A program made the translations under genes and the position numbers. 64,000 nucleotides of DNA from Actinotalea endophytica. GTDB lineage: Bacteria; Actinomycetota; Actinomycetes; Actinomycetales; Cellulomonadaceae. Under the pieces are notes generated by a model, which did no database searches, was not told where the DNA came from, and saw nothing but the letters and a program-made list of their open reading frames with translations. The DNA is taken from contig NZ_JAOVZU010000001.1 in assembly GCF_025717005.1 (NCBI RefSeq), forward strand, positions 363,091 through 427,090, read 5' to 3'. Of this stretch, positions 1 to 64,000 are shown in pieces; position 1 is the stretch's first letter, and each line of letters begins with the position of its first letter.

Positions 1-271
1 TCGCACAGGGCCCGGGCTCGACGTCCAGCAGGCCGTAGACCACGCCGAGGTCGTCGAGCGACTCGGCGATGCCCACACCGGTGGAGCCGCGCACGGAGCC
101 GAGCCGGGCGGCAGCGGCCGTCGGGTCGGCGCCGGCCACGAGCGCCTCGGTGAGCGCGTCGACGGCGGGGTGGTACCAGTCGCCCGGACGGAGCCACACG
201 GAGTCGGCGGTCGCCGCGCGCCACTGCTCGCGCAGCTCGGCAGCCGTTGGCTCGAACGTCTCGGTGGTCAC
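1..271 (-). CDS. N-terminal part of an unrecognised protein (cut by the window edge)
   Basis: An open frame runs from a GTG at 271 leftward to the first base, so only about 90 residues are visible. The start MTTETFEPTAAELREQ gives an acidic, helical, soluble protein with no signal peptide or membrane segment. I do not recognise a domain in this stretch. The repeated pattern of a helical region followed by GVGIAESLDDLGVVYGLL resembles the N-termini of some actinobacterial signalling proteins whose catalytic domain comes later, but that is a weak inference. It is divergent from the sigma-factor fusion that follows. Confidence 0.5.
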   Translation of the reverse strand, partial: MTTETFEPTAAELREQWRAATADSVWLRPGDWYHPAVDALTEALVAGADPTAAAARLGSVRGSTGVGIAESLDDLGVVYGLLDVEPGPCA

Positions 272-665
272 GGATGATGAGACGTGCCGAGGAACCCCTC
301 ATGACGTGGGTTCGGCGTGCCGATACCTCAATCACCCGTTTGGGGGAAGGAGGAGCCCGGCATGATCGTCCCGAGGTCGCTGCTGCCCGGCGAGGTGGTC
401 CACACCGTCGTCACCAGGCGCGCAGCAGACCTCGCGCGCCCGTCGCGCGCGTGCGACACGCCGTGCTCGCAGAGGTCGACCTCCCGACGTCACCCGAACG
501 GGTGCTCCGTGGGCGGGTTCACCCGGTCTGACCGCTACGGGCGAGGCGTCCCGCATGAGAACCTTGGGTCGGGTGTCCCCGGTGCGCGCGGATCTGTCCG
601 GGTTGGTGCGGGGCCCGCCTGGGGGCGTGACGCGGAACGACCGACGAGACGGGCGAGGGGGTGAC
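272..665. other. 394-bp divergent intergenic region with a possible small ORF
   Basis: No recognised gene. A strong Shine-Dalgarno-like GGAAGGAGGAG lies 8 bases before an ATG at 362, which opens a 100-codon frame on the plus strand ending at 664, one base before the sigma gene ATG at 666. The first 35 or so codons look plausible, but the rest is Arg/Gly-rich low-complexity sequence with no family resemblance. It could be an untranslated leader, a small regulatory ORF coupled to the sigma gene, or noise. An inverted repeat (GAGGTC-gc-TGCTGC near 373-386 against GCAGCAGACCTC near 421-432) lies inside it. Any promoters for both flanking genes must lie here. Confidence 0.3.
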
Positions 666-3600
666 ATGAGCGTCGGGAGCGTCTGGGACCTCTCCAGCGA
701 CGCGGAGCTGATCACAGCTGTGCGCAGCGGCGAGACGGCTGCCTTCGGCGTGCTCTACGAACGTCACGCCGCCGCAGCGCGGACCGTCGCCCGCCAGTAC
801 TCCAACTCGTCCGCGGACGCGGACGACGCGGTGCAGGACGCCTTCAGCCGGGTGTTCACCGCGATCCAGGGCGGCGGCGGACCGGACGTCGCCTTCCGCG
901 CCTATCTCTTCACGGTGCTGCGCCGGGTCGCGATGGACCGGAACGACAGCGTGCGGCGCAACGAGCCCACCGGCGACCTGACCGCCTTCGAGTCCGTCGG
1001 CGTCGCCGTGGAGTCCTCCGAAGAGCCCGCGATGGAGGGCTTCGAACGAGGCGTCGTCTCCCAGGCCTACTCCTCGCTCCCCGAGCGGTGGCAGGCGGTG
1101 CTCTGGTACACGGAGGTCGAAGGCCTCTCGGCGGCCGAGATCGCCCCGATCCTCGGTCTCACCGCGAACGGTGTCGCCGCGCTCGCGTACCGCGCTCGGG
1201 AGGGCCTGCGACAGGCCTACCTGCAGCAGCACCTCGCCGCCCCGCAGTCCGAGGCGTGCACGCTCGTCAACTCCAAGCTCGGCGCCTACGTGCGCGGTGG
1301 TCTGGCCAAGCGCGAGACCATGCTGGTCGACTCCCACCTCGAGGAGTGCGGCGCCTGCCGGGCGCTGGTGCTGGAGCTCGGTGACGTCAACCACGGCATG
1401 CGCGCGATCATCGGGCCGCTGGTGCTCGGCTTCGGCGCGATCGGGATCCTCAAGGGCATCGGCTTCGGTGGTGCCGCGGCCGCCGCGAAGGGCGTCGCCG
1501 TCGCCGGTGCCGCCGCCGGGACGGCCACCGGTACCGCTGCGCAGGCCGGCGGTGCCGGTGCGGGCGCGGGTGGTGCTGGTGGTGCCGGTGGTGCCGCGGG
1601 TGGCGGCGCGAGCGTGGGTGCCGGCGCCGGAGCCGCCGCAGGTGCCGAGGCCGTCGGGTCCGGGGTGCTCGCCGGTGCAGGTGCCGGCGCTGCCGGCGCG
1701 GCCGGTGCCGCCTACGTCGGCGGGGCCGCGACCGCTCCCGGTGCTGCGCCCGCCATGGCCGCCGCGGGCGGTGCGGCCGGGGGTGCCGGCGCCGCGGGTG
1801 CCGGCGCCGCGACAGGTTTTGCGGGGCTGATGGCTGCCATCGCCGGAGCTCCCGCGGTCCTCGCGACCGTCGCAGCGCTGGTGGTGATCGGTGCCGCCGC
1901 AGGTATCGCGGGGCTGATGGGTGTCTTCTCGCCCCAGGACGGCGTGGTCGTGGCCGAAGGGACGCCGAACGCGCCCGGTGCGCCCAGTGGCGAGCCGACC
2001 ACCGAGCCGACCACCGAGCCGACGACGGTGCCCAGCACCGAGCCGTCGGCGGACCCGACGCCCGAGCCCTCCGCGGCGCCCGCTCCCGACGCGGGCACCG
2101 GCGACGGCTCGACCACCGAGCCGGCCACCGGGCCGACCACCGAGCCGACCTCGGAGCCCAGCACCGAGCCGTCGAGCGAGCCCGCGGTGCCCGCCCTGAG
2201 CATCGACCCGATCGCGGCGCCGTCCCTGGTGGCCGGGGTGCCGAGCCCGCTGGACGTCGTCGTGCGGAACCCGAGCAGCACCACCGCGACCGACGTCGCC
2301 ACCGAGCTGACCTTCGACCCCGGCACCGACTGGTCCGTCACCGCGACGCCGGCAGCACCCAGTGCCGGGGGCGGTGCGGCGGTGCCGACCGCCCGCGTCG
2401 ACTGGACCTGCGCGCGGACCTCCGACACCACGGCGCAGTGCCGCCTTCCCTCGCTCGCGCCCGGTGCGAGCAGCACGCTGCACCTCAGCGTCCTGGTCAG
2501 CGACGACACCCTCGCGGACGCGACGCGCTCGCTGGGCATCCAGGTGAGCTCGTGGGTGGACGGCGGCACGCGTGCCACGACCCACCTCGCCGCACGTCTG
2601 TCCGCGAGCCCCGCGCGGCTCACCCTCGCCGACGCTGCTCCGGCCGCCGTGCAGGGCGCGATCGACACCGATGCGACCGGCGACCTCGAGGTCCGGGTCT
2701 CCAACCTGGGCGGCACGACCGCGCGCGACGCGGGCGTCGAGGTGGACCTGCCGGCCGACCTGCCCGACGGCGTCACCGTCGAGGCGCTGCCCAGCCTGCG
2801 CGTGGTGTGGACCTGCAACCGGGCCGGTGACGTGCTGTCCTGCACCGCGGGGTCCATCGGGCCGCGCACCACGGTCCCGCTCGACCTGAGGGTGACCGTG
2901 CCGGCTCTCGTCGGCGCCGCGCAGCCGGTGGTCGACGTCGACGTCAGCACCGACCTGACGGTGCGCACGACGTTGTCCACCGCGACGGCGCCGGTCCGGA
3001 TCACCTCCGCCCCGGGCCAGGCGGCAGTCGAGCTCGCCTCGCCGACCAGCGTGGACGCCGGGCTCGAGCACGCCCTCGCCGCGACCGTCCGCAACGACGG
3101 CGGCACCACGCTGGGCGACGTCGTGGCCCACGTCCGGCTGCCTGCCGGGGTCTCGGTGACGAACCTGACGGCTGCGGCCGGCTGGGTCTGTGCCGCGGTC
3201 TCCGACGGCGCGGACTGCACGCTCGGCTCTCTCGCGCCGCGCAGCTCCGAGCACCTCGAGCTCGGCGTCCGGGCGGCCGGTGACACGACCGGCGACCTGA
3301 CCATCGCGGTGGGCGGCGGGTCGGTCACCGCGCACTCGACCCTCGACGTCAAGCTGCCGCAGCTCGCCTTCACCACACCGCTCACCGCCGACCTGAGCCT
3401 CGGCGCGCAGGGCACCCTGTCGTTCGCAGTGACGAACCAGGGCCGTGGCGCTGCCGCGGGGCTCACGGCGACCCTCGAGCTGCCGCGCGCGGTGGACTTC
3501 GTCGACCCGGCTTCGGTGGACCTCGGCGGGTGGACCTGCACCCTCACCGATGCGCAGCACGTGACCTGCACGGTGCCCGGCCTTGCTCCCGGCGAGACGC

Positions 3601-4613
3601 GAGTGCTGCAGCTGCCGGCCCGGGCGAGCGCCGTGACGAGCGGTCGGGCGACCGTCACGGTCTCCGCCGCCAACTGGGCCGCTGCCACGATCTCGGACGG
3701 CGTGACGCCGCAGGTCTCGTCCGCCGGCCTGACGACGCGGGGCACCTGGACCGACGGCTACGGCGTGACCCAGATCGGGGCGCCCGTGCTGACCTGCGAC
3801 ACGTCCGCCTCGAGCACGTGCGGGTCGGCGCGCACCGACCTCGGCGGCTCGGCGATCAACAACAGCTTCTCGATGATCCCGCTGGACAACTCCACGGCGT
3901 CGCTCGCCGTGTCGGGGGACATCGTGTTCGCGGGTCTGTACTGGTCGGGCAACCGCTATGCGGGCGACACCTGGAGCGGCTCGCTGACCGACGTGGAGCT
4001 GCGCGCGCCCGGCACGCAGGGCTACACGGCCGTGCACGGCGAGGTGATCTCCGAGGCCACCGACGACAGCTCCCGCAGCTACTACCAGTCGTTCGCCGAC
4101 GTGACCTCGCTGGTGACCAGGCAGGGCTCGGTCGCGGTCCGCGGTGTCGCGGTGGCGTCCGGCCGGACGGACCCGGTCCCGACGTACTACGGCGGCTGGG
4201 CGCTGGTCGTCGTCTACGCCGACCAGCACTCCCACGGTGACGTGACGGTGTACGACGGCGGCAGGTGGATCGCGGCCGGTTCGTCGCAGACGTTCACGTT
4301 CACCACCGGCACCGAGAGCACCGCCCGCGTGGGTGTCGTGGCCTGGGAGGGCGACCGCGGTGCGGGCGGGAACGACTCGCTGGTCCTGGACGGCTCGCTC
4401 GCGCTGACGCCACTGCGCCTGGACGGCAGCCCGGGCCTCACGACGGATGCCTTCACCTCGACCGCGTGGGGTTTCGCCTGGGCGAACTCGCTGGGCGTCG
4501 ACGCCAAGCCGTTCGTGGCGACCCGGTTGGCCGCGGGCACGCACACCCTCACCGCGACCACGGCGGGTGACCAGTACTTCCTCGGCGCGATCACCCTCGC
4601 CTCGACGCACTGA
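666..4613 (+). CDS. ECF-type sigma factor fused to zinc finger, membrane segments and a giant extracellular repeat region
   Basis: Residues about 10-190 are an ECF sigma-70 (region 2 with DADDAVQDAF, region 4 with LSAAEIAPILGLTANGVA). A zinc-finger anti-sigma-like module follows, with C198 and H224-x3-C228-x2-C231. A hydrophobic stretch is near 247-270, then a Gly/Ala-rich spacer, then a clear membrane helix near 385-420. A Thr/Glu/Pro-rich stalk (about 432-512), several Ig-like DUF11-style repeats (about 512-1018) and a C-terminal beta-rich domain (about 1022-1315) come after. The protein has 1315 residues, against about 200 for a normal ECF. Sigma factors with C-terminal zinc-finger and membrane extensions are known among actinobacterial ECF groups (ECF52-like). 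The start at 666 is the first ATG before the conserved sigma fold; an upstream in-frame ATG at 555 would add 37 residues unlike any sigma N-terminus. Role inferred: membrane-tethered, surface-sensing transcription factor. Confidence 0.85.
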   Translation: MSVGSVWDLSSDAELITAVRSGETAAFGVLYERHAAAARTVARQYSNSSADADDAVQDAFSRVFTAIQGGGGPDVAFRAYLFTVLRRVAMDRNDSVRRNEPTGDLTAFESVGVAVESSEEPAMEGFERGVVSQAYSSLPERWQAVLWYTEVEGLSAAEIAPILGLTANGVAALAYRAREGLRQAYLQQHLAAPQSEACTLVNSKLGAYVRGGLAKRETMLVDSHLEECGACRALVLELGDVNHGMRAIIGPLVLGFGAIGILKGIGFGGAAAAAKGVAVAGAAAGTATGTAAQAGGAGAGAGGAGGAGGAAGGGASVGAGAGAAAGAEAVGSGVLAGAGAGAAGAAGAAYVGGAATAPGAAPAMAAAGGAAGGAGAAGAGAATGFAGLMAAIAGAPAVLATVAALVVIGAAAGIAGLMGVFSPQDGVVVAEGTPNAPGAPSGEPTTEPTTEPTTVPSTEPSADPTPEPSAAPAPDAGTGDGSTTEPATGPTTEPTSEPSTEPSSEPAVPALSIDPIAAPSLVAGVPSPLDVVVRNPSSTTATDVATELTFDPGTDWSVTATPAAPSAGGGAAVPTARVDWTCARTSDTTAQCRLPSLAPGASSTLHLSVLVSDDTLADATRSLGIQVSSWVDGGTRATTHLAARLSASPARLTLADAAPAAVQGAIDTDATGDLEVRVSNLGGTTARDAGVEVDLPADLPDGVTVEALPSLRVVWTCNRAGDVLSCTAGSIGPRTTVPLDLRVTVPALVGAAQPVVDVDVSTDLTVRTTLSTATAPVRITSAPGQAAVELASPTSVDAGLEHALAATVRNDGGTTLGDVVAHVRLPAGVSVTNLTAAAGWVCAAVSDGADCTLGSLAPRSSEHLELGVRAAGDTTGDLTIAVGGGSVTAHSTLDVKLPQLAFTTPLTADLSLGAQGTLSFAVTNQGRGAAAGLTATLELPRAVDFVDPASVDLGGWTCTLTDAQHVTCTVPGLAPGETRVLQLPARASAVTSGRATVTVSAANWAAATISDGVTPQVSSAGLTTRGTWTDGYGVTQIGAPVLTCDTSASSTCGSARTDLGGSAINNSFSMIPLDNSTASLAVSGDIVFAGLYWSGNRYAGDTWSGSLTDVELRAPGTQGYTAVHGEVISEATDDSSRSYYQSFADVTSLVTRQGSVAVRGVAVASGRTDPVPTYYGGWALVVVYADQHSHGDVTVYDGGRWIAAGSSQTFTFTTGTESTARVGVVAWEGDRGAGGNDSLVLDGSLALTPLRLDGSPGLTTDAFTSTAWGFAWANSLGVDAKPFVATRLAAGTHTLTATTAGDQYFLGAITLASTH

Positions 4614-4663
4614 CCCTCGGGCGGTCGTGCCCCGCTCGACGCGCGCGCCCGCCGACCGTCGCT

Positions 4664-4681
4664 TAACCTCAGCATGCTGAG
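4664..4681 (+). promoter_or_regulatory. Candidate idi/crt promoter with a 14-bp perfect palindrome
   Basis: TAACCT at 4664-4669 fits a -10 hexamer. It overlaps the left end of CTCAGCATGCTGAG (4668-4681), which is its own reverse complement. The palindrome would cover the transcription start, a typical repressor position. It precedes the whole carotenoid operon. A MarR-type repressor (CrtR) controls the equivalent Corynebacterium operon, but no such gene is in this window, so the binding protein is unknown. No convincing -35 box was found. Confidence 0.4.
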
Positions 4682-4700
4682 CGTTTGCGGAGGTCTGATG

Positions 4701-5243
4701 ATGGATCAGGGTGCCGAGCTCGTGGTGCTGCTCGACGCGTCCGGCGTCCCGAGCGGTACCGCGGCCAAGTCCGAGGTGCACACCGCCTGCACACCGCTGC
4801 ACCTGGCCTTCTCGTGCCACGTGGTCGACGAGGCGGGCAACGTGCTGGTGACGCGGCGTGCGCTGACCAAGAAGACCTGGCCCGGGGTCTGGACGAACAG
4901 CGTGTGCGGCCACCCGGGGCCGGGGGAGGACACCGCGGACGCCGTGCGGCGCCGCGCGCGTGACGAGCTGGGTCTCGAGCTGGCCGAGATCAGCCCCGTG
5001 CTGCCCGACTTCCGGTACCGCGCGACCGACGCCTCGGGGGTCGTGGAGAACGAGGTCTGCCCGGTCGTCGTCGCGAGGCCCGCGCCGGGTGCGACCGTGC
5101 GGCCCAACCCGGACGAGGTGATGGACCACGTGTGGGTCCCGATCGAGGACCTGCTGCGCGCGATCGAGGTCGCGCCCTGGGCGCTGAGCCCGTGGCTCGT
5201 GCAGGCCGGTCCCGGGCTGCGGACCTACTGGAGCGAGCGATGA
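4701..5243 (+). CDS. idi: Isopentenyl-diphosphate delta-isomerase, type I
   Basis: Interconverts IPP and DMAPP, supplying the starter unit for prenyl chain growth in the cytoplasm. The 180-residue Nudix-like fold carries the active-site motif TNSVCGHP (Cys near residue 69) and later the conserved ENEVCPV segment. Start chosen at the second of two adjacent ATGs (4698, 4701) because GGAGG at 4689-4693 is then 7 bases away. An ATG at 4674 is also in frame but sits inside the promoter palindrome. It is the first gene of the carotenoid operon and overlaps crtE by ATGA, so isoprenoid precursor supply and carotenoid synthesis are co-expressed. Confidence 0.93.
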   Translation: MDQGAELVVLLDASGVPSGTAAKSEVHTACTPLHLAFSCHVVDEAGNVLVTRRALTKKTWPGVWTNSVCGHPGPGEDTADAVRRRARDELGLELAEISPVLPDFRYRATDASGVVENEVCPVVVARPAPGATVRPNPDEVMDHVWVPIEDLLRAIEVAPWALSPWLVQAGPGLRTYWSER

Positions 5244-6346
5244 GCCTCGCACCGGCGGGCGCGCAGCAGCAGGTCGACGCGCTGCTCGACCACCTGATCG
5301 CGGACGCCGGCCGGCGCGCGGCGGTGCACGGCGAACGGTACGAGCTCATGTGGCACGAGATCGGCCGGTCGCTGCGCGGCGGCAAGCGCTTCCGATCGGC
5401 CCTGGTGCTCGGCGCGCACGCAGGGCTCGGCGGCACGCGCCCCGACGCAGCCGTCGCGGTCGCCGCGGCCTTCGAGCTGCTGCACACCGCGTTCCTGGTG
5501 CACGACGACCTGATCGACGGCGACACCACCCGTCGCGGCGAACCGAACCTCGCCGAGACCATGCGCCGGGACGCGGTCGCCGACGGTCTGGACGCCGGGT
5601 CGGCGGAGCGCTGGTCGCTGGCGGCCGGGGTGCTCGCGGGCGACCTCGCCCTGGCGCAGGCACACCGGCTGGTGGCCGGAACCGAGGCGCCGGCGGCCGT
5701 ACGGCTCGCGCTGTCCGACCTGCTCGACGAGACGCTGCTGGTGTCGGCCGGCGGGGAGCTCGAGGACACCTCGGCCGGGCTCGGGCTCGACGCCCCGACG
5801 ATCGAGCAGGCGGTCCGGATCGCCGAGTCGAAGACCGCGATGTACTCGTTCAGAGCGCCCCTGCGCGCCGGCGCCCTCCTGGCCGGCGCGGGTCCGCAGC
5901 TGTTGGCCGAGCTGGACGACCTGGGCCGACTCCTCGGCCGCGCGTTCCAGCTGGTCGACGACCTGCTCGGGGTGTTCGCCCCGGAGTCGGAGATCGGCAA
6001 GTCGAACGTCTCCGACCTGCGTGAGGGCAAGCAGACCCCGCTCATCCTGCACGCCCGGTCGACGCCCGCCTGGGCGGACCTCGTCCGGGACCTGGGCCGG
6101 TCCGACCTCGACGACCTCACCGCGGCCAGGATGCGGCGCGCCCTCGCCCGGTGCTCGGCGCCGGTGCTCGTGCAGCGTGCCGTCGAGCGGGACCTGGCCG
6201 AGGTCCGGCGCCGTAACGCCGACCTGCCCGCCCCGCTGGCCGAGCTGGTGGCGGGCGTCGGCATGCAGATCGCCGAGGCGCTGTGCACCGTGGTCGGGCA
6301 CATCGACGCGGCTCGCGGAGGTGTGACCCGGTGGCTGGCGGTGTGA
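5240..6346 (+). CDS. crtE: Geranylgeranyl diphosphate synthase
   Basis: An all-trans polyprenyl synthase that condenses IPP with allylic diphosphates to GGPP, the substrate of CrtB. The 368-residue protein has the first Asp-rich motif HDDLIDGD near residues 88-95 and a second motif DDLLG near 240, in which the last Asp of DDxxD is replaced by Gly. That is usual for actinobacterial CrtE/IdsA proteins. It also has GGKRFR near the N-terminus for IPP binding. The ATG overlaps the idi stop, and the end overlaps crtB by GTGA. Chain length cannot be proved from sequence; context makes C20 most likely. Confidence 0.92.
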   Translation: MSLAPAGAQQQVDALLDHLIADAGRRAAVHGERYELMWHEIGRSLRGGKRFRSALVLGAHAGLGGTRPDAAVAVAAAFELLHTAFLVHDDLIDGDTTRRGEPNLAETMRRDAVADGLDAGSAERWSLAAGVLAGDLALAQAHRLVAGTEAPAAVRLALSDLLDETLLVSAGGELEDTSAGLGLDAPTIEQAVRIAESKTAMYSFRAPLRAGALLAGAGPQLLAELDDLGRLLGRAFQLVDDLLGVFAPESEIGKSNVSDLREGKQTPLILHARSTPAWADLVRDLGRSDLDDLTAARMRRALARCSAPVLVQRAVERDLAEVRRRNADLPAPLAELVAGVGMQIAEALCTVVGHIDAARGGVTRWLAV

Positions 6347-7269
6347 CCCGCGTGGCGGCGGTGGGTGGAGGTCAGGGCGCGGACCGCCTGGGGCTCTACG
6401 ACGACACCGCGCGCCGCGCCGCGGACGTGGTGGTGCGCCGCTACTCGACGAGCTTCGGTCTGGCGACCCGCCTGCTCCCGCCCGGGCAGCGCGGGCACGT
6501 GCGGAACGTCTACGCGCTGGTCCGCCTCGCCGACGAGGTCGTCGACGGTGCCTCGGCCGAGGCCGGTGCCGACGTCGAGCGGTCCCGCGGGTTGCTGGAC
6601 GACCTCGAGCAGCGCACCGAGTCGGCGATGGCGAGCGGGTACTCCACCGACGTCCTCGTCCACGCGTTCGCCATCACGGCGCGCGAGGTCGGGATCACCA
6701 CGGACCTGACCCGACCGTTCTTCGCGTCGATGCGCACCGACCTCGACGTCACCGTGCACGACGAGGCGTCGCTCGCCGACTACGTGTACGGCTCGGCCGA
6801 GGTCGTGGGGCTGATGTGCCTGCGGGTCTTCCTGCACGACGAGGCGGACCGTGACCGCCGGTTCGCCGAGCTCACGCCCGGTGCGCGGGCCCTGGGCGCC
6901 GCGTTCCAGAAGATCAACTTCCTGCGGGACCTCGCCGAGGACGGCGCGGTGCTCGGCCGCCAGTACCTCGTGGGTCTCGACCCGCGGCACGTCACCGAGG
7001 AGGCCAAGGCGACCGCGCTCGCCGAGATCGACGCCGACCTGCGCGTGGCCCGCACCGCGCTCGTCGACCTCCCGTCGGGCCCGCGCCGCGCGGTCGGGGT
7101 TGCCTACGGGTTGTTCGCCGAGCTGGCCGCGCGGATCCGGGCGACCCCGGCCGAGGAGCTGGGAGCGACACGCGTGCGGGTCCCGAGCTCGGTCAAGGCG
7201 CGGATCGCCGCGACGGCCGTGCTGCGCGCGTCCCTGGCCGGGTCGCACGGCGGACGGAGCCGCCGATGA
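6343..7269 (+). CDS. crtB: Phytoene synthase
   Basis: Joins two GGPP molecules head-to-head to phytoene. The 308-residue squalene/phytoene synthase family protein has YSTSFGLA near the N-terminus, the first Asp motif LADEVVD, and the second motif region NFLRDLAED with the GRQYL that follows it in this family. The GTG at 6343 overlaps the crtE stop (GTGA), matching the coupling seen throughout this operon. In-frame GTGs at 6352 and 6361 are alternatives. Likely peripheral at the inner face of the membrane. Confidence 0.92.
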   Translation: MTRVAAVGGGQGADRLGLYDDTARRAADVVVRRYSTSFGLATRLLPPGQRGHVRNVYALVRLADEVVDGASAEAGADVERSRGLLDDLEQRTESAMASGYSTDVLVHAFAITAREVGITTDLTRPFFASMRTDLDVTVHDEASLADYVYGSAEVVGLMCLRVFLHDEADRDRRFAELTPGARALGAAFQKINFLRDLAEDGAVLGRQYLVGLDPRHVTEEAKATALAEIDADLRVARTALVDLPSGPRRAVGVAYGLFAELAARIRATPAEELGATRVRVPSSVKARIAATAVLRASLAGSHGGRSRR

Positions 7270-9077
7270 GGGTCGTCGTGGTCGGCGGCGGCGTGTCCGG
7301 ACTGGCCGGTGCGGCCCTGCTCGCGCGGGAGGGGCACGAGGTCACGCTCGTGGAGGCCCGCGACGAGGTCGGTGGACGGGCCTCGACCTGGGGTGCCGAC
7401 GGCTTCCGGTTCGACATCGGCCCGTCGTGGTACCTCATGCCGGAGGTGTTCGAGCACTTCCTCCGGCTGATGGGGACCTCGGCCACCGAGCAGCTCGACC
7501 TCGTCCCGCTCGACCCGGCGTACCGGGTCTTCTTCGAGCGGCACGACCCGCTCGACGTGCGGTCCGACCTCGCCGACTCGGTCGCGCTGTTCGAACGCGT
7601 CGAGCCCGGGTCAGGGGCGCGCCTGCGGGCCTACCTCGAGTCGGGTTCGGACGCGTACCACATGGCGCTGCAGCACTTCCTCTACACGAGCTACGCGTCG
7701 CTCCGGCCGCTGCTCACCCCCGCGGTGCTGCGCCGGGCCCCCGAGCTCGCCGGGCTGCTCACCCGGTCGCTCGAGTCGAAGGTTCGGGCCACGGTCCAGG
7801 ACACCCGGCTGCGCCAGGTGCTCGGCTACCCGGCGGTGTTCCTCGGCGCGTCCCCGAGGCTCACGCCGAGCATGTACCACCTGATGAGCCACCTGGACCT
7901 GGCCGACGGGGTGCTCTACCCGCAGGGCGGGTTCGGGGCCGTGGTGGACGCGGTGCGCCGGGTCGCCGAGCAGGCCGGGGTGCGGATCCGAACCGGCTGC
8001 GCGGCGACCGCGATCACCACCGGCCCGGTGGTCGGCGGGCTGCCTGCGGGCCTCGAGCGTCAGCCGACCGTGGCCGGGCTCTGGCGGCGTCGCAAGGCCC
8101 AGGTCACCGGTGTCACCGTGGTGGGATCGGGTGCTGCCGGAGCCGGGGGCCGGGCCGGTGAGGAGCATCTGCCGGCGGACGTCGTGATCGCGGCGACCGA
8201 CCTCGAGGAGACCGAGCGCCGGCTGCTGCCCGCAGCGCTGAGGTCCTACTCGGACCGGTGGTGGCGCCGGCAGGTGCCCGGTCCGAGCACCGTCATGGTC
8301 TACCTCGGTGTGCGCGGCCGGCTGCCCGAGCTGCCGCACCACTCGCTGTTCCTCGCCGAGGACTGGGACACCACGTTCGACCTGATCTTCGACCGCAGGC
8401 CGGGCGCTCCGGTCGGTGCGATGCCTGACCCGACGTCGGTCTACGTGTCGCGGACCTCGTCCACCGACCCGGGCGTGGCACCGGAGGGTCACGAGAACCT
8501 CGTCATCCTGGTCCCCGTCCCGGCGGACGTGCGGCTCGGGCACGGTGGGCTGGGCGGCGCGGGCGATCCCTGGGTCGAGCGGGTCGCGGACGCGGCGATC
8601 GCGCAGATCGGCGGCTGGGCGGGCGTCCCGGACCTCGCCGACCGGATCGTGGTGCGCCGGACGGTCGGCCCGGCGGACTGGGCGCAGGACCTCCGGGCGT
8701 GGCGCGGGACCGCGCTCGGCCCGGCGCACACCCTCGGTCAGTCGGCGATGTTCCGGGCCGGGAACGTCTCCCGGCGGGTGGCCGGGCTGCTCTACGCGGG
8801 CGGATCGGTGATCCCCGGGATCGGCGTCCCGATGTGCCTGATCAGCGCGGAGCTGCTGGTCAAGCGGTTCCGCGGGGACACGTCCGCGGGACCGCTGGCG
8901 GAGCCGGGCGACATCGCGGACCGGACGGCGGATGTCGCTGCGGACCGGGAGGCGGATGTCGCGCCGGTCCCGGCGGCGGACCGGGTTGCCGACAGGCGGG
9001 CCGGCGGCACGCAGGTGCCCCGGCGGACGGAGCCGGCGGACGGCCCGACGGTGGCTCAGCAGGCGGATCGGGCATGA
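7266..9077 (+). CDS. crtI: Phytoene desaturase (lycopene-forming)
   Basis: FAD-dependent CrtI-type desaturase, expected to convert phytoene to lycopene. The N-terminal Rossmann motif VVVVGGGVSGLAGAALL is followed by the usual VEARDEVGGRA. The C-terminus carries the CrtI signature LYAGGSVIPGIGVPMCL near residues 510-530. At 603 residues it is longer than a typical CrtI (about 500-550). The surplus includes a tail of about 70 residues rich in Asp, Arg and Ala with imperfect repeats (DIADRTADVAADREADV), probably disordered. ATG overlaps the crtB stop; the end overlaps the next gene. Confidence 0.93.
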   Translation: MRVVVVGGGVSGLAGAALLAREGHEVTLVEARDEVGGRASTWGADGFRFDIGPSWYLMPEVFEHFLRLMGTSATEQLDLVPLDPAYRVFFERHDPLDVRSDLADSVALFERVEPGSGARLRAYLESGSDAYHMALQHFLYTSYASLRPLLTPAVLRRAPELAGLLTRSLESKVRATVQDTRLRQVLGYPAVFLGASPRLTPSMYHLMSHLDLADGVLYPQGGFGAVVDAVRRVAEQAGVRIRTGCAATAITTGPVVGGLPAGLERQPTVAGLWRRRKAQVTGVTVVGSGAAGAGGRAGEEHLPADVVIAATDLEETERRLLPAALRSYSDRWWRRQVPGPSTVMVYLGVRGRLPELPHHSLFLAEDWDTTFDLIFDRRPGAPVGAMPDPTSVYVSRTSSTDPGVAPEGHENLVILVPVPADVRLGHGGLGGAGDPWVERVADAAIAQIGGWAGVPDLADRIVVRRTVGPADWAQDLRAWRGTALGPAHTLGQSAMFRAGNVSRRVAGLLYAGGSVIPGIGVPMCLISAELLVKRFRGDTSAGPLAEPGDIADRTADVAADREADVAPVPAADRVADRRAGGTQVPRRTEPADGPTVAQQADRA

Positions 9078-9451
9078 CCCTGGCGTACCCGGCGGCGCTC
9101 GTGCTGTCGCTCGCCGGGATGCTCGTCGTCGACCGTCGCTGGCGGCTCGTGCTGTTCCGGCGGGCTCCGCACGCGGCGCGGCGTGGCCTGGGCGCGCTCG
9201 CGGTGGGCGTCGCGTTCTTCCTGCTCTGGGACCTCGCGGGGATCCGTCTGGGGATCTTCTTCGTGGGCGACGGGGCCTACCAGTCCGGGTTGCTGCTCGC
9301 GCCGGACCTGCCGGTCGAGGAGGTCGGGTTCCTGCTGCTGCTGAGCCACCTGAGCCTCGTCCTCGCCGCGGTGGCCGAGCGCATCGCTGCCCGGTACGCG
9401 GCGAGGTCGGCGGCGAGCGGCGGGGCCGTTTCCGCGCGGGGCGGGCGATGA
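9074..9451 (+). CDS. crtYe: Lycopene cyclase half, CrtYe-type membrane subunit
   Basis: A 125-residue protein with three hydrophobic helices and the cyclase motif PVEEVGF, one half of the heterodimeric actinobacterial lycopene cyclases (CrtYe/Yf, CrtYc/Yd, CrtYg/Yh). Together with the next protein it closes the end rings of the C40 or C50 chain. Ring type (epsilon, beta or gamma) cannot be assigned from motifs. The Ye/Yf naming follows the Corynebacterium gene order crtE-B-I-Ye-Yf-Eb, which this cluster matches. The ATG overlaps the crtI stop. Confidence 0.85.
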   Translation: MTLAYPAALVLSLAGMLVVDRRWRLVLFRRAPHAARRGLGALAVGVAFFLLWDLAGIRLGIFFVGDGAYQSGLLLAPDLPVEEVGFLLLLSHLSLVLAAVAERIAARYAARSAASGGAVSARGGR

Positions 9452-9759
9452 TGACGTACGCGCTCCTCGCGGTGCCGTTCCTCGTGGCGGCGCTCGTCGT
9501 CCTGGTGGTGGCACAGCGGCGCACCGGGGGACCGTCCTGGCGGGTCGTGGGCGGTGTCGTCGGGGTGCTCCTGGTGCTCACCGTGGCGTTCGACAACGTG
9601 ATCGTCGGGGTGGGGCTAGTCGGCTACGACGACGACCTGACGCTCGGGGTGCGGCTCGGGGTCGCGCCGGTCGAGGACCTTGCCTACGCGGTCGGTGCTG
9701 CGCTGCTGCTGCCTGCGGTCTGGCGCCTGCTCGGCGCGCGTCCGGAGGTCGACCGTTGA
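9448..9759 (+). CDS. crtYf: Lycopene cyclase half, CrtYf-type membrane subunit
   Basis: A 103-residue partner of the preceding protein, with about three membrane helices and the second cyclase motif APVEDLAYAV. Both halves are needed for activity in characterised systems. The first of two adjacent ATGs (9448, 9451) is chosen because it forms the operon's usual ATGA overlap. Its last codons lie inside a 21-bp duplicated segment that also holds the next gene's start signals. Confidence 0.85.
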   Translation: MMTYALLAVPFLVAALVVLVVAQRRTGGPSWRVVGGVVGVLLVLTVAFDNVIVGVGLVGYDDDLTLGVRLGVAPVEDLAYAVGAALLLPAVWRLLGARPEVDR

Positions 9760-9783
9760 GCGCCGGAGGTCGACCGTTGAGCG
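9742..9783 (+). repeat. crtEb: 21-bp perfect tandem duplication carrying a ribosome binding site and TTG start
   Basis: The segment from 9742 to 9762 is repeated exactly at 9763-9783. Each copy contains GGAGGT, then six bases, then TTGA. The first copy supplies the crtYf stop (9757-9759) and a TTG start at 9756; the second supplies a second GGAGGT and an in-frame TTG at 9777. The prenyltransferase gene therefore has two equivalent initiation sites 21 bases apart. Confidence 0.9.
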
Positions 9784-10646
9784 GAGCGGAGGTGCTGCGC
9801 CAGCTCGTGCTGGCCTCGCGGCCGCTCTCCTGGGTCAACACCGCCTACCCGTTCGGCGCGGCGTACCTGCTGGCCCACGGTGGTGTGGACGCGCGCTGGG
9901 TGGTCGGCGTGCTGTTCTTCCTGGTGCCGTACAACCTGCTGATGTACGGCATCAACGACGTCTTCGACCACGAGTCCGACCTGCGCAACCCGCGCAAGGG
10001 CGGTGTGGAGGGTGCCCTGCTCGACGCCCGGCTGCACCGCGCGACGCTGTGGTCGGCGACGCTGCTGCCGGTCCCGTTCGTGGTGTGGTTGCTCGCGCAC
10101 GGCTCGGCCGTGGCCGGCCTCACGCTCGCGTTCTCGCTCTTCGCCGTGGTGGCCTACTCCGCGCCCGGGCTGCGGTTCAAGGAGCGACCCGTGCTGGACT
10201 CGATGACGTCCAGCACGCACTTCGTCTCGCCTGCGCTGTACGGGCTGGTGCTCGCCGGAGAGCCGATCGGCCGCACCGCGTGGCTGGTGCTCGCCGCGTT
10301 CTTCGCGTGGGGGATGGCGAGCCAGGCCTTCGGTGCCGTGCAGGACGTGGTCGCGGACCGCGAGGCGGGCATCGGCTCCGTGGCGACCGTGCTCGGTGCG
10401 GCGCGGACCGTGCGGCTGTCGATCGGGCTGTGGCTGCTCGCCGCCGTGCTGCTGCTGCCGACCGCGTGGCCGGGGCCGCTCGCGGCCGTGCTCGTGACCC
10501 CGTACGTGGCGCTCGCGTGGCCGTTCAGGGCCGTTCCGGACGCGCGGGCCATGGAGGCGAACCGTGGCTGGCGTCAGTTCCTGGTCGCCAACTACGTCGT
10601 CGGGTTCCTGGTCACGATGCTGCTGATCTGGGCCGCCTGGAGCTGA
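9756..10646 (+). CDS. crtEb: UbiA-family prenyltransferase, probable lycopene elongase
   Basis: A multi-pass membrane protein of 296 residues from the upstream TTG (289 from the second TTG). It has the two UbiA Asp motifs: NDVFDHESD near residues 67-75, and DVVADREAG near 200. In C50 carotenoid clusters this enzyme (CrtEb or LbtA-type) adds DMAPP-derived C5 units to lycopene before or during cyclisation. Its place right after the cyclase halves supports that role over menaquinone or heme O synthesis. The start at 9756 overlaps the crtYf stop; the duplicated start at 9777 is equally good. Confidence 0.85.
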   Translation: MSAGGRPLSGAEVLRQLVLASRPLSWVNTAYPFGAAYLLAHGGVDARWVVGVLFFLVPYNLLMYGINDVFDHESDLRNPRKGGVEGALLDARLHRATLWSATLLPVPFVVWLLAHGSAVAGLTLAFSLFAVVAYSAPGLRFKERPVLDSMTSSTHFVSPALYGLVLAGEPIGRTAWLVLAAFFAWGMASQAFGAVQDVVADREAGIGSVATVLGAARTVRLSIGLWLLAAVLLLPTAWPGPLAAVLVTPYVALAWPFRAVPDARAMEANRGWRQFLVANYVVGFLVTMLLIWAAWS

Positions 10647-10652
10647 CCACGG

Positions 10653-10830
10653 GGGAGCACGGCTCGAGCGCGGCCGTGAGCACGGGGAGGGCGGCTCGAG
10701 CGCTGGGCAGGCCCGGGGAGGGCGGCTCGAGCGCTGGGCAGGCCCGGGGAGGGCGGCTCGAGCGCTGGGCAGGCCGGGGAACGCGGCTCGAGCACTGGGC
10801 AGGCCCGCTGAGCACGGCGCGAGCGAGGGG
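10653..10830. repeat. 31-bp minisatellite downstream of the carotenoid operon
   Basis: GGCTCGAG recurs at 10661, 10693, 10724, 10755 and 10785, with a degenerate copy near 10816, giving a period of 30-32 bases. The central three units are nearly identical and read GGCGGCTCGAGCGCTGGGCA plus about 11 G/C-rich bases. Units are directly adjacent with no unique spacers, so this is a tandem repeat, not CRISPR. It lies between the crtEb stop and a terminator hairpin. Each unit contains a 6-bp XhoI-like palindrome. Confidence 0.85.
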
Positions 10831-10926
10831 TGGCCCGCGGACGCAATCCGAGTCTGGGCCCCCTGCGCCCAGACGCCCTGCGCCCGCGGGCCGTCTCAGC
10901 CGTCACCGTGTCCGGTCACGGAAAAT

Positions 10927-10968
10927 GCGCTGCCGGGTCGCGGAGGAGTGCACGCGACCCGGCAGCGC
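10927..10968 (-). terminator. 16-bp perfect stem hairpin, terminator-like
   Basis: GCGCTGCCGGGTCGCG at 10927-10942 pairs perfectly with 10953-10968 across a 10-base loop. On the minus strand the stem is followed by CATTTTCC, so it best fits an intrinsic terminator for leftward transcription (from upp). It may also stop rightward transcripts from the crt operon, although no T-run follows on that side. The remaining DNA to 11273 holds no gene I can support. Confidence 0.6.
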
Positions 10969-11273
10969 AGCGTCCTGAGTCGGCATCCCCCGAGCGGACC
11001 AGGACGTCCTGAGTGCCGATCACGCGGATCGACACCCTGGCCGGCGACAGAAGGTGCGTGGCCCCCCAGCCCTCACGCTCCGTCGCCGTCCATGAAAGCC
11101 GTCGTCAGCCGGTGGGCGGGAGAGGCGGCCCGCTTGTCACACGACCTCTGACGGAAGTCACGAGAACAGTGTGCGCCGTGATGACCGAGGACACCAAGGG
11201 CAGGTCGCCGCACGTCTCACATGCTGGACGATCTTGAGTGTATGCCCAGGTCAGGGCTTCGGAGTGCGGCGCA

Positions 11274-11310
11274 GATCACTCAGTTGGCGGCGTCCGCCAG
11301 ACGGGTGATC
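11274..11310. terminator. Nested inverted repeat 60 bp downstream of upp
   Basis: GATCAC at 11274-11279 pairs with GTGATC at 11305-11310, and inside it GGCGG (11286-11290) pairs with CCGCC (11294-11298). This is an interrupted hairpin just past the end of upp. There is no T-run, so it is a weaker terminator candidate than the one at 10927-10968. Confidence 0.35.
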
Positions 11311-11369
11311 GCCGTGTCACACGGGTCGTGACAGGGTGACTGAGCGGGATGGGCGAGGTGTGTGACCGG

Positions 11370-12005
11370 TCAGACGACGCCGTACAGGCGGTCGCCCGCG
11401 TCGCCGAGGCCGGGCACGATGTAGCCCTTCTCGTTGAGCCGCTCGTCGACGGCCGCCACGACGATCGAGACGTCGGCCCGGTCGCCGACGTGACGCTCGA
11501 CGGTCGCGATGCCCTCGGGCGCCGCGAGCAGGCAGATGCACGTCACGTCGGTGGCGCCGCGCTCGAAGAGGTAGTCGATGCTCGCGATGAGCGTCCCGCC
11601 GGTCGCCAGCATCGGGTCCAGCACGTAGCACTGCCGGCCGGACAGGTCGTCCGGCAGCCGGTTGGCGTAGGTGATCGCCTGGAGCGTCTCCTCGTCGCGC
11701 TGCAGGCCGAGGAACCCGACCTCGGCGGTCGGCAGCAGCCGTGCCATGCCCTCGAGCATCCCGAGGCCGGCGCGCAGGATCGGGACGACCATCGGCCGGG
11801 GCTCGGCCAGGTGGGTGCCCGTGGTCGGCGCGACCGGGGTCACGATGTCGCGCGGCTCGACGCGCACCTCGCGGGTCGCCTCGTAGGCGAGCAGCGTGAC
11901 CAGCTCGTCGACGAGCTGACGGAACGTGGCGGAGCTGGTCTTCACGTCGCGCAGGACGGTCAGCTTGTGGGCGACGAGCGGGTGATCGGCGACGTGCAGG
12001 CGCAT
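11370..12005 (-). CDS. upp: Uracil phosphoribosyltransferase
   Basis: Converts uracil and PRPP to UMP (pyrimidine salvage, cytoplasm). The 211-residue protein has the PRPP-binding loop [11 protein letters not shown], the family stretch [10 protein letters not shown] and the uracil-binding C-terminal segment [18 protein letters not shown]. Length matches the family. The start ATG lies 6 bases after a TAGGTT -10 box, so the mRNA is probably leaderless. It is divergent from tadA across only 36 bases. Confidence 0.97.
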
Positions 12006-12041
12006 GGCTGCAACCTACCGCCCTCTGCCAGAGTGGGAGAC
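12006..12041. promoter_or_regulatory. 36-bp divergent promoter region between upp and tadA
   Basis: On the minus strand, TAGGTT occupies 12017-12012, then six bases, then the upp ATG at 12005: the actinobacterial leaderless arrangement. For tadA on the plus strand only a weak CAGAGT (12029-12034) followed by 7 bases and GTG is visible. The spacing is too short for two complete promoters with separate leaders. Confidence 0.5.
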
Positions 12042-12506
12042 GTGCACCCGCGGCCCGCCGACGTCGAGGCGATGCGCGCTGCGCTGGTCGAGGGTCGCGC
12101 CGCGCTCGCGACCGGTGACGTGCCGGTCGGCGCGCTCGTGGTCGATGCGGACGGCGTGGTCGTCGGGCGCGGCCACAACGCGCGCGAGGCGACCGGTGAC
12201 CCGACCGCGCATGCCGAGGTCCTCGCGCTGCGCGAGGCGGCCGAGCGCACCGGGAGCTGGCGGCTCGACGGCTGCACCCTGGTCGTGACGCTCGAGCCGT
12301 GCGCGATGTGCGCCGGGGCGATCGTGCTCGCGCGGGTGCCGCGCCTGGTGCTGGGCGCGTGGGACCCCAAGGCCGGCGCCTGCGGCTCGGTGCACGACCT
12401 GGTGCGCGACCCCCGGCTCAACCACCGCGTCGAGGTGACCGGCGGCGTGCTGGCGGAGGAGTGCGCGGCCTCGCTCCGCGACTTCTTCACCGACCACCGC
12501 CTGTGA
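12042..12506 (+). CDS. tadA: tRNA-specific adenosine deaminase
   Basis: Deaminates A34 to inosine in tRNA-Arg(ACG). The 154-residue zinc deaminase has the catalytic HAE (PTAHAEVLAL) and the zinc-binding EPCAMCAGAI. The GTG at 12042 gives a normal length; an in-frame ATG at 12072 would remove the first helix. A paired inverted-repeat element follows about 20 bases after its stop. Confidence 0.93.
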   Translation: MHPRPADVEAMRAALVEGRAALATGDVPVGALVVDADGVVVGRGHNAREATGDPTAHAEVLALREAAERTGSWRLDGCTLVVTLEPCAMCAGAIVLARVPRLVLGAWDPKAGACGSVHDLVRDPRLNHRVEVTGGVLAEECAASLRDFFTDHRL

Positions 12507-12526
12507 TCGGGCGCGCGCCCGGTCGC

Positions 12527-12594
12527 CGAGTTCGCTGATCGCGCCCGAGTTCGCTGACCCTGACCAGCGAACTGGGCGCCACCCAGCGAACTCG
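12527..12594. repeat. Two-forward/two-inverted repeat element A
   Basis: CGAGTTCGCTGA occurs at 12527-12538 and 12546-12557, and the inverted form CCAGCGAACT at 12564-12573 and 12583-12594. The inner pair forms a long hairpin (12541-12555 with 12565-12579, one bulged G), and the outer pair can form a nested one. It lies just after tadA and may act as a terminator. The same layout with different bases occurs at 32600-32670 and 61916-61985. Confidence 0.7.
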
Positions 12595-12647
12595 CGGGTG
12601 CGCGGCGGCGAGCCGGGTGCGCGAGGTCGTACGTCCGGGAATACGAG

Positions 12648-12666
12648 ATACCCCCCTGGGTATTTT
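12648..12666 (+). promoter_or_regulatory. CsoR-type operator overlapping a leaderless promoter
   Basis: ATACCC-CCCT-GGGTAT at 12648-12663 is the A/T-flanked G/C-tract palindrome bound by CsoR/CstR/RcnR (DUF156) repressors. Its right half merges into a -10 box TATTTT (12661-12666), six bases before the ATG at 12673. The same half-sites and the same merge with a -10 box occur at 50835-50853, upstream of a thioredoxin gene. Confidence 0.7.
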
Positions 12667-12672
12667 CCTGAT

Positions 12673-13047
12673 ATGACTCACGGACACGGCAAGGCCGTCC
12701 TGGACGACCTGAACCCGCTCACCCGCAACCTCCGCCGCGCGATCCCGGACGTCTACGACGGCTTCCGCGAGCTCCACCACGCGGCCTTCGCCCCCGGCGT
12801 GGCGCTCGACACGAAGATGAAGGAGCTCATCGCGGTCGCGATCGCCGTCGCGGTCGAGTGCGACGGCTGCATCGCCTCGCACGCGCGGGCCGCGGTGCGG
12901 GCCGGCGCGAGCAAGGAGGAGTGCGCCGACATGCTCGCGGTGACGTTCCTGATGGGTGGCGGCCCCGCGAGCATCTACGCGCCGCGCGCGTACGACGCGT
13001 TCTGCGAGTTCTACGACGCCGAGCACGGCGTGCAGACCGAGGCCTGA
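12673..13047 (+). CDS. AhpD-like carboxymuconolactone decarboxylase family protein
   Basis: A 124-residue helical protein of the AhpD/CMD superfamily with the redox motif C63-x2-C66-x3-H70 (ECDGCIASH), where the Cys pair and His form the peroxidase relay of AhpD-like proteins. The GGGPASIYAPRAYDAF segment is typical of this small subfamily. It is predicted cytoplasmic and thiol-redox active. Single gene, with transcription probably leaderless and controlled by the CsoR-type operator just upstream, suggesting a role in copper or reactive-sulfur stress. Substrate unknown. Confidence 0.85.
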   Translation: MTHGHGKAVLDDLNPLTRNLRRAIPDVYDGFRELHHAAFAPGVALDTKMKELIAVAIAVAVECDGCIASHARAAVRAGASKEECADMLAVTFLMGGGPASIYAPRAYDAFCEFYDAEHGVQTEA

Positions 13048-13131
13048 CGGGTCCTGTTCGCCGGATCGGTCCCCGGACCGCTCCCGGGACTCGTCGCGGG
13101 CGACGGCCTTGACCCGGTCCGCTGCGGCGGC

Positions 13132-14025
13132 TCAGGCCGTGCGCTCGGCCGGCGCCGCGCCGGCGAGGTCCGGCAGGGCGGCGTCGAGCGCCGGCAGCAC
13201 CTGCGACGTGCCCGCGTCCACCCGCACGGCGGCGAGGTCGTCACCACGGGTCCGGCCACGGTTGACGATCACCACCGGCTTGCCGGTCTTCGCAGCGTGC
13301 CGCGCGAACCGCAAGCCGCTCAGCACGGTCAGCGAGCTGCCCGCCACGAGCAGCGCGTCCGCGGCGTCGACCACCGCGAACGCCGCCGCGAGCCGGTCGG
13401 CCGGCACCGACTCGCCGAAGTAGGTGATGTCGGGCTTGAGCAGGCCGCCGCAGCGCTCGCAGTCGGCCACCACGAAGCCCTCGGTCGAGGCGATCACGGC
13501 GTCGGCGTCCGGCGCGATCTCGACGTCGTCCACGGCCGCCCGTTCGGCGAACCCGGGGTTGAGCGTCTCGAGCCGGTGCGCCAGCGCGTCCCGCGTGGTG
13601 CGGGCGCTGCAGGACAGGCAGACCACGTCGGCATAGGTGCCGTGCAGGTCCACGACCGTGCGGCTGCCGGCCAGGTGGTGCAGGCGGTCGACGTTCTGCG
13701 TGACGACACCGGTCAGCACACCGCGCCGCTCCAGCCCGACCAGGGCGCGGTGCCCGTCGTTCGGGTGCGTGCGGTGCACGTGACGCCAGCCGACGTGGTT
13801 CCGCGCCCAGTAGGTCCGCCGGAACGCCGGGTCGGACACGAACTGCTGGTACGTCATCGGCGTGCGCGGCGGGGAGTCCGGGCCGCGGTAGTCCGGCAGG
13901 CCGGAGTCGGTCGAGATCCCCGCGCCGGTCAGCGCGGCGACCCGCCTGCCGGTCAGCGCCTCCGTGGCGGCCGCCACCCCTTGCGCGAGCGGCAGCGCAG
14001 GGACGGCGGGGTCGGGCAGGTGCAC
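13132..14025 (-). CDS. Sirtuin, NAD-dependent protein deacylase
   Basis: A Sir2-family enzyme of 297 residues that removes acyl groups from lysines using NAD+. Motifs in order: GAGISTDSGLPDYRG, TQNVDRLHHLAG (catalytic His in HGT, DLHGTYADVVC), a four-Cys zinc site (CLSC and CERC) and GSSLTVLSG for NAD binding. GTG at 14025 is chosen because a TACTCT -10 box ends six bases before it. A longer reading would run backwards through the tRNA gene. Substrate class (deacetylase or desuccinylase) is not assignable. Confidence 0.92.
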   Translation of the reverse strand: MHLPDPAVPALPLAQGVAAATEALTGRRVAALTGAGISTDSGLPDYRGPDSPPRTPMTYQQFVSDPAFRRTYWARNHVGWRHVHRTHPNDGHRALVGLERRGVLTGVVTQNVDRLHHLAGSRTVVDLHGTYADVVCLSCSARTTRDALAHRLETLNPGFAERAAVDDVEIAPDADAVIASTEGFVVADCERCGGLLKPDITYFGESVPADRLAAAFAVVDAADALLVAGSSLTVLSGLRFARHAAKTGKPVVIVNRGRTRGDDLAAVRVDAGTSQVLPALDAALPDLAGAAPAERTA

Positions 14026-14037
14026 CAGGTCAGAGTA
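14026..14037 (-). promoter_or_regulatory. Leaderless promoter -10 box for the sirtuin gene
   Basis: TACTCT at 14037-14032, then six bases, then the GTG start: the TANNNT-N6-RTG pattern of actinobacterial leaderless genes. Confidence 0.5.
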
Positions 14038-14073
14038 GGTCGGCGGCCCTGCGGCGTCGCGCGCTGGTCGCGA

Positions 14074-14104
14074 TTGTCGGAGGCGGCGTCGGACCGGGTA
14101 TCCT
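14074..14104 (+). promoter_or_regulatory. Candidate promoter of tRNA-Ser
   Basis: TTGTCG at 14074-14079 and TATCCT at 14099-14104, 19 bases apart, end 9 bases before the mature tRNA 5' end. Confidence 0.45.
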
Positions 14105-14113
14105 CGCCCGCGA

Positions 14114-14204
14114 GGTAGCGTGTCCGAGCGGCCAAAGGAGCACGCCTCGAAAGCGTGTGTGGGTGATGAGCCCACCGTGGGTTCGAATCCCACCGCTACC
14201 GCCA
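14114..14204 (+). tRNA. tRNA-Ser, anticodon CGA
   Basis: A class II tRNA of 91 bases including an encoded CCA. The acceptor strand GGTAGCG pairs with CGCTACC; the anticodon stem CACGC/GCGTG encloses a CTCGAAA loop giving anticodon CGA for UCG codons. A long variable arm (TGTGGGTGATGAGCCCACC) and a T-loop GTTCGAATC are present. No repeat of its 3' end indicating an integrated element was found nearby. Confidence 0.97.
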
Positions 14205-14208
14205 GCCA

Positions 14209-14239
14209 GACCCCCGGAGCCCAGAGCACCGGGGGTCTT
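14209..14239 (+). terminator. Intrinsic terminator after tRNA-Ser
   Basis: GACCCCCGG (14209-14217) pairs with CCGGGGGTC (14229-14237) across an 11-base loop and is followed by TTG. It sits 4 bases after the tRNA CCA. Confidence 0.75.
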
Positions 14240-14268
14240 GTGCTGCCGGCTCAGGCCCCGACCCCGAC

Positions 14269-15291
14269 TCAGCGCCAGCCGAGTCCGGGGGCGACGTGCT
14301 CGAGGAGCGCCTGGAGCACGTGGGCGTTGTAGTCGACGCCGAGCTGGTTGGGCACGGTGAGCAGCAGGGTGTCCGCGGCGGCGATCGCCTCGTCCTCGCG
14401 CAGCTGCTCGATCAGCACGTCGGGCTCGGCGGCGTAGGACCGGCCGAAGATCGCCCGGGTCTGCGCGTCGATCATGCCGATCTGGTCCTCGTCGTCCCCG
14501 CCGCGGCCGAAGTAGGCGCGGTCGCGCTGGTCCACCAGCGCGAAGATGCTGCGGCTCACCGAGACCCGCGGCTCGTGCTCGTGCCCGGCCTCGCGCCACG
14601 CCTCGCGGAACGCCTCGATCTGCTCGGCCTGCTGGATGTGGAACGGCTTGCCGCTCTCGTCGAACTTCAGGGTCGAGCTCTGCAGGTTCATGCCGAGCCG
14701 CGCGGCCCACTGGGCGGTGGCGTTGGTGGCCGACCCCCACCAGATCCGTTCGCGCAGGCCCGCGGAGTGCGGCTCGACCCGCAGCAGGCCGGGCGGGTTG
14801 GGGAACATCGGGCGCGGGTTCGGCTGGGCGAAGCCCTGACCGCGCAGCACCTCGAGCAGCTGCTCGGTGGTGACCCGCGCCATGTCGGCGTCGGTCTCAC
14901 CCTCGGCCGGCGCGTGACCGAAGTAGCGGTAGCCGTCGATCACCTGCTCGGGCGATCCCCGGCTGATCCCGAGCTGGAGCCGGCCACCGGCGATGAGGTC
15001 GGCCGCGCCTGCGTCCTCGGCCATGTACAGCGGGTTCTCGTAGCGCATGTCGATCACGGCGGTGCCGATCTCGATCCGGCTGGTCCGGGCCCCGACCGCG
15101 GCCAGCAGCGGGAAGGGCGACGCCAGCTGCCGGGCGAAGTGGTGCACCCGGAAGTACGCGCCGTCCGCGCCGAGCTCCTCGGCGGCCTCGGCGAGCTCGA
15201 TCGACTGGAGCAGCGCGTCCGAGGCGGACCGGGTGGCGGAGGACGGCGAGGGCGTCCAGTGACCGAACGACAGGAAACCGATCTTCTTCAC
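14269..15291 (-). CDS. Luciferase-like (LLM class) flavin-dependent oxidoreductase
   Basis: A TIM-barrel bacterial-luciferase-family enzyme of 340 residues, starting MKKIGFLSFGHW. It has the family segments IEIGTAVIDMRYENPLYMAEDAG and LQLGISRGSPEQV. It belongs to the alkanal-monooxygenase-like branch, which uses FMNH2, rather than the F420 branch, but cofactor use is inferred. A GTG at 15297 (two codons earlier) is an alternative start. Transcribed alone; substrate unknown. Confidence 0.85.
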   Translation of the reverse strand: MKKIGFLSFGHWTPSPSSATRSASDALLQSIELAEAAEELGADGAYFRVHHFARQLASPFPLLAAVGARTSRIEIGTAVIDMRYENPLYMAEDAGAADLIAGGRLQLGISRGSPEQVIDGYRYFGHAPAEGETDADMARVTTEQLLEVLRGQGFAQPNPRPMFPNPPGLLRVEPHSAGLRERIWWGSATNATAQWAARLGMNLQSSTLKFDESGKPFHIQQAEQIEAFREAWREAGHEHEPRVSVSRSIFALVDQRDRAYFGRGGDDEDQIGMIDAQTRAIFGRSYAAEPDVLIEQLREDEAIAAADTLLLTVPNQLGVDYNAHVLQALLEHVAPGLGWR

Positions 15292-15415
15292 CCTCACAGA
15301 ACCACCGGTGGGCACCGGGTCATTCCCGACGCGGTGGTCGGGCCCCCTGTCGGGCCGGCCGGGCGCCGCCTGCTCACGCCTTGCGGTCGAGCTGGCCTGC
15401 GCCGAGCCTGGGGCC

Positions 15416-16015
15416 ATGTCCCTCGACCTCCTCGATTGGCGTCGCCGCGTCCGGGACCTGTATCGCGAGATCCGCGAGTCGCCCGACCCCGCGACCGCGC
15501 ACGCTCTGTGGGTCGACGCGCGCAGGGACCTGCTCACCCGCCATCCGCAGTCCCCGGTCCTGCCCCGCGACCGCTCGAGCTTCCGGCTCCTTGTCGCGCC
15601 GTACGACCCGGCGTTCCGGTTCGTCGTCCCGGTCGGTCCGGCCGACGCGCAGCGCCGTGACGTGATGACCGGGACCGACGGTGTCGTGGGGCTCGAGCGG
15701 CTGGGGCGGGTCGAGCTGCCGGGCCTCGGCGGTCTCGACGTGTGGTGGGTGACCGGCTACGCCGGCGGACTCTTCCTCCCGCTGCGGGACGCGACGGCCG
15801 GCGAGGCGACCTACGGCGGAGGGCGCTACGTGCTCGACACGGCCAAGGGCGCCGACCTCGGCGGGGGTCCCCAGGACCTGGTGGTCGACCTCAACTTCGC
15901 CTATCCGCCCTCGTGCGCGTACGACCCGGCGTGGGCCTGTCCGCTCCCCGGCCCCGGGAACCGGCTCGAGGCGGCCGTCCCGGTCGGGGAGCTGGGCCCG
16001 GCGGGAACCACGTGA
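15416..16015 (+). CDS. DUF1684 family protein
   Basis: A 199-residue soluble protein with the DUF1684 hallmarks: GGRYVLDTAKGADL in the middle, and near the C-terminus NFAYPPSCAYDPAWACPLPG followed by GNRL. The family is widespread and of unknown function; the conserved Cys/Tyr/Asp cluster suggests a binding pocket. ATG at 15416 is the first before the conserved helix LDWRRRVRDLY. It ends 22 bases before map. Confidence 0.88.
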   Translation: MSLDLLDWRRRVRDLYREIRESPDPATAHALWVDARRDLLTRHPQSPVLPRDRSSFRLLVAPYDPAFRFVVPVGPADAQRRDVMTGTDGVVGLERLGRVELPGLGGLDVWWVTGYAGGLFLPLRDATAGEATYGGGRYVLDTAKGADLGGGPQDLVVDLNFAYPPSCAYDPAWACPLPGPGNRLEAAVPVGELGPAGTT

Positions 16016-16025
16016 CGGACCGCTC

Positions 16026-16037
16026 TACGCTGCGACC
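16026..16037 (+). promoter_or_regulatory. Leaderless promoter -10 box for map
   Basis: TACGCT at 16026-16031, six bases, then GTG at 16038. It lies in the short gap after the DUF1684 gene, so map can be transcribed independently. Confidence 0.5.
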
Positions 16038-16817
16038 GTGATCGAGCTTCGTACCCCCTCCGAACTCGAGGCGATGCGACCGGCGGGACGCTTCGTCGCC
16101 GAGGTCGTCACCGCCGTGGCCGAGGCCGCGGACGTCGGTGTGAACCTGCTCGAGCTCGACGCCCTCGCGCACCGGATGATCCGCGAGCGGGGTGCCGAGT
16201 CCTGCTACGTCGACTACCACCCGTCGTTCGGTGCCTCGCCCTTCGGCAAGGTGCTGTGCACCTCGGTCAACGACGCCGTGCTGCACGGGCTGCCGCGTGA
16301 CTACGCCCTCCGGGACGGCGACCTCCTCAGCGTCGACTTCGCCGCGAGCGTCGACGGCTGGGTGGCGGACTCGGCGTACTCGCGCGTCGTCGGTACGGCG
16401 CGCCCGCGGGACCTCGCCCTGATCGCGACGACGCAGCGTGCCCTGGAGGCCGCCATCGCCGTCGCCCGGCCGGGCAACAAGATCGGCGACATCTCCCATG
16501 CGATCGGTGCGGTGGCGCGCGAGGCGGGACTGCGGGTCAACACGGAGTTCGGCGGGCACGGCGTCGGCCGCACCATGCACGGCGACCCGCACGTCCCGAA
16601 CGACGGCCGCCCGGGGCGCGGCTACCCCCTCAGGCCCGGCCTCGTCATCGCGATCGAGCCGTGGTTCCTGCAGACGACCGACCGGATCTTCACGGACCCG
16701 GACGGCTGGACCCTGCGCAGCGCGGACGGCTCGCGCGGTGCCCACATGGAGCACACGATCGCGATCACCGAGAGCGGACCGCTCGTCCTGACGGCCCGCG
16801 ACCGCGATCCGGTCTGA
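16038..16817 (+). CDS. map: Methionine aminopeptidase, type I
   Basis: Removes N-terminal Met from nascent proteins. The 259-residue M24 fold shows the five metal ligands in order: Asp in SVDFAASVDGWVADSAYS (two Asp), His in GGHGVGRTMHGDPHVPN, Glu in VIAIEPWF and Glu in HMEHTIAIT. The substrate-pocket segment CTSVNDAVLHGLP is intact. The GTG start is set by the leaderless -10 box. No N-terminal SH3-binding extension is present. Confidence 0.95.
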   Translation: MIELRTPSELEAMRPAGRFVAEVVTAVAEAADVGVNLLELDALAHRMIRERGAESCYVDYHPSFGASPFGKVLCTSVNDAVLHGLPRDYALRDGDLLSVDFAASVDGWVADSAYSRVVGTARPRDLALIATTQRALEAAIAVARPGNKIGDISHAIGAVAREAGLRVNTEFGGHGVGRTMHGDPHVPNDGRPGRGYPLRPGLVIAIEPWFLQTTDRIFTDPDGWTLRSADGSRGAHMEHTIAITESGPLVLTARDRDPV

Positions 16818-16822
16818 TCGGC

Positions 16823-16951
16823 TCAGTCCTCGTCGTCGGGGTCCGGCCCGGCGCGCCGGGTGTCCCGCCGGAGCACCAGGATCGCGGTGATCAGACCGCC
16901 CCAGATCACCGAGGCGCTGAGCACCAGGAACGTCACGGCCGTGGCGGTCAT
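16823..16951 (-). CDS. metS: MetS-type small subunit of the sodium-dependent transporter
   Basis: A 42-residue single-helix membrane peptide (about residues 5-27 hydrophobic, IWGGLITAILVL, then a charged tail) that overlaps the 3' end of the transporter gene by ATGA. In Corynebacterium glutamicum a peptide of this kind, MetS, is needed with MetP for methionine and alanine uptake. It matches that family in size, composition and position. Confidence 0.85.
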   Translation of the reverse strand: MTATAVTFLVLSASVIWGGLITAILVLRRDTRRAGPDPDDED

Positions 16952-18483
16952 CGCCGCCCCCTTCCGCCGAGCCCGGGCAACGCGTCCGGGACGAAGTCGT
17001 CGACCGCGCTGCGCCACGGGACCAGCGTCATCCCGATCGCCACCACGAGCACGAAGCCGAGCGACCCCCAGCCGAACAGCCCGAGGATCCACGCCGGGTA
17101 GTCCTCGTACGGCGTGACCGCGAGCGACACGGCGCCGCGCACCAGGATGTAGCCGAGCACCAGCGGCACGACGATGCCGACCAGGAACCGCCACCACGTG
17201 CCCATCGAGAGCCCGGGCCGGTTGTTCAGGTGGGCCTGCAGCTCGCGCAGGCGCCGCAGCGCGAACCCGACGAGCAGCGTGCTCAGGACCGCGGAGCCGA
17301 CCACGCCGAGGTCGTTGATGAACTTGTCCACCGTGTCCAGGACGTACAGACCGGTGGTCGTGGAGAACAGCACGATCGAGATCACCGCGGCGACGGTGCC
17401 GATCCGCGCGGCGGCCTGCCGCGGGCTCCAGCCGAGCTTCTCCTGGAACGCCGCCGAGACCACCTGCAGGATCGACAGCAGCGAGGTCAGGCCGGCGAGC
17501 GTCAGCGACGCGAAGAACAGCACACCGAACACCGGCCCACCCGGCATCAGCGACAGGATCTGCGGGAACGCGATGAACGCCAGCCCGAGCCCCTGGATCG
17601 TGGTGAGGTCGCCGACCGCGACGCCCTGCTGCCCGGCGATGAAGCCCAGCGCGCTGAACACCCCGATCCCGGCGAGCAGCTCGAACGAGGAGTTCGCGAA
17701 GCCGACCACCAGGCCCGTCGAGGTGAGCAGGGCGCGCCGGCGCAGGTACGACGAGTACGTGATCATGATGCCGAACGCGATCGACAGCGAGAAGAAGATC
17801 TGCCCGTACGCCGCGATCCACACCTGGGGGTCGCGCAGGGCCACCCAGTCGGGTGTGAAGAACGCGTTCAGGCCGTCAGTAGCGCCTGGCAGCGTGACCG
17901 CTCGGATCACGATCACCAGGAACATCACGACGAGCAGCGGGATGAACACGACGTTCGCCCGCTCGACCCCGCGCTGCACGCCGAGCGACAGGATCACGAC
18001 CGCGACGACCCACACGAGCACCAACGGGATGAGCACGGACGGCACGACGGTGGCGGACGGTGTCGATGGGTCACCGGCCTGCAGGTAGTCGACGGCGAAG
18101 AACCCGGCGGGGTCCTCACCCCAGGCCTGGGTGGCGGCGAACACCGTGTAGCTCGCGGACCAGGCGATCACGACCGTGTAGTAGAGGATGATCACCCAGG
18201 ACACACCGACCTGGAACCAGCCGAGCGTCTCGGCGCGCCGGGACATCCGGCGGAACGACGTCGGGGCCGACCCACGGAACCGGTGGCCGATCGAGTAGTC
18301 GAGCAGCAGGATCGGGATCCCGGCCGTGAGCAGCGCGACCAGGTAGGGGATGAGGAACGCACCGCCGCCGTTGTCGTAGGCGACGCCGGGGAAGCGCCAG
18401 ATGTTGCCGAGGCCCACGGCGGACCCGACCGCGGCCAGGATGAAGCCCACCTGGCTGGACCACTGCTCGCGGGGTCGTGTCAC
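16948..18483 (-). CDS. metP: NSS-family sodium-dependent transporter, MetP-like
   Basis: A 511-residue neurotransmitter:sodium symporter with about 12 helices. The first helix carries the Na+ site GSAVGLGNIWRFPGVAYDNGG, typical of LeuT-fold transporters. Next to the MetS-type peptide, the likely substrates are methionine and alanine. The GTG at 18483 places the start six residues before the conserved SSQVGFILAAVGS. Divergent from the TelA gene. Confidence 0.88.
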   Translation of the reverse strand: MTRPREQWSSQVGFILAAVGSAVGLGNIWRFPGVAYDNGGGAFLIPYLVALLTAGIPILLLDYSIGHRFRGSAPTSFRRMSRRAETLGWFQVGVSWVIILYYTVVIAWSASYTVFAATQAWGEDPAGFFAVDYLQAGDPSTPSATVVPSVLIPLVLVWVVAVVILSLGVQRGVERANVVFIPLLVVMFLVIVIRAVTLPGATDGLNAFFTPDWVALRDPQVWIAAYGQIFFSLSIAFGIMITYSSYLRRRALLTSTGLVVGFANSSFELLAGIGVFSALGFIAGQQGVAVGDLTTIQGLGLAFIAFPQILSLMPGGPVFGVLFFASLTLAGLTSLLSILQVVSAAFQEKLGWSPRQAAARIGTVAAVISIVLFSTTTGLYVLDTVDKFINDLGVVGSAVLSTLLVGFALRRLRELQAHLNNRPGLSMGTWWRFLVGIVVPLVLGYILVRGAVSLAVTPYEDYPAWILGLFGWGSLGFVLVVAIGMTLVPWRSAVDDFVPDALPGLGGRGRR

Positions 18484-18683
18484 TGTCCGTCCTCGTGCCT
18501 CGTCGTTCGCCCGTTCGGAGCGGCCAAGTCTCCCGGACGGACAGCTGTCGCGGCACCACCGTGTTGCGACGTGGGACTTCGGGGGCCGGTCCCGCCCGCG
18601 CGCGGGGCCGTTCGCGTATGTTGACGGCTGTCCCGAGGTGTCCCCTGTCGCCGGGACGAGAGGGTCGAGGAGGACGGACCGCC

Positions 18684-19922
18684 ATGACCGACGCCGCTGC
18701 CGAACCTGCACCGCTGCGCCCACCCGTGCCGGACGACGAGCCGGTGCTCGCGCTGAGCGCACCGCCACCCGTCCAGAAGGTCGCGGAGACGGCGGCGCCC
18801 AAGATGGCCCCTGCGGTCGATCCCGCCGCCCTGCCGGGCCTGGACGCCAAGGTCGAGGCGTACCTCGGCTCGCTGCTGGCCGCCGACCCCCGCTCGCCGG
18901 AGTTCGGCTCCAAGGCGGCCGACGTGCGGTCGATGGGCGACGACGACATCCGCCGCGCTGCCGAGACGTCGAACCGGCTGCTCAAGACCCCGGTCCGGGC
19001 GATCCGCGAGGGCGGCCTGGCCTCGGGCTCGCAGGTGGGTCAGACGCTCGTCGAGCTGCGCCGCACGGTCGAGGACCTCGACCCGGCCGGCGCGCAGGGC
19101 TCGCGCAAGTTCCTCGGGATCCTGCCGTTCGGCGACAAGATCACCGACTACTTCCGCAAGTACCAGAGCGCGCAGTCGCACCTGGACGCGATCCTGCACG
19201 CCCTGCGCGACGGGCAGGACGAGCTGCGCAAGGACAACGCGGCCCTCAACCTGGAGAAGACCGAGCTGTGGGAGGCGATGACCCGCCTCAACCAGTACGT
19301 CTACATCGCCGAGCGGCTGGACGCCCAGCTCGCGGCCCGGGTCTCCGAGCTCTCGGTGACCGAGACCGAGCACGCCCAGGCGCTGCGCGACGACGTCCTC
19401 TTCTACGTCCGCCAGAAGCACCAGGACCTGCTCACCCAGCTCGCCGTCTCGATCCAGAGCTACCTGGCCATCGACGTGGTGATCAAGAACAACCTCGAGC
19501 TGGTCAAGGGCGTCGACCGCGCGTCCACCACGACGGTCTCGGCCCTGCGCACGGCGGTGATCGTGGCGCAGGCGCTCGGCAACCAGAAGCTCGTGCTCGA
19601 CCAGGTCACCGCGCTGAACACCACCACCTCGGGGCTGATCGAGCGCACCTCGGAGATGCTCAAGGACAACTCCGTGGCGATCCAGCAGCAGGCCGCGTCG
19701 GCCACCATCGGCCTGCCGCAGCTGCAGGCCGCGTTCGCGAACATCTACGACACGATGGACGCGATCGACTCGTTCAAGGCCGAGGCGCTGGACTCGATGG
19801 CCGCGACGATCGGCGTGCTGGAGACCGAGGTGGGCAAGTCCCAGCAGTACCTCGACCGCGTGCGCCGGCAGGACGAACGGGTCGCGACGGGGTCGCTGGA
19901 CCTCGGGCCGTCCGCGGGATGA
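18684..19922 (+). CDS. TelA family (toxic anion resistance) protein
   Basis: A 412-residue, helix-rich cytoplasmic protein with the TelA signature: KFLGILPFGDKITDYFRKYQ near residue 145, followed by long coiled-coil-like segments (LRKDNAALNLEKTELWEAM; SIQSYLAIDVVIKNNLELVK). Its first 60 residues are Pro/Ala-rich. TelA proteins are linked to tellurite and peptide-stress responses but their activity is unknown. An AGGAGGA site precedes the ATG; a possible -10 TATGTT is at 18617-18622. First gene of the ten-gene kinase operon. Confidence 0.9.
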   Translation: MTDAAAEPAPLRPPVPDDEPVLALSAPPPVQKVAETAAPKMAPAVDPAALPGLDAKVEAYLGSLLAADPRSPEFGSKAADVRSMGDDDIRRAAETSNRLLKTPVRAIREGGLASGSQVGQTLVELRRTVEDLDPAGAQGSRKFLGILPFGDKITDYFRKYQSAQSHLDAILHALRDGQDELRKDNAALNLEKTELWEAMTRLNQYVYIAERLDAQLAARVSELSVTETEHAQALRDDVLFYVRQKHQDLLTQLAVSIQSYLAIDVVIKNNLELVKGVDRASTTTVSALRTAVIVAQALGNQKLVLDQVTALNTTTSGLIERTSEMLKDNSVAIQQQAASATIGLPQLQAAFANIYDTMDAIDSFKAEALDSMAATIGVLETEVGKSQQYLDRVRRQDERVATGSLDLGPSAG

Positions 19923-19946
19923 CCCGGCCGACCGAGGGAGGCGTGC

Positions 19947-20651
19947 GTGGCGTCCGTCGGTGAGCTGCTCGGGCGGCTGCTCGGGCGCCGCGACGACGAC
20001 TCCGACCGGCTGGTCCTGCCGCCGGTGCCGACCGCGGCGGAGCTCGTCGCCGAGCTCGACCGGGTCGAGGAGATGGCCGCCGATGCGGCCGTCCCGTCGC
20101 CGGTCGAGTCGCGGGTGCGCCGGGTGACCGCCGTGGTGCGGGACGCGATCGCCCGCCTGGACCGGATGGGCAGCGGCAGCGAGCACGCCTACCTGGTGAT
20201 GGCGACCGCGACGGACTACCTGCCGGACGCGGTCGGGGCCTACCTGCGGCTGCCGCGGGACTGGGCCAACAGCCGCCCGGTCGACGGCGGGCGCACCTCG
20301 CTCATGGTGCTCGTCGACCAGCTGGACCTCCTGGCCCGCACGATGGGCGGGGTGCTCGACGCCGTGAACCGGCGTGACGCCGCAGCGCTCGTCGCGCACG
20401 GGCGGTTCCTCGCCGAGCGGTTCGGGACCGCGGGCGGCCGGCTGTCGCTCGACGCGGTGGCGCCCGGCGCGGGTCCGGCGCCCGGCGCGGGGCCGGTCGC
20501 GCCGGCAGCCCTGGGCGCTCCCGGTGCCACGGCAGGCCCGGACGTGACCGCCCCCGGTGGGCCGGCGCCCGCACCCGGTGCGGACCCTGCGGGATCGCCT
20601 GCACCGGCCGCCGAGCCCGACCAGCGGCTGCAGCCCCCGGAGCCGGTATGA
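19947..20651 (+). CDS. Hypothetical helical protein of the TelA-PknG operon
   Basis: A 234-residue soluble protein, not assigned to a family with confidence. Residues about 1-160 are helical ([35 protein letters not shown]), resembling the small helical partners often encoded after TelA genes. The remainder is a Pro/Gly/Ala-rich tail with repeated [13 protein letters not shown] units, likely disordered. GTG start 24 bases after the TelA stop; its end overlaps the ATPase gene by ATGA. Confidence 0.7.
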
Positions 20652-22201
20652 CGCTCACCGAGGCGCTGGACGCGCTCGCCGACGTCGCGGTGCGGGCCGG
20701 GCTGCGTGCCGACGACGCCCGCGACGAAGGCGCGCGGCTGTCTGCTGCACTCGCGGAGTCGGCGCCCGGGGCAGCGGCCGACTGGGCCGCCGCGACCGGT
20801 GTCGAGTCGTCGGTCGCCGACGCGTTCTTCGACGCGGCCTCGCGTGGCCGACGCTGGCGGTCGGCGCCCACCCGACTGCTCGGCGAGCTGGTCGCGACCC
20901 GGTCCGCGCACGCCGACGCCTATGCCACCGCGCTCGCCGAGATCGCCTCGGCCGCGTGCGAGCTGGGCGAGCCGACGCTCCGGGTGGTCGGCAACGCCTC
21001 GGTCGCCGCGGCGGCACAGCTCGCGGCGGTCGGTCGCGGGCGGCCCGCCGGACGGCACGCGGGCGGTCCGGACGGCGGCTCGGCGTGGCCGGACGTGGCA
21101 GGTGCGGATCCTGCGTCGCCCGCAGCCCCGCCGGCCGGGCCGGAGCCCGTGCGAGTCGCGGGATCCGACGCCGAGCGTGCTCGGGGAGCCGTGTCCGATC
21201 GGGGAGCCGTGCCCGTACCGGAGTCCGGACCCGCACCGGAGTCCGAGCCCGCGCCCGAGACCCGGCCGAGCGTCGAGGAGCTGCTCGCCGAGCTGGACGG
21301 CCTGATCGGCCTGGGCACCGTCAAGCGCGAGGTGCACCGGCAGGCGGCCGTGCTGCGGGTCGCGCAGCTGCGCGCTGAGCAGGGGCTCCGGACCACGACG
21401 ATCAGCCGTCACCTCGTCTTCACCGGGAACCCGGGGACCGGCAAGACCACCGTCGCCCGCCTGGTCAGCGGCATCTACGCGGCGCTCGGGGCGCTCGAGA
21501 AGGGGCACCTGGTCGAGGTCGACCGGTCCGACCTCGTCGCCGGGTACCTCGGCCAGACCGCGATGAAGACCGCGGAGGTCGTCGGGACCGCGATCGACGG
21601 CGTCCTGTTCATCGACGAGGCGTACTCGCTGGTCGGGGACCAGTACGGCGACGAGGCGATCGACACCCTGGTCAAGGCGATGGAGGACCACCGCGACGAC
21701 CTCGTGGTGATCGTCGCCGGGTACCCGGGACCGATGGCCGAGCTGATCGACTCCAACCCGGGTCTGGCCAGCCGGTTCCGCACCACGATCGAGTTCGACG
21801 ACTACGACGACGACGAGCTCGTGCAGATCTTCGGCCGACTGGCGGAGCAGGCCGACTTCGAGCCGACGGACGCCGCGCTGGCGGGCTTCCGCGAGGAGCT
21901 GGCGGGGACGCCGCGCGACGAGGCGTTCGGCAACGCGCGGTTCGCGCGCAACGTGCTGGAGGCGGCGATCGGGCGGCACGCGTGGCGGTTGCGGGACGTC
22001 GCCGCCCCGACGCTGGAGCAGCTCCGGCTGCTCGAGCCGGACGACCTCGCCGACGACGCAGATGACGATGTCGAGGACCGTGCCGCCGACCGGGTCGAGG
22101 ACCCCGCCGCCGACCGTGTCGAGGACCCCTCCGACGACCCGGCCGACGAACCGGAGGTCACCGCCCCGGCGGAGCCGACAGGGCAGGATGGGGTGCTGTG
22201 A
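20648..22201 (+). CDS. CbxX/CfqX-type AAA+ ATPase
   Basis: A 517-residue protein. Residues 1-120 are helical, followed by a Pro-rich linker, then an AAA+ module from about 215: [15 protein letters not shown], Walker [10 protein letters not shown], Walker [12 protein letters not shown], and sensor region [10 protein letters not shown] with an Arg finger in LASRF. This resembles CbbX and the EccA chaperones of type VII secretion. A highly acidic tail with [14 protein letters not shown] repeats follows. Role inferred: remodelling or chaperoning of a partner in this signalling complex. Overlaps both neighbours by 4 bases. Confidence 0.88.
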
Positions 22202-23502
22202 CCACGCCGCCGCCACCTCCCGCGCCGGTCGTCGTGCCGCGCAGCAGCAGCGCACCGCCGCCCCCACCGGACCCTGCCCCGCGCCGGCGCAGCACCCCGG
22301 CCACGATGCGGCTGATGGCCATCGGTCTCGCCGTCATCGGGCTGCTGGTCGCGGCCGCGTCGGTGCAGACGTTCGTCGGCGCCGACCGGGCGCTGGCCCG
22401 GGCCGACGCCAACGCCGCCCAGCTGGTCCGGCTCCAGGACGTCCAGACGAGCCTGGTGCGCGCCGACGCCGACGTCACCAACGCGTTCCTGGTCGGCGGG
22501 CTCGAACCCGCCGAGCTGCGGACCGACTACGACGAGGCGATCTCCACGGCCGCGCGCCAGGTCACCTTCGCCGCCGAGGCGCAGCCCGCCGACGCCACGG
22601 TGCTGGCCGACCTGGCCACGCAGATCCAGAGCTACACCGGCACGGTCGAGCTGGCCCGCGCGAACAACCGCCAGGCGCTGCCGGTCGGAGCCCAGTACCT
22701 CAAGAACGCCAGCGCCGGGCTCCGGGCCGACTCGCTGCCCGCGCTCGCGGCGCTGATCGACGCCAACGAGACCCGGGTGGACGTCGAGCTCGGCAACGCG
22801 CGGAACGCGCTGTGGGTCTCGATGGCCGGTGCGCTGGGTCTGCTCGCCCTGGTCGCGGCGATGGTGTGGCTGGCGCGGCGTACGCACCGCTACCTCAACC
22901 TGCCGATGGTGGCCGCCACGACGCTGCTCGCGGTGTACCTCGTGGTCGCGATCACCGCGATGGCCGGGCTCTCGAGCGCTGTGCGGTCCGCCGAGCTCGG
23001 CCCCTACGCGGCAGCCCGCGCGCTGTCCGAGGCGCGCATCGCCGCGTTCGACGCGAAGTCGAACGAGAGCCTCACCCTGATCGCCCGCGGGTCGGGCGCC
23101 GCCTTCGAGGAGGCCTGGCAGACCGCGTCCGGCACGGCGACCGAGCGGTTGGACGAGCAGGCCGCCACGGACTGGACCTACGGCGGGACGGACCCGCGGG
23201 ACGACTGGTCGGCGTACGTCGCGCTGCACGCGGACATCCGGGCCGCCGACGACGGGGGTGACTGGGACCAGGCCGTGGCCCTGGCCACCAGCCGCGAACC
23301 CGGTAGCGCGAACGCCGCGTTCGCGGCGTTCGACGAGACGTCCACCGCAGCGCTCGACCAGGCGGGCGCCGACGTGACCGCAGCGCTCGACCGGCCGCGC
23401 GGCAGCACGATCGTCCTGGCGCTCGCGGGCGCCCTGGTGGGGCTCCTGGTCGCGGCGCTCTCGTGGCGCGGGCTCGGCACCCGGATCGAGGAGTACCGAT
23501 GA
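22198..23502 (+). CDS. glnX: GlnX-like membrane signal transducer
   Basis: A 434-residue protein with a short Pro-rich cytoplasmic start, a membrane helix at about 37-60, an extracellular helical domain to about 200, a hairpin of two helices (about 205-260), a second extracellular domain and a last helix near 402-426. This four-helix layout, its size and its place directly before the binding lipoprotein and PknG match GlnX, which in mycobacteria relays amino-acid binding by GlnH to PknG. No HAMP or kinase motif is present. GTG start overlaps the ATPase stop. Confidence 0.8.
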
Positions 23503-24473
23503 GCCGCCTCGCGGTGCGCGTGCTGCCGATCGCCCTGGTCCTCGCCACGGCCCTGGCCGGTTGCACCGACGCGTACGACGAGACCGTGGTCCCCTCGCCG
23601 TCGCCCAGCGAGTCGGCCACGGCCTCTTCGGGCTCGTCCTCGAGCGCCTCCGAGCCGGTCGCCTGCGAGGACGTCCTGGCCTCGTACGACCCGTTGGACC
23701 CGCTGCCCGGGCCGACCGACCTGCCGGCCGGTTCGACCATGGCGGCGATCCGTGAGCGCGGGCGGCTCATCGTCGGGGTCTCGGCGGACTCGCTGCTGCT
23801 CGGTGCACGCGACCCGATCAGCGGTCAGATCCAGGGCTTCGACATCGACATGGCGAGGCTCGTCGCGGCGGCGATCCTCGGCGACCCGGACGCGATCGAG
23901 CTGCGGGTGATCACCGCGGCCCAGCGCATCCCGGTGCTGGTCGACCACGAGGTCGACCTGGTGGCGCGGAACATGACGATCACGTGCGACCGGTGGGAGC
24001 AGGTCGCCTTCTCCGCCGAGTACTACCGGTCCGGTCAGAAGGTGCTCGTCACGCTGGACTCCACGGCGACGTCGATGGCCGACCTGGACGGGGCCCGGGT
24101 CTGCGCGCCCGCGAGCTCGACCAGCCTCGCCCGGCTCGACGAGTACCCCGACGTGATCCCCGTGGCGGGCACGACGCACACCGACTGCCTGGTGAAGTTC
24201 CAGCAGGGCGAGGTCGACGCCATCACCGGCGACGACACCGTGCTCGCCGGCCTGGCCGCGCAGGACCCGTACGCCAAGGTGATCGGCGACGCGTTCAGCG
24301 ACGAGCCCTACGGTCTCGCGATGGCGCCCGACCAGGTCGACCTGGTGAGCTTCGTCAACGCGGTCCTCGACCAGGCCAAGGCCGACGGCACCTGGATGGC
24401 CTCCTACGACAGGTGGCTCGCGCCGGCCCTCGGACCGATCGACGCCCCGCCGCCGTCGGTCTACGGGCGATGA
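23499..24473 (+). CDS. glnH: GlnH-like amino-acid-binding lipoprotein
   Basis: A 324-residue periplasmic binding protein (family 3) with a lipobox LATALAGC, a Ser-rich spacer, then IRERGRLIVGVSADSLLLG and GFDIDMARLVAAAILG as in glutamate/aspartate-binding proteins. No ABC permease or ATPase gene is adjacent; instead it is translationally coupled to glnX, as in the GlnH-GlnX-PknG sensor pathway where it detects amino acids. Ligand inferred as Glu/Gln/Asp. Confidence 0.88.
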   Translation: MSRLAVRVLPIALVLATALAGCTDAYDETVVPSPSPSESATASSGSSSSASEPVACEDVLASYDPLDPLPGPTDLPAGSTMAAIRERGRLIVGVSADSLLLGARDPISGQIQGFDIDMARLVAAAILGDPDAIELRVITAAQRIPVLVDHEVDLVARNMTITCDRWEQVAFSAEYYRSGQKVLVTLDSTATSMADLDGARVCAPASSTSLARLDEYPDVIPVAGTTHTDCLVKFQQGEVDAITGDDTVLAGLAAQDPYAKVIGDAFSDEPYGLAMAPDQVDLVSFVNAVLDQAKADGTWMASYDRWLAPALGPIDAPPPSVYGR

Positions 24474-25582
24474 TCAGCGCTCCGGCCGCGCCCGGCCGCC
24501 CGGGTGAACCCGTCGAGCCCGGCGCGATGCTCGCGTTCCTGCGGGATCTCGGCTCCTGGCGCGACGGCAGGCGCCACGAGCTCGACGAGCTCGACGACGC
24601 TGCTCTGGCCTCCCCGGACCGGGCCGCGCTGACCGGCGACATGACCTTGGCCATGACGCTGTGGCAGGCGGTCGCGACCCGCGCCGACGAGCTCGAGGAC
24701 GTCTGGGACTCCGGACGGGTGGGGCCGACCGAGCTGCAGCGCCTCTCCGCGATGGTGTGGGGCAGGCTCGGGGACGGCGGCGCCCTGGCCGTGTCGCTGC
24801 CCGAGGCCTGCCGGCTGTCCGACGCGGTCGTCGCCCAGCTGCGTCGGCGGCTCTCGCTGGACCCCGTCGACCATGGGCTCGGCACGCGGCTGCGATCCGT
24901 GCGCGCGGCCCTCGAGCGGATCCGCGACCTGGTGGCCGACGTCCCGCCCGCGGGCCGGGCCGACGCGGTCGGTCGGCTCGACGCGTTGGACCGCCGCGCG
25001 ACGGACCTGGTCGACCGCGCGCGGCGGGGTGCGGACGTCGGCGGCATGGTCGGGCCGCTGGAGACCGATGTCGCGATCGCCGAGCGTGACCTGATCGTCG
25101 CGGCCGCCACGCGTCGGGACGCGGAACGGGACCGGGCACGTGCCGAGGAGCTGCGGAGCCGGTTGGCGGCTCGCGGCGAGGCCGTGGCCGCCGTGGTCGA
25201 CGAGTGCGTCGCGTCGGTCCGGCCCGCGCCGGTGCTCGCGGTGCCGCGGGTCGAGGCCCTCGGCCCGGTCCCGGGCGACCCGGCCGCCGTCGAGGCCTAC
25301 CTCGACCGGCTCGGCGACGTCGCGCGGGCCATGGACGTGGTCGAGCGCGCCTACCGCGAACCGGTCGCCGAGCTGAGCGAGCTGCGCGCCCTGCTGGACG
25401 GCTACCGGGCCAAGGCCGCCGCGACCGGCCTCGACGCGCGGCCCGAGGTGGTCGGCCTGGCCGCGCTCGCCGCCGACGTGGTCGACCAGCGGCCGGCAGA
25501 CCTGGACCGTTCCCGGGCCGCCGTCGCGGCCTACCGGACCTTGCTGGCCCCGCCGCCCGACGCCACCCGAGGAGGACTCTGA
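24470..25582 (+). CDS. Hypothetical helical protein between glnH and pknG
   Basis: A 370-residue soluble, Ala/Asp/Arg-rich and strongly helical protein with long amphipathic stretches (LETDVAIAERDLIVAAATRR; RARAEELRSRLAARGEAV), suggesting coiled coils. No signal peptide, membrane segment or recognised domain. The ATG overlaps the glnH stop and its TGA overlaps the pknG ATG, so it is expressed in step with both. It could bridge the sensor and the kinase; that is inference. Confidence 0.75.
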   Translation: MISAPAAPGRPGEPVEPGAMLAFLRDLGSWRDGRRHELDELDDAALASPDRAALTGDMTLAMTLWQAVATRADELEDVWDSGRVGPTELQRLSAMVWGRLGDGGALAVSLPEACRLSDAVVAQLRRRLSLDPVDHGLGTRLRSVRAALERIRDLVADVPPAGRADAVGRLDALDRRATDLVDRARRGADVGGMVGPLETDVAIAERDLIVAAATRRDAERDRARAEELRSRLAARGEAVAAVVDECVASVRPAPVLAVPRVEALGPVPGDPAAVEAYLDRLGDVARAMDVVERAYREPVAELSELRALLDGYRAKAAATGLDARPEVVGLAALAADVVDQRPADLDRSRAAVAAYRTLLAPPPDATRGGL

Positions 25583-27774
25583 TGGCCGCCTGCACCCAGC
25601 CGGGCTGCACCGGCGCGATCGTCGACGGCTACTGCGACATCTGCGGGTCGCCGCCGGACGCTGCACCGGTGACCGCACCCGTCGTGCCGGGTGACGTGTC
25701 GACGTCGACGCGGACCTCGAGCCGCCTGGCGTCGACCGCGATCGGCTCGGCCCGCGGCCGGACCGGGGTGACCCGTCGGGTCGGCACCGCGTCCCGACGG
25801 CTGCGGGCCGCACGGCTCGGCGCCGGCCTGACCACGGTCGCACCGCAGCCGCCGATCGACCCGGTCCACGCCATCCTCACCGACCCCCAGGTCGCCGAGG
25901 AGAAGCGGTTCTGCCCGTCGTGCGGTGCGCCCGTCGGACGCTCGATCGACGGACGGCCGGGGCGCACCGAGGGGTTCTGCCCGCAGTGCCGCACCAAGTA
26001 CTCGTTCGACCCGACACTTGCCCCGGGCGACCTCGTCGGCGGGCAGTACGAGGTGGCCGGCGCGCTCGCGCACGGCGGCCTCGGCTGGATCTACCTCGCT
26101 CGCGACCGCAACGTGTCCGACCGCTGGGTCGTGCTCAAGGGCCTGCTGAACACCGGTGACGCGGACGCCCAGGCCGCGGCGATCGCCGAACGGCAGTTCC
26201 TCGCCCAGGTCGAGCACCCGAGGATCGTGGAGATCTACAACTTCGCGGTGCACGACGGGGCCGGCTACACCGTCATGGAGTACGTCGGCGGCATCTCGCT
26301 CAAGCAGATCCTCAAGGATCGGATGGCCGCGGCCGGGCGCTACGACCCGTTCCCGCTGGACCAGGCGATCGCCTTCGTCCTGGAGATCCTCCCGGCCTTC
26401 GAGTACCTGCACGACCTGGGGCTGGTCTTCTGCGACTTCAAGCCGGACAACCTGATCCAGGTCGGTGACGACGTCAAGCTGATCGACCTGGGCGGGGTGC
26501 GTCGGTTCGACGACGCCGACTCGGCGATCTACGGCACGGTCGGCTACCAGGCGCCCGAGGTGCCCACCGACGGCGTCAGCGTCGCCTCGGACGTCTACAC
26601 GATCGGGCGCACCCTGCTGGTGCTCGCGATGGAGTTCCGCGGCTACCAGTCCACCTACGTCGCCTCGCTCCCGCCGGTCGGCGAGACCCCGCTGTTCCAG
26701 CGCTACGACGCGTTCTACCGCCTCGTCGCGAAGGCGTGCGCGCCCGACCCTGCCGACCGGTTCGCGACCGTCGCCGAGCTGCGCGTGCAGCTGCACGGGG
26801 TGCTGCGCGAGGTCGTCGCGACCGACCGTGGCGACGCGGCCGCCACCCTGGCGGCGCCGTCGCTGAACTTCGCGGCGCCCGACGTGGCGGCCTCGGAGCT
26901 CACCTGGCGCGACATCCCGCGGCTGCTCGTCGACCCCGGCGACCCGCAGTCCGGCTGGCTCGCGACCCTCGGGGTGGAGGACCCGCAGGCGCGGCTCGCG
27001 GCCCTGGCCCAGGCGCCCGAGCGGTCGCCCGAGGTCGTGCTGGCCCAGGGACGTGCCGCGCTGCTCGCCGGACAGGCTCCCGCGGTCGCCCCGCTGGCCG
27101 ACGAGCTGCTCGCGGCCGACCCGTGGGAGTGGCGAGCCGTGTGGCTGCAGGGCCTCGCGGCGCTCGTCGCGAACGACGGTCCGGCCGCGCAGGCGGCGTT
27201 CAACGCCGTGTACGGCCAGGTCCCGGGGGAGCTGGCGCCGAAGCTCGCCCTCGCCCTCGCGTGCGAGCACACCGGTGAGCTGGACATCGCCGACGCGCTG
27301 TACTCCACGTGCGCGCGCACCGATGCGGCGTACGTGCCCCCGGCGGCCTTCGCGCTGGCCCGGATCCGGGCCACCCGGGCCTCGGTCGGGGATGCGGTGG
27401 CTGCGCTCGAGCTCGTGCCGGCGACCAGTCGGGCGTACCCCGAGGCGCGGTTCCACCGTGCCGAGGCGCTGCTCGCCACGAACGGCGGCCTCCCGGCTCT
27501 CGCCGAGGCGATGGCCAGCATCGAGGTCGCGGGGATCGACCCGAAGGAACGCCTGCAGGTCGCCGCCGCGGTGCTGTCCCGCGCGCTGGGCGAGGTCCGG
27601 CGGACCGGCCCGCAGCCGGCGATCATGATCGGCCGGTGGCGGGCGGTCGAGCCGGTGCTGCGCGACGGGCTCGAGGAGACCTACCGCGCGCTCGCCCAGG
27701 TGACCGACGAACCGTCGGAGCGGGTGGCCCTGGTGGATGCGGCGAACGGGGTCCGACGGTGGACGATGCTGTGA
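25582..27774 (+). CDS. pknG: PknG-type serine/threonine protein kinase
   Basis: A soluble kinase of 730 residues with PknG architecture. It starts with a small Cys motif (CTQPGCTGAIVDGYCDICG), then a rubredoxin-like metal site (FCPSCGAPVG and FCPQCRTKY, near 112-145). The kinase domain (about 155-420) has Gly loop AHGGLGWIYLA, Lys in VVLKG, catalytic loop CDFKPDN and DLG in place of DFG. TPR-like helices form the C-terminal 300 residues. In mycobacteria and corynebacteria PknG phosphorylates the FHA protein GarA/OdhI to control 2-oxoglutarate metabolism. Confidence 0.95.
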   Translation: MAACTQPGCTGAIVDGYCDICGSPPDAAPVTAPVVPGDVSTSTRTSSRLASTAIGSARGRTGVTRRVGTASRRLRAARLGAGLTTVAPQPPIDPVHAILTDPQVAEEKRFCPSCGAPVGRSIDGRPGRTEGFCPQCRTKYSFDPTLAPGDLVGGQYEVAGALAHGGLGWIYLARDRNVSDRWVVLKGLLNTGDADAQAAAIAERQFLAQVEHPRIVEIYNFAVHDGAGYTVMEYVGGISLKQILKDRMAAAGRYDPFPLDQAIAFVLEILPAFEYLHDLGLVFCDFKPDNLIQVGDDVKLIDLGGVRRFDDADSAIYGTVGYQAPEVPTDGVSVASDVYTIGRTLLVLAMEFRGYQSTYVASLPPVGETPLFQRYDAFYRLVAKACAPDPADRFATVAELRVQLHGVLREVVATDRGDAAATLAAPSLNFAAPDVAASELTWRDIPRLLVDPGDPQSGWLATLGVEDPQARLAALAQAPERSPEVVLAQGRAALLAGQAPAVAPLADELLAADPWEWRAVWLQGLAALVANDGPAAQAAFNAVYGQVPGELAPKLALALACEHTGELDIADALYSTCARTDAAYVPPAAFALARIRATRASVGDAVAALELVPATSRAYPEARFHRAEALLATNGGLPALAEAMASIEVAGIDPKERLQVAAAVLSRALGEVRRTGPQPAIMIGRWRAVEPVLRDGLEETYRALAQVTDEPSERVALVDAANGVRRWTML

Positions 27775-28925
27775 CCGTCTGCCCGCAGTGCGGCACGCGC
27801 GTGGCCGCCGACGACCGGTTCTGCGAGGAGTGCGGGGCGGACCTTCCCCGAGTGGCGCCCGCCGCACCGGGGGGCCAGTCGGCCGACGACCTGGCGGTCG
27901 CCACCGGTGCCGGTACCGATGCGGCCACCGGCGTCGAGACCGGCGCCGAGACCGATGCGGAGAGCGAAGCGACCGCACCCTTGGCCTGGGGCCGGCGGGC
28001 GGTCGCGCCGCGGACCTGCCACGAGTGTGGCGGTGAGATCGACCCCGACGGCTACTGCACGCAGTGCGGAGCGAAGGCCCCCCGGCCGCGGGACCACCTC
28101 GCGTCCCGGCCAGCCGCGTGGGTGGCGGCCGTCAGTGACCGCGGGATCCGTCACGACCGCAACGAGGACGCGGCGGCCGTGGTCGCGGAGCCGGCCGATC
28201 GGGCTGCGCTCGTGGTGTGCGACGGGGTGTCCAGCGCGGCCGACTCGGACGTGGCGAGCCTCGAGGCAGCCCGCGCGGCCGCCGGTGTCCTCGCCGGGTC
28301 CGCGGGTCTGGCGACCGGTTCGGCGCTGGCGGCGGCGCTCGGGGCGAGGATCGGTGCGGCTGCAGCAGCGGCCGCCTCGGCCGTGGCCGCCGCCACCTCG
28401 GACGGCGTGGACAGCCCTCCGTCGTGCACGTTCGTCGCGGCCGCGGTCCAGCTGCCGGTCGTGGTGGTCGGCGTGGTCGGCGACAGCCGCGCGTACTGGC
28501 TGCCGGACGACGACGAGCCTGTGCTGCTCACCCTCGACGACTCGGTCGCCGGCCAGCAGATCGCCGCGGGCCGGCCCCGGGCCGAGGCCGAGGCGGGGCC
28601 TCAGGCGCACGCGATCACGCGGTGGCTGGGTGTCGACTCGCCCGACGAGAAACCTCGGCTGACCACGCTCGAGGTCGACCGGGCCGGCTGGCTGGTCCTG
28701 TGCTCGGACGGGCTGTGGAACTACTGCTCGGAGGCTGCCGCGCTGCGCGAGCAGCTTCGCTCGGCGGCCGCCGCGGTCGGCGAGGATCCGCTCGACCTCG
28801 CGTCGGCGCTGGTCGACTGGGCCAACGAGCAGGGCGGGCATGACAACATCACGGTGGTGCTGGCGCGGCTCGGTGCCGACGGCACGCGGCCGGCCGGTGG
28901 GCCGGCAGAAGGGGCGGAGCGATGA
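27771..28925 (+). CDS. PP2C-type phosphatase with double zinc ribbon
   Basis: A 384-residue protein. The N-terminus has two zinc ribbons (CPQCGTR...CEECG and CHECGGEIDPDGYCTQCG) with an Ala/Thr/Glu-rich linker. From about 120 follows a PP2C domain: DRNED and VVCDGVSS for the metal site, VVGDSRAYWL, LCSDGLWNYCSE and GGHDNITVV. All acidic metal ligands are present, so it should be active as a Ser/Thr phosphatase and is the natural opponent of the preceding kinase. GTG start overlaps the pknG stop. Confidence 0.93.
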   Translation: MTVCPQCGTRVAADDRFCEECGADLPRVAPAAPGGQSADDLAVATGAGTDAATGVETGAETDAESEATAPLAWGRRAVAPRTCHECGGEIDPDGYCTQCGAKAPRPRDHLASRPAAWVAAVSDRGIRHDRNEDAAAVVAEPADRAALVVCDGVSSAADSDVASLEAARAAAGVLAGSAGLATGSALAAALGARIGAAAAAAASAVAAATSDGVDSPPSCTFVAAAVQLPVVVVGVVGDSRAYWLPDDDEPVLLTLDDSVAGQQIAAGRPRAEAEAGPQAHAITRWLGVDSPDEKPRLTTLEVDRAGWLVLCSDGLWNYCSEAAALREQLRSAAAAVGEDPLDLASALVDWANEQGGHDNITVVLARLGADGTRPAGGPAEGAER

Positions 28926-30199
28926 CCGAGTTCTCGGCTGCGGTCTACCAGAACGAGTACCTCGCGGGCGGGAGCACGGACGTCCACGCGATCGTCACGA
29001 TCGCCTGCGCGGGTGCGGGCCAGGCGGGTGCCACGAGCGAGGGGGACGCCGGCGAGATCGTCATCGTCGACACCTCGGCGTCGATGGGCTGGCCCGGCGT
29101 CCGCGCGGCCCAGGCGGCGGCGGCCGCCGCGCTCGACCAGATCATCGACGGCACCTGGTTCGCCCTGGTGGCCGGCACCCACACGGCCCGGCTGGTCTTC
29201 CCGTTCGACGGGACTGCGATGGCGTGGATGGACCCGCGCACACGCGAGCAGGCACGGGCCGCGCTCGGTTCGCTCGCCCCGGACGGCGGCACGGCGATGG
29301 GCACGTGGCTCGAGCTCGCGGCGACCCTCGTGCAGGCGGTCCCGAGCGTGAACCAGGCGCACGCGATCCTGCTCACCGACGGGAAGAACCAGCACGAGCA
29401 GCCGTACGAGCTCGACGCCCGGATGGCCCGCGCCGCCGGCCACCTCCAGGTGGACTGCCGCGGCGTCGGCGCGAACTGGGAGGTCGGCGAGCTCCGCCGG
29501 ATCGCGTCGACGCTGATGGGCAGCGTGGACCTGATCCCGCAGCCCGAGCAGATGGCCGAGGAGTTCGCGATGCTGATGCGCCAGGCGATGGCGCGCGGCG
29601 TCGCCTCGGCCGACCTGCGGGTGTGGGCCCCGCAGGGGGCGCAGGTGCTGTTCGTCCGCCAGGTCGCCCCGAGCGTGGAGGACCTGACGCCGAGGCGCCG
29701 TGAGCTGAACCCGCTGACCGGGGCGTACCCGACCGGGAGCTGGGGCGACGAGCAACGCGACTACCACGTCGCCGTGCGGCTGCCCGCCGCGCGCGCGGTG
29801 GGCCAGGAGCAGCTCGCGGCGCGCGTGCAGCTCGCGGTGCGGGACCAGGTCGTCGCCCAGGGGCTGGTCAAGGCGATGTGGTCGGACGACTCGTCGCTGA
29901 CGGCGCAGATCAGCCCCGAGGTCGCGCACTACACCGGACAGACCGAGCTCGCCGAGGCGATCCAGGACGGCCTGGCCGCCAAGGCGTCGGGCGACGACCG
30001 CACGGCGACGGCCAAGCTCGGTCGTGCCGCGCAGCTCGCCGCCGAGACCGGCAACGCCGAGGTCACCGCCAAGCTCCGCAAGGTCGTCGAGATCGACGAG
30101 GCGGCGACCGGCAAGGTCAGGCTCCGCCGCGACGTCGACAAGCTCGACGAGATGGCGTTGGACACCACGTCGACCAAGACCACGCGGGTGCGCTCGTGA
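28922..30199 (+). CDS. von Willebrand factor A domain protein
   Basis: A 425-residue soluble protein. Residues about 45-210 form a vWA fold with an intact MIDAS: DTSASM, a Thr in DGGTAMGTW and the LTDGKN strand. A beta-rich middle region and a helical C-terminus (about 340-425) follow. The same vWA class accompanies PP2C and kinase genes in other bacterial stress-signalling loci, where it is thought to bind metal and scaffold partners. Start overlaps the phosphatase stop (ATGA); end overlaps the FHA gene (GTGA). Confidence 0.88.
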   Translation: MTEFSAAVYQNEYLAGGSTDVHAIVTIACAGAGQAGATSEGDAGEIVIVDTSASMGWPGVRAAQAAAAAALDQIIDGTWFALVAGTHTARLVFPFDGTAMAWMDPRTREQARAALGSLAPDGGTAMGTWLELAATLVQAVPSVNQAHAILLTDGKNQHEQPYELDARMARAAGHLQVDCRGVGANWEVGELRRIASTLMGSVDLIPQPEQMAEEFAMLMRQAMARGVASADLRVWAPQGAQVLFVRQVAPSVEDLTPRRRELNPLTGAYPTGSWGDEQRDYHVAVRLPAARAVGQEQLAARVQLAVRDQVVAQGLVKAMWSDDSSLTAQISPEVAHYTGQTELAEAIQDGLAAKASGDDRTATAKLGRAAQLAAETGNAEVTAKLRKVVEIDEAATGKVRLRRDVDKLDEMALDTTSTKTTRVRS

Positions 30200-31170
30200 G
30201 CGTGGTCTGCCCGCAGGGGCACACCAGCACCGCGACGGACTACTGCGACACGTGCGGCGCGCCGATCGACGCGGGTGCGGGTGTGGGTGCGGGTGTGGGT
30301 GCGGGTGTGGGTGCGGGTGTGGGTGCGGGCTCTGGCTCCGGCGTGGGTGCGAGCTCTGGATCGGGCTCGGGGACGGGCGCCGGATCGGGCTCGGGGACGG
30401 GCGCCGGATCGGGCTCGGGGACGGGCGCCGGGTCGGGCTCTGGCTCCGGGGCGGGCCCCGGCTCTGCCGGGTTCCCGGGCCCGTCGAGCGCCGTGCCCCC
30501 CGCGCCGCCGACCGCAGCGCCCCCGGTGCCCGCCGCGTCCTCCACCGCCGCCGCGCCGGACGCCCCACCCGGGCCGGCGGGGTCGAGCCCCGAATGCCCG
30601 CACTGCCACACCGTCAACCGACCGGGTGCGCTGTTCTGCGAGGCGTGCGGCTACGACTTCACCACCGGCGCCCTGCCGCGCGGTGCCACCGCTCCCGCTG
30701 CGGACGCCGGCACCGCGTCGCCCGATGCGTCGCCCGCACCCCTCGCCCCGCCGGTCCAGCCGGCCTGGGTCGCGGAGATCTGGGTCGACCCGGCGTGGTA
30801 CGCCGAGCAGGAGGCCGACGACCCCTGCCCGTCGCCGGGACTGCCCGCGGTCGTGCCGCTCACCGTCCGCAGCCTGCTGGTCGGCCGGTTCTCGCGGAGC
30901 CGCAACATCCACCCGGAGATCGACTGCGGGAGCGACGTCGGGGTGAGCCGTCGCCAGGCGCAGCTGACCACCGACGGCTCGCGGTGGTGGATCGAGGACC
31001 TCCAGTCCTCCAACGGCACCTATGTGGGGGCGGCCAGCGGCCCGCTGCCGACGGTCCCGCTGGTGCCGGGTGAGCGGCGCGAGCTCACCGAGGACGACCG
31101 GGTCTACATCGGTGCCTGGACGCGCATCGTCGTGCGCAGGGCGACCGAGGAGGAGCTCGCGGCCTCCTGA
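30196..31170 (+). CDS. FHA-domain protein with zinc ribbons
   Basis: A 324-residue protein. It has an N-terminal Cys motif (CPQGH...DYCDTCG), a 100-residue Gly/Ser/Val then Pro/Ala linker, a second zinc ribbon (CPHCHTVN...CEACGYDF) and a C-terminal FHA domain (about 210-310) with the canonical SRRQAQL and SSNGTYV phosphothreonine-binding residues. It is the likely reader of PknG-operon phosphorylation, analogous to but larger than GarA/OdhI; it lacks the N-terminal Thr-Thr motif of GarA. The linker DNA is repetitive. Last gene of the operon. Confidence 0.9.
30271..30429 (+). repeat. In-frame 12-bp and 24-bp tandem repeats in the FHA gene linker
   Basis: A 12-base unit (GTGGGTGCGGGT) repeats about five times between 30271 and 30330. 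Exact 24-base units lie at 30358-30381, 30382-30405 and 30406-30429, with a partial fourth. Unit lengths are multiples of three, so copy-number change alters the length of the Gly-rich linker without breaking the frame. Confidence 0.9.
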
Positions 31171-31171
31171 G

Positions 31172-31200
31172 TGCGTCCGTCCTGTGCGTAGCCGGACGCA
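31172..31200 (+). terminator. Hairpin after the FHA gene
   Basis: TGCGTCCG (31172-31179) pairs with CGGACGCA (31193-31200), directly after the stop codon at 31168-31170. No T-run follows. Confidence 0.45.
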
Positions 31201-31255
31201 AGTCCACGCCGGACGACCCTCGGGGGTGGATCGTCTGCGCGGGCGACGCCGTGCG

Positions 31256-31292
31256 GCCATGCCATCCGGGGCATGGCGGTGCGAACTATTTT
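31256..31292 (+). terminator. Intrinsic terminator of the kinase operon
   Basis: GCCATGCC (31256-31263) pairs with GGCATGGC (31270-31277) across six bases, with ATTTT at 31288-31292 a little downstream. It also overlaps the 3' end of the leftward broken gene, so it may serve both directions. Confidence 0.5.
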
Positions 31293-31674
31293 GGCCCGTG
31301 CTCAACAGGTCGGGTCACGTGGCCGACGAGCATCGCGAGAGTGAATCCGTCGTCGGACTCCCACACCTCCAGGTGCCCCTCGGCTCACGGAATCGCACGA
31401 AACCCGCCTCGCGGATGATCCTGCGGTCATGCTCGCCGACGATGCGCTTGGTCCCGCAGAGGACTTCGCCCGGGCAACAGTCCATGCGGGCTTCAACAAG
31501 AACGGAGGCCGCTCGAAGGACGTTCGACGCGCCACTTCGCACGCGCTGGTCGCGCTGCGCGTACAGCCGAGCACCGTCCCAGAAGCGCCCATCGTCGGTG
31601 AACTCCGGCCGGCCCTGCCGCAGCTCCTCGCCAAGGTGCGACAAGGGCGCCCCGTCAACGCGTCTGACAGCCAC
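31286..31674 (-). pseudogene. Frameshifted hypothetical gene
   Basis: Two overlapping minus-strand frames with host-like G/C third positions fit one protein broken by a single-base loss near 31378-31386. The upstream part starts with GTG at 31674 (MAVRRVDGAPLSHLGEELRQ) and reads to IIREAGFVRFREP. The other frame continues EGHLEVWESDDGFTLAMLVG to a stop at 31286. Joined, they give about 128 residues that I do not recognise. Base composition is lower in GC than its neighbours. A sequencing error would produce the same picture. Confidence 0.45.
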
Positions 31675-31735
31675 ACCTCATCATGGCGCCGGTCCGCAAT
31701 GCGCCGCCAACCCCCACCACGCGACCTCGCCCTCC

Positions 31736-32434
31736 TCAGGTCCTACCGAGGCCGCGTACGTTCACGAGCGGGCCGATCTGGCCGTTCGGTGACCAGTACG
31801 CGGTCTGCAGATCGCCGGCGGTGCTGGAGTCGCTTTCGCGCCGCTCGCGTGCGAGGAGACCGTCGGGGCCCTGGGCGGCGAGGACCGCTTCGTTGACAGC
31901 GATGGCGGCTGTGCCGCTGGGACCACCCGCGAGGTAGTCCCAGTCGAGAGGTGGCACATAGTTCGTCCAGCTGTGGAGGACCTTGCCTTGCCCGGGCGGT
32001 GCGGAGCGACTCGGCGGCGCCGCCTTGATGGCGACCGGCTCGCCGGAGTCGGTCCAGACCCACAGCACCCAGCGGGAGTTCCGGGCGTTGCCGCCGGAGT
32101 GGAAGCGCAGGCCGACGCCCGAGACCCGAGCCAAGGGAACAACCGTCCATCCGCGAACCGGCCGCGGGGTGGCCACCGCCGTCGCGGTGAGCACCGCGGG
32201 AACCAGCGCCCCGCGGACCATCAACGCCGACAAGGCGAGCAGGAACCCGGCACCAACGCACATGAGCCAGGCGAACCCACTACCGGAGGGCAGATCTGGT
32301 ACGGCGACCGCCAACCAGGCGATACCGCCCACCGCAGCGGCCACCGCAGGCGCGAGGGCCCTCGGCGCAGGGATCCGCAGAACGACGTCCGCTCGCGCCG
32401 GTCGCGGCCCCACCAGCGACGACAAAGCAACCAC
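31736..32434 (-). CDS. Hypothetical two-helix membrane protein
   Basis: A 232-residue protein with two hydrophobic helices (about residues 25-45 and 50-75) followed by a soluble beta-rich region containing GWTVVPLARVSGVGLRFHS and RWVLWVWTDSGEPVAI, which resembles the small PH-like domains of actinobacterial membrane proteins. GTG at 32434 is chosen because the frame upstream is Arg/Gly-rich without pattern; other GTGs are possible. No neighbouring partner; function unknown. Confidence 0.55.
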   Translation of the reverse strand: MVALSSLVGPRPARADVVLRIPAPRALAPAVAAAVGGIAWLAVAVPDLPSGSGFAWLMCVGAGFLLALSALMVRGALVPAVLTATAVATPRPVRGWTVVPLARVSGVGLRFHSGGNARNSRWVLWVWTDSGEPVAIKAAPPSRSAPPGQGKVLHSWTNYVPPLDWDYLAGGPSGTAAIAVNEAVLAAQGPDGLLARERRESDSSTAGDLQTAYWSPNGQIGPLVNVRGLGRT

Positions 32435-32599
32435 CCCCGCGCACCAGACCGCACTCGGGCGAGACCCCGGAGTCACCGAGAGACTAGTTCCCACTCCCCG
32501 CGACCGACGGCCTGCTGCCCAAGGGAGGGACACCGCACCAGTGCCCCGGGAAGCCATGCCACCAGCGGCATGTGCGGACGGACCCGGCCCATGAGCACC

Positions 32600-32670
32600 G
32601 AGATCGGGGTATCGGCTCGAGATCGGGGTGCACAAGACCCGAACTCGGCGCAAAACCCCGAACTCGGCGC
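32600..32670. repeat. Two-forward/two-inverted repeat element C
   Basis: GAGATCGGGGT occurs at 32600-32610 and 32619-32629. A near-inverted form ACCC(C)GAACTCGGCG occurs at 32637-32650 and 32655-32670. The layout is the same as elements A and B. The rest of the 32435-32818 gap holds no gene I can support; a promoter for the pflA-like gene is expected near its right end. Confidence 0.6.
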
Positions 32671-32818
32671 ACGGCAGCGGCGGTGGCCGTGCGCTGGGCT
32701 TGCGACCGTCCGATCACGCCGAGTGGACGCACCAGCGGCCTGCCCACGCGTGAAGTCGTCCCATCAATTGCCCAAAGGTCCCATGACAGGGGACGACTCC
32801 GTCGCGCAGAATGATCCC

Positions 32819-33697
32819 ATGACTACGACGACTTGTGAGGGCGCCCCGATCGTCACCCTCACCTCGCCCCTGGTGGCGGGGTCGTCGACGCGTGCGACCA
32901 ACGGCACCGCCGGCCTGGCCCAGGCCGAGGAGCTCGACCGGGCCGAGCGCTTCGCGCAGGTCCGCGCCGGCGAGCTCGGCTCGGTGCACTCCTGGGAGCT
33001 CGTCACCGCGGTGGACGGTCCCGGGACCCGGATGACGGCCTTCCTCTCCGGCTGCCCGCTGCGTTGCCTGTACTGCCACAACCCGGACACGATGGAGATG
33101 CGCCGCGGCACCCCGGTCCCCGTGACCGAGCTGCTCGACCGGCTGCGTCGCCGTGCACCGGTGCTCAAGGCGATGAACGGTGGCCTCACGGTCTCCGGCG
33201 GCGAGCCGCTCATGCAGCCGGCCTTCACCGCGCGACTGCTGCGCGGCGCCAAGGAGCTCGGCCTGCACACCGCGATCGACACCTCCGGCTTCCTCGGCCG
33301 GCACTGCAGCGACGAGATGCTCGAGGACATCGACCTCGTGCTGCTGGACGTCAAGTCGGGCATCCCGGAGACCTACAAGCGGGTCACCGGCCGCGAGCTC
33401 GAGCCGACCCTGCAGTTCGGCCGAAGGATCGCCGAGTCCGGCACCGAGATCTGGATCCGGTTCGTCCTGGTGCCCGGCCTGACCGACGACGAGCAGAACG
33501 TCGAGGCGGTCGCCGAGTACGCGGCGAGCCTGTCCACCGTGACCCGCGTCGAGGTCCTTCCGTTCCACCAGATGGGCCGCGACAAGTGGTCCTCGCTCGG
33601 CCTGGACTACGAGCTCGACGACGTCGAGCCGCCCACGGTCGAGCAGGTCGAGCGGGTGCGCGACCAGTTCCGCGCGCACGGCCTGACCACCTACTGA
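32819..33697 (+). CDS. pflA: Pyruvate formate-lyase-activating radical SAM enzyme
   Basis: A 292-residue radical SAM protein with the 4Fe-4S motif CPLRCLYCHNP (C-x3-C-x2-C), the SAM-binding GGL and VSGGEPLMQP, and the activase family segments DTSGFLG and LLDVKSG. It generates the glycyl radical in pyruvate formate-lyase. No pflB is in the window. The first 35 residues are a Thr-rich extension. ATG at 32819 is chosen; an in-frame ATG at 32783 would add 12 residues. No clear Shine-Dalgarno site is seen at either. Confidence 0.88.
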   Translation: MTTTTCEGAPIVTLTSPLVAGSSTRATNGTAGLAQAEELDRAERFAQVRAGELGSVHSWELVTAVDGPGTRMTAFLSGCPLRCLYCHNPDTMEMRRGTPVPVTELLDRLRRRAPVLKAMNGGLTVSGGEPLMQPAFTARLLRGAKELGLHTAIDTSGFLGRHCSDEMLEDIDLVLLDVKSGIPETYKRVTGRELEPTLQFGRRIAESGTEIWIRFVLVPGLTDDEQNVEAVAEYAASLSTVTRVEVLPFHQMGRDKWSSLGLDYELDDVEPPTVEQVERVRDQFRAHGLTTY

Positions 33698-33709
33698 CGG
33701 TCCGCCACC

Positions 33710-33850
33710 GGCCGGTCCACCACCACCGGTCCACCACTGGCCGGTCCACCACCACCGGTCCACCACTGGCCGGTCCACCACCACCGGTCCGCCACCGGCC
33801 GGTCCACCACCACCGGTTCACCACTGGCCGGTTCGCCATCGGCCCGTTCG
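33710..33850. repeat. 29-bp minisatellite after pflA
   Basis: A 29-base unit beginning GGCCGGTCCACCACCACCGG repeats at 33710, 33739, 33768 and 33797, with a diverged partial fifth copy to about 33850. Copies differ at a few positions. It starts 13 bases after the pflA stop. Each unit has two GGTCCACC-like half-units, so shorter internal repetition is present too. The rest to 33956 holds nothing recognisable. Confidence 0.85.
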
Positions 33851-33956
33851 CGACGTGCCTGCTCAGCGTGGGCCGGCTCACCACCGACCCACGACGAACC
33901 CCCGGCGGATCCGACCGCAGGGGGTTCGTCGACGTTCAGGTGGGGTGCGCGCCAGG

Positions 33957-34610
33957 TCAGGCGGGGATGCCGAAGCGCCGGCGCACCTCGGCGACCCGCT
34001 CCGGGCTGAGCTGGCGCTCACCGTCGATCTGGCGCGCCAGCACCGTGATCCGCGCGGTGTACTCGAGACGCTCCATCGCCAGGTACGCCGTCATCAGATC
34101 GGGGCCCCAGGTCAACGCGCCGTGGTGCTCGAGCAGGCAACCCGTGTGGGACCGCACGAACGGCGCGATCGAGTCGGGCACCTGCGACGTCGACGGTGTC
34201 GCGTAGGGCGCGAGCGGTACCTCGGGCATCGCGACCACGCTCTCCGGCATCATCAGGCCGGTCAGTGGCTCGCCCTTGATCGCGAACGCGGTCGCGTGCA
34301 GCGGGTGTGCATGCACCACGGCCCCGACCGCCGGGTCCTCCAGGTAGGCCCTCAGGTGCATGAGCACCTCGGACGAGGGGCGCAGCTCGCCGCGGAGCGG
34401 CGTCCCGTCGAGCGCGACGACCGGGAGCATCTCGGGAGTCATGAAGCCCTTGGAGACCCCCGTCGGTGTGCACAGCACGTTGCCGTCCGGGAGGCGGACG
34501 GAGACGTTGCCGTCGTTGGCCGACACGAGGCCGCGCTCCCACATCGCCCGGCCGAGCCGGACGACCTGCTCGCGGAGCTGGACCTCGGTGCTCCCGGTCG
34601 TCGCCCCCAT
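33957..34610 (-). CDS. Class II aldolase (L-fuculose/5-deoxyribulose-1-phosphate type)
   Basis: A 217-residue zinc-dependent aldolase of the AraD/FucA family with GNVSVRL, TPTGVSKG, the His pair VVHAHPLHATAF and the downstream EHHGALTWG. It would cleave a ketose-1-phosphate to DHAP and an aldehyde. Beside mtnA and mtnK homologues, the closest known role is the aldolase of the DHAP shunt and 5-deoxyribose disposal (Ald2/DrdA). Its ATG overlaps the stop of the upstream gene by one base. Last gene of the leftward arm. Confidence 0.88.
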   Translation of the reverse strand: MGATTGSTEVQLREQVVRLGRAMWERGLVSANDGNVSVRLPDGNVLCTPTGVSKGFMTPEMLPVVALDGTPLRGELRPSSEVLMHLRAYLEDPAVGAVVHAHPLHATAFAIKGEPLTGLMMPESVVAMPEVPLAPYATPSTSQVPDSIAPFVRSHTGCLLEHHGALTWGPDLMTAYLAMERLEYTARITVLARQIDGERQLSPERVAEVRRRFGIPA

Positions 34611-35494
34611 CAGTCCTGCTTCCCGCCGGACAGGTCCGCGTACATCTCGGTCGCGTCGGCGGGCGAGGCGCCGTCGTGCACGACCGCGCGCACGGCCTGG
34701 ATCATCGCGGTCGGGTCCTGGCGCTGGAAGATGTTGCGGCCCATGTCGACGCCCGAGGCGCCCTGGTCCACGGCCCGCCAGGCCATCGTCAGCGCGTCGG
34801 CCACCGGGAGCTTCTTGCCGCCGGCCATGATCACCGGAACGGGGCACCCGGCGGTGACGTCCGCGAAGTCCGTCTCGCAGTAGTAGGTCTTCACGATCTG
34901 CGCGCCGAGCTCGGCGATGATCCGGGTCGCCAGGCCCAGGTAGCGGGCGTCACGCGTCAGCTCGCGGCCGACCGCGGTCACGCCGACCACCGGGATGCCG
35001 GTCGCGAGGCCCTGGTCGACCAGACGGGTCATGTTGTGCACCGACTGGGTCTCGTTCTCGCCGCCGATGAACACCTGCACGGCGACCGCTGCGGCGTCGA
35101 TCCGCACCGCGTCGGCCATGTCCATCGCGATCTGCTCGTTCGAGAGCTCCTTGAGGATCGACGGCCCGCCGGACGCCCGCAGCACGAGCGCGTTCGGGCT
35201 CGCCGCGGGCACGACGGTGCGGATGATGCCGCGGGTGGCCATCAGCGCGTCCGCCCACGGTGCGAGCGGCACGATGTTGAGGTCGACCCGCTCGAGGCCG
35301 CGCGTCGGGCCCTGGAAGTACCCGTGGTCGAACGCGAGCATCACGGTGCGGCCGGCGGGGGAGAAGATCCGGCCGAGGCGGTGCCGCATGCCGAAGTCGA
35401 GCTGGTCGCTGCCCTTGACGGGCGAGGCCGGGACGGTCTGCGGGGTGCCGAGGCCGAAGTCCTTGGCCGCGACGGTGCTGTCGAGATCAGCCAT
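34610..35494 (-). CDS. LsrF/DhnA-type class I aldolase
   Basis: A 294-residue DeoC/LsrF-family TIM barrel with VMLAFDHGYFQG near the N-terminus, the probable Schiff-base Lys in AQIVKTYYCETDF and the phosphate-binding VIMAGGKKL and GASGVDMGRNIFQ. The family includes LsrF (thiolysis of phospho-AI-2 breakdown product) and archaeal-type fructose-bisphosphate aldolase. Here it sits with 5-deoxy-sugar genes, so it may act on a C5 phosphoketone. An AGAAAGGA site precedes ATG 35494. Confidence 0.85.
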   Translation of the reverse strand: MADLDSTVAAKDFGLGTPQTVPASPVKGSDQLDFGMRHRLGRIFSPAGRTVMLAFDHGYFQGPTRGLERVDLNIVPLAPWADALMATRGIIRTVVPAASPNALVLRASGGPSILKELSNEQIAMDMADAVRIDAAAVAVQVFIGGENETQSVHNMTRLVDQGLATGIPVVGVTAVGRELTRDARYLGLATRIIAELGAQIVKTYYCETDFADVTAGCPVPVIMAGGKKLPVADALTMAWRAVDQGASGVDMGRNIFQRQDPTAMIQAVRAVVHDGASPADATEMYADLSGGKQD

Positions 35495-35585
35495 CTCGAG
35501 TCCTTTCTCTGGCGGCGGGCCGCCGATCGTCACCGGTCTCGCCGGCGGGGTGGGACAGGGCCGGGCGGCTCCCGGCGCCGAGGGT

Positions 35586-35963
35586 TCAGGCGGGCGCGAC
35601 CGGGGCGGGCTCGCCGGGGGTCCAGGGCACGGTCACGGTGTCCCCGGGGCTCGCGGGGGACTTGATGAACAGGCACCGGAACGGCGCGTCGGAGTCGTTG
35701 ACCAGGTAGTGCATCTCGCCGGGCACGCACCGGAAGACCGTGTCGGTGGTCATGTCGTGGCGGGTGGTCGCGTCCACCCACAGGCTCGCGCGGCCCTCGA
35801 TCACCACGAAGGACTCGTCGCAGTGCCGGTGCAGGTGGTTGGGCATCGCGTCCCCGGGGCCGAGGCGCAGCACGCCCATGTCGCTGCTCGGGGTCTGGAT
35901 CAGGTAGGCGGGCCCCCAGTCGCCGTTGCGGTAGTCGGGGGCGGCCATCGAGGCTTCGTGCAC
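35586..35963 (-). CDS. Cupin-domain protein
   Basis: A 125-residue single-domain cupin: the first motif is MPNHLHRHCDESFVVIEG (His/His/Glu metal ligands), and the second contains PGEMHYLVN. Small cupins in sugar operons are often isomerases, lyases or sugar sensors. GTG at 35963 is selected because GGAGGA lies 4 bases before it. It lies between the aldolase/dehydrogenase fusion and the LsrF-like aldolase on the same strand. Confidence 0.82.
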   Translation of the reverse strand: MHEASMAAPDYRNGDWGPAYLIQTPSSDMGVLRLGPGDAMPNHLHRHCDESFVVIEGRASLWVDATTRHDMTTDTVFRCVPGEMHYLVNDSDAPFRCLFIKSPASPGDTVTVPWTPGEPAPVAPA

Positions 35964-36050
35964 GATTCCTCCGTCGGGTGCGGTCGGGTGCGGTGGGGTG
36001 CGGTCAGGTGCGGTCGGGTCCTGCCGGGTCGTCGGGCCGGGCAGGAGCGG

Positions 36051-38006
36051 TCAGATCACGCGCTCGTTCCCGCCGTCGATCGGGACCTGAGCGCCGGTCG
36101 TGCAGCGGAACGTGTCGTCCGCCATCGCCACCACGAGGCGCCCGACGTCTGCGCTGGTCACCTCGGCGTGCAGCATGTTGCGGCGCTTGTAGTCGTCGAC
36201 GGACATGCCGTAGTGCTCGGCACGTGCGGCGAGCAGCTCGGGCGTCCACAGGCCGGTGTCGAACACGGCATCCGGGTGGAGCATGTTGACCCGGATCCCG
36301 TCGCCGGCCCACTCGAGCGCCGCGACCCGGGAGAGCTGGGTCAGGGCAGCCTTCGACGCCGAGTACGCGGCGGCGCCGGGGCCGGGAGCCGGCACGTTCT
36401 TGGACGCGATCACGACGACCCGCCCGCCTCGTGGGGCGAGCGCGAGGAACGGGTGGGCGGCGCCGTAGAGCAGGGCCACCGAGTCCACGTTCACCGACAT
36501 CGTCCGGCGCCAGGCGCTCGGCGCGAGCTCGCTCAGGTGCGCCGCACCCGGGAAGATGCCCGCCGCGACCACGAGGATGTCCAGGCCGCCGAACGTGTCC
36601 ACGCCCGCCGCGATCGCCGCGCGCACGGCGTCGCCGTCGGTGACGTCCACGGTGAGCCCGAGCCACGACGGTGCGTCGAACGTGGTCGAGACGTCGGGCG
36701 AGACGTCCCAGCCGACCACGCACGCGCCCGCACCGAGCAGGGCCGCCGCCGCCGCACGGCCGATGCCCGAGGCCGCCCCGGTGACCACGGCCACCGTCCC
36801 GGACAGGGCTCCCGACGGGCGGGAACGGTGCAGCTTGGCCTGTTGCAGCGACCAGTACTCGAGGTCGAAGACGTGGTCGTCGGCCAGCTCGCGGTAGCCA
36901 CCGAGCCGGGTGGACGCGGCGATGGTGTCCATCGTGTGCCGGTAGATCGCCTCGGCCGCCCGCGCCTCGGTCGCGGTTCGCCCTGCGGTCACCAGGCCGA
37001 GCGCCGGGTCGAGCACCACGCGGGGCGCCGGGTCCAGAGGCGTGACCGTGACGCCACGGCGGGCCGCGTTGCGCTCGACGTACTCGCGGTAGGACTCGGC
37101 GTAGGCCTCGACGTCGTCGCCGACCAGCGGGACGCGCTTGGTCCACAGCACGTGATCCGGTGTGAGCACGCCGTGGGCGGACGCCGCGACCAGCTCGGGC
37201 GAGCCGAGGAACGCCCGCACCTGCTCGTCGTCGCTGCGCCTCACGATCAGCGGCATCCCGGCCGCCTCGCAGAGCCGTGCGCGGAGCCGTGCGACCTCGA
37301 CGGGGTCGACGGGGGCCGCAGGTGCGGCGTCCACCGGTGCCAGGGCGGGGGCGGCGGCCAGGTGGTCCTCGGCGACCGCGATCAGAGCCGCGTGCCGCTG
37401 GAGCGCCTCGTCCGGGCTCTGCCCGAGCGCGAAGATGCCGTGGTCGAGCACCACGATGCCCTCGGTGTCCTGGTGCGCCTGCGAACGCCACGCGTCGAGG
37501 CACGCGGCGGCGAGCGCCTGGCCGGGCTGCGCGTAGGGCACGACCACGACACGCGTGCCGTAGAGCTGCTCCACGAGCGCCGCGCCGTCCGGGCTGTGCG
37601 TCAGCGCGAGGATCGCGTCGGCGTGCGAGTGCAGCACGCAGGGGTGCGGGACCAGGGCGTGCACGAGGACCTCGACGGACGGGTCCGGCGCCGCGGCGTC
37701 CACGCACGCGCAGCGGAGCTCGTTGGCCAGCTCGAGGTCGGTGAGCTCGGTCGGGGGCAGCAGGGCGCGCAGCCGGTCGAGCCGGAGCGGCGCGAAGCCG
37801 TCCGGGCCGATCGTGGCCAGGTCGTGCCCGGAGCCCTTGATCCACAGCAGCGTCCGGGGCTCCCCGGTGACGTCCGTCGTGGTGGTCTTCACAGAGGTGT
37901 TCCCGCCGCCGTGCAGGACGAGCCGCGGGTCGGAACCCAGGGTCCTGGAGGCGGTGACCAGCTCGTCGAGGAGCTGGGAGGTGGCGTCATCACCACGGCG
38001 GCGCAT
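36051..38006 (-). CDS. Bifunctional class II aldolase / short-chain dehydrogenase
   Basis: A 651-residue fusion. Residues about 1-385 are an aldolase domain with LHGGGNTSVK, metal His in VLHSHADAILALT and VLDHGIFALGQ. Residues about 400-651 are an SDR with TGAASGIG for NAD binding, catalytic Ser region and YSASKAA (Tyr-Lys). The family is the RhaE-type rhamnulose-1-phosphate aldolase/dehydrogenase, which cleaves a 6-deoxy-ketose-phosphate; it may also handle the shorter 5-deoxy analogue. An AGGAAGGTG site precedes ATG 38006. First gene of the leftward arm, behind two GntR-type palindromes. Confidence 0.92.
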   Translation of the reverse strand: MRRRGDDATSQLLDELVTASRTLGSDPRLVLHGGGNTSVKTTTTDVTGEPRTLLWIKGSGHDLATIGPDGFAPLRLDRLRALLPPTELTDLELANELRCACVDAAAPDPSVEVLVHALVPHPCVLHSHADAILALTHSPDGAALVEQLYGTRVVVVPYAQPGQALAAACLDAWRSQAHQDTEGIVVLDHGIFALGQSPDEALQRHAALIAVAEDHLAAAPALAPVDAAPAAPVDPVEVARLRARLCEAAGMPLIVRRSDDEQVRAFLGSPELVAASAHGVLTPDHVLWTKRVPLVGDDVEAYAESYREYVERNAARRGVTVTPLDPAPRVVLDPALGLVTAGRTATEARAAEAIYRHTMDTIAASTRLGGYRELADDHVFDLEYWSLQQAKLHRSRPSGALSGTVAVVTGAASGIGRAAAAALLGAGACVVGWDVSPDVSTTFDAPSWLGLTVDVTDGDAVRAAIAAGVDTFGGLDILVVAAGIFPGAAHLSELAPSAWRRTMSVNVDSVALLYGAAHPFLALAPRGGRVVVIASKNVPAPGPGAAAYSASKAALTQLSRVAALEWAGDGIRVNMLHPDAVFDTGLWTPELLAARAEHYGMSVDDYKRRNMLHAEVTSADVGRLVVAMADDTFRCTTGAQVPIDGGNERVI

Positions 38007-38017
38007 GCTGCACCTTC

Positions 38018-38072
38018 CTGACAACGTGTGAGCAGTTGTCAGACAACCTAGCAGCAGATCGACTTACGTCAA
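38018..38072 (-). promoter_or_regulatory. Promoter and paired GntR operators of the leftward sugar operon
   Basis: On the minus strand TTGACG (38072-38067) and TAGGTT (38050-38045) are 16 bases apart. The 13-bp perfect palindrome GTTGTC-A-GACAAC (38035-38047) overlaps the -10 box. A further CTGACAAC at 38018-38025 pairs with GTTGTCAG at 38035-38042 across nine bases. Repressor binding here would block initiation. Confidence 0.75.
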
Positions 38073-38098
38073 GAGTCCCGAAGGGCCTAGGGTCTCGC

Positions 38099-38815
38099 TC
38101 AGCCGCGCCGAACGATGGTGAACGAGTAGCGACCCTCGATGAAGTAGGTGCGCGAGTAGAGCAGCAGCCGGTCGGCCCGGTCGTAGTGCTTCTGCACGAG
38201 CAGCACGAAGAGGTTGTGCGTGGCGGCCTCGGCGCCCCAGCCGACGTGGTTGGAGGTCACCGCGTGGATCTCCGCGACGCCGTGGTCGGGGGAGATGCCC
38301 AGCTCGCTGCGGAAGAAGCCGAAGATCGACCCGTCGAGGGTCTGCGGGTCGAACCCCTCGGGGAGCACGGCCATCGGCATCAGGTCGTAGGAGTACGCCA
38401 CGACCTCGCCGTCGGCGAGGATCGTCCGGCGGATCTCGAGCGCCTGGGTGTCGCCCGGAACACCCATCTGAGCGGCCTCTTCGGGCAGCACCGGCCGCAC
38501 CACGCGGCTCGCGTAGACCATGCCGGGCTCGCGGCCCGTGGCCCGGATCGACTCGGTGATCGAGTCCATCCGCTCCAGACCCGCGCGGATCGCCGGCGGC
38601 TCCGTCACGAAGGTGCCGACGCCGTGCTGCGTCCGGACCAGACCGAGGGCCTCGAGCTCGCGCAGCGCAGCGCGCACGGTGGGCCGGGAGACCTTGAACT
38701 CGGCGCTGAGCTCGGTCTCGGTGGGAAGGCGCGAGCCGGGGGGCAGGTCGCCGGCCGCGAGCCGGCTGCGCAGGTCCTCGGCGACCCGCGTCACGAGCGT
38801 GCCGGTGCGCGCCAT
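38099..38815 (-). CDS. GntR-family (HutC-type) transcriptional regulator
   Basis: A 238-residue protein with an N-terminal winged helix (RLPTETELSAEFKVSRPTVRAALRELEALG, residues about 30-60, shown in part) and a C-terminal UTRA ligand-binding domain (YSYDLMPMAVLPEGF; HNLFVLLVQKHYDRADR). It is encoded between the two divergent sugar operons. The GTTGTC-N-GACAAC palindromes in both promoters are its likely operators, and the site at 38906-38918 upstream of its own start may give autoregulation. A GAGGAGGA site precedes ATG 38815. Confidence 0.92.
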   Translation of the reverse strand: MARTGTLVTRVAEDLRSRLAAGDLPPGSRLPTETELSAEFKVSRPTVRAALRELEALGLVRTQHGVGTFVTEPPAIRAGLERMDSITESIRATGREPGMVYASRVVRPVLPEEAAQMGVPGDTQALEIRRTILADGEVVAYSYDLMPMAVLPEGFDPQTLDGSIFGFFRSELGISPDHGVAEIHAVTSNHVGWGAEAATHNLFVLLVQKHYDRADRLLLYSRTYFIEGRYSFTIVRRG

Positions 38816-38905
38816 GGAGTCCTCCTCAGGGCCGTCCGGGCGGGCCGTCGTCCGCAACGGGCACAGGCTACAGGCGACGCGTCCGGAGGTGACAGTTCGG
38901 TCACG

Positions 38906-38960
38906 GTTGATTGACAACCTACCGCGCATCGTCCTAACGTGCCGTCAGTTGTCGGACAAC
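38906..38960 (+). promoter_or_regulatory. mtnA operon promoter with GntR operator
   Basis: TTGACA (38911-38916) and TAACGT (38935-38940) are 18 bases apart. The perfect palindrome GTTGTC-G-GACAAC (38948-38960) starts at the expected transcription start, and a degenerate copy (38906-38918) covers the -35 box. This gives a two-site repression layout like the leftward promoter. Confidence 0.78.
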
Positions 38961-38979
38961 GTAGTTCGAAGGAGGTCCC

Positions 38980-40017
38980 GTGGTCCTCGCAGTGGAGTGG
39001 CTCGACGAGCCGCGGCCGATGATCCGCCTGATCGACCAGACCCGCCTGCCCGAGGCCGAGGTGCTGCTCGACATCACCACCGTGGACGCCCTCGTCGACG
39101 CGATCGTGACGCTCGCGGTACGCGGTGCCCCCGCCCTCGGCGCGGTCGGCGCGCTCGGCGTGGCCGTGGCGATGCTTCAGGGCGAGGCGGAGGGCTGGGA
39201 CGACGCGACCCTCGCCGCCCAGGTCGAGCGGATCCGTGACGCGCGTCCCACCGCGGTGAACCTCGCGTGGGGCGTGGACCGGGTCCGCCCGGCGATGCCG
39301 CTCGGTGTCGCGGCCGTGCTGGACGAGGCCCGGGCCGTGATCGACGAGGACGGCGCGGCCAACCGCGAGCTGTCCCGGATCGGCGCGGACTGGATCCTCG
39401 CGCGGACCGGAAAGGACCGGGTCCGCGTCGTCACGCACTGCAACACCGGTGCGCTGGCGACCACCGCGTGGGGGACGGCCTACGGGATCATCCACGAGCT
39501 GCACCGCCGTGGTGCGCTCGAGCTCGTCTACGCCGACGAGACCCGACCGCTGCTCCAGGGCGCCCGGCTGACCAGCTGGGAGCTCACCCAGGACGGCATC
39601 GACCATGTCGTCCAGGTCGACGGTGCGGCGTCCAGCACGATCCTGCGTGGACTCGTCGACGTCGCGATCATCGGCGCCGACCGGATCACCGCCAACGGCG
39701 ACACCGCCAACAAGGTGGGGTCGGTCGCCCTGGCGCTCGCGTGCCAGCGAGCGGGGATCCCGTTCGTCGTCGCAGCGCCGTCCTCGACCGTCGACCTCGG
39801 CACCGCGACCGGCGGCGAGATCGTGATCGAGGAACGCGACCCAGCCGAGGTCACGGCCTTCGGCGGCCGCCGCACGGCCCCGATCGGGGCGATCGGCTAC
39901 AACCCGGCCTTCGACGTCACGCCCAACGACCTGATCAGCGCGGTCGTCACCGAGCGCGGCGTCGTCGAACCGGCCACCACCCCCCATCCCGAGCTGCTCG
40001 CGCGGATCGCGGGCTGA
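38980..40017 (+). CDS. mtnA: S-methyl-5-thioribose-1-phosphate isomerase family
   Basis: A 345-residue aldose-ketose isomerase of the MtnA/eIF2B-like family. The active-site Cys lies in HCNTGALATTAWGTAYG and the catalytic Asp in IIGADRITANGDTANKVG, both intact, so it is the enzyme rather than the initiation-factor paralogue. It converts 5-substituted ribose-1-phosphate to ribulose-1-phosphate. GTG start follows GGAGGT. No later methionine-salvage genes (mtnB, C, D) are in the window, which favours carbon disposal over full salvage. Confidence 0.93.
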   Translation: MVLAVEWLDEPRPMIRLIDQTRLPEAEVLLDITTVDALVDAIVTLAVRGAPALGAVGALGVAVAMLQGEAEGWDDATLAAQVERIRDARPTAVNLAWGVDRVRPAMPLGVAAVLDEARAVIDEDGAANRELSRIGADWILARTGKDRVRVVTHCNTGALATTAWGTAYGIIHELHRRGALELVYADETRPLLQGARLTSWELTQDGIDHVVQVDGAASSTILRGLVDVAIIGADRITANGDTANKVGSVALALACQRAGIPFVVAAPSSTVDLGTATGGEIVIEERDPAEVTAFGGRRTAPIGAIGYNPAFDVTPNDLISAVVTERGVVEPATTPHPELLARIAG

Positions 40018-40063
40018 CCGACCGACACACGCGGCACCGTCGCCGCGCGAGGAGAGGAGCACC

Positions 40064-41176
40064 ATGAGGAACAGCAAGGTCCTGATGGCCGCGATCACCG
40101 GGGCGTCGTTGCTCGCGCTGGCCGCCTGCAGCCAGGGCACCACGACCGACCCGACGTCCGCGGAGTCGAGCACGTCGGACGCCGGCTCGACGACCGAGGT
40201 CACCGGCGACGCACCGGCGCCGTTCGACGGCGACGTGCGCATCGCGATCGTCCAGCAGAGCGGGCAGGGCGACTACTTCCAGCAGTACCTCAACGGCACG
40301 CGTCAGCAGGCCGAGGCGCTGGGTGTGGAGCTCGACGTGTACGACGCCCAGGGCGACAACGCGACCCAGGCGAGCCAGCTCGACCAGGCGATCGCCTCGG
40401 GCGTGGACGGCATCGTCGTGCGCCACGGCTACCCGGACACCCTGTGCCCGGGTGTGAACGCCGCGATCGAGAAGGGCATCCCCGTCGTGATCTACGACGT
40501 GGAGATCCAGACCTGCGCGCCTGACGCCGTGCAGACCCAGCAGTCCGACGCCGACATGGCCGGCCTCGTGCTCGACCAGATGCTCAAGGACATCGGCTCC
40601 GACCAGAAGGTCGGCTACGTCAACGTCGCCGGCATCGCCCCGCTCGACCGTCGCGACGTCGTGTGGCGTGCGGCGCTCGACGCGAACGGCTGGGAGCAGA
40701 TGTTCTACACCGGCTCGTTCACCAACTCCACGGCGACCGACACCGCGCCCATGGTCTCCAGCGCCCTGAAGTCGAACCCGGACGTCGTCGCGATCTACGC
40801 GCCGTACGACGAGTTCACCAAGGGCACGCTGTCGGCCCTCGAGCAGAACCCGGACATCGCCGACGGCATCAAGGTCTACGGGGCGGACATCTCCGCGGCG
40901 GACATCGAGCTGATGGCGGCCGAGGGCAGCCAGTGGGTGGCCACCGGCGCGACCGACCCGAACGCGATCGGTGCGGCCGTCACCCGGACGCTGTTCCTCC
41001 ACATGGCGGGCGAGCTGCCGAACGGTGCGACGGTGGACTTCCCGCCGATCCTCGTGACCCAGGACTTCCTGCGGGAGAACAACATCAAGAACATGGACGA
41101 CCTGCGGGCCGCTGAGCCGGCGCTGAACATCTCCGATGTCTCCGGCGCCGACTGGATCCCGGCAGTCACGTTCTGA
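40064..41176 (+). CDS. Sugar ABC transporter substrate-binding lipoprotein
   Basis: A 370-residue family 4 periplasmic binding protein (ribose/AI-2 type). It has a lipobox LLALAAC, a Thr/Ser-rich spacer, then DVRIAIVQQSGQGDYFQQYL, the central hinge segment GIVVRHGYPD and later DVVAIYAPYDEF. It delivers ligand to the permease encoded two genes on. A GAGGAGAGGAG site precedes ATG 40064. Genes around it suggest a 5-deoxy-pentose or 5-methylthioribose ligand. Confidence 0.92.
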   Translation: MRNSKVLMAAITGASLLALAACSQGTTTDPTSAESSTSDAGSTTEVTGDAPAPFDGDVRIAIVQQSGQGDYFQQYLNGTRQQAEALGVELDVYDAQGDNATQASQLDQAIASGVDGIVVRHGYPDTLCPGVNAAIEKGIPVVIYDVEIQTCAPDAVQTQQSDADMAGLVLDQMLKDIGSDQKVGYVNVAGIAPLDRRDVVWRAALDANGWEQMFYTGSFTNSTATDTAPMVSSALKSNPDVVAIYAPYDEFTKGTLSALEQNPDIADGIKVYGADISAADIELMAAEGSQWVATGATDPNAIGAAVTRTLFLHMAGELPNGATVDFPPILVTQDFLRENNIKNMDDLRAAEPALNISDVSGADWIPAVTF

Positions 41177-41237
41177 GGAAGAACCGTGGCGGGCGGCTCC
41201 CCGGCCGCCCGCCACGGTCCGCCACGAGAAGGGACCA

Positions 41238-42803
41238 ATGGTGGACCCGACCACGACCGGCGACGCCCCACGCCCCCCGGCCGCCCAGGAGCACGAGCCC
41301 CCGGCACCCGTGCTCGAGCTCGACGCGATCACCAAGTCGTTCGGCTCGAACGAGGTGCTCAAGGGCGTGACGCTCACCCTGCGGCCGGGCCGGGTCACGG
41401 CGCTGCTCGGTGCGAACGGTGCCGGCAAGTCGACCCTGATCAAGGTCCTCTCCGGTGTGTACCCGGACCACGGCGGCGAGGTGCGGGTGGACGGCGAGGC
41501 CGTCGCGATGGAGTCCCCGTCGCACGCGGCCCGGCACGGGATCCAGACCGTGCACCAGCGCATCGACGAGAACATCGTCCCGGGCCTGACCGTCGCCGAG
41601 AACCTGGTGTTCGAGGAGGTCGTCCGGGGCGAGGTCCCGAAGGTGTCCTCGCTGCGACGCCTCATGCCCCGCGCCCGCCAGATCGCCGCCACGCTCGACC
41701 TGGACTGGCCCGACGCGGTGCTGACCAAGGACGTCTTCGAGCTCGGCATCGCCGACAGCCAGCTGCTGCTGCTCGCCCGAGCGCTCGTGCAGCGACCCAA
41801 GGTGCTCGTCCTCGACGAGCCCACCTCGACCCTCTCGGCGAGCGAGGTCGACCGGCTCTTCGCGCTGGTCCGTCGCCTCTGCGGTGACGGCGTCGCGGTG
41901 CTCTACGTGACCCACCGGCTCAGCGAGGTGGCCGAGCTCGCCGACGACCTCGTGGTGCTGCGCGACGGCCGGATCCGCGCCAGCCAGGAACGTCCGTTCG
42001 ACATGGAGGCCGTCGTCCGCTCGATGCTCGGCGAGGGTCTGGCCACGCAGCACGACCTGGTCGAGCAGCGCGGCAGCACCACCGCGATCACGCTGCACGG
42101 TGTGCGGCTGCTCCGCCGCTCCGATCCCGTGGACCTCGAGCTGCGCTACGGCGAGGTCACCGGGGTCGTGGGCCTGATCGGCGCGGGCAAGTCCGAGATG
42201 GCCCGCGGGATCTTCGGCGCCGACCGGCTCCGAGCGGGCACCATGACGCTCGACGGCGAGCCCTACGCGCCCCGGCACACCTCCGAAGCCGTGCGGGCCG
42301 GCGTGTACCTCGTGCCCGAGGACCGATCCGCCGAGGCGATGCTGCCCGGCTGGTCGCTGACCTGGACGGCCACCCTGCCGTTCCTGCGGTCGGTGAGCCG
42401 GTGGAGCTTCCTGCAGCGCGGCAAGGAACGCTCCGTGGGGCGGACCGTCCTCGAGGACTTCGGCGTCGTCGCGACCGATCCCGACCAGCCGGTCGACGCC
42501 CTGTCCGGCGGGAACCAGCAGAAGGTCGTGGTGGGCCGGTGGATGCACGCCGGGCCACGGGTGCTGCTGCTCGACGAACCCTTCCGGGGTGTCGACATCG
42601 GGGCGCGCGGGGACATCTCCCGCCGCGCGCGCGAGCAGGCCGCCGCCGGCGCCTGTGTCGTCGTCTTCTCCAGCGACGTGGAGGAGATCAGGGAGATCGC
42701 CGACCGGATCCTCGTGATGGTGGAGGGCCACCTGCGGCTCGACGCCTACACGAGCACGGTCGACAACGACGCGATCGTGACCAGCATGTCGGAGGTGGCG
42801 TAG
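41238..42803 (+). CDS. Sugar ABC transporter, double ATP-binding protein
   Basis: A 521-residue RbsA/XylG-type protein with two ATPase halves. Half 1: Walker A GANGAGKST and Walker B VLVLDEPTS, but the signature LSxGQ is replaced by ELGIADSQ. Half 2: Walker A GLIGAGKSE with a regular signature LSGGNQQKVVVGRWM and VLLLDEPFRGVD. Degenerate sites in one half are common in this family. The first 30 residues are a Pro-rich extension. ATG 41238 follows GAAGGGA. Its TAG abuts the permease GTG. Confidence 0.92.
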   Translation: MVDPTTTGDAPRPPAAQEHEPPAPVLELDAITKSFGSNEVLKGVTLTLRPGRVTALLGANGAGKSTLIKVLSGVYPDHGGEVRVDGEAVAMESPSHAARHGIQTVHQRIDENIVPGLTVAENLVFEEVVRGEVPKVSSLRRLMPRARQIAATLDLDWPDAVLTKDVFELGIADSQLLLLARALVQRPKVLVLDEPTSTLSASEVDRLFALVRRLCGDGVAVLYVTHRLSEVAELADDLVVLRDGRIRASQERPFDMEAVVRSMLGEGLATQHDLVEQRGSTTAITLHGVRLLRRSDPVDLELRYGEVTGVVGLIGAGKSEMARGIFGADRLRAGTMTLDGEPYAPRHTSEAVRAGVYLVPEDRSAEAMLPGWSLTWTATLPFLRSVSRWSFLQRGKERSVGRTVLEDFGVVATDPDQPVDALSGGNQQKVVVGRWMHAGPRVLLLDEPFRGVDIGARGDISRRAREQAAAGACVVVFSSDVEEIREIADRILVMVEGHLRLDAYTSTVDNDAIVTSMSEVA

Positions 42804-43832
42804 GTGCCTGAGCAGCTCAGCGGTCCCACGGCGATGAACCGTGTGCAGGACGGTGTCGTGAAGTACGGCTTCATCGCCGTCACCGTGATCCTCTTCACGT
42901 ACTTCGCCCTCACCGAGCCGGCGTTCGCGACGTCGTCGTCGCTGTTCTCGATGCTGAAGTTCACGTCGGTGACCGCGATCCTCGGCCTCGGCGTGACGTT
43001 CACGATGGTGGTCGGTGGCCTCGACCTGTCGATCGGGTCGACCGCCGGCCTCGCCGTGCAGCTGGCCGCGATGACGATGGTCTTCTACAACCTCACCGGC
43101 GTCACCGCCGTGGTGGTCGTGCTGATCGGCGGCCTCGCCGTCGGTCTGCTGAACGCCTTCCTGATCGTGATCTGCAAGATCCCCGACCTGCTCGCGACCC
43201 TCGGTGTGATGTTCGTGATCCAGGGCGCCAAGCTCATCCCGGTGTCCGGCCAGTCCGTGTCGTCGGGCATGGTGCTGCGGGACGGCTCGGTCGCGCCCGG
43301 CCACTTCACCGAGGGCTTCCTGAAGATCGACCGCGGGTTCGTCGGACCTGTGCCGCTCCCGGTGGTCATCATGCTCGCGCTCGTGGTGCTCTCGTGGTTC
43401 GTGCTGAGCCGCACGACGTGGGGCCGCCTGATGTACGCGATCGGGGCGAACCCCGAGGCGGCCCGGCTCGCGGGCGTCCGGGTCGGGGTCTACCACGGCC
43501 TGGCCTACGTGATCTCCGGCGTGTTCGCCTCGGTGGGTGGCCTGATCCTGGTGTCCCGGATCGGACAGGGAGACGTCAACGCCGGCTCGTCGAGCCTGCT
43601 CGAGGCCGTCGCGGTCGCACTGGTCGGCACCTCGGTGCTCGGCCTCGGCAAGCCGAACGCGTGGGGCACCTTGCTCGGCGCGCTGCTGGTCGGCATCGTG
43701 CTCACCGGGCTGACGATGAAGGGCTTCCAGTACTACCACCAGGACACCGCGAAGGGCCTCGTGCTGATCGTCGCGCTGCTCTTCTCGTTCACCCTGTCGC
43801 GCCGCAAGGTCCGCTACACCCCCGCAACCTGA
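42804..43832 (+). CDS. Sugar ABC transporter permease
   Basis: A 342-residue RbsC-type permease with about 8-10 helices and family motifs GVTFTMVVGGLDLSIGS, the GA(N/D) loop YAIGANPEAARLAGVRV and ALVGTSVLGLGKPN. It is expected to act as a homodimer with the double ATPase. The GTG start directly follows the ATPase stop with no spacer. Fifty-four bases separate it from mtnK. Confidence 0.93.
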   Translation: MPEQLSGPTAMNRVQDGVVKYGFIAVTVILFTYFALTEPAFATSSSLFSMLKFTSVTAILGLGVTFTMVVGGLDLSIGSTAGLAVQLAAMTMVFYNLTGVTAVVVVLIGGLAVGLLNAFLIVICKIPDLLATLGVMFVIQGAKLIPVSGQSVSSGMVLRDGSVAPGHFTEGFLKIDRGFVGPVPLPVVIMLALVVLSWFVLSRTTWGRLMYAIGANPEAARLAGVRVGVYHGLAYVISGVFASVGGLILVSRIGQGDVNAGSSSLLEAVAVALVGTSVLGLGKPNAWGTLLGALLVGIVLTGLTMKGFQYYHQDTAKGLVLIVALLFSFTLSRRKVRYTPAT

Positions 43833-43886
43833 GCCATCGCCCGCCGTGGGCGGGTACCTGCCAGAGCCTCGAGGAGGAGTCTCACG

Positions 43887-45110
43887 ATGGAGGCCGACTA
43901 CCAGTTCCTGACCGTCGACGAGGTGCCGGAGTACCTGGCGTCCGTGCCCGAGCTCGCGGCTCGGATCGACGCCGAGCACCTCGCGTCCGTCGGCGAGATC
44001 GGCGACGGCAACCTCAACCTCGTGTTCCTGGCCAAGGACGTCGACGGTCGCGGTGTGGTCGTCAAGCAGGCGCTGCCGTACGTGCGCATGGTCGGCGAGG
44101 GGTGGCCGATGACCCCCGAGCGCGAGAAGCACGAGATCCAGTCGCTGCTCAGCCACCACGCCCTGGTGCCCGACCTGGTCGTCGAGGTGCTGCACCACGA
44201 CGAGCAGCGCCACATCATCGGCATGGAGGACCTGAGCGACCACCGGGTCTGGCGGCACGCGCTCAACGAGGGCGCCACCCACGACGGCGCGGCCGAGGCC
44301 GTCGGGACGTACATCGGGGCGGTGGCGTTCGGCACCTCGGTCTTCGGGATGGGCCGTCAGGAGCTGGCCGACGCGCAGGCGGCGGCCATCAACCCCGAGC
44401 TCTGCGAGATCACCGAGGACCTGGTGTTCACCGAGCCGTCGGTCGACGCGGGGCGCAACGCCGTCCTGCCGGAGAACGAGCCGGACGCCGCCGCGCTCGC
44501 CGCCGACGACACCTTCGTCGACGCGATGGGCTGGGCCAAGTACGCGTTCATGACGCACGGCGAGGCGCTGATCCACGGCGACCTGCACACCGGTTCGGTC
44601 ATGGTCCGCTCGCCCGAGGGCTCGACCCGGGCCGACAGCGTCAAGGTCTTCGACTCCGAGTTCGCGTTCTACGGCCCGGTGGCCTTCGACATGGGCGCGA
44701 CCTGGGCGAACTACGTCCTCGCCGCCGCCCGAGCCTTCGCGATGGGTGACGACGAGCGGGGCAGCTGGGCGCTGAGCCTGGTCGACCAGACCTGGCAGGG
44801 CTTCGAGAGCGAGTTCCGCAAGCGGTGGCCCGAACGTCGCGACGCGCGCGTGTGGAGGGACTCGTTCCTGGAGTCGCGGATCGCGGACTGGCAGGCCGAG
44901 TCGTGGCTGTTCGCGGCGGCCAAGATGTCCCGCCGGATCGTCGGCGCGGCCAAGGTGACGGACGTGCAGACCCTCCCGGAGGAGCTGCGGGTCGGCGCGG
45001 CCCGCGGTGTGCTCGCCGCGGCCCGGGCCGTCGTCCGCCGCGACGGCGACGTCTCGGCGGCGGTCTTCGCCGGGCGCTGCGGGGACGAGCTCCTGCGGCA
45101 CCGGGGCTGA
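43887..45110 (+). CDS. mtnK: S-methyl-5-thioribose kinase family
   Basis: A 407-residue APH-fold small-molecule kinase. It has the ATP-loop signature EIGDGNLNLVF, Lys in VVVKQALPYVR, the Brenner motif HGDLHTGSVMV and metal-binding FDSEFAFYGP, as in MtnK. It phosphorylates the anomeric carbon of 5-methylthioribose or 5-deoxyribose, feeding MtnA. A GAGGAGGAG site precedes the ATG. Having kinase, isomerase and aldolase in one regulated locus with an importer is the key support for the pathway assignment. Confidence 0.92.
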   Translation: MEADYQFLTVDEVPEYLASVPELAARIDAEHLASVGEIGDGNLNLVFLAKDVDGRGVVVKQALPYVRMVGEGWPMTPEREKHEIQSLLSHHALVPDLVVEVLHHDEQRHIIGMEDLSDHRVWRHALNEGATHDGAAEAVGTYIGAVAFGTSVFGMGRQELADAQAAAINPELCEITEDLVFTEPSVDAGRNAVLPENEPDAAALAADDTFVDAMGWAKYAFMTHGEALIHGDLHTGSVMVRSPEGSTRADSVKVFDSEFAFYGPVAFDMGATWANYVLAAARAFAMGDDERGSWALSLVDQTWQGFESEFRKRWPERRDARVWRDSFLESRIADWQAESWLFAAAKMSRRIVGAAKVTDVQTLPEELRVGAARGVLAAARAVVRRDGDVSAAVFAGRCGDELLRHRG

Positions 45111-45113
45111 GTC

Positions 45114-45530
45114 GTGCTCAAGGGCATCGACCCGGTGCTGGGTCCCGACCTCCTGGCGCTGCTGGCCCGGATGGGGCACGGCGACGTGATCGCGGTCGTC
45201 GACCGGAACTACCCGGCCCACGCGGCCGGTGTCCCGGTCGTCGAGCTCGCCGTGGATCTGCCGCGGGCCCTCGAGGCGGTGCTCGGCCTCATGCCGGTCG
45301 ACCGGTTCCAGGAGCACCCGCTGCGGCACATGCTGACCGACGACGGCGCCGACGGGCCGGCCCTCGCGGACGTCCGGGCGGTCGTGGACCTCGCAGAGGG
45401 CCGCGCGGTCGGGGCGCTCGGGGTCGACCGCCTGGCCTTCTACCCCGCGGCCCGATCGTGCTTCTGCGTCGTCCGGACCACCGAGGAGCGCCCGTACGCC
45501 TGCGTCATGGTGGCCAAGGGCGTCGTCTGA
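45114..45530 (+). CDS. FucU/RbsD-type sugar mutarotase
   Basis: A 138-residue RbsD/FucU family protein: MLKGIDPVLGPDLLALLARM at the start, the catalytic-loop GHGDVIAVVDRNYPA, and ARSCFCVVRTTEERPYACVM near the end. It speeds anomer interconversion of free sugars, here presumably giving MtnK the anomer it needs. The GTG start is 3 bases after the mtnK stop. Last gene of the rightward arm. Confidence 0.9.
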   Translation: MLKGIDPVLGPDLLALLARMGHGDVIAVVDRNYPAHAAGVPVVELAVDLPRALEAVLGLMPVDRFQEHPLRHMLTDDGADGPALADVRAVVDLAEGRAVGALGVDRLAFYPAARSCFCVVRTTEERPYACVMVAKGVV

Positions 45531-45618
45531 CGTGACGGCGCGCCCGGTTCCGGCGAGCAGGCGCGCACCACATCGACCCGGGCTCGCGTCGCCCCGGCGG
45601 GCGCGGCAGGCTGGCGGC

Positions 45619-46557
45619 ATGGATCTGCGCATCTTCACCGAGCCCCAGCAGGGCGCGTCGTACGAGGAACAGCTCGCGGTGGCCAGGGCCGCCGAGGACC
45701 TCGGGTTCGACGCGTTCTTCCGCTCCGACCACTACCTGGCGATGGGCACCGACGGCCTGCCGGGCCCCACGGATGCGTGGACCACCCTCGCGGGGCTCGC
45801 CCGCGAGACCCAGCGGATCCGCCTCGGCACGCTCGTGACCCCGGCGACCTTCCGCCTGCCGGGGCCGTTCGCGATCCAGGTCGCGCAGGTCGACCAGATG
45901 TCCGGCGGACGGGTCGAGCTGGGGATGGGCTCCGGCTGGTTCGAGGCCGAGCACACCGCGTACGGGATCCCGTTCCCGGCCAAGCGGTTCGACCTGCTCA
46001 CCGAGCAGCTGGACATCCTGACCGGGCTCTGGGGCACCCCGACCGGTGAGACCTACACGCACCGCGGGGAGCACTACACGCTCCTCGACTCGCCGGGACT
46101 GCCCAAGCCCGTGCAGTGCGGTGCGGTCGGTGGCGGGGTCGGGGTACCGATCATCGTCGGCGGGAACGGCCCGCGCCGGACGCCGGCCCTCGCGGCCCGC
46201 TACGCCGCCGAGTACAACGCGGCCTTCGCGGCCTTCGACGCTCTGCCCGGGGCGTTCGCTCGGGTCCGGTCGGCCTGCGAGACGGTCGGCCGCGACCCGG
46301 GCGACCTGACGCTCTCCGCGGCGCTCGTGCTCGCGGTCGGTGCCGACGAGGCCGAGTTCCGGCGCCGCGCAGCAGCGATCGGGCGGGAGCCCGGCGAGCT
46401 GCGCGAGCACGGCATCGCGGGGACGGTCACCGAGGCCGTCGACCGGCTCGCCCAGGTCGCCGAGGCCGGCGCGACCCGCGTCTACCTCCAGGTCCTCGAC
46501 CTGGCCGACCTGGAGCACCTCGACCTGGTGGCACGGGAGGTCGCCCCCCGGCTCTGA
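45619..46557 (+). CDS. Luciferase-like F420-dependent oxidoreductase
   Basis: A 312-residue LLM-class TIM barrel beginning MDLRIFTEPQQGASYEEQL, with FFRSDHYLAMG, IRLGTLVTPATFRLPGPFAI and RVELGMGSGWFEAEHTAYG. These match the actinobacterial F420 branch (TIGR03560-like). Hydride-transfer substrate unknown. It is probably not part of the sugar operon, since 88 bases separate them. A bidirectional hairpin follows. Confidence 0.88.
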   Translation: MDLRIFTEPQQGASYEEQLAVARAAEDLGFDAFFRSDHYLAMGTDGLPGPTDAWTTLAGLARETQRIRLGTLVTPATFRLPGPFAIQVAQVDQMSGGRVELGMGSGWFEAEHTAYGIPFPAKRFDLLTEQLDILTGLWGTPTGETYTHRGEHYTLLDSPGLPKPVQCGAVGGGVGVPIIVGGNGPRRTPALAARYAAEYNAAFAAFDALPGAFARVRSACETVGRDPGDLTLSAALVLAVGADEAEFRRRAAAIGREPGELREHGIAGTVTEAVDRLAQVAEAGATRVYLQVLDLADLEHLDLVAREVAPRL

Positions 46558-46569
46558 CGGGTCCGCCAG

Positions 46570-46613
46570 CACGAACGGGGCGCCCACCCGGCCCGGTGGA
46601 CGCCCCGTTCGTG
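46570..46613. terminator. Bidirectional hairpin between convergent genes
   Basis: CACGAACGGGGCG (46570-46582) pairs perfectly with CGCCCCGTTCGTG (46601-46613). It lies between a rightward gene ending at 46557 and a leftward gene ending at 46625. No T-run on either side. Confidence 0.65.
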
Positions 46614-46624
46614 AGGACGGTCGG

Positions 46625-47113
46625 TCAGCTGATCGACGAGGTGCTCGCCGCCACGAAGATCAGCGGCACGATGATCGCGAAGACCATCACCACCACGGTG
46701 ATCGCGATGCCGACCCAGCCGAGGATCAGGCCGGCCTTCGCCAGCCCGTCACCCTGCTCGCCGCTCAGGGCGATCTGCTTGCGCGCCATCGGGCCGACGA
46801 TCACCGCGACGATCGAACCGATGAACGGCACGACCGACAGGCCGGCGATGCCGGCGACGAGCGCGACGATCGCCATGGTGTTGGTCGGCGTGCTGGGCGC
46901 GTACGCGTATCCCTGCTGGTACGGCTGCTGGTAGGGCTGCTGAGCGGGGTACGACGGCTGCCCCTGGTAGGGCTGCTGGCCCTGGTACGACGGCTGCCCC
47001 TGGTACGGCTGCTGGTAGGGCTGCGCGCCCGGGTACGGCTGCTGTCCGTACTGCGGTTGCTCGCCGCCGTAGGGCTGCTGTCCTTCGTTCGGGTCCGGCG
47101 TGGGCTGGCTCAC
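46625..47113 (-). CDS. DUF4190 membrane protein with Gln/Pro/Tyr-rich N-terminus
   Basis: A 162-residue protein. The first 75 residues are repeats of QQPYQGQPSY type. Two helices follow (MAIVALVAGIAGLSVVPFIG and a second near 130-150), with the DUF4190 linker GPMARKQIALSGEQGDGLAKAG between them. Such proteins are common in Micrococcales; function unknown. GTG start. A paralogue lies immediately upstream on the same strand. Confidence 0.85.
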   Translation of the reverse strand: MSQPTPDPNEGQQPYGGEQPQYGQQPYPGAQPYQQPYQGQPSYQGQQPYQGQPSYPAQQPYQQPYQQGYAYAPSTPTNTMAIVALVAGIAGLSVVPFIGSIVAVIVGPMARKQIALSGEQGDGLAKAGLILGWVGIAITVVVMVFAIIVPLIFVAASTSSIS

Positions 47114-47150
47114 GATGTTCCTTCTGGTTCGGGTGTCCTGCTGGCGTCGC

Positions 47151-47573
47151 TCAGTTGAAGGACGAGCTGGTGCTCGCAGCCATCACGACGAAGATGACGA
47201 AGATGATGCCGACCACGGCGAACGCGATGCCGATCCAGCCGATGATGACGCCGGCCTTGGCCATGCCCTCGCCCTCCTCGCCGGTCTGGGCGATCTGCTT
47301 CCTCGCCATCGACCCGGTGATCACGCCGACGATGGCGCCGATCAGCGGCAGGATGACGAAGTTCGAGATGCTCGCGATGAGCGAGACGATCGCGAGCGAG
47401 TTCGTGCCGCGCTGGGTGTAGCCGTAGCCCTGCTGGGCGTACTGCTGCGGGTAGCCCTGCTGGTAGGGCTGCTGGTAGGGCTGCTGGCCCGGGTACGAGG
47501 GCTGACCCTGGTACGGCTGCTGGCCCTCGGACGGCTGCTGTCCCTCGTACGGGGACGGGGTGGGCTGGCTCAC
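47151..47573 (-). CDS. DUF4190 membrane protein, paralogue
   Basis: A 140-residue paralogue of the preceding protein with the same start (MSQPTPSPYEGQQP), shorter Gln/Pro/Tyr repeats, and helices around the conserved GSMARKQIAQTGEEGEGMAKAG. The pair arose by tandem duplication; the membrane parts are well conserved while the repeat parts differ in length. The shared GTG context (CAC GGT GCT CCT on the plus strand) includes a GGAG ribosome site. Confidence 0.85.
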   Translation of the reverse strand: MSQPTPSPYEGQQPSEGQQPYQGQPSYPGQQPYQQPYQQGYPQQYAQQGYGYTQRGTNSLAIVSLIASISNFVILPLIGAIVGVITGSMARKQIAQTGEEGEGMAKAGVIIGWIGIAFAVVGIIFVIFVVMAASTSSSFN

Positions 47574-47763
47574 GGTGCTCCTCCGGGGGTTCTCGGTCGT
47601 GGCAACCCAGCATTCCACAGGGGGTTGACGCGGCACAGGGATTGAGCTTTCTGCTGCCGTGTCCCACCTGAGAAAGACGCACGCCCGAAACGTGGAGATC
47701 GCTACCCTCGGACCGGTCGCGCGCGCCCGCCGCGGGGCCAGGCGCCGCACGAGGGAGCAGAGG

Positions 47764-49098
47764 ATGAGCGGTTTCGGCTGGCAGGTGCACGGTACGGGGC
47801 GCGCGGTCGCTCCTGGCGCCGTGGTGTCCCCCGAGGAGCGGCTGAGCTGGCCGCGCACCATCGGGATCGGCATGCAGCACGTCGTGGCGATGTTCGGCGC
47901 GACGTTCCTGGTGCCGTTGATCACCGGGATGCCACCGGCGACGACGCTGTTCTTCTCCGCGATCGGCACCGCGCTGTTCCTGCTGCTGACCGGCAACCGG
48001 CTGCCGAGCTACCTCGGCTCGTCGTTCGCGTTCCTCGCGCCGATCGCCGCGGTGGCCGGCACGGAGACCGGTCAGGTCACGCCCGAGACGCTGCCGATCG
48101 CGCTCGGCGGCATCCTGCTCACCGGTGTGCTGCTCGCGGTGGTCGGCATCGTGGTGCAGATCGCGGGGTACCGCTGGATCGAGATCGTGATGCCTCCGGT
48201 GGTCACCGGTGCGATCGTCGCGCTCATCGGCTTCAACCTCGCGCCCGCGGCGTGGAACAACGTCCAGGCGTCGCCCACGACAGCGCTCATCACCCTCGCG
48301 GCGATCATCCTCATCACGGTGCTCTTCAAGGGCATCCTCGGCCGCCTCGCGATCCTGCTCGGTGTGCTGGTCGGGTACGTCTCGGCCTGGGCGTTCGGTG
48401 AGGTCGACTTCACCGCGGTCTCCGAGGCCGGCTGGATCGGCCTGCCGACCTTCCACGCGCCGCAGTTCTCGGCGAACGTCATCGGCCTGTTCGCGCCCGT
48501 CGTGTTCGTGCTGATCGCGGAGAACGTGGGGCACGTGAAGTCGGTCGCCGCGATGACCGGCCAGGACCTCGACCCGAAGATCGGGCGGGCGCTCATGGCG
48601 GACGGCATCGCCACCACGCTCGCCGGCCTCGGTGGCGGCTCGGGCACCACGACGTACGCGGAGAACATCGGCGTGATGGCGGCGACCCGGGTGTACTCGA
48701 CCGCTGCCTACTGGGTGGCCGCCGGGACCGCGCTGGTGCTCAGCCTGTCGCCGAAGTTCGGCGCCGTGGTCGCGACCATCCCGGCCGGTGTGCTCGGCGG
48801 GGCGGGCACCGTGCTCTACGGCATGATCGGCGTGCTCGGTGCACGGATCTGGGTGCAGAACAAGGTCAACTTCTCCGACCCGGTGAACCTCACGACTGCG
48901 GCGGTCGCGCTGATCGTCGGCATCGCGAACTTCACCTGGGTGGTCGGCGACATGCGGTTCGAGGGCATCGCGCTCGGCACGGCCGCCGCGATCGGCATCT
49001 ACCACGTGATGCGGGGTGTCGCGAAGTGGCGCGGCACGCACGACGAGCCCGCCAGCCCTGCCTCCGTCCCCGGCGGTGCCGAGCTCAGCGACGTCTGA
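47764..49098 (+). CDS. Uracil/xanthine (NCS2 family) permease
   Basis: A 444-residue nucleobase:cation symporter-2 with about 12-14 helices. It has GMQHVVAMFGATFLVPLITG at the start (the UraA-type QH motif), the substrate-binding region LIAENVGHVKSVAAMTGQDL, and GGSGTTTYAENIGVMAATRV. The AENxG and TTYAENIG motifs favour uracil over xanthine, though not decisively. ATG follows GAGCAGAGG. upp is about 36 kb away. Confidence 0.9.
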   Translation: MSGFGWQVHGTGRAVAPGAVVSPEERLSWPRTIGIGMQHVVAMFGATFLVPLITGMPPATTLFFSAIGTALFLLLTGNRLPSYLGSSFAFLAPIAAVAGTETGQVTPETLPIALGGILLTGVLLAVVGIVVQIAGYRWIEIVMPPVVTGAIVALIGFNLAPAAWNNVQASPTTALITLAAIILITVLFKGILGRLAILLGVLVGYVSAWAFGEVDFTAVSEAGWIGLPTFHAPQFSANVIGLFAPVVFVLIAENVGHVKSVAAMTGQDLDPKIGRALMADGIATTLAGLGGGSGTTTYAENIGVMAATRVYSTAAYWVAAGTALVLSLSPKFGAVVATIPAGVLGGAGTVLYGMIGVLGARIWVQNKVNFSDPVNLTTAAVALIVGIANFTWVVGDMRFEGIALGTAAAIGIYHVMRGVAKWRGTHDEPASPASVPGGAELSDV

Positions 49099-49121
49099 CC
49101 GCTGACCCCGTCGAGGGCCGA

Positions 49122-49820
49122 TCAGCCGTCGGTCTGGTCGCCCTCGGCGGGGGCGTCGGTCGCCCCGTCCGTGGCGTCGTCGGTCGGCTCCTCCGTCGCG
49201 GTGGGCGTCGGGCCGGGCACCGGGGTGAGCTGGTCGGCGGGCACGCAGCCGGCCACGCCGACCAGGGCGACCGTCGGGTCGAGGTCCACCTCGGTCGCGT
49301 CGATCAGGCCGGCGAAGTCCGCCCCGAGCACGAGGTCGACGCTGGCGTCCTCCCGGGTGTCCAGGACGAGCGCGGGCGTGGCCATCTGGGCGGCGAGCGT
49401 GTACGCGGCGCTGATGCCGCTCGCACCGAAGCGCAGCTCGGCCGCTACGTCGATCGTGTCGTAGTTGCCGGTCGAGACGACCGTGAAGCCCCGGGCGGCC
49501 AGGTCGTCCCCGGTGATGCCGGCCAGGCCGGCGCGGTCGGAGCCGTTGAGCACCGTGATGTTCACCGCGGCGTAGTCCAGCGGGAGGGCGCCCTCCTCCG
49601 GGCACGGCGGGTCCGGCAGCACGGTGCCGGTCGGGGCCGCGGTGGTGGGCGTGGCGAACGGCTTGGCGAGGAACGGGACGTCGATCGCGTTGGTGAACAC
49701 GGCGGCGGCGGCGAGCGCGACCACCGCGAGACCCGCGACCAGACCGCCGAAGACCACGGCCTGGCGTTCGTGCTGGTGGCGCCGGCGCAGCTGGCGGGCG
49801 CGGTTCTTGTCGGTCGCCAT
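49122..49820 (-). CDS. LytR C-terminal domain protein
   Basis: A 232-residue membrane-anchored protein. It has a basic N-terminus (RARQLRRRHQHERQ), one helix at about 22-45, a Thr/Pro linker, then a LytR_C domain (AAVNITVLNGSDRAGLAG ... GISAAYTLAAQM) and an acidic Thr/Asp/Glu-rich tail. The domain is found alone or joined to LCP cell-wall ligases; alone, it probably binds cell-wall material. Its ATG overlaps the stop of the upstream gene by one base. Confidence 0.85.
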   Translation of the reverse strand: MATDKNRARQLRRRHQHERQAVVFGGLVAGLAVVALAAAAVFTNAIDVPFLAKPFATPTTAAPTGTVLPDPPCPEEGALPLDYAAVNITVLNGSDRAGLAGITGDDLAARGFTVVSTGNYDTIDVAAELRFGASGISAAYTLAAQMATPALVLDTREDASVDLVLGADFAGLIDATEVDLDPTVALVGVAGCVPADQLTPVPGPTPTATEEPTDDATDGATDAPAEGDQTDG

Positions 49821-50119
49821 CAGTCGTCCAGCACCAGGACTCGGGCGTGCAGCACGGGCCGCTGCTGGAGTGCGGCGCGGACCGCGCGGTGCAGGCCGTC
49901 CTCGAGGTACATCGTTCCCTTCCACTGCACGACGTGCGCGAACAGGTCGCCGTAGAACGTGGAGTCCTCCGACAGCAGCATGTCCAGGTCGAGCGTGCGC
50001 TTGGTGGTCACGAGGTCCTCGAGCCGCACCTGGCGCGGAGCGACCTCGGCCCACTGCTTGGGCGTCGTCAGACCGTGGTCGGGGTACGGGCGCCCGTCGC
50101 CCACGGCCTTGAAGATCAC
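49820..50119 (-). CDS. Conserved small actinobacterial protein
   Basis: A 99-residue soluble protein starting MIFKAVGDGRPYPDHGLTTP, with the strongly conserved core EDSTFYGDLFAHVVQWKGTM and DGLHRAVRAALQQRPVLHAR. It is a widespread actinobacterial family of unknown function, often next to LytR_C genes. A TAGAAT -10 box at 50132-50127 ends seven bases before the GTG, so the transcript is probably leaderless and includes the LytR_C gene. Confidence 0.85.
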   Translation of the reverse strand: MIFKAVGDGRPYPDHGLTTPKQWAEVAPRQVRLEDLVTTKRTLDLDMLLSEDSTFYGDLFAHVVQWKGTMYLEDGLHRAVRAALQQRPVLHARVLVLDD

Positions 50120-50126
50120 GGGCCCG

Positions 50127-50132
50127 ATTCTA
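50127..50132 (-). promoter_or_regulatory. Leaderless promoter -10 box (TAGAAT)
   Basis: TAGAAT on the minus strand, seven bases before the GTG at 50119. Confidence 0.5.
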
Positions 50133-50300
50133 GCCGGGTGGCCGGGCGGGGCCGGCGACGCTGGTCCGGCCCGGACGAGAGCGCGGCCCGGGACCCGGGC
50201 GCCCGGAGGAACGTAGAAGCCGACCCCGTGAGCCACCGGGAAGGGGTGGCGGCGCACGGGGCCGGCGATCAGCGGTGTGGCCGCTGAGGTCTGGTGCCGC

Positions 50301-50417
50301 TCAGCGGCAGGTGCACTGCTGCGAGCTCGGCACGCTCGCCATGACGGCGTCCACGTGCCGGCCGCAGCCGGACCAGGTGACCTTGCCGCAGGCGGAGCAA
50401 CGGGCGGGGCTGCACAT
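50301..50417 (-). CDS. 38-residue Cys-rich protein downstream of thioredoxin
   Basis: The peptide starts MCSPARCSACGKVTWSGCGR and ends SSQQCTCR, with seven Cys including C-x2-C (RCSACG) and C-x-C (CTC). Small proteins of this kind are encoded beside thioredoxin genes in many actinobacteria and may bind metal or act as a thioredoxin substrate. A GAGGAG site lies about 9 bases before the ATG. It starts 11 bases after the trx stop and shares its promoter. Confidence 0.72.
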   Translation of the reverse strand: MCSPARCSACGKVTWSGCGRHVDAVMASVPSSQQCTCR

Positions 50418-50428
50418 AGGGTGACTCC

Positions 50429-50803
50429 TCACATGTCGAGTTCTGGGATGTCGTCGATCGGCTCGCGGCCGAAGTGGGCCATGTCGATCGCGCGGATGTC
50501 GGTGATGAACTTGTCGAGAACCCGGGGCGGCATCACGTCCGACACCGATCGCACCTGGCGCCCGTCGCGGAAGGCCAGGAGCGTGGGGATCGAGCGGACC
50601 CCCAGGTCCATGGCCAGCTGCTGCTGGGCATCGGTGTCGACCTTGCCGAACACGATGTCGTCGTGGCGCGCGGCTGCCGTGGCGTAGACCGGGTCGAACA
50701 TGTGGCACGGGGCGCACCACACCGCCCAGAAGTCGACCAGCACGATCGGGTTGTCCCGGACGGTCTGCTCGAACGACTCGGCGGTCAGGTCCACGGTGGA
50801 CAT
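50429..50803 (-). CDS. trxA: Thioredoxin
   Basis: A 124-residue thioredoxin fold with VLVDFWAVWCAPCHMFDPVY; the active site is WCAPC (C30, C33) rather than the usual WCGPC, and the cis-Pro lies in VRSIPTLLAFRDG. A C-terminal extension of about 20 residues (AHFGREPIDDIPELDM) is unusual. ATG follows GAGGAGCG. It is transcribed behind a CsoR-type operator, so it may be a stress-specific thioredoxin rather than the housekeeping one. Confidence 0.92.
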   Translation of the reverse strand: MSTVDLTAESFEQTVRDNPIVLVDFWAVWCAPCHMFDPVYATAAARHDDIVFGKVDTDAQQQLAMDLGVRSIPTLLAFRDGRQVRSVSDVMPPRVLDKFITDIRAIDMAHFGREPIDDIPELDM

Positions 50804-50834
50804 CCGACGCTCCTCGAAAGGCTCGTGCGGTCAC

Positions 50835-50853
50835 AATATACCCCGGGGGGTAT
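50835..50853 (-). promoter_or_regulatory. CsoR-type operator overlapping the trx promoter
   Basis: ATACCC-CGGG-GGGTAT at 50838-50853 has the same half-sites and 4-base centre spacing as 12648-12663. On the minus strand its GGGTAT runs into a -10 box TATATT (50840-50835), the same geometry as the AhpD-like gene. Confidence 0.7.
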
Positions 50854-51017
50854 ACGGAACGCCACTCGGCCGTCCCGGACGGGCGGTCTGCGTTCATCGT
50901 CGCCCGCGGACGCGGCCGGGCGCCTGGGTCGAAGGCCCCTGCTGCTGCGCGCGGATCCGACAGGGCCGGCACGCGGCCGCCGACGGGCGGGCGCCCGCCC
51001 GCTCCTCCGCGCGTGCG

Positions 51018-52094
51018 TCACCAGGCGGGGTAGCGGTGCAGCCAGGTGTCGGCGTCGCGCTCGACGAGCGCCGGGTGCGCGGTGACCTGGAGCGCGAGGT
51101 CTCCCGCGAGCTGGTCGGCCACGTGTGCGAGGTCCAGGCGCGCCACGGCGTCGACCGGCAGGGCGTGCACGCCGTGCGCGGCACCGAGCATGGCGCCGGC
51201 GAGAGCGGCGGCGCCGGGCTGGCCGGTCTCGAGGGCCTCGCGCAGGGCCTTGTCGACCTCGGCCCTCGCCGGGTGCGTGGTGGTGCAGCGCAGCGCCTCG
51301 GCGAGCGCACGCAGCGCCGTGCGCGGACCCGACGGAACGCCGGCGCGGGCCAGCTCGGTGGCCGGGAGCCGGGTCGCGGTCGGATCGGCGAGCTCGGCCA
51401 GGGCGGCGCACGCGCTGCGCACGTCGTGCTGGTCGGGGACGTCGGCGTACAGGTCCAGCAGGGGTGCAGGGTCGGCGAGGGGCGCGATCTCACCGCGCGC
51501 CACCGTCTCCGCGAGGGTCCGGGTCACGGCGACGGCGATCACCTGGGCGGGCAGGCCGTGGCTGTAGGCCGCGACGTCGCGTGCGGACGTCGCGACGCGG
51601 GCGTCGAGCTCGGGGCTCCACTCCTGGTCGGCCGCGAGCAGCGCGACGGGGAGCGTGCGGGACAGGACGAGGTCGCCCGCGGAGTCGCCGGGGGACCAGC
51701 CGGGACGCGGGTCGAGGTCCTCGAGCTCGAGCGCGGCCTCGACCGCGGGTGCCGAGCCGCGACCGATCGCCAGCGAGCTCAGCTCGGCGAGCCAGCCGTC
51801 CGGCCACGGCTGCGGCGACGCGGTGTCCCGCCACTGCCGCACCTGCGGGAGGTGGCCCTGCCGGGTCGACCACGCCCACCGGGCCGTGGCGTGCCAGGAG
51901 CAGGCGGGCAGCGCTCCGCGCCCGGTGAGGTCCTCGCGGACCGAGGACCGGATCATCGCCTCGACGCCGTGCAGGAAGATCAGGCTCGGCGTGCCGGCGA
52001 GCAGCGGGTCGCGGCCCGGGTCCGGGACCCGCGCGAGGGCGTCACCGAGGCAGTAGCCGACGGTCAGCCCGCGCACTCGAGCCCGGATATCCAC
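51018..52094 (-). CDS. ADP-ribosylglycohydrolase-fold protein lacking catalytic motifs
   Basis: A 358-residue all-helical protein with the ADP-ribosylglycohydrolase frame: RVRGLTVGYCLGDAL at the start, SHGLPAQVIAVAVTRTLAE in the middle and ALAGAMLGAAHGVHALP near the end. The metal-binding TDDT segment is replaced (GTPSLIFLHGVEAM), and the GGDTDT segment reads ETGQPGA, so the two-Mg site appears lost. It is likely a pseudoenzyme that binds ADP-ribose or a protein. GTG at 52094 directly precedes the conserved start; an earlier GTG at 52139 is possible. Confidence 0.78.
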   Translation of the reverse strand: MDIRARVRGLTVGYCLGDALARVPDPGRDPLLAGTPSLIFLHGVEAMIRSSVREDLTGRGALPACSWHATARWAWSTRQGHLPQVRQWRDTASPQPWPDGWLAELSSLAIGRGSAPAVEAALELEDLDPRPGWSPGDSAGDLVLSRTLPVALLAADQEWSPELDARVATSARDVAAYSHGLPAQVIAVAVTRTLAETVARGEIAPLADPAPLLDLYADVPDQHDVRSACAALAELADPTATRLPATELARAGVPSGPRTALRALAEALRCTTTHPARAEVDKALREALETGQPGAAALAGAMLGAAHGVHALPVDAVARLDLAHVADQLAGDLALQVTAHPALVERDADTWLHRYPAW

Positions 52095-52205
52095 GATGCA
52101 GATCGTGGCATATCGACGGGGTGGGACCCAAGGGGTCACGGCATGACCCGCGGGTGATCCCGGGCCGGCGGCGGGTCGCGCCGGCGATTCGGCCGGGCGG
52201 GCGGG

Positions 52206-53423
52206 TCAGCCCTGGGCGAGCCGGTCGAGTGCGAGCCCGGCCAGGAACGCGGCCCCCACCGGCAGCACGCTCTCGTCGAACGTCGCCTGCGGCGAGTGGT
52301 TGTACGCCGCGGTCGCCGGGTCCGCGCCCTCGGGCGTCGCGCCGAGGATCAGGTACGCGCCCGGCACCTCTTCGAGCACGTAGGAGAAGTCCTCCGCGCC
52401 GGCGACCGGGTCGGTCATGGTCGCCCAGCCCTCGTCGCCGAGCAGCGTGCGGGCGACCCGCTCCGCGCGCTCGTTCTCGGCCGGGTCGTTGACGGTGACC
52501 GGGTAGCCCGGCTCCCACTCGATCTCCGCGGTCAGCCCGTGGGCCGCGGCCACGTGGTCGACCACCCGACGCAGCCGGGCCTCGATCACGTCGTGGGTGG
52601 CGGGCGAGAAGGTGCGCACCGTGGCGTCGAGGTGGGCGGTGGCCGGGATGATGTTGTCCTTCGTGCCGGCCCAGATCTTGCCGACCGTGACCACCACCGG
52701 GTCGAAGATCGAGAACTGCCGGGTCACCGCGGACTGCAGCGCGAGGACGATCTCGGCAGCGACCGGCACCGGGTCGAGCGCGGTGTGCGGCGCCGAGCCG
52801 TGCCCGCCGCGGCCGTGGATCGTCACGTGCAGCGTGTCCACCGCCGCGAAGACCGTGCCGGGCTTGCCGGTGACGACCCGGGTCGGGGTCTGCGCCGAGA
52901 ACACGTGCAGGCCGTAGGCGCCGACGGGCCGCTCGCCGGCCGCGTCCAGGAGGCCCTCGTCGAGCATCAGGCGGGCACCGTGCCGCCCCTCCTCGCCGGG
53001 CTGGAACATCAGCAGCACCGACCCGGCGATCTCCGCCCGCCGGGCGTGCAGCAGCCGGGCCGCCCCGACCAGACCCGCCATGTGGAAGTCGTGGCCGCAC
53101 GCGTGCATGACGCCCTCGTGGCCGCTGCGCACCACGTCCGTCGAGTCCTCGGTGACCGGGAGCGCGTCCATGTCCGCGCGCAGCAGCACCGTCGGGCCGG
53201 GCTTCGCGCCGCGCAGCACCGCGGTGACCGACGAGAGCCCGGACCCGGTCTGCACCTCGAGGTCGAGGCCGTCGAGCGCCTCGAGCAGCGCCGCCTGCGT
53301 CTCGGGCAGGTCGAGGCCGACCTCAGGGATGGTGTGCAGTGCTCGGCGGAGCTCGTCGAGCTCGGGGGCCAGGGCGCGGGCGTCGTCGAGCAGGCCGACC
53401 AGCGGGTCGGAGGCGTGGGTCAT
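52206..53423 (-). CDS. M20 family amidohydrolase
   Basis: A 405-residue peptidase-like amidohydrolase (hippurate hydrolase / N-acyl amino acid amidohydrolase type). Metal-site motifs: LRADMDALPV, MHACGHDFHMAG, MFQPGEEGRHGARLML (catalytic Glu pair), the dimerisation lid GRGGHGSAPHTALDP and the final GAEDFSYVL. It is cytoplasmic; the acyl substrate is not predictable. ATG follows GGAGACC. Monocistronic. Confidence 0.92.
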   Translation of the reverse strand: MTHASDPLVGLLDDARALAPELDELRRALHTIPEVGLDLPETQAALLEALDGLDLEVQTGSGLSSVTAVLRGAKPGPTVLLRADMDALPVTEDSTDVVRSGHEGVMHACGHDFHMAGLVGAARLLHARRAEIAGSVLLMFQPGEEGRHGARLMLDEGLLDAAGERPVGAYGLHVFSAQTPTRVVTGKPGTVFAAVDTLHVTIHGRGGHGSAPHTALDPVPVAAEIVLALQSAVTRQFSIFDPVVVTVGKIWAGTKDNIIPATAHLDATVRTFSPATHDVIEARLRRVVDHVAAAHGLTAEIEWEPGYPVTVNDPAENERAERVARTLLGDEGWATMTDPVAGAEDFSYVLEEVPGAYLILGATPEGADPATAAYNHSPQATFDESVLPVGAAFLAGLALDRLAQG

Positions 53424-53508
53424 CGGTGGTCTCCAGCGGCGGATGGACCCCGCGGGGATGGGCGGGGTGACCCGTCGAGGCTACCGGTCGCGCGGGGCCC
53501 GAACGTGC

Positions 53509-54135
53509 TCAGTCGTCCTCGGTGGACTCGCCGTCGCCCTCGGTGGTGACCGACTTGGTCGGGGTGCCGCCGGAGCAGGTGGCGACGAGCTTGGTCTCCT
53601 GCTCGGAGCGGTGCAGCTCGACCTCGACCTTCTCCGGGCCGCGCGAGCCGATCTCGACCGTCCAGCCGTTGTCCGGCGTCGCGTACAGCAGCGTGATGCT
53701 GCTCGCCCGGCACTCGACCGAGACGGTCCCGCCGGTCACGTGCCAGGTCGCGGCGACGGCCGCGGGCGGCGGGGTGGTCGGTGTGGACGTCGAGGGCGCG
53801 GACGTGGGGGGTGTGGTCGCGGTCGCGGTGTGGCTCGGGGCGGACGACGTCGGGTCGGTGCTGGGCTCCTCGGTCGCCGTGGGTTCCTCGGTGGGGGACT
53901 CGGACGTGGGTTCCTCGGTCGGGGTGCTCGTCGCGCTGCTCGTCGGTGCGGTCGTGGCCGCCGCCCGCGCGCTGGTCAGCGCGGCGGCCACCTCCTCCTC
54001 GCTCATCACGCCGGTGCGTGGGCTGTCGTCGGAGAGCACCGCCACGGCGTTCCAGGCCACCGCGCCGGTCAGCACGGCAGCACCGAGCCACGCGAGCACC
54101 ACGACGGTGCCGCGAGAACGTCGGTCGCCGGCCAC
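53509..54135 (-). CDS. Membrane-anchored Thr/Pro/Ser-rich protein
   Basis: A 208-residue protein with one N-terminal helix (VVVLAWLGAAVLTGAVAWNAVAV), a region of about 90 residues rich in Thr, Pro, Ser and Glu, and a C-terminal small beta domain (WHVTGGTVSVECRASSITLLYATPDNGW, shown in part) resembling secreted domains with one disulphide. It is exported by inference. GTG at 54135 is preferred because it gives a short cytoplasmic tail; a GTG at 54159 is possible. It is divergent from the two-component genes and may be their target or sensor partner. Confidence 0.75.
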   Translation of the reverse strand: MAGDRRSRGTVVVLAWLGAAVLTGAVAWNAVAVLSDDSPRTGVMSEEEVAAALTSARAAATTAPTSSATSTPTEEPTSESPTEEPTATEEPSTDPTSSAPSHTATATTPPTSAPSTSTPTTPPPAAVAATWHVTGGTVSVECRASSITLLYATPDNGWTVEIGSRGPEKVEVELHRSEQETKLVATCSGGTPTKSVTTEGDGESTEDD

Positions 54136-54245
54136 GCACCCATCGTCCCGCACCGGCACGACAAGGCAGGGTTAAGAGGGCGACAAGGTCGAGCCCGGTC
54201 GGGATCGCTCGGGGTGCTCGACCCCCCGTCGGGCCCCCGATGCCC

Positions 54246-54251
54246 TAGCGT
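54246..54251 (+). promoter_or_regulatory. Leaderless promoter -10 box (TAGCGT)
   Basis: TAGCGT, seven bases before the response regulator GTG at 54259. Confidence 0.5.
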
Positions 54252-54258
54252 CCGAGGT

Positions 54259-54939
54259 GTGGCCGACGTGCTCATCATCGAGGACGACGCGACGATCCGG
54301 ACCGCGCTGGTGCGGGCCCTGACGTCGCGCGACCACTCCACGATGACTGCGCCCACCGCGCTGGACGGTCTGCAGAGCCTGGTCGACAACCCGCCGGACG
54401 TCGTGCTGATGGATCTCGGCCTGCCCGACCTCGACGGCACCGCGCTGCTCGCGATGGTCCGCGCGGTCTCGGACGTGCCGGTGATCGTGATCAGCGCCCG
54501 CGACGACGACAAGGGGATCGTCGCGGTGCTCGACGCCGGGGCGGACGACTACCTCGTCAAGCCGTTCGCGGCCGACCAGCTCGAGGCGCGGATCCGGGCG
54601 GTGCTGCGCCGGGTCGCGCCGGACCGGACCGCTGCCCCCCTCGTGGTCGGGGACCTGGTCGTCGACCCCCGGTCCCGCGCCGCCACGCTGCGCGGCGACC
54701 CGCTCGAGCTCAGCCCCAAGGAGTTCGACCTCCTGGCGCACCTGGCCGAGCGACCCGGTGAGGTGGTGAGCAAGCGCGAGCTGCTCGCCAAGGTCTGGAA
54801 CCAGCCCTACGGCGGCGCGGACAAGACCGTCGACGTCCACCTGCACTGGTTGCGGCGCAAGCTCGGCGAGACCGCCGAGAACCCGGTCTACCTGCACCGC
54901 GTCCGCGGTGTCGGGGTGAAGCTGGTGCCGCCGCCGTGA
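54259..54939 (+). CDS. OmpR-family response regulator
   Basis: A 226-residue protein. The receiver domain (1-120) has IIEDD, the phospho-acceptor Asp in VVLMDLGLPD, Ser/Thr in VIVISARDD and Lys in YLVKPF. The winged-helix domain (about 130-226) has ELSPKEFDLLAHLAERPGEV and TVDVHLHWLRRKLG. Coupled to the sensor kinase by GTGA. The start is fixed by the receiver N-terminus and the -10 box. Confidence 0.95.
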   Translation: MADVLIIEDDATIRTALVRALTSRDHSTMTAPTALDGLQSLVDNPPDVVLMDLGLPDLDGTALLAMVRAVSDVPVIVISARDDDKGIVAVLDAGADDYLVKPFAADQLEARIRAVLRRVAPDRTAAPLVVGDLVVDPRSRAATLRGDPLELSPKEFDLLAHLAERPGEVVSKRELLAKVWNQPYGGADKTVDVHLHWLRRKLGETAENPVYLHRVRGVGVKLVPPP

Positions 54940-56198
54940 GACGGCTCCTGGTGCGCTACGGGCTGGCGATGACCTCGGTGGTCCTCGTCGCGTTCCTCGT
55001 GCCACTGGGGTTGCTCGCCCGGTCGCTCGCGTTCGAGCGGGCGCTCGGGGTGGGGCGGTCCGACGCGCAGCAGGTCGCCGTGTTCGCGGGCGACCCGGGC
55101 GACGAGGCACGGCTGCGCGCGACCCTCGCCGCGGTCAACACCGGGGAGCGGGCGACCACCGCGTTCCTGCCCGACGGCCGGGTGCTGGGCGCGCCGTCGG
55201 AGCGCACCGACAGCGTCGAGCTCGCGGCACTCGGCACCGCACTGACCGCGCGCGTGGCCGGCGGCGCCGAGGTGCTGGTGCCGGTCGGCGGCTCGGCAGG
55301 CACCACCGTGATCCGGACGTTCGTGCCCGAGTCCGAGCTGACCGAGGGTGTCGCCCGGGCGTGGCTGCTGCTCGCTGGGGTCGGCGCGGTGCTGCTGGCC
55401 GGGACGGCCCTCGCCGGGCACCGGATCGCCTCGCGGCTGTCCCGCTCGGTGCGTGACCTGGCCGGGGTGGCCGAACGGCTCGGTGCGGGCGACCTCGAGG
55501 CGCGGGTCACGCCGTCCGGGCCGCCCGAGGTCGCCTCGGTCGGCGCGGTGCTCAACGAGCTGGGCGACCAGGTCGCCGGGCTGCTCGCGGACGAGCGGGA
55601 GCTGGTGGCGGACCTGTCGCACCGGCTGCGCACCCCGATCACGGCGCTGAGCCTGGACGTGGACGCGCTGGACGACCCCGTCGACCGGGAGCGGATGGCC
55701 GGGCACGTGGAGGACCTGGTGGTCGCCGTCGACTCGGTGATCCACCAGGCGCGCGAGCACGACCGCCGCGCGCCGGCCCGGTGCGACGCCGTGCGTGTGG
55801 TGGCCGACCGGGCGCGGTTCTGGGCCGTGCTCGCCACGGCGCAGGGTCGGGCGCTGGACCTCGACGTGACCGACCTGGACGCGCCGGTCGCGCTCGACGA
55901 GGCGAGTCTCGGGGCGGCGCTCGACGTGCTGGTGGACAACGTCTTCCGGCACACGCCGCACGGCACGCCGTTCGGCCTCGCGGTGAGCCGGGAGGCGACC
56001 GAAGTCGTCGTCACGGTGCACGACCGGGGTCCGGGGCTGCCGGACGTCCGGGTCGTCGCGCGTGGCGCGAGCGGTGGCGGGGGTACCGGGCTGGGGCTGG
56101 ACGTGGCGCGGCGAGCGGCCGAGCGCGCCGGGGGGCGGCTGGAGCTCTCCGACGCCGGCCCGGGGCTGCGGATCGCGCTCGTGCTGCCGGCGGTGTGA
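54936..56198 (+). CDS. Two-component sensor histidine kinase
   Basis: A 420-residue membrane kinase: helix 1 at about 10-30, a periplasmic domain to about 140, helix 2 at about 143-163, HAMP-like linker (ASRLSRSVRDLAGVAERLGAGD), then an H-box DLSHRLRTPITALS. In the ATP-binding domain the N-box is LVDNVFRHTPHG, followed by DRGPGLP and GGGGTGLGLDVARR. All catalytic residues are intact. The signal is unknown; the flanking genes encode exported proteins, suggesting an envelope cue. Confidence 0.93.
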   Translation: MRRLLVRYGLAMTSVVLVAFLVPLGLLARSLAFERALGVGRSDAQQVAVFAGDPGDEARLRATLAAVNTGERATTAFLPDGRVLGAPSERTDSVELAALGTALTARVAGGAEVLVPVGGSAGTTVIRTFVPESELTEGVARAWLLLAGVGAVLLAGTALAGHRIASRLSRSVRDLAGVAERLGAGDLEARVTPSGPPEVASVGAVLNELGDQVAGLLADERELVADLSHRLRTPITALSLDVDALDDPVDRERMAGHVEDLVVAVDSVIHQAREHDRRAPARCDAVRVVADRARFWAVLATAQGRALDLDVTDLDAPVALDEASLGAALDVLVDNVFRHTPHGTPFGLAVSREATEVVVTVHDRGPGLPDVRVVARGASGGGGTGLGLDVARRAAERAGGRLELSDAGPGLRIALVLPAV

Positions 56199-56262
56199 CG
56201 GGTGCCTGCGGGGGCGTAGCGGGAGCGCGGCCGGGGTCCGGCTGCGGTCGCGTCCGGACAGG

Positions 56263-57252
56263 TCAGCAGGAGTCGTAGCGGTAGCCGGCGGACGTGCTGC
56301 TCACCAGGTCGCGATCGCGCAGGATCGTCAGGCTCGCGCGGTGGGAGCTCGCGCAGACCGAGCCGAAGTCGGTGCCGGCGTCGTCGAGCGCGTCCGGGTA
56401 CTCGATCTCGAGCACACGACCGTCGTAGGCGTCCAGGTAGGCGTCGCACTCGTCCCAGGCGAAGCACTCCTCGGCGATCGCGAAGTCGAAGCCGAGGTCG
56501 TCGTGCCCGACGTCGGCGACCTCAGCCGCGTTCTTCTGGGCGATCGCCAGGCCGAGGTCGTGCGCGAGCGAGACGTAGTCGGCGGCCAGGGCGAGCGCGC
56601 CGTCCTCGGGGATCTGGTCGAACCTCGTCCAGGTGTCGAGGTTGTCGATCTCGACGGCGTCGAAGCCGCGGTCCGCGCAGGACTCGATCTGCGGCCCCAC
56701 GATGGCGAGGATGCCGTCGCGCTGCGCGGGCGTCGAGGGGTCGAGGACCAGCTCGTCGGGCCAGTCCGGGTCGACGACCGGCGTGCCGCCCGCGTCGCGG
56801 AGGAGGAGGGCGGGCTGGTCGAGCCAGACGTCCGCCTGGTCCGGCTGGGACTGGAAGCCGTTGACGTAGCAGACGGAGTACGCACCCGGCAGCGGCTCGG
56901 CCGTGGCGTCGCGCACCACGACGTCGATCGTCAGGGTCGCGCCGTCGAGTCGCACGGTGTCGGACGTCCCGCCCAGCTGGTAGTCGAAGACACCCGAGGT
57001 CGGCGGCAGGGTGGGGATGGGGGCGGTCCCGGTCGGGGTGTTCGGGGTCGCGGCGGTCCGGGTCGGGTCGGCCTGGCCGGTGGTCGCCGTGGTGGTTGCG
57101 GTGTCGGTGGCAGGTGTGCCGCCGGGCGACGAGGACGCGCTCGTCGAGGCGCCCGCCGTGCACGCGGTCAGGACCAGGGCTGCGCAGGGTGCGATCCAGC
57201 TCCGGACTGCTGCGCGGACCGCGGTGGTGCCGGGTTGTTCGGGGTTCGTCAT
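56263..57252 (-). CDS. GH114-like endo-alpha-1,4-polygalactosaminidase lipoprotein
   Basis: A 329-residue protein. It has a signal with lipobox LVLTAC, a Thr/Pro/Ala-rich linker to about residue 80, then a GH114 TIM barrel: FDYQLGG, YVNGFQSQPDQADVWLD, the acidic core FDAVEIDNLDTW and the segment AQKNAAEVADVGHDDLGFDF. Family members cut galactosaminogalactan-type polymers, but bacterial substrates are poorly known. Five Cys in the catalytic part suit an exported protein. Convergent with the kinase gene. Confidence 0.85.
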   Translation of the reverse strand: MTNPEQPGTTAVRAAVRSWIAPCAALVLTACTAGASTSASSSPGGTPATDTATTTATTGQADPTRTAATPNTPTGTAPIPTLPPTSGVFDYQLGGTSDTVRLDGATLTIDVVVRDATAEPLPGAYSVCYVNGFQSQPDQADVWLDQPALLLRDAGGTPVVDPDWPDELVLDPSTPAQRDGILAIVGPQIESCADRGFDAVEIDNLDTWTRFDQIPEDGALALAADYVSLAHDLGLAIAQKNAAEVADVGHDDLGFDFAIAEECFAWDECDAYLDAYDGRVLEIEYPDALDDAGTDFGSVCASSHRASLTILRDRDLVSSTSAGYRYDSC

Positions 57253-57705
57253 GGCTGCCTGAGGTCGTTGCGATCGATGCTGGTGCGTACCGGGTTCGAA
57301 GGCTACGGCTGCGGGCCGCCTGCGGGGTGGTGGGTGAGTGATGTGGGTTCACTCGCCGCAGGTCTCATGACGTTCGCGCCCGGGCTCGGAGTCCGCGGAG
57401 CCGGTGGCGAACCCTGGGTCCTCGGCCGCGACGGTGCCCGGCGTCGCACCGACCTACGGGCAGACGAGGTGCGAGCTGGTCGAGCGCGAGTCCTTGATCC
57501 GGTTCGGCTACCCCGACGCTTGCGTCCATCGCAACGTGGGTACCCGCCGCCGGCACCGAAAGACCGCCAGAAACCCGGACAGACCAGCGCAAACGCACTC
57601 CAGCCCTTAACCGAGCCTTAGCGGCCGTTTGCCGCGCCCCTCACCCGCGCCGAGGGACCGTACCTCCGCAGGCGCCATCCGGGCGTCGTCGAGGAAGGGA
57701 CCGTC
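57253..57705. other. 453-bp divergent intergenic region
   Basis: It separates the GH114-like gene from the rightward electron-transfer operon. The only open frames are short and lack ribosome sites or family resemblance. The right end (from about 57600) contains CTTAACC and CCTTAGCGG, possible -10 elements for the operon, and GGAAGGGACC just before the ATG at 57706. Nothing else recognised. Confidence 0.4.
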
Positions 57706-58179
57706 ATGAGCTGGACCTCACGCACCGTCATGGCCACCGGCGCGGGTGTCGCCCTGGTGACGGCAGGTGTCGTCGCCGTCGCGAACGCCGTCACGCCGCA
57801 GGTCGCTTCGAGCCCGACCCCGGAGCCGAGCGTCACCGAGACGCACGACCCGCAGGTCGACGAGCTGTCCTCGGCGCTGGACGACCTGCTCGGTCAGGTC
57901 GACGACCTCGAGGCCGCCGTGGCTGCGGGTGAGCCGACCGAGGAGCCGACCTCCGAGCCCACGCCCGAGCCCACTGATGACTACGTGGCTCCCGCCCCGG
58001 CCCGCACCACCTACGCCGCCCCGGCCCCCGCTCCCGCACCGGCCGCCCCTGCGCCGGCCCCGAGCGCCACCGAGTCGTACCACGAGGACGACGGCGAGTA
58101 CGAGGGCGAGCACGAGGACGAGCACGAGGACGAGCACGAGAGCGAGGACAGCGGCGAGTACGAGGGCACCGATGACTGA
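57706..58179 (+). CDS. Exported low-complexity acidic protein
   Basis: A 157-residue protein with an N-terminal hydrophobic signal/anchor (GAGVALVTAGVVAVANAV), a short heptad-like segment (VDELSSALDDLLGQVDDLEA), a Pro/Ala/Glu/Thr linker and an extremely acidic tail of repeating EHEDEHEDEHESE. The His/Glu/Asp tail could bind metal. No known domain. First gene of the electron-transfer operon; its 3' end overlaps the next gene by 8 bases. Confidence 0.72.
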   Translation: MSWTSRTVMATGAGVALVTAGVVAVANAVTPQVASSPTPEPSVTETHDPQVDELSSALDDLLGQVDDLEAAVAAGEPTEEPTSEPTPEPTDDYVAPAPARTTYAAPAPAPAPAAPAPAPSATESYHEDDGEYEGEHEDEHEDEHESEDSGEYEGTDD

Positions 58180-58648
58180 CCAGCAGCGTCGACGCCGTCT
58201 GGCGGCCCTCGCCGTGGTGCCGATCAGCGCCGGGGTGTTCGGCACGGGTGTCGCCTGGGCCGGTGCCCACGACCCGATGGCCGCCACCCCGACGCCGAGC
58301 GAGGAGCCGGTGCCCACGCCGACCGCGACCACGGACCCGCAGGTCACCGAGATGCTCGCCCAGGTCGAGCAGGCCAAGCAGCGGATCGCCGAGCTCCAGG
58401 CGGTGCTCGACGAGCGGGCCGCCCAGGCCGCCGCGAAGGCGGAGGCGGACGCGAAGGCCGCCGCCGAGGCCAAGGCCGCTGCCGAGGCGCAGGCCGCCGC
58501 CAACGCGGCCGCCCGACGCTCCAGCAGCTCGTCGGGCTCGTCGCGCAGCAGCGCTGCCGCGGCACCGGCTCCCGCCGCGGCTCCTGCTCCCGCTCCCGCG
58601 CCCGCCCCGGCGCCGCCGGTCCAGACGACGACCAAGGGTTCGGGATGA
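58172..58648 (+). CDS. Exported coiled-coil/Ala-Pro-rich protein
   Basis: A 158-residue protein with an N-terminal signal-like segment (LAALAVVPISAGVFGTGVAW). A coiled coil follows at about 50-110 (TEMLAQVEQAKQRIAELQAV, then Lys/Ala/Glu repeats), then a Ser-rich patch and a Pro/Ala tail. It shares design with the preceding protein (signal, short coil, low-complexity tail), so the two may be diverged paralogues that pair. No FMN-binding domain is seen. Ends ATGA-coupled to apbE. Confidence 0.7.
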   Translation: MTDQQRRRRLAALAVVPISAGVFGTGVAWAGAHDPMAATPTPSEEPVPTPTATTDPQVTEMLAQVEQAKQRIAELQAVLDERAAQAAAKAEADAKAAAEAKAAAEAQAAANAAARRSSSSSGSSRSSAAAAPAPAAAPAPAPAPAPAPPVQTTTKGSG

Positions 58649-59694
58649 GCGTCCGGGCGGCGGCTCGCGAGCGGAGCGTCACGTTCCGCTCGATGGCCAG
58701 CGACGTCGAGCTACGGGTCGTCGACCCGCGGCCCGACGCGGACCGGGCGATCGCGGCAGCGCGTGCTCGGATCGAAGCCGTCGCCCGGCACCTGACCCGG
58801 TTCGAGCAGACCTCGGCGCTGTCCCGCGCGAACGCCACCCCGGACACCTGGCACCAGGTGCCGCGCGAGCTCGCCGACGCCGTGAACGAGGCGCAGCGGG
58901 CCTACCGCGAGACCGGTGGCCTGTTCGACCCCCGGGTGCTGGCGGCCCTGCTCACCTGGGGTTACGACCGCACGTTCGCCGACGTTGTCGGCTCGACCGA
59001 CCCGGCCGCGCTGCCGGGTGTGCCGGACGGCGCTGGAGCCGTCGCCCGCCCGGTTCCCACCGAACCGTGGGAGCCGTTCGTGATCGCCGACGGCGCGGAC
59101 CAGGCGTTGCTCCAGCTCGGTGGGACACCGATCGACCTCGGCGGTATCGGCAAGGGGCTCGCGGTGCGCTGGGCCGCTGCCGAGCTGAGTGACGCCGGTA
59201 CCTCGGTGCTGGTCGACGCCGGCGGGGACGAGTGGCTCGGCGGGGCCGGGCCGGACGGCGACGGCTGGAAGGTCGGCGTCGAGGACCCGCTCGCCGGCGG
59301 CGATGGAGCCGCGACGGACCGCCCCGGAGCCGGCCGGCCCGCGTCCACCCCGCCCGCCCCCGAGGACCCCGTCCTCGTCCTGTCGGTGACCGACCTCGCC
59401 GTCGCGACCTCGTCGGTCCGCCGCCGCCGGTGGCGCGCCGAGGGTCACGCGGTGCACCACCTGGTCGACCCGCGCCGCGGGCTGCCCGGTGGCGCCGGCC
59501 TGGCGTCCGTGACCGTGCTGCACGCGGACCCGGCGTGGGCCGAGGTGTGGAGCAAGTCCCTGTTCCTGACCGGCGCGGTCGAGGTGGCCGCGCAGGCGGA
59601 GGTGCGTGGCCTGGCCGCGGCCTGGGTGACCGACGACGGGTCGGTGCACACCTCGGCCGCGATGGACCCCGCCGTCATCTGGAGGGCTCGATGA
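58645..59694 (+). CDS. apbE: FAD:protein FMN transferase (ApbE family)
   Basis: A 349-residue ApbE-type enzyme that moves FMN from FAD onto Thr/Ser of target proteins. Signatures: SMASDVELRV near the start, the FAD-binding IDLGGIGKGLAVRWA, VDAGGDEWLGG and near the end HHLVDPRRGLPGG. A Pro/Ala/Gly-rich insertion lies near residues 215-240. It has no signal peptide, so it is predicted to act inside the cell. Usually paired with an FMN-binding-domain protein, which is not evident here. Confidence 0.92.
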   Translation: MSVRAAARERSVTFRSMASDVELRVVDPRPDADRAIAAARARIEAVARHLTRFEQTSALSRANATPDTWHQVPRELADAVNEAQRAYRETGGLFDPRVLAALLTWGYDRTFADVVGSTDPAALPGVPDGAGAVARPVPTEPWEPFVIADGADQALLQLGGTPIDLGGIGKGLAVRWAAAELSDAGTSVLVDAGGDEWLGGAGPDGDGWKVGVEDPLAGGDGAATDRPGAGRPASTPPAPEDPVLVLSVTDLAVATSSVRRRRWRAEGHAVHHLVDPRRGLPGGAGLASVTVLHADPAWAEVWSKSLFLTGAVEVAAQAEVRGLAAAWVTDDGSVHTSAAMDPAVIWRAR

Positions 59695-60422
59695 GGACGC
59701 ACGAACGACCGCCCGTGGCGCTCGGCGCCGCGACGGTGCTGCTCACGCTGGCGACCGCGGCGAGCCTCGCGCTCGCGGCGTGGCTCGTGCTCGACGCGAT
59801 GGGCGGCGACGCGGTGACCTGGGTGCTCGGCCGCGCGGGCGGACTGGCCTCCTACGTGCTGCTGGTCGCGCTGGTCGTGACCGGACTGCTCCAGGCTCAC
59901 CCGTGGTCGCGCCACTGGCACCGGCCCTCGCCGCGCACCCGGCTCACGGTGCACGTGTCGCTCGCGACCTTCACGCTCGCGTTCACCGCGCTGCACGTGG
60001 TGGTCCTGGTGATGGACCCGTGGGCCGGGGTGGGCTGGCGTGGGGCGCTGCTGCCGATGGCTTCGGGCTACCGGCCGGTCGCCGTGACCCTCGGCGTGAT
60101 CGCGCTCTGGGCCGGTCTGCTGACCGGGCTCACCGCAGCGCTCGCCGGACGCTTCGCCGCCCGGATCTGGTGGCCGATCCACAAGGTCGCAGCATCGCTG
60201 CTCGTGCTGGTCTGGGCGCACAGCGTGCTCGCCGGGTCCGACGTCGCGGCGCTGCAGTGGTTCTACATCGCGACCGGGACCGCGGTCGTCGCGCTCGCCG
60301 TGACCCGCTATGCCGCCCGGACGCCCGCCGACCGCGTGGCCGAGCTCACCCGCGAGCTCGACGACTCGCGCCGGGCCGGGGTCGTCCCGATCGGGCACGG
60401 CCGTCAGGAGGCCCGTCGGTGA
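59691..60422 (+). CDS. Ferric-reductase-like transmembrane protein
   Basis: A 243-residue protein with six helices and heme-ligand His pairs in the ferric reductase/NADPH oxidase core: VHVSLATFTLAFTALHVVV (two His 13 apart on one helix) and HKVAASLLVLVWAHSVLAG (13 apart). No FAD/NADPH domain is attached; the next two genes can provide the soluble electron donor part. ATGA overlap with apbE, GTGA overlap with the next gene. Confidence 0.88.
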   Translation: MRTHERPPVALGAATVLLTLATAASLALAAWLVLDAMGGDAVTWVLGRAGGLASYVLLVALVVTGLLQAHPWSRHWHRPSPRTRLTVHVSLATFTLAFTALHVVVLVMDPWAGVGWRGALLPMASGYRPVAVTLGVIALWAGLLTGLTAALAGRFAARIWWPIHKVAASLLVLVWAHSVLAGSDVAALQWFYIATGTAVVALAVTRYAARTPADRVAELTRELDDSRRAGVVPIGHGRQEARR

Positions 60423-61687
60423 GCGACACCCTCGTGTTCGGCACGCCGCCGCTGCCCGCCGGCCGCCCGGCCGTCGGCGACCCGTGCCTCCTGCTCGGCC
60501 CCGTGCAGCTGGCGCCCGGCGGACCCGCCGACCCGCTCGAGCCCGCACCGGCCGAGGACCTCCGCACGCACCTCGACCGGCTCGGCCCGCGGCCGACCGG
60601 CTCGCCTGCGCTGATGACCGCGCTCGACGAGGCGCACCTCACCGGCCAGGGCGGCGCCCACGTGCCGGTCACGGCCAAGTGGCGGCGCGCCCTGACCGGT
60701 CGCGGGCCGCTCACCGTCGTGGCCAACGGCGCCGAGAGCGAGCCGGTCGCGGCGAAGGACGGCACGCTGCTGCGCCAGCGCCCGCACCTCGTGCTGGACG
60801 GGCTGATGATCGCCGCCGAGGCGCTCGGCGCCGAGCGGGCCGTGGTCTGGCTGCACGGTGACGACCACGGCGCGCGCCAGGCCCTGCTCGCCGCACTCCG
60901 CGAGCGCCCCTGGGTGCTCGGCCACCCGGCGGTCGAGATCCTGGACGGGCCGGTGCACTACCTGGCCGGCGAGGCGAGTGCGATCGCGCGAGCGGTGCAC
61001 GGCGGCCCGGCCCTGCCCACCGTTCGCCGCCACCCGCAGCCCGGGGCGCCGCGCACCCTGGTGCACAACGTCGAGACGCTCGCCCGGGTCGCGCTGCTCG
61101 CCCGTGGTCAGGCACCCACCGGGACCCGGGTGCTCACGGTGCTCGGCGAGGGGCGTGCCGTGGTCGAGGTGGACGCCCGCACGACCTTCGCCGACGTGCT
61201 GGTCGACCTCGGGTGGACCGAGGCGCCGCAGGCGGTGCTGCTCGGCGGCTACGGCGGCATGTGGGCCCGGTGGGCGCGGGTCGCGCACCTGGCCGTCGAC
61301 GAGTCGGCGCTGGCCGCCGAGGGTCTGACCCTGGGAGCCGGGGTGATCGCGCCGCTCGGCGCCTGGGCCTGCGGCGTGCACCAGACGGCCGGGTTGCTCG
61401 GGTACCTCGCGTCGATGAGCGCCCGGCAGTGCGGGCCGTGCGTGTTCGGCCTCCCGTCCCTCGCCGAGGGCATGACCGCGCTCGCCGCGGGCCGGTCCGG
61501 CGACGGTGTGGCGAGGCTCCTGGCCGACGCCGCGATCGTGGAGGGTCGCGGCGCCTGCCACCACCCGGACGGTGCGACCCGCCTGGTGGCCTCGGCGGTC
61601 TCGACGTTCGCGGACGACGTCGCCGCGCACGCCGCGGGCCGGCCGTGCGGCGCCGGCGACATCGCGTGGCCGGGGGTCGACTCGTGA
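60419..61687 (+). CDS. NuoF-like NADH-binding iron-sulfur protein
   Basis: A 422-residue homologue of the complex I 51-kDa subunit: GQGGAHVPVTAKW (Gly-rich NADH/FMN loop with His in place of Phe), VANGAESEPVAAKDG, GGYGGMW and the 4Fe-4S motif ARQCGPCVFG with a further Cys in GACHHPDG. It is shorter than NuoF and lacks neighbouring NuoE/G genes. It probably passes electrons between NAD(P)H and the ferredoxin or membrane protein of this operon. Confidence 0.87.
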   Translation: MSDTLVFGTPPLPAGRPAVGDPCLLLGPVQLAPGGPADPLEPAPAEDLRTHLDRLGPRPTGSPALMTALDEAHLTGQGGAHVPVTAKWRRALTGRGPLTVVANGAESEPVAAKDGTLLRQRPHLVLDGLMIAAEALGAERAVVWLHGDDHGARQALLAALRERPWVLGHPAVEILDGPVHYLAGEASAIARAVHGGPALPTVRRHPQPGAPRTLVHNVETLARVALLARGQAPTGTRVLTVLGEGRAVVEVDARTTFADVLVDLGWTEAPQAVLLGGYGGMWARWARVAHLAVDESALAAEGLTLGAGVIAPLGAWACGVHQTAGLLGYLASMSARQCGPCVFGLPSLAEGMTALAAGRSGDGVARLLADAAIVEGRGACHHPDGATRLVASAVSTFADDVAAHAAGRPCGAGDIAWPGVDS

Positions 61688-61911
61688 GCCGCGCACCCGC
61701 CGTCACGATGCGGCTGAGGGTCGACCCGGTGGCCTGCGAGGGCGTCGGCCTGTGCGCGCAGGTCGCGGGCCGGGTGGTCGAGCTGGACCGGTGGGGCTAC
61801 CCGGTGATCGAGGCCGAGCTCGACGCGCGCGGCGTCAAGGCCGCGCAGCGCGCCGTGCGGGCCTGCCCCCGCCGCGCCATGTGGCTCGAGGAGGCCGACA
61901 CCCTGCGCTGA
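61684..61911 (+). CDS. Small ferredoxin (3Fe-4S type)
   Basis: A 75-residue ferredoxin with C-x5-C (ACEGVGLCAQVAG) and a distant CP in VRACPRRAMWL; the missing fourth Cys suggests a 3Fe-4S cluster, as in actinobacterial ferredoxins. GTG overlaps the NuoF-like stop. Ends the electron-transfer operon; an inverted-repeat element follows within 5 bases. Confidence 0.88.
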   Translation: MSRAPAVTMRLRVDPVACEGVGLCAQVAGRVVELDRWGYPVIEAELDARGVKAAQRAVRACPRRAMWLEEADTLR

Positions 61912-61915
61912 GTGC

Positions 61916-61985
61916 TCGAGACAGGGGTTCTGTGCCGAGACAGGGGCGAGGAGATCCCTACCTCGGCGGAAGTCCCCTGTCTCGA
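61916..61985. repeat. Direct/inverted repeat element B after the ferredoxin gene
   Basis: TCGAGACAGGGG (61916-61927) and CCGAGACAGGGG (61935-61946) are followed by the inverted copy CCCCTGTCTCGA (61974-61985), with an inner CGAGG/CCTCG pair. Either forward copy can pair with the inverted one, giving alternative hairpins. Probably the operon terminator. Same layout as elements A and C. Confidence 0.72.
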
Positions 61986-62088
61986 CACCTGAGCGGGACC
62001 GAGGTGCGGCACCGGCGGTCAGGGATCGTCCAGGGGGCGTCCAGCCACGGTCCAGGTCCGCGCGGCAGGCTGACCGGGGAGGTGGCCG

Positions 62089-62517
62089 ATGCGTGTCCCA
62101 CAGGTCCACCGGGCCTGGGTGTGGCCCGCGGTCCTCACCACAACCGTGGTCGTCGTCGTGTCCGGAGGCGCGATCGCCGCGGCCGAGACCGACACCGTCG
62201 AGTCGTTCTGGCGCGGCCTGTGGTGGTCGGTCAGCCTGGTGACCACGGTCGGGTTCCTCGGCTCGCCGCCGCACTCGGCGGCCGGTGCCATCCTCTCCGT
62301 GGTCCTCATGGTGCTCGGCTTCATGCTGCTCGCGATGGTCAGCGCGGCGCTCGCCTCGCTGTTCGTGCGTCAGGACGAGCAGCCTCGCGAGGCTGCCGAA
62401 CGCGAGGTGGACCGCGCCGTGCTCGCCGCGCTCGCCGACGTCCAGGAGCGGCTCTCCGCGCTCGAGGCCCGGATCGAGGCCGCCGACCCGCCACGCCGTA
62501 CGGACCCACCCTCCTGA
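62089..62517 (+). CDS. Two-helix potassium-channel-like protein
   Basis: A 142-residue protein: helix 1 at about 12-33, a pore-helix and filter-like region FWRGLWWSVSLVTTVGFLGS, helix 2 at about 68-93 and a charged coiled-coil tail (VLAALADVQERLSALEARIE). The layout is that of a minimal K+ channel subunit, but the filter reads TTVGFLG instead of TTVGYGD. It may be an ion channel of altered selectivity. GGGGAGG precedes the ATG. Confidence 0.8.
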   Translation: MRVPQVHRAWVWPAVLTTTVVVVVSGGAIAAAETDTVESFWRGLWWSVSLVTTVGFLGSPPHSAAGAILSVVLMVLGFMLLAMVSAALASLFVRQDEQPREAAEREVDRAVLAALADVQERLSALEARIEAADPPRRTDPPS

Positions 62518-62551
62518 TGTGCCAGGCTCGTCCGGTGCACGGGATGCCGAG

Positions 62552-63061
62552 ATGAGCCTCGAGGTCGCCGCGATGACCGCGGCACACTGGCCGCAGGTCC
62601 GCGAGATCTACGCCGCGGGCATCGCGACCGGGAACGCCACGTTCGAGTCCGAGCCGCCCACCTGGGTCGCGTTCGACTCCTCGCGGCTCCCCGGCCACCG
62701 CTGGGTGGTGCTCGACGAGGGCCGGGTGCTCGGCTGGGCCGCAGCGACGCCCGTCTCGGCCCGCCCGGTCTACGCGGGTGTCGTCGAGCACTCGGTCTAC
62801 GTGCACGCCGACGCACGCGGCTGCGGGGTGGGCCGCATCGCGCTCGGAGCCCTGCTGGACTCGACCGAGTGCGCCGGGATCTGGACCGTGCAGTCGGGGG
62901 TCTTCCCGGAGAACACGGCCAGCCTCGCGCTGCATGCTGCGCTGGGTTTCCGGGTTGTCGGCACGCGCGAGCGGATCGGGCGGATGGGTTTCGGGCCGCT
63001 CGCCGGGCAGTGGCGCGACGTGGTGATGATCGAGCGTCGAGCCGCGGTCGACCCGGACTGA
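62552..63061 (+). CDS. GNAT acetyltransferase, phosphinothricin-type
   Basis: A 169-residue GNAT enzyme with EIYAAGIATGNATFESEPPT near the start (as in Pat/Bar and MddA proteins), the acetyl-CoA loop DARGCGVGRIALGALL (R/Q-x-x-G-x-G/A) and FPENTASLALHAALGFRVVG. It likely acetylates methionine derivatives or similar small amines. The ATG is the first in frame after the preceding stop. Confidence 0.9.
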   Translation: MSLEVAAMTAAHWPQVREIYAAGIATGNATFESEPPTWVAFDSSRLPGHRWVVLDEGRVLGWAAATPVSARPVYAGVVEHSVYVHADARGCGVGRIALGALLDSTECAGIWTVQSGVFPENTASLALHAALGFRVVGTRERIGRMGFGPLAGQWRDVVMIERRAAVDPD

Positions 63062-63149
63062 GCGCTCGCCTGCGCCCGGTCGCGGGTCCGCGCTGCTCGG
63101 TGCGCGCCGGTCGGCGCCGACCGTGCGTCAGCGCGGCGTCGGCGCGGCG

Positions 63150-63581
63150 TCAGCGCGAGCCGGCCAGCGCCCGGTCGACCTCGCGGGCGAGCACGGGCTC
63201 GGGCTGTGCGCCGACCACGCGGCGCACCACCTTCCCCTCGCGCAGCAGCACCAGCGTCGGGATGCTCCTGGCGTCGAACCGGGCCGCGGTGCGTGGGCTG
63301 TGGTCCACGTCGACCTTCACCACCTTGACCTGGCCGGCGTAGCGGGTCGCGAGCCGGACGAGGACCGGCGCCACCGCGCGGCACGGTGCGCACCACGTCG
63401 CCCACAGGTCCAGCAGCACGAGCTGTCGGGTGTCGAGGGCGGCGTCGAGGTTCTCGTCGGAGGCCGGCACGACCCACGGGAGCGCCGCCTTGCAGGACGC
63501 GCAGCGGGGCGTGCCCTTCGCCGCGACCGGGACCCGGTTCTTGGTGCCGCACGCCGGGCACGCGCTGACCTGACCTGCCAT
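63150..63581 (-). CDS. trxC: Thioredoxin with N-terminal zinc ribbon (TrxC-like)
   Basis: A 143-residue thioredoxin 2-type protein: an N-terminal zinc ribbon (ACPACGTKN and RCASCKAALPW), then a thioredoxin fold with LLDLWATWCAPCRAVAPVLV and cis-Pro in ARSIPTLVLL. The active site is WCAPC, the same as the other thioredoxin in the window. ATG at 63581 is set by the zinc-ribbon start. Confidence 0.93.
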   Translation of the reverse strand: MAGQVSACPACGTKNRVPVAAKGTPRCASCKAALPWVVPASDENLDAALDTRQLVLLDLWATWCAPCRAVAPVLVRLATRYAGQVKVVKVDVDHSPRTAARFDARSIPTLVLLREGKVVRRVVGAQPEPVLAREVDRALAGSR

Positions 63582-63616
63582 GTCGTCGATGATGGCACCC
63601 GCGCGGGGCGCCTCGC

Positions 63617-63736
63617 TCAGGTGCCGGCCGGGCGGGATCCGAACTGCTCGACCGTGTCGCGGTCCCACTCGAACCCGGGGATCGCGACGTCGGCGGAGGC
63701 GCCGATCGACGGGCGCCCGAACGCGCGCGAACCGGC
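63617..63736 (-). pseudogene. Possible C-terminal gene remnant
   Basis: A 40-codon minus-strand frame, bounded by stops and without a start codon, reads GRPSIGASADVAIPGFEWDR then DTVEQFGSRPAGT. Codon third positions are G/C as in real genes here. It looks like the end of a lost or truncated protein, but its shortness allows chance. The remaining sequence to 63853 holds a possible promoter (TAACGT near 63785) for the next gene. Confidence 0.3.
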
Positions 63737-63853
63737 TCATACCGGACGTCCAGGAACCGTTCGGCCGACGTCCAGCCGGAGTGCCTAACGTGGAAGACGA
63801 AGCGGGGCCACCAGGCCCAGGTCGTGTGGCCCCTCGCCGGACGGAGGCCACCC

Positions 63854-64000
63854 ATGGCAGTCATGACACTCCCAGCACCGGTCGCCACGGTCGCACCGGT
63901 CGCCTACCCCCGACGGCCGCTGTGGCAACGGCTGTCCTGGCTCGGCGTGCTCGCGGCGGGCATCGTCGCGTACGTCGTGGTGCTGCGGGTGATGATCGAC
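63854..64000 (+). CDS. N-terminal part of a membrane protein (cut by the window edge)
   Basis: Forty-nine residues from ATG 63854: MAVMTLPAPVATVAPVAYPR, a basic patch (RRPLWQR), then a hydrophobic helix (LSWLGVLAAGIVAYVVVLRVM). It is a type II membrane anchor or first helix of a multi-pass protein. GGACGGAGG lies about 6 bases before the ATG. No family can be assigned from this part. Confidence 0.6.
   Translation, partial: MAVMTLPAPVATVAPVAYPRRPLWQRLSWLGVLAAGIVAYVVVLRVMID

Follow-up and report, generated by a model that had tools for sequence, protein, structure and literature searches.

A conserved larger operon around glnX-glnH-pknG in Actinotalea endophytica and other actinobacteria

The ten genes of the operon

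The window, that is, the whole stretch of 64,000 nucleotides of Actinotalea endophytica DNA that was analysed, contains ten genes between positions 18684 and 31170, all on the + strand:

18684..19922, +: telA, TelA-family (PF05816) protein, 412 aa
19947..20651, +: orf2, helical protein of 234 aa associated with TelA, without a named family; C-terminal tail rich in Pro and Ala
20648..22201, +: aaa, AAA+ ATPase with AAA_lid_6 and an N-terminal region of its own; nearest families SpoVK, EccA and CbbX
22198..23502, +: glnX, GlnX-family signal transduction membrane protein (NF058618), 434 aa
23499..24473, +: glnH, family 3 solute-binding protein (SBP_bac_3), lipobox-like LAGC (by eye)
24470..25582, +: orf6, all-helical protein of 370 aa without a named family; lies between glnH and pknG
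25582..27774, +: pknG, N-terminal Cys4 zinc-ribbon-like motif, rubredoxin, Ser/Thr kinase and TPR
27771..28925, +: pp2c, two zinc ribbons and a PP2C phosphatase domain (PP2C_2) with conserved motifs
28922..30199, +: vwa, vWA protein with a MIDAS, VWA_3_C and a conserved C-terminal tail
30155..30196, +: codons of the last 14 residues of the vWA protein, the conserved tail
30196..31170, +: fha, one Pfam-supported zinc ribbon, Gly/Ala/Ser-rich linker and FHA domain

An earlier note on this DNA had described the genes as contiguous, co-directional and nearly all overlapping, and the ten reading frames agree with this description. Eight of the nine junctions overlap by 1-4 bases: by one base between orf6 and pknG, and by four bases at orf2-aaa, aaa-glnX, glnX-glnH, glnH-orf6, pknG-pp2c, pp2c-vwa and vwa-fha. 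The sole gap, of 24 nt, separates telA from orf2. The same ten genes with the same ends were obtained from a crude composition-based gene caller.

Three of the genes are accounted for by the known GlnH-GlnX-PknG pathway, as had been proposed, on the basis of domains, families and gene order. GlnX passes the cut-off of the NF058618 subfamily (295.9 bits vs 250) and does not reach that of the narrower equivalog NF041460 (105.9 vs 780), while the best solved relatives of GlnH are the GlnH structures 6h2t and 6h1u (E 2e-64). In PknG the rubredoxin, kinase and TPR domains are recognised by PF16919, PF00069 and PF16918, all over their cut-offs, and residues 78-726 align with 2pzi (E 1.8e-130); upstream of these lies an extra ribbon, found by pattern (C-x4-C...DGYC-x2-C). 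The three genes belong to one predicted operon, in the same order and on the same strand, with orf6 between glnH and pknG. At E 0.01 the orf6 product matches nothing in Pfam or NCBIfam; its predicted structure is helical (mean pLDDT 93.6) and returned no Foldseek match at E <= 0.001.

The linkage of kinase, phosphatase and phospho-reader in one block also stands, with catalytic and binding motifs conserved: the PP2C catalytic motifs are kept among relatives, and the GR, SRR and NGT patterns of the FHA domain occur in 61/61 relatives. A second Cys/His motif was seen by eye at the N-terminus of the FHA protein. The MIDAS and tail patterns of the vWA protein are present in all 70 relatives, and PDB 4fx5 (von Willebrand factor type A; E 6e-107) is a deposited structure of a full-length relative with the S-T-K-T tail. 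At the front of the operon, the PF05816 domain (316 bits) assigns the first product to the TelA family. The aaa product scores below the NCBIfam cut-offs of SpoVK, EccA and CbbX, and Walker A and B motifs are found in 69/69 of its relatives. For orf2, no Pfam or NCBIfam match was obtained at E 0.01, and its model has a mean pLDDT of 75.5.

Conservation of the gene order

Conservation was evaluated in the 80 loci that best match the window's own PknG, many Kribbella species being among them. All ten genes occur in the same order and on the same strand in 60 of the 80, and in 58 of the 62 loci of at least 18 kb, so that the linkage in related genomes on which the earlier note had made its proposal depend is indeed retained. 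The 4-base overlap is the most frequent arrangement at seven of the nine junctions across loci. Flanks extend only about 3 kb past telA and about 7 kb past fha, farther neighbours being invisible. Of 23 genes tested from the rest of the window, none had a match in more than one of the 80 loci; the near neighbours are not conserved. Thinning to <80% PknG identity left 17 loci (window included) of the 54 with all ten genes, and across these 17 the pairwise distances for one of the ten proteins correlate with those for another at 0.55-0.91. The literature searched, in which journal coverage is incomplete, yielded no account of the larger operon, in keeping with the earlier statement that this composition was not known as a characterised system.

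A seven-gene core and a clade-restricted front

A second sample consisted of 40 more distant PknG loci of our own choice. A core of seven genes (glnX, glnH, orf6, pknG, pp2c, vwa, fha) is complete in 13 of them, nine with the same order, three with glnX-glnH moved behind fha and one with glnX-glnH on the opposite strand. All ten genes are present in 4/40 and the core without a detectable orf6 in 3/40; glnX-glnH-pknG stand alone in nine loci (seven of these in one PknG clade, f8), and the remaining 11/40 have a partial set or pknG alone.

In the PknG tree (65 rows) every ten-gene row falls in one clade of 29 with SH-aLRT 100, which also contains four loci (L034, L043, L060, L075) each without some of the genes. 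The block is layered: the seven genes are its more widespread part, to which telA-orf2-aaa is added within a single PknG clade. The idea of one complete ten-gene system holds as regards conserved linkage, but not as regards a single ancient unit. In the f8 clade (nine rows) the seven-gene copy L120 branches first, and below it lie seven trio loci and L119, with pknG alone; the trio-only form is found outside this clade too, in L124 and L125. Since a seven-gene copy branches first in the clade where the three-gene form prevails, the latter is probably reduced, and this suggests that the published glnX-glnH-pknG form, including the mycobacterial arrangement, may be a reduced rather than a complete one. 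The sources for this pathway in Mycobacterium and Corynebacterium (PMC6069109, PMC9769921, PMC8546545) treat, in their available parts, the three genes only. The operon described here has homologues of GlnX, GlnH and PknG in the same relative order and a GarA/OdhI homologue in the genome, but differs in the inserted orf6, in pp2c-vwa-fha after and telA-orf2-aaa before the trio, and in the extra Cys4 motif of PknG.

In 344 genomes of the class, PknG_TPR was detected in 129 (E <= 1e-10), and it is patchy in the window's order (24/213 genomes). The telA gene lies near PknG in just 10 of 68 places in this sample, and telA-orf2 pairs occur on their own outside PknG loci; orf2 adjoins telA in 39 of its 52 places, 29 of the 39 away from PknG. 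It follows that orf2 is the usual neighbour of TelA and not primarily a partner of PknG. Of the earlier view of two unknown helical proteins, the lack of a family for orf2 and orf6 was confirmed, but orf2 is better described as a TelA neighbour.

GarA/OdhI, the vWA tail and zinc ribbons

The pathway as first drawn had omitted a substrate. A homologue of GarA/OdhI, which is an established substrate of PknG, is encoded in the same genome away from the operon (G000:C16; 167.9 bits, E 2.7e-49, below the NF041660 cut-off of 200), in which the Thr-Thr motif and the FHA domain are visible; a 2-oxoglutarate dehydrogenase E1-like gene is also found elsewhere in this genome. All ten other genomes searched have a GarA/OdhI homologue, two of them over the family cut-off. 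The motif of the vWA tail, D-T-x-S-T-K-T, partly resembles the GarA/OdhI phospho-motif; the tail varies or is absent in distant loci. A strict pattern, [DE]T.ST, chosen after the tail was seen, is present in 2 of 11 GarA sequences.

The ribbon of PknG is of a DGYC type, while most GarA proteins looked at have an FC type just before the phospho-motif. PP2C carries one ribbon of each type, and so, less exactly, does the FHA protein. A GarA ribbon is present in 9/10 of the other genomes looked at, and the window's own GarA is without it. The correlation between ribbons and partners was not significant once the tree was allowed for.

A proposed Ser/Thr switch and its alternatives

We propose, with a probability of roughly 55%, that the operon encodes an extended GlnH-GlnX-PknG amino-acid-sensing Ser/Thr switch that includes a PP2C of its own as eraser, an FHA protein as reader and a vWA partner. 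GlnH would bind an acidic amino acid on the outer side of the membrane and GlnX would relay the signal to PknG, docked via its TPR, for which orf6 may act as an adaptor. The targets of PknG would be GarA/OdhI and, probably, the D-T-x-S-T-K-T tail of the vWA protein, the phospho-threonine being read by the FHA protein and erased by the operon's PP2C. As reader and eraser share an operon with sensor and kinase, the four would be co-produced. Zinc ribbons on PknG, PP2C, FHA (and most GarA) may help the parts to meet. The earlier note had spoken of an amino-acid-sensing phospho-relay; the kinase, phosphatase and reader are in place, but they would make a Ser/Thr kinase-phosphatase switch rather than a His-Asp relay. 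In the weakest step of the model, TelA/orf2 and the AAA+ ATPase could add a layer close to the membrane that uses ATP to act on the vWA assembly, TelA being described in the available part of PMC7824862 as forming sub-membrane structures. A physical complex and its remodelling by the ATPase are what we infer; co-localisation is no proof of a complex. Mycobacterial and C. glutamicum PknG works with only GlnX and GlnH adjacent; the basic switch can thus do without the remaining genes.

TerY-P systems combine vWA, PP2C and a kinase that carries a zinc ribbon at its C-terminus (PMC11090510, in its available part, citing Anantharaman 2012). The operon could accordingly be a TerY-P-like stress or defence triad with TelA, in which the PknG kinase is incidental and the output is a chemical-stress or phage response, not amino-acid metabolism. 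Here too vWA, PP2C and a Ser/Thr kinase with metal-binding domains are adjacent, a Ter-type telA lies in the same operon, and in L165 orf2-telA adjoins a TerD gene away from PknG. We nevertheless hold this unlikely: rubredoxin and ribbon are N-terminal, the amino-acid sensors GlnX/GlnH belong to the core, an FHA protein is added, the genome encodes a GarA/OdhI homologue, and the PADLOC hits are limited to models for kinase domains and AAA and a single weak one for PP2C. The kinase was rejected as a TerY-P kinase, which has a C-terminal zinc ribbon or OB-fold, its C-terminus being PknG_TPR. The vWA protein was compared with Pfam, where VWA_3_C and general vWA models are its only matches.

It is also conceivable, and in our judgement doubtful, that two functions share one transcript, the sensor-kinase trio acting on GarA/OdhI only and pp2c-vwa-fha (and telA-orf2-aaa) doing a separate job and being merely co-expressed. 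The nine trio-only distant loci and the occurrence of telA and orf2 alone elsewhere count in favour of this reading. However, the vWA family, detected in 86 of the 344 class genomes (E <= 1e-20), is found only where PknG is present (86/86), and for 86 of its 104 places a PknG TPR is encoded on the same strand no more than 12 kb away. Moreover, in L131, L133, L148-L150 and L152 pp2c-vwa-fha stay behind pknG although the genes resembling glnX and glnH, which match more weakly, have moved. The bond of pknG to pp2c, vwa and fha is thus independent of its place behind the sensors, the trio-only loci being the converse. Recent common descent of one locus, that is, shared ancestry without function, would fit the close relationship of many of the 80 loci, but is disfavoured and very improbable given the loci surviving thinning, the differing near flanks and the prevalence of 4-base overlaps.

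Returning to the extended switch, a fuller form of it can be sketched, which we regard as speculative and rather improbable. PknG would have two outputs: metabolism, through GarA/OdhI, and the vWA protein, whose tail would be phosphorylated and then recognised by the FHA protein of the operon. A zinc-ribbon code would join the parts, and both this second output and the ribbons would be missing from the classical three-gene system through loss.

Comparison with other systems

PknG has been studied as a three-gene system, whereas in many actinobacteria it is accompanied by its own phosphatase, phospho-reader and vWA partner. The phosphatase that reactivates OdhI in C. glutamicum is Ppp, according to the available part of PMC9769921; the operon names candidates for what reverses PknG, for further PknG targets and for the coupling of PknG to GlnX, and it does so in organisms that can be handled safely. 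In theme 3 of the GAP1-N2 systems, as given in the available part of PMC7159879, an actinobacterial kinase, often with a zinc ribbon, is likewise adjacent to PP2C and a standalone vWA, but here sensors and a TPR kinase are present. Pfam recognised no GAP1-N2 component in the operon, orf2 and orf6 matching no family. The PFNA operon of Bifidobacterium comprises an FN3 protein, a kinase, an AAA-ATPase, DUF58 and transglutaminase members, with AAA and vWA-like proteins among them as here. By description it is likewise an actinobacterial operon with a Ser/Thr kinase (PMC8430577), differing in FN3 and other members.

Structure of the ten-gene block

The block and the features around it or inside it are located as follows:

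18684-31170, + strand: telA-orf2-aaa-glnX-glnH-orf6-pknG-pp2c-vwa-fha
30275-30470: linker of the FHA protein, a Gly/Val/Ala/Ser repeat encoded by short G+C-rich repeats
16948-18500, upstream of telA: divergent gene, sodium:neurotransmitter-symporter-like by eye, matched solely in L002 among the 80 close loci described below
14114-14204: tRNA-Ser (CGA)

The description in the earlier note of ten co-directional and nearly all overlapping genes is borne out by an ORF check of the window, in which ten ORFs were found, each on the + strand; telA and orf2 are separated by a 24-nt gap and the remaining eight junctions overlap, orf6-pknG by 1 base and the rest by 4 bases. Domain searches identified TelA, AAA+, the GlnX family, SBP_bac_3, PknG (rubredoxin, kinase and TPR), PP2C with zinc ribbons, vWA with VWA_3_C, and FHA with one zinc ribbon, while the same searches gave no family match for orf2 and orf6.

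Conservation among close relatives

Genome contigs were scanned with the PknG of the window, and the best 80 of 271 relatives were retained with flanks of up to 10 kb. Order and strand of all ten genes are kept in 60 of these best 80 loci; among the 62 loci that span 18 kb or more, the figure is 58. The gene order, whose conservation had been proposed as a check of the idea, is real and conserved. Ten-gene loci include Cellulomonas, Oerskovia, Kribbella, Terrabacter, Intrasporangium, Microlunatus, Agreia and Kineosporia. Taking at each junction the in-frame start nearest to the upstream stop, a choice biased towards tight junctions, we counted 4-base overlaps at aaa-glnX (67/69), glnX-glnH (67/71), pknG-pp2c (70/78), orf6-pknG (66/75), glnH-orf6 (55/71), vwa-fha (54/65) and orf2-aaa (48/66); telA-orf2 (overlapping in 1/65) and pp2c-vwa (19/73, four of them by 4 bases) are looser. 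Each of 23 window genes outside the block (8-45 kb) was matched in at most one of the 80 loci, whose flanks, however, extend no further than roughly 3 kb before telA and 7 kb past fha.

The four long exceptions are L034, L043, L060 and L075. Both L060 and L075 are without vwa and fha, and L034 (Tetrasphaera australiensis, 7381-12211) has pknG alone, the other nine genes being absent; by eye, the two genes upstream of this orphan pknG resemble an IS21-type transposase pair. In L072 the gene order is intact, yet three opposite-strand genes stand between pp2c and vwa.

Layers of the block in distant loci

Forty more distant loci, picked for diversity from PknG-bearing genomes, were searched with profiles of the ten families. 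The distribution was the following:

All ten genes, 4/40: L141-L144
All seven core genes (glnX, glnH, orf6, pknG, pp2c, vwa, fha), 13/40: in the order of the window in L120, L126, L128, L136 (two glnH), L138, L140, L147, L153 and L154; glnX-glnH behind fha in L131, L133 and L149; glnX-glnH on the opposite strand in L146, from another class
Core minus detectable orf6, sensors moved, 3/40: L148, L150, L152
glnX-glnH-pknG alone, 9/40: L116-L118, L121-L125, L155
pknG alone, or a block that is incomplete, rearranged or truncated at the end of a contig, 11/40: L119, L127, L129, L130, L132, L134, L135, L137, L139, L145, L151

Matches to orf6 in these distant loci score low (29-46 bits) and were assigned partly by their position, and the moved glnX and glnH are weaker matches too. 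To treat the ten genes as one ancient unit is wrong, seven of them being the wider core. In L136 the two glnH-like ORFs stand in tandem at 4.0-6.8 kb.

A quick PknG tree was built from 65 rows (the window, 24 of the 80 close loci and the 40 distant loci), whose root was not inferred. One clade of 29 (SH-aLRT 100) takes in all ten-gene rows plus the four long exceptions. In the nine-row f8 clade, presumably Mycobacteriaceae (as f7 is presumably Streptomyces), the seven-gene copy L120 branches first, and the rows below it are seven trio loci and L119; another pair with the trio, L124 and L125 of f11, is placed outside this clade. The more economical reading is that the trio would have arisen by reduction rather than gain, a reading and not a proof because the tree has no inferred root.

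Genome-wide co-occurrence

The class survey covered 344 genomes, with cut-offs of E <= 1e-10 for PknG_TPR and E <= 1e-20 for the vWA family; PknG_TPR was found in 129 genomes, the vWA family in 86, TelA in 66 and orf2 in 45. All 86 vWA genomes also have PknG (Fisher p 7e-49, uncorrected for kinship), and for 86 of the 104 vWA places a PknG TPR is found on the same strand no more than 12 kb away, some of the other 18 being on short contigs. Among the 43 PknG genomes without vWA, 31 belong to f8, where the survey tables give vWA in 2 of 33 PknG genomes. PknG is patchy in the window's own order (24/213 genomes).

PknG lies no more than 14 kb away from only 10 of the 68 telA places. For orf2, 39 of 52 places have telA at a distance of 6 kb or less, and 29 of those 39 are away from PknG, one of them (genome G652) with a contig break between the two genes. 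In L156, also away from PknG, an AAA+ of the block's family adjoins telA. TerD-type genes were noticed near telA-orf2 away from PknG in L165 (5981-9701) and L160 (660-9984); Pfam confirms TerD in L165 only, two genes from telA. In L161 (6953-11513), likewise away from PknG, telA adjoins a gene whose product joins solute-binding and vWA domains in one chain, confirmed there only, with similar-looking genes in L170 and L172; a small membrane-like protein, a distant match to orf2, is also present in loci of this type, which may represent another TelA-sensor-vWA linkage.

Relation to known systems

According to PMC6069109, which includes a figure from STRING, Actinomycetales conserve the three-gene arrangement, and passages of PMC8546545 and PMC9769921 deal with the same genes, glnX-glnH-pknG. 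Our literature searches on the extended operon found no paper describing it. For the kinase-PP2C-vWA part, the nearest analogues are TerY-P (PMC11090510) and the GAP1-N2 systems (PMC7159879). In outline, the block would be a sensing phosphorylation module extending the known three-gene system; the earlier note appears right to that extent and wrong to call the module a relay.

Protein motifs, zinc ribbons and the vWA tail

Motifs were counted in proteins of the 80 close loci above a length cut-off. The MIDAS pattern and an S-T-[KR]-T-x-R tail occur in 70/70 vWA proteins, GR, SRR and NGT in 61/61 FHA proteins, and Walker A and B in 69/69 AAA+ proteins; PknG has VVLK and CDFKPDN in 78/78 and DLG[GA] in 73/78, and PP2C has CDG, SDG and G-x-DN in 76/76. 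RNEDA is conserved in the PP2C alignment, though the R..NED pattern, because of its spacing, matched just 3/76. Over 17 thinned loci, conservation is highest for TelA (0.705) and vWA (0.672) and lowest for GlnX (0.409): divergence is greater in the sensor than in the cytoplasmic parts.

In 76/78 PknG proteins the first 60 residues hold one or more C-x4-C...C-x2-C ribbon patterns, PP2C has two ribbon patterns in 73/76, and FHA has one by regex in 61/61, with a second Cys/His motif visible in the alignment. Among homologues of the PknG substrate GarA/OdhI (L176-L185 and L082; open frames with unchecked start codons), a Cys4 ribbon directly precedes the phospho-motif in 9 of 10 other genomes and is absent from GarA of the window genome and of the f8 genome. 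Ribbon set against partners gave 36/49 against 2/16, which is not significant once phylogeny is allowed for.

The vWA C-terminus reads D-T-x-S-T-K-T-[TSQ]-R in 70/70 vWA proteins of the 80 close loci. Four presumed Streptomyces loci (L126, L128, L153, L154) have L-E-T-R-S-T-K-T-V-R; the tail is altered in L120, L132, L133, L136, L138, L140, L147, L148 and L152, and no recognisable tail is present in L127, L139 and L150. Within the last 16 residues, [DE]T.ST occurs in 70/70 vWA proteins against 0/1209 other called genes of the 80 loci, a count that measures rarity only, since the pattern was picked after the tail was seen. GarA/OdhI homologues carry ETTST, ESTST, EQTST, DTTVT and others, and that of the window genome DTTMS ahead of the FHA domain; the resemblance to the vWA tail thus appears partial, with a strict match in 2 of 11 GarA/OdhI sequences. 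PDB 4fx5 is a solved relative of the vWA protein with a like tail.

The GarA/OdhI homologue of the window genome is on contig C16, and contig C14 has a 2-oxoglutarate dehydrogenase E1-like gene matching PRK09404 (1150.8 bits), a model which we take to be that of this enzyme. With those of the operon counted in, seven matches to Ser/Thr kinases and four to PP2C were obtained in the genome, which also has a second FHA-FHA-PP2C region on contig C1.
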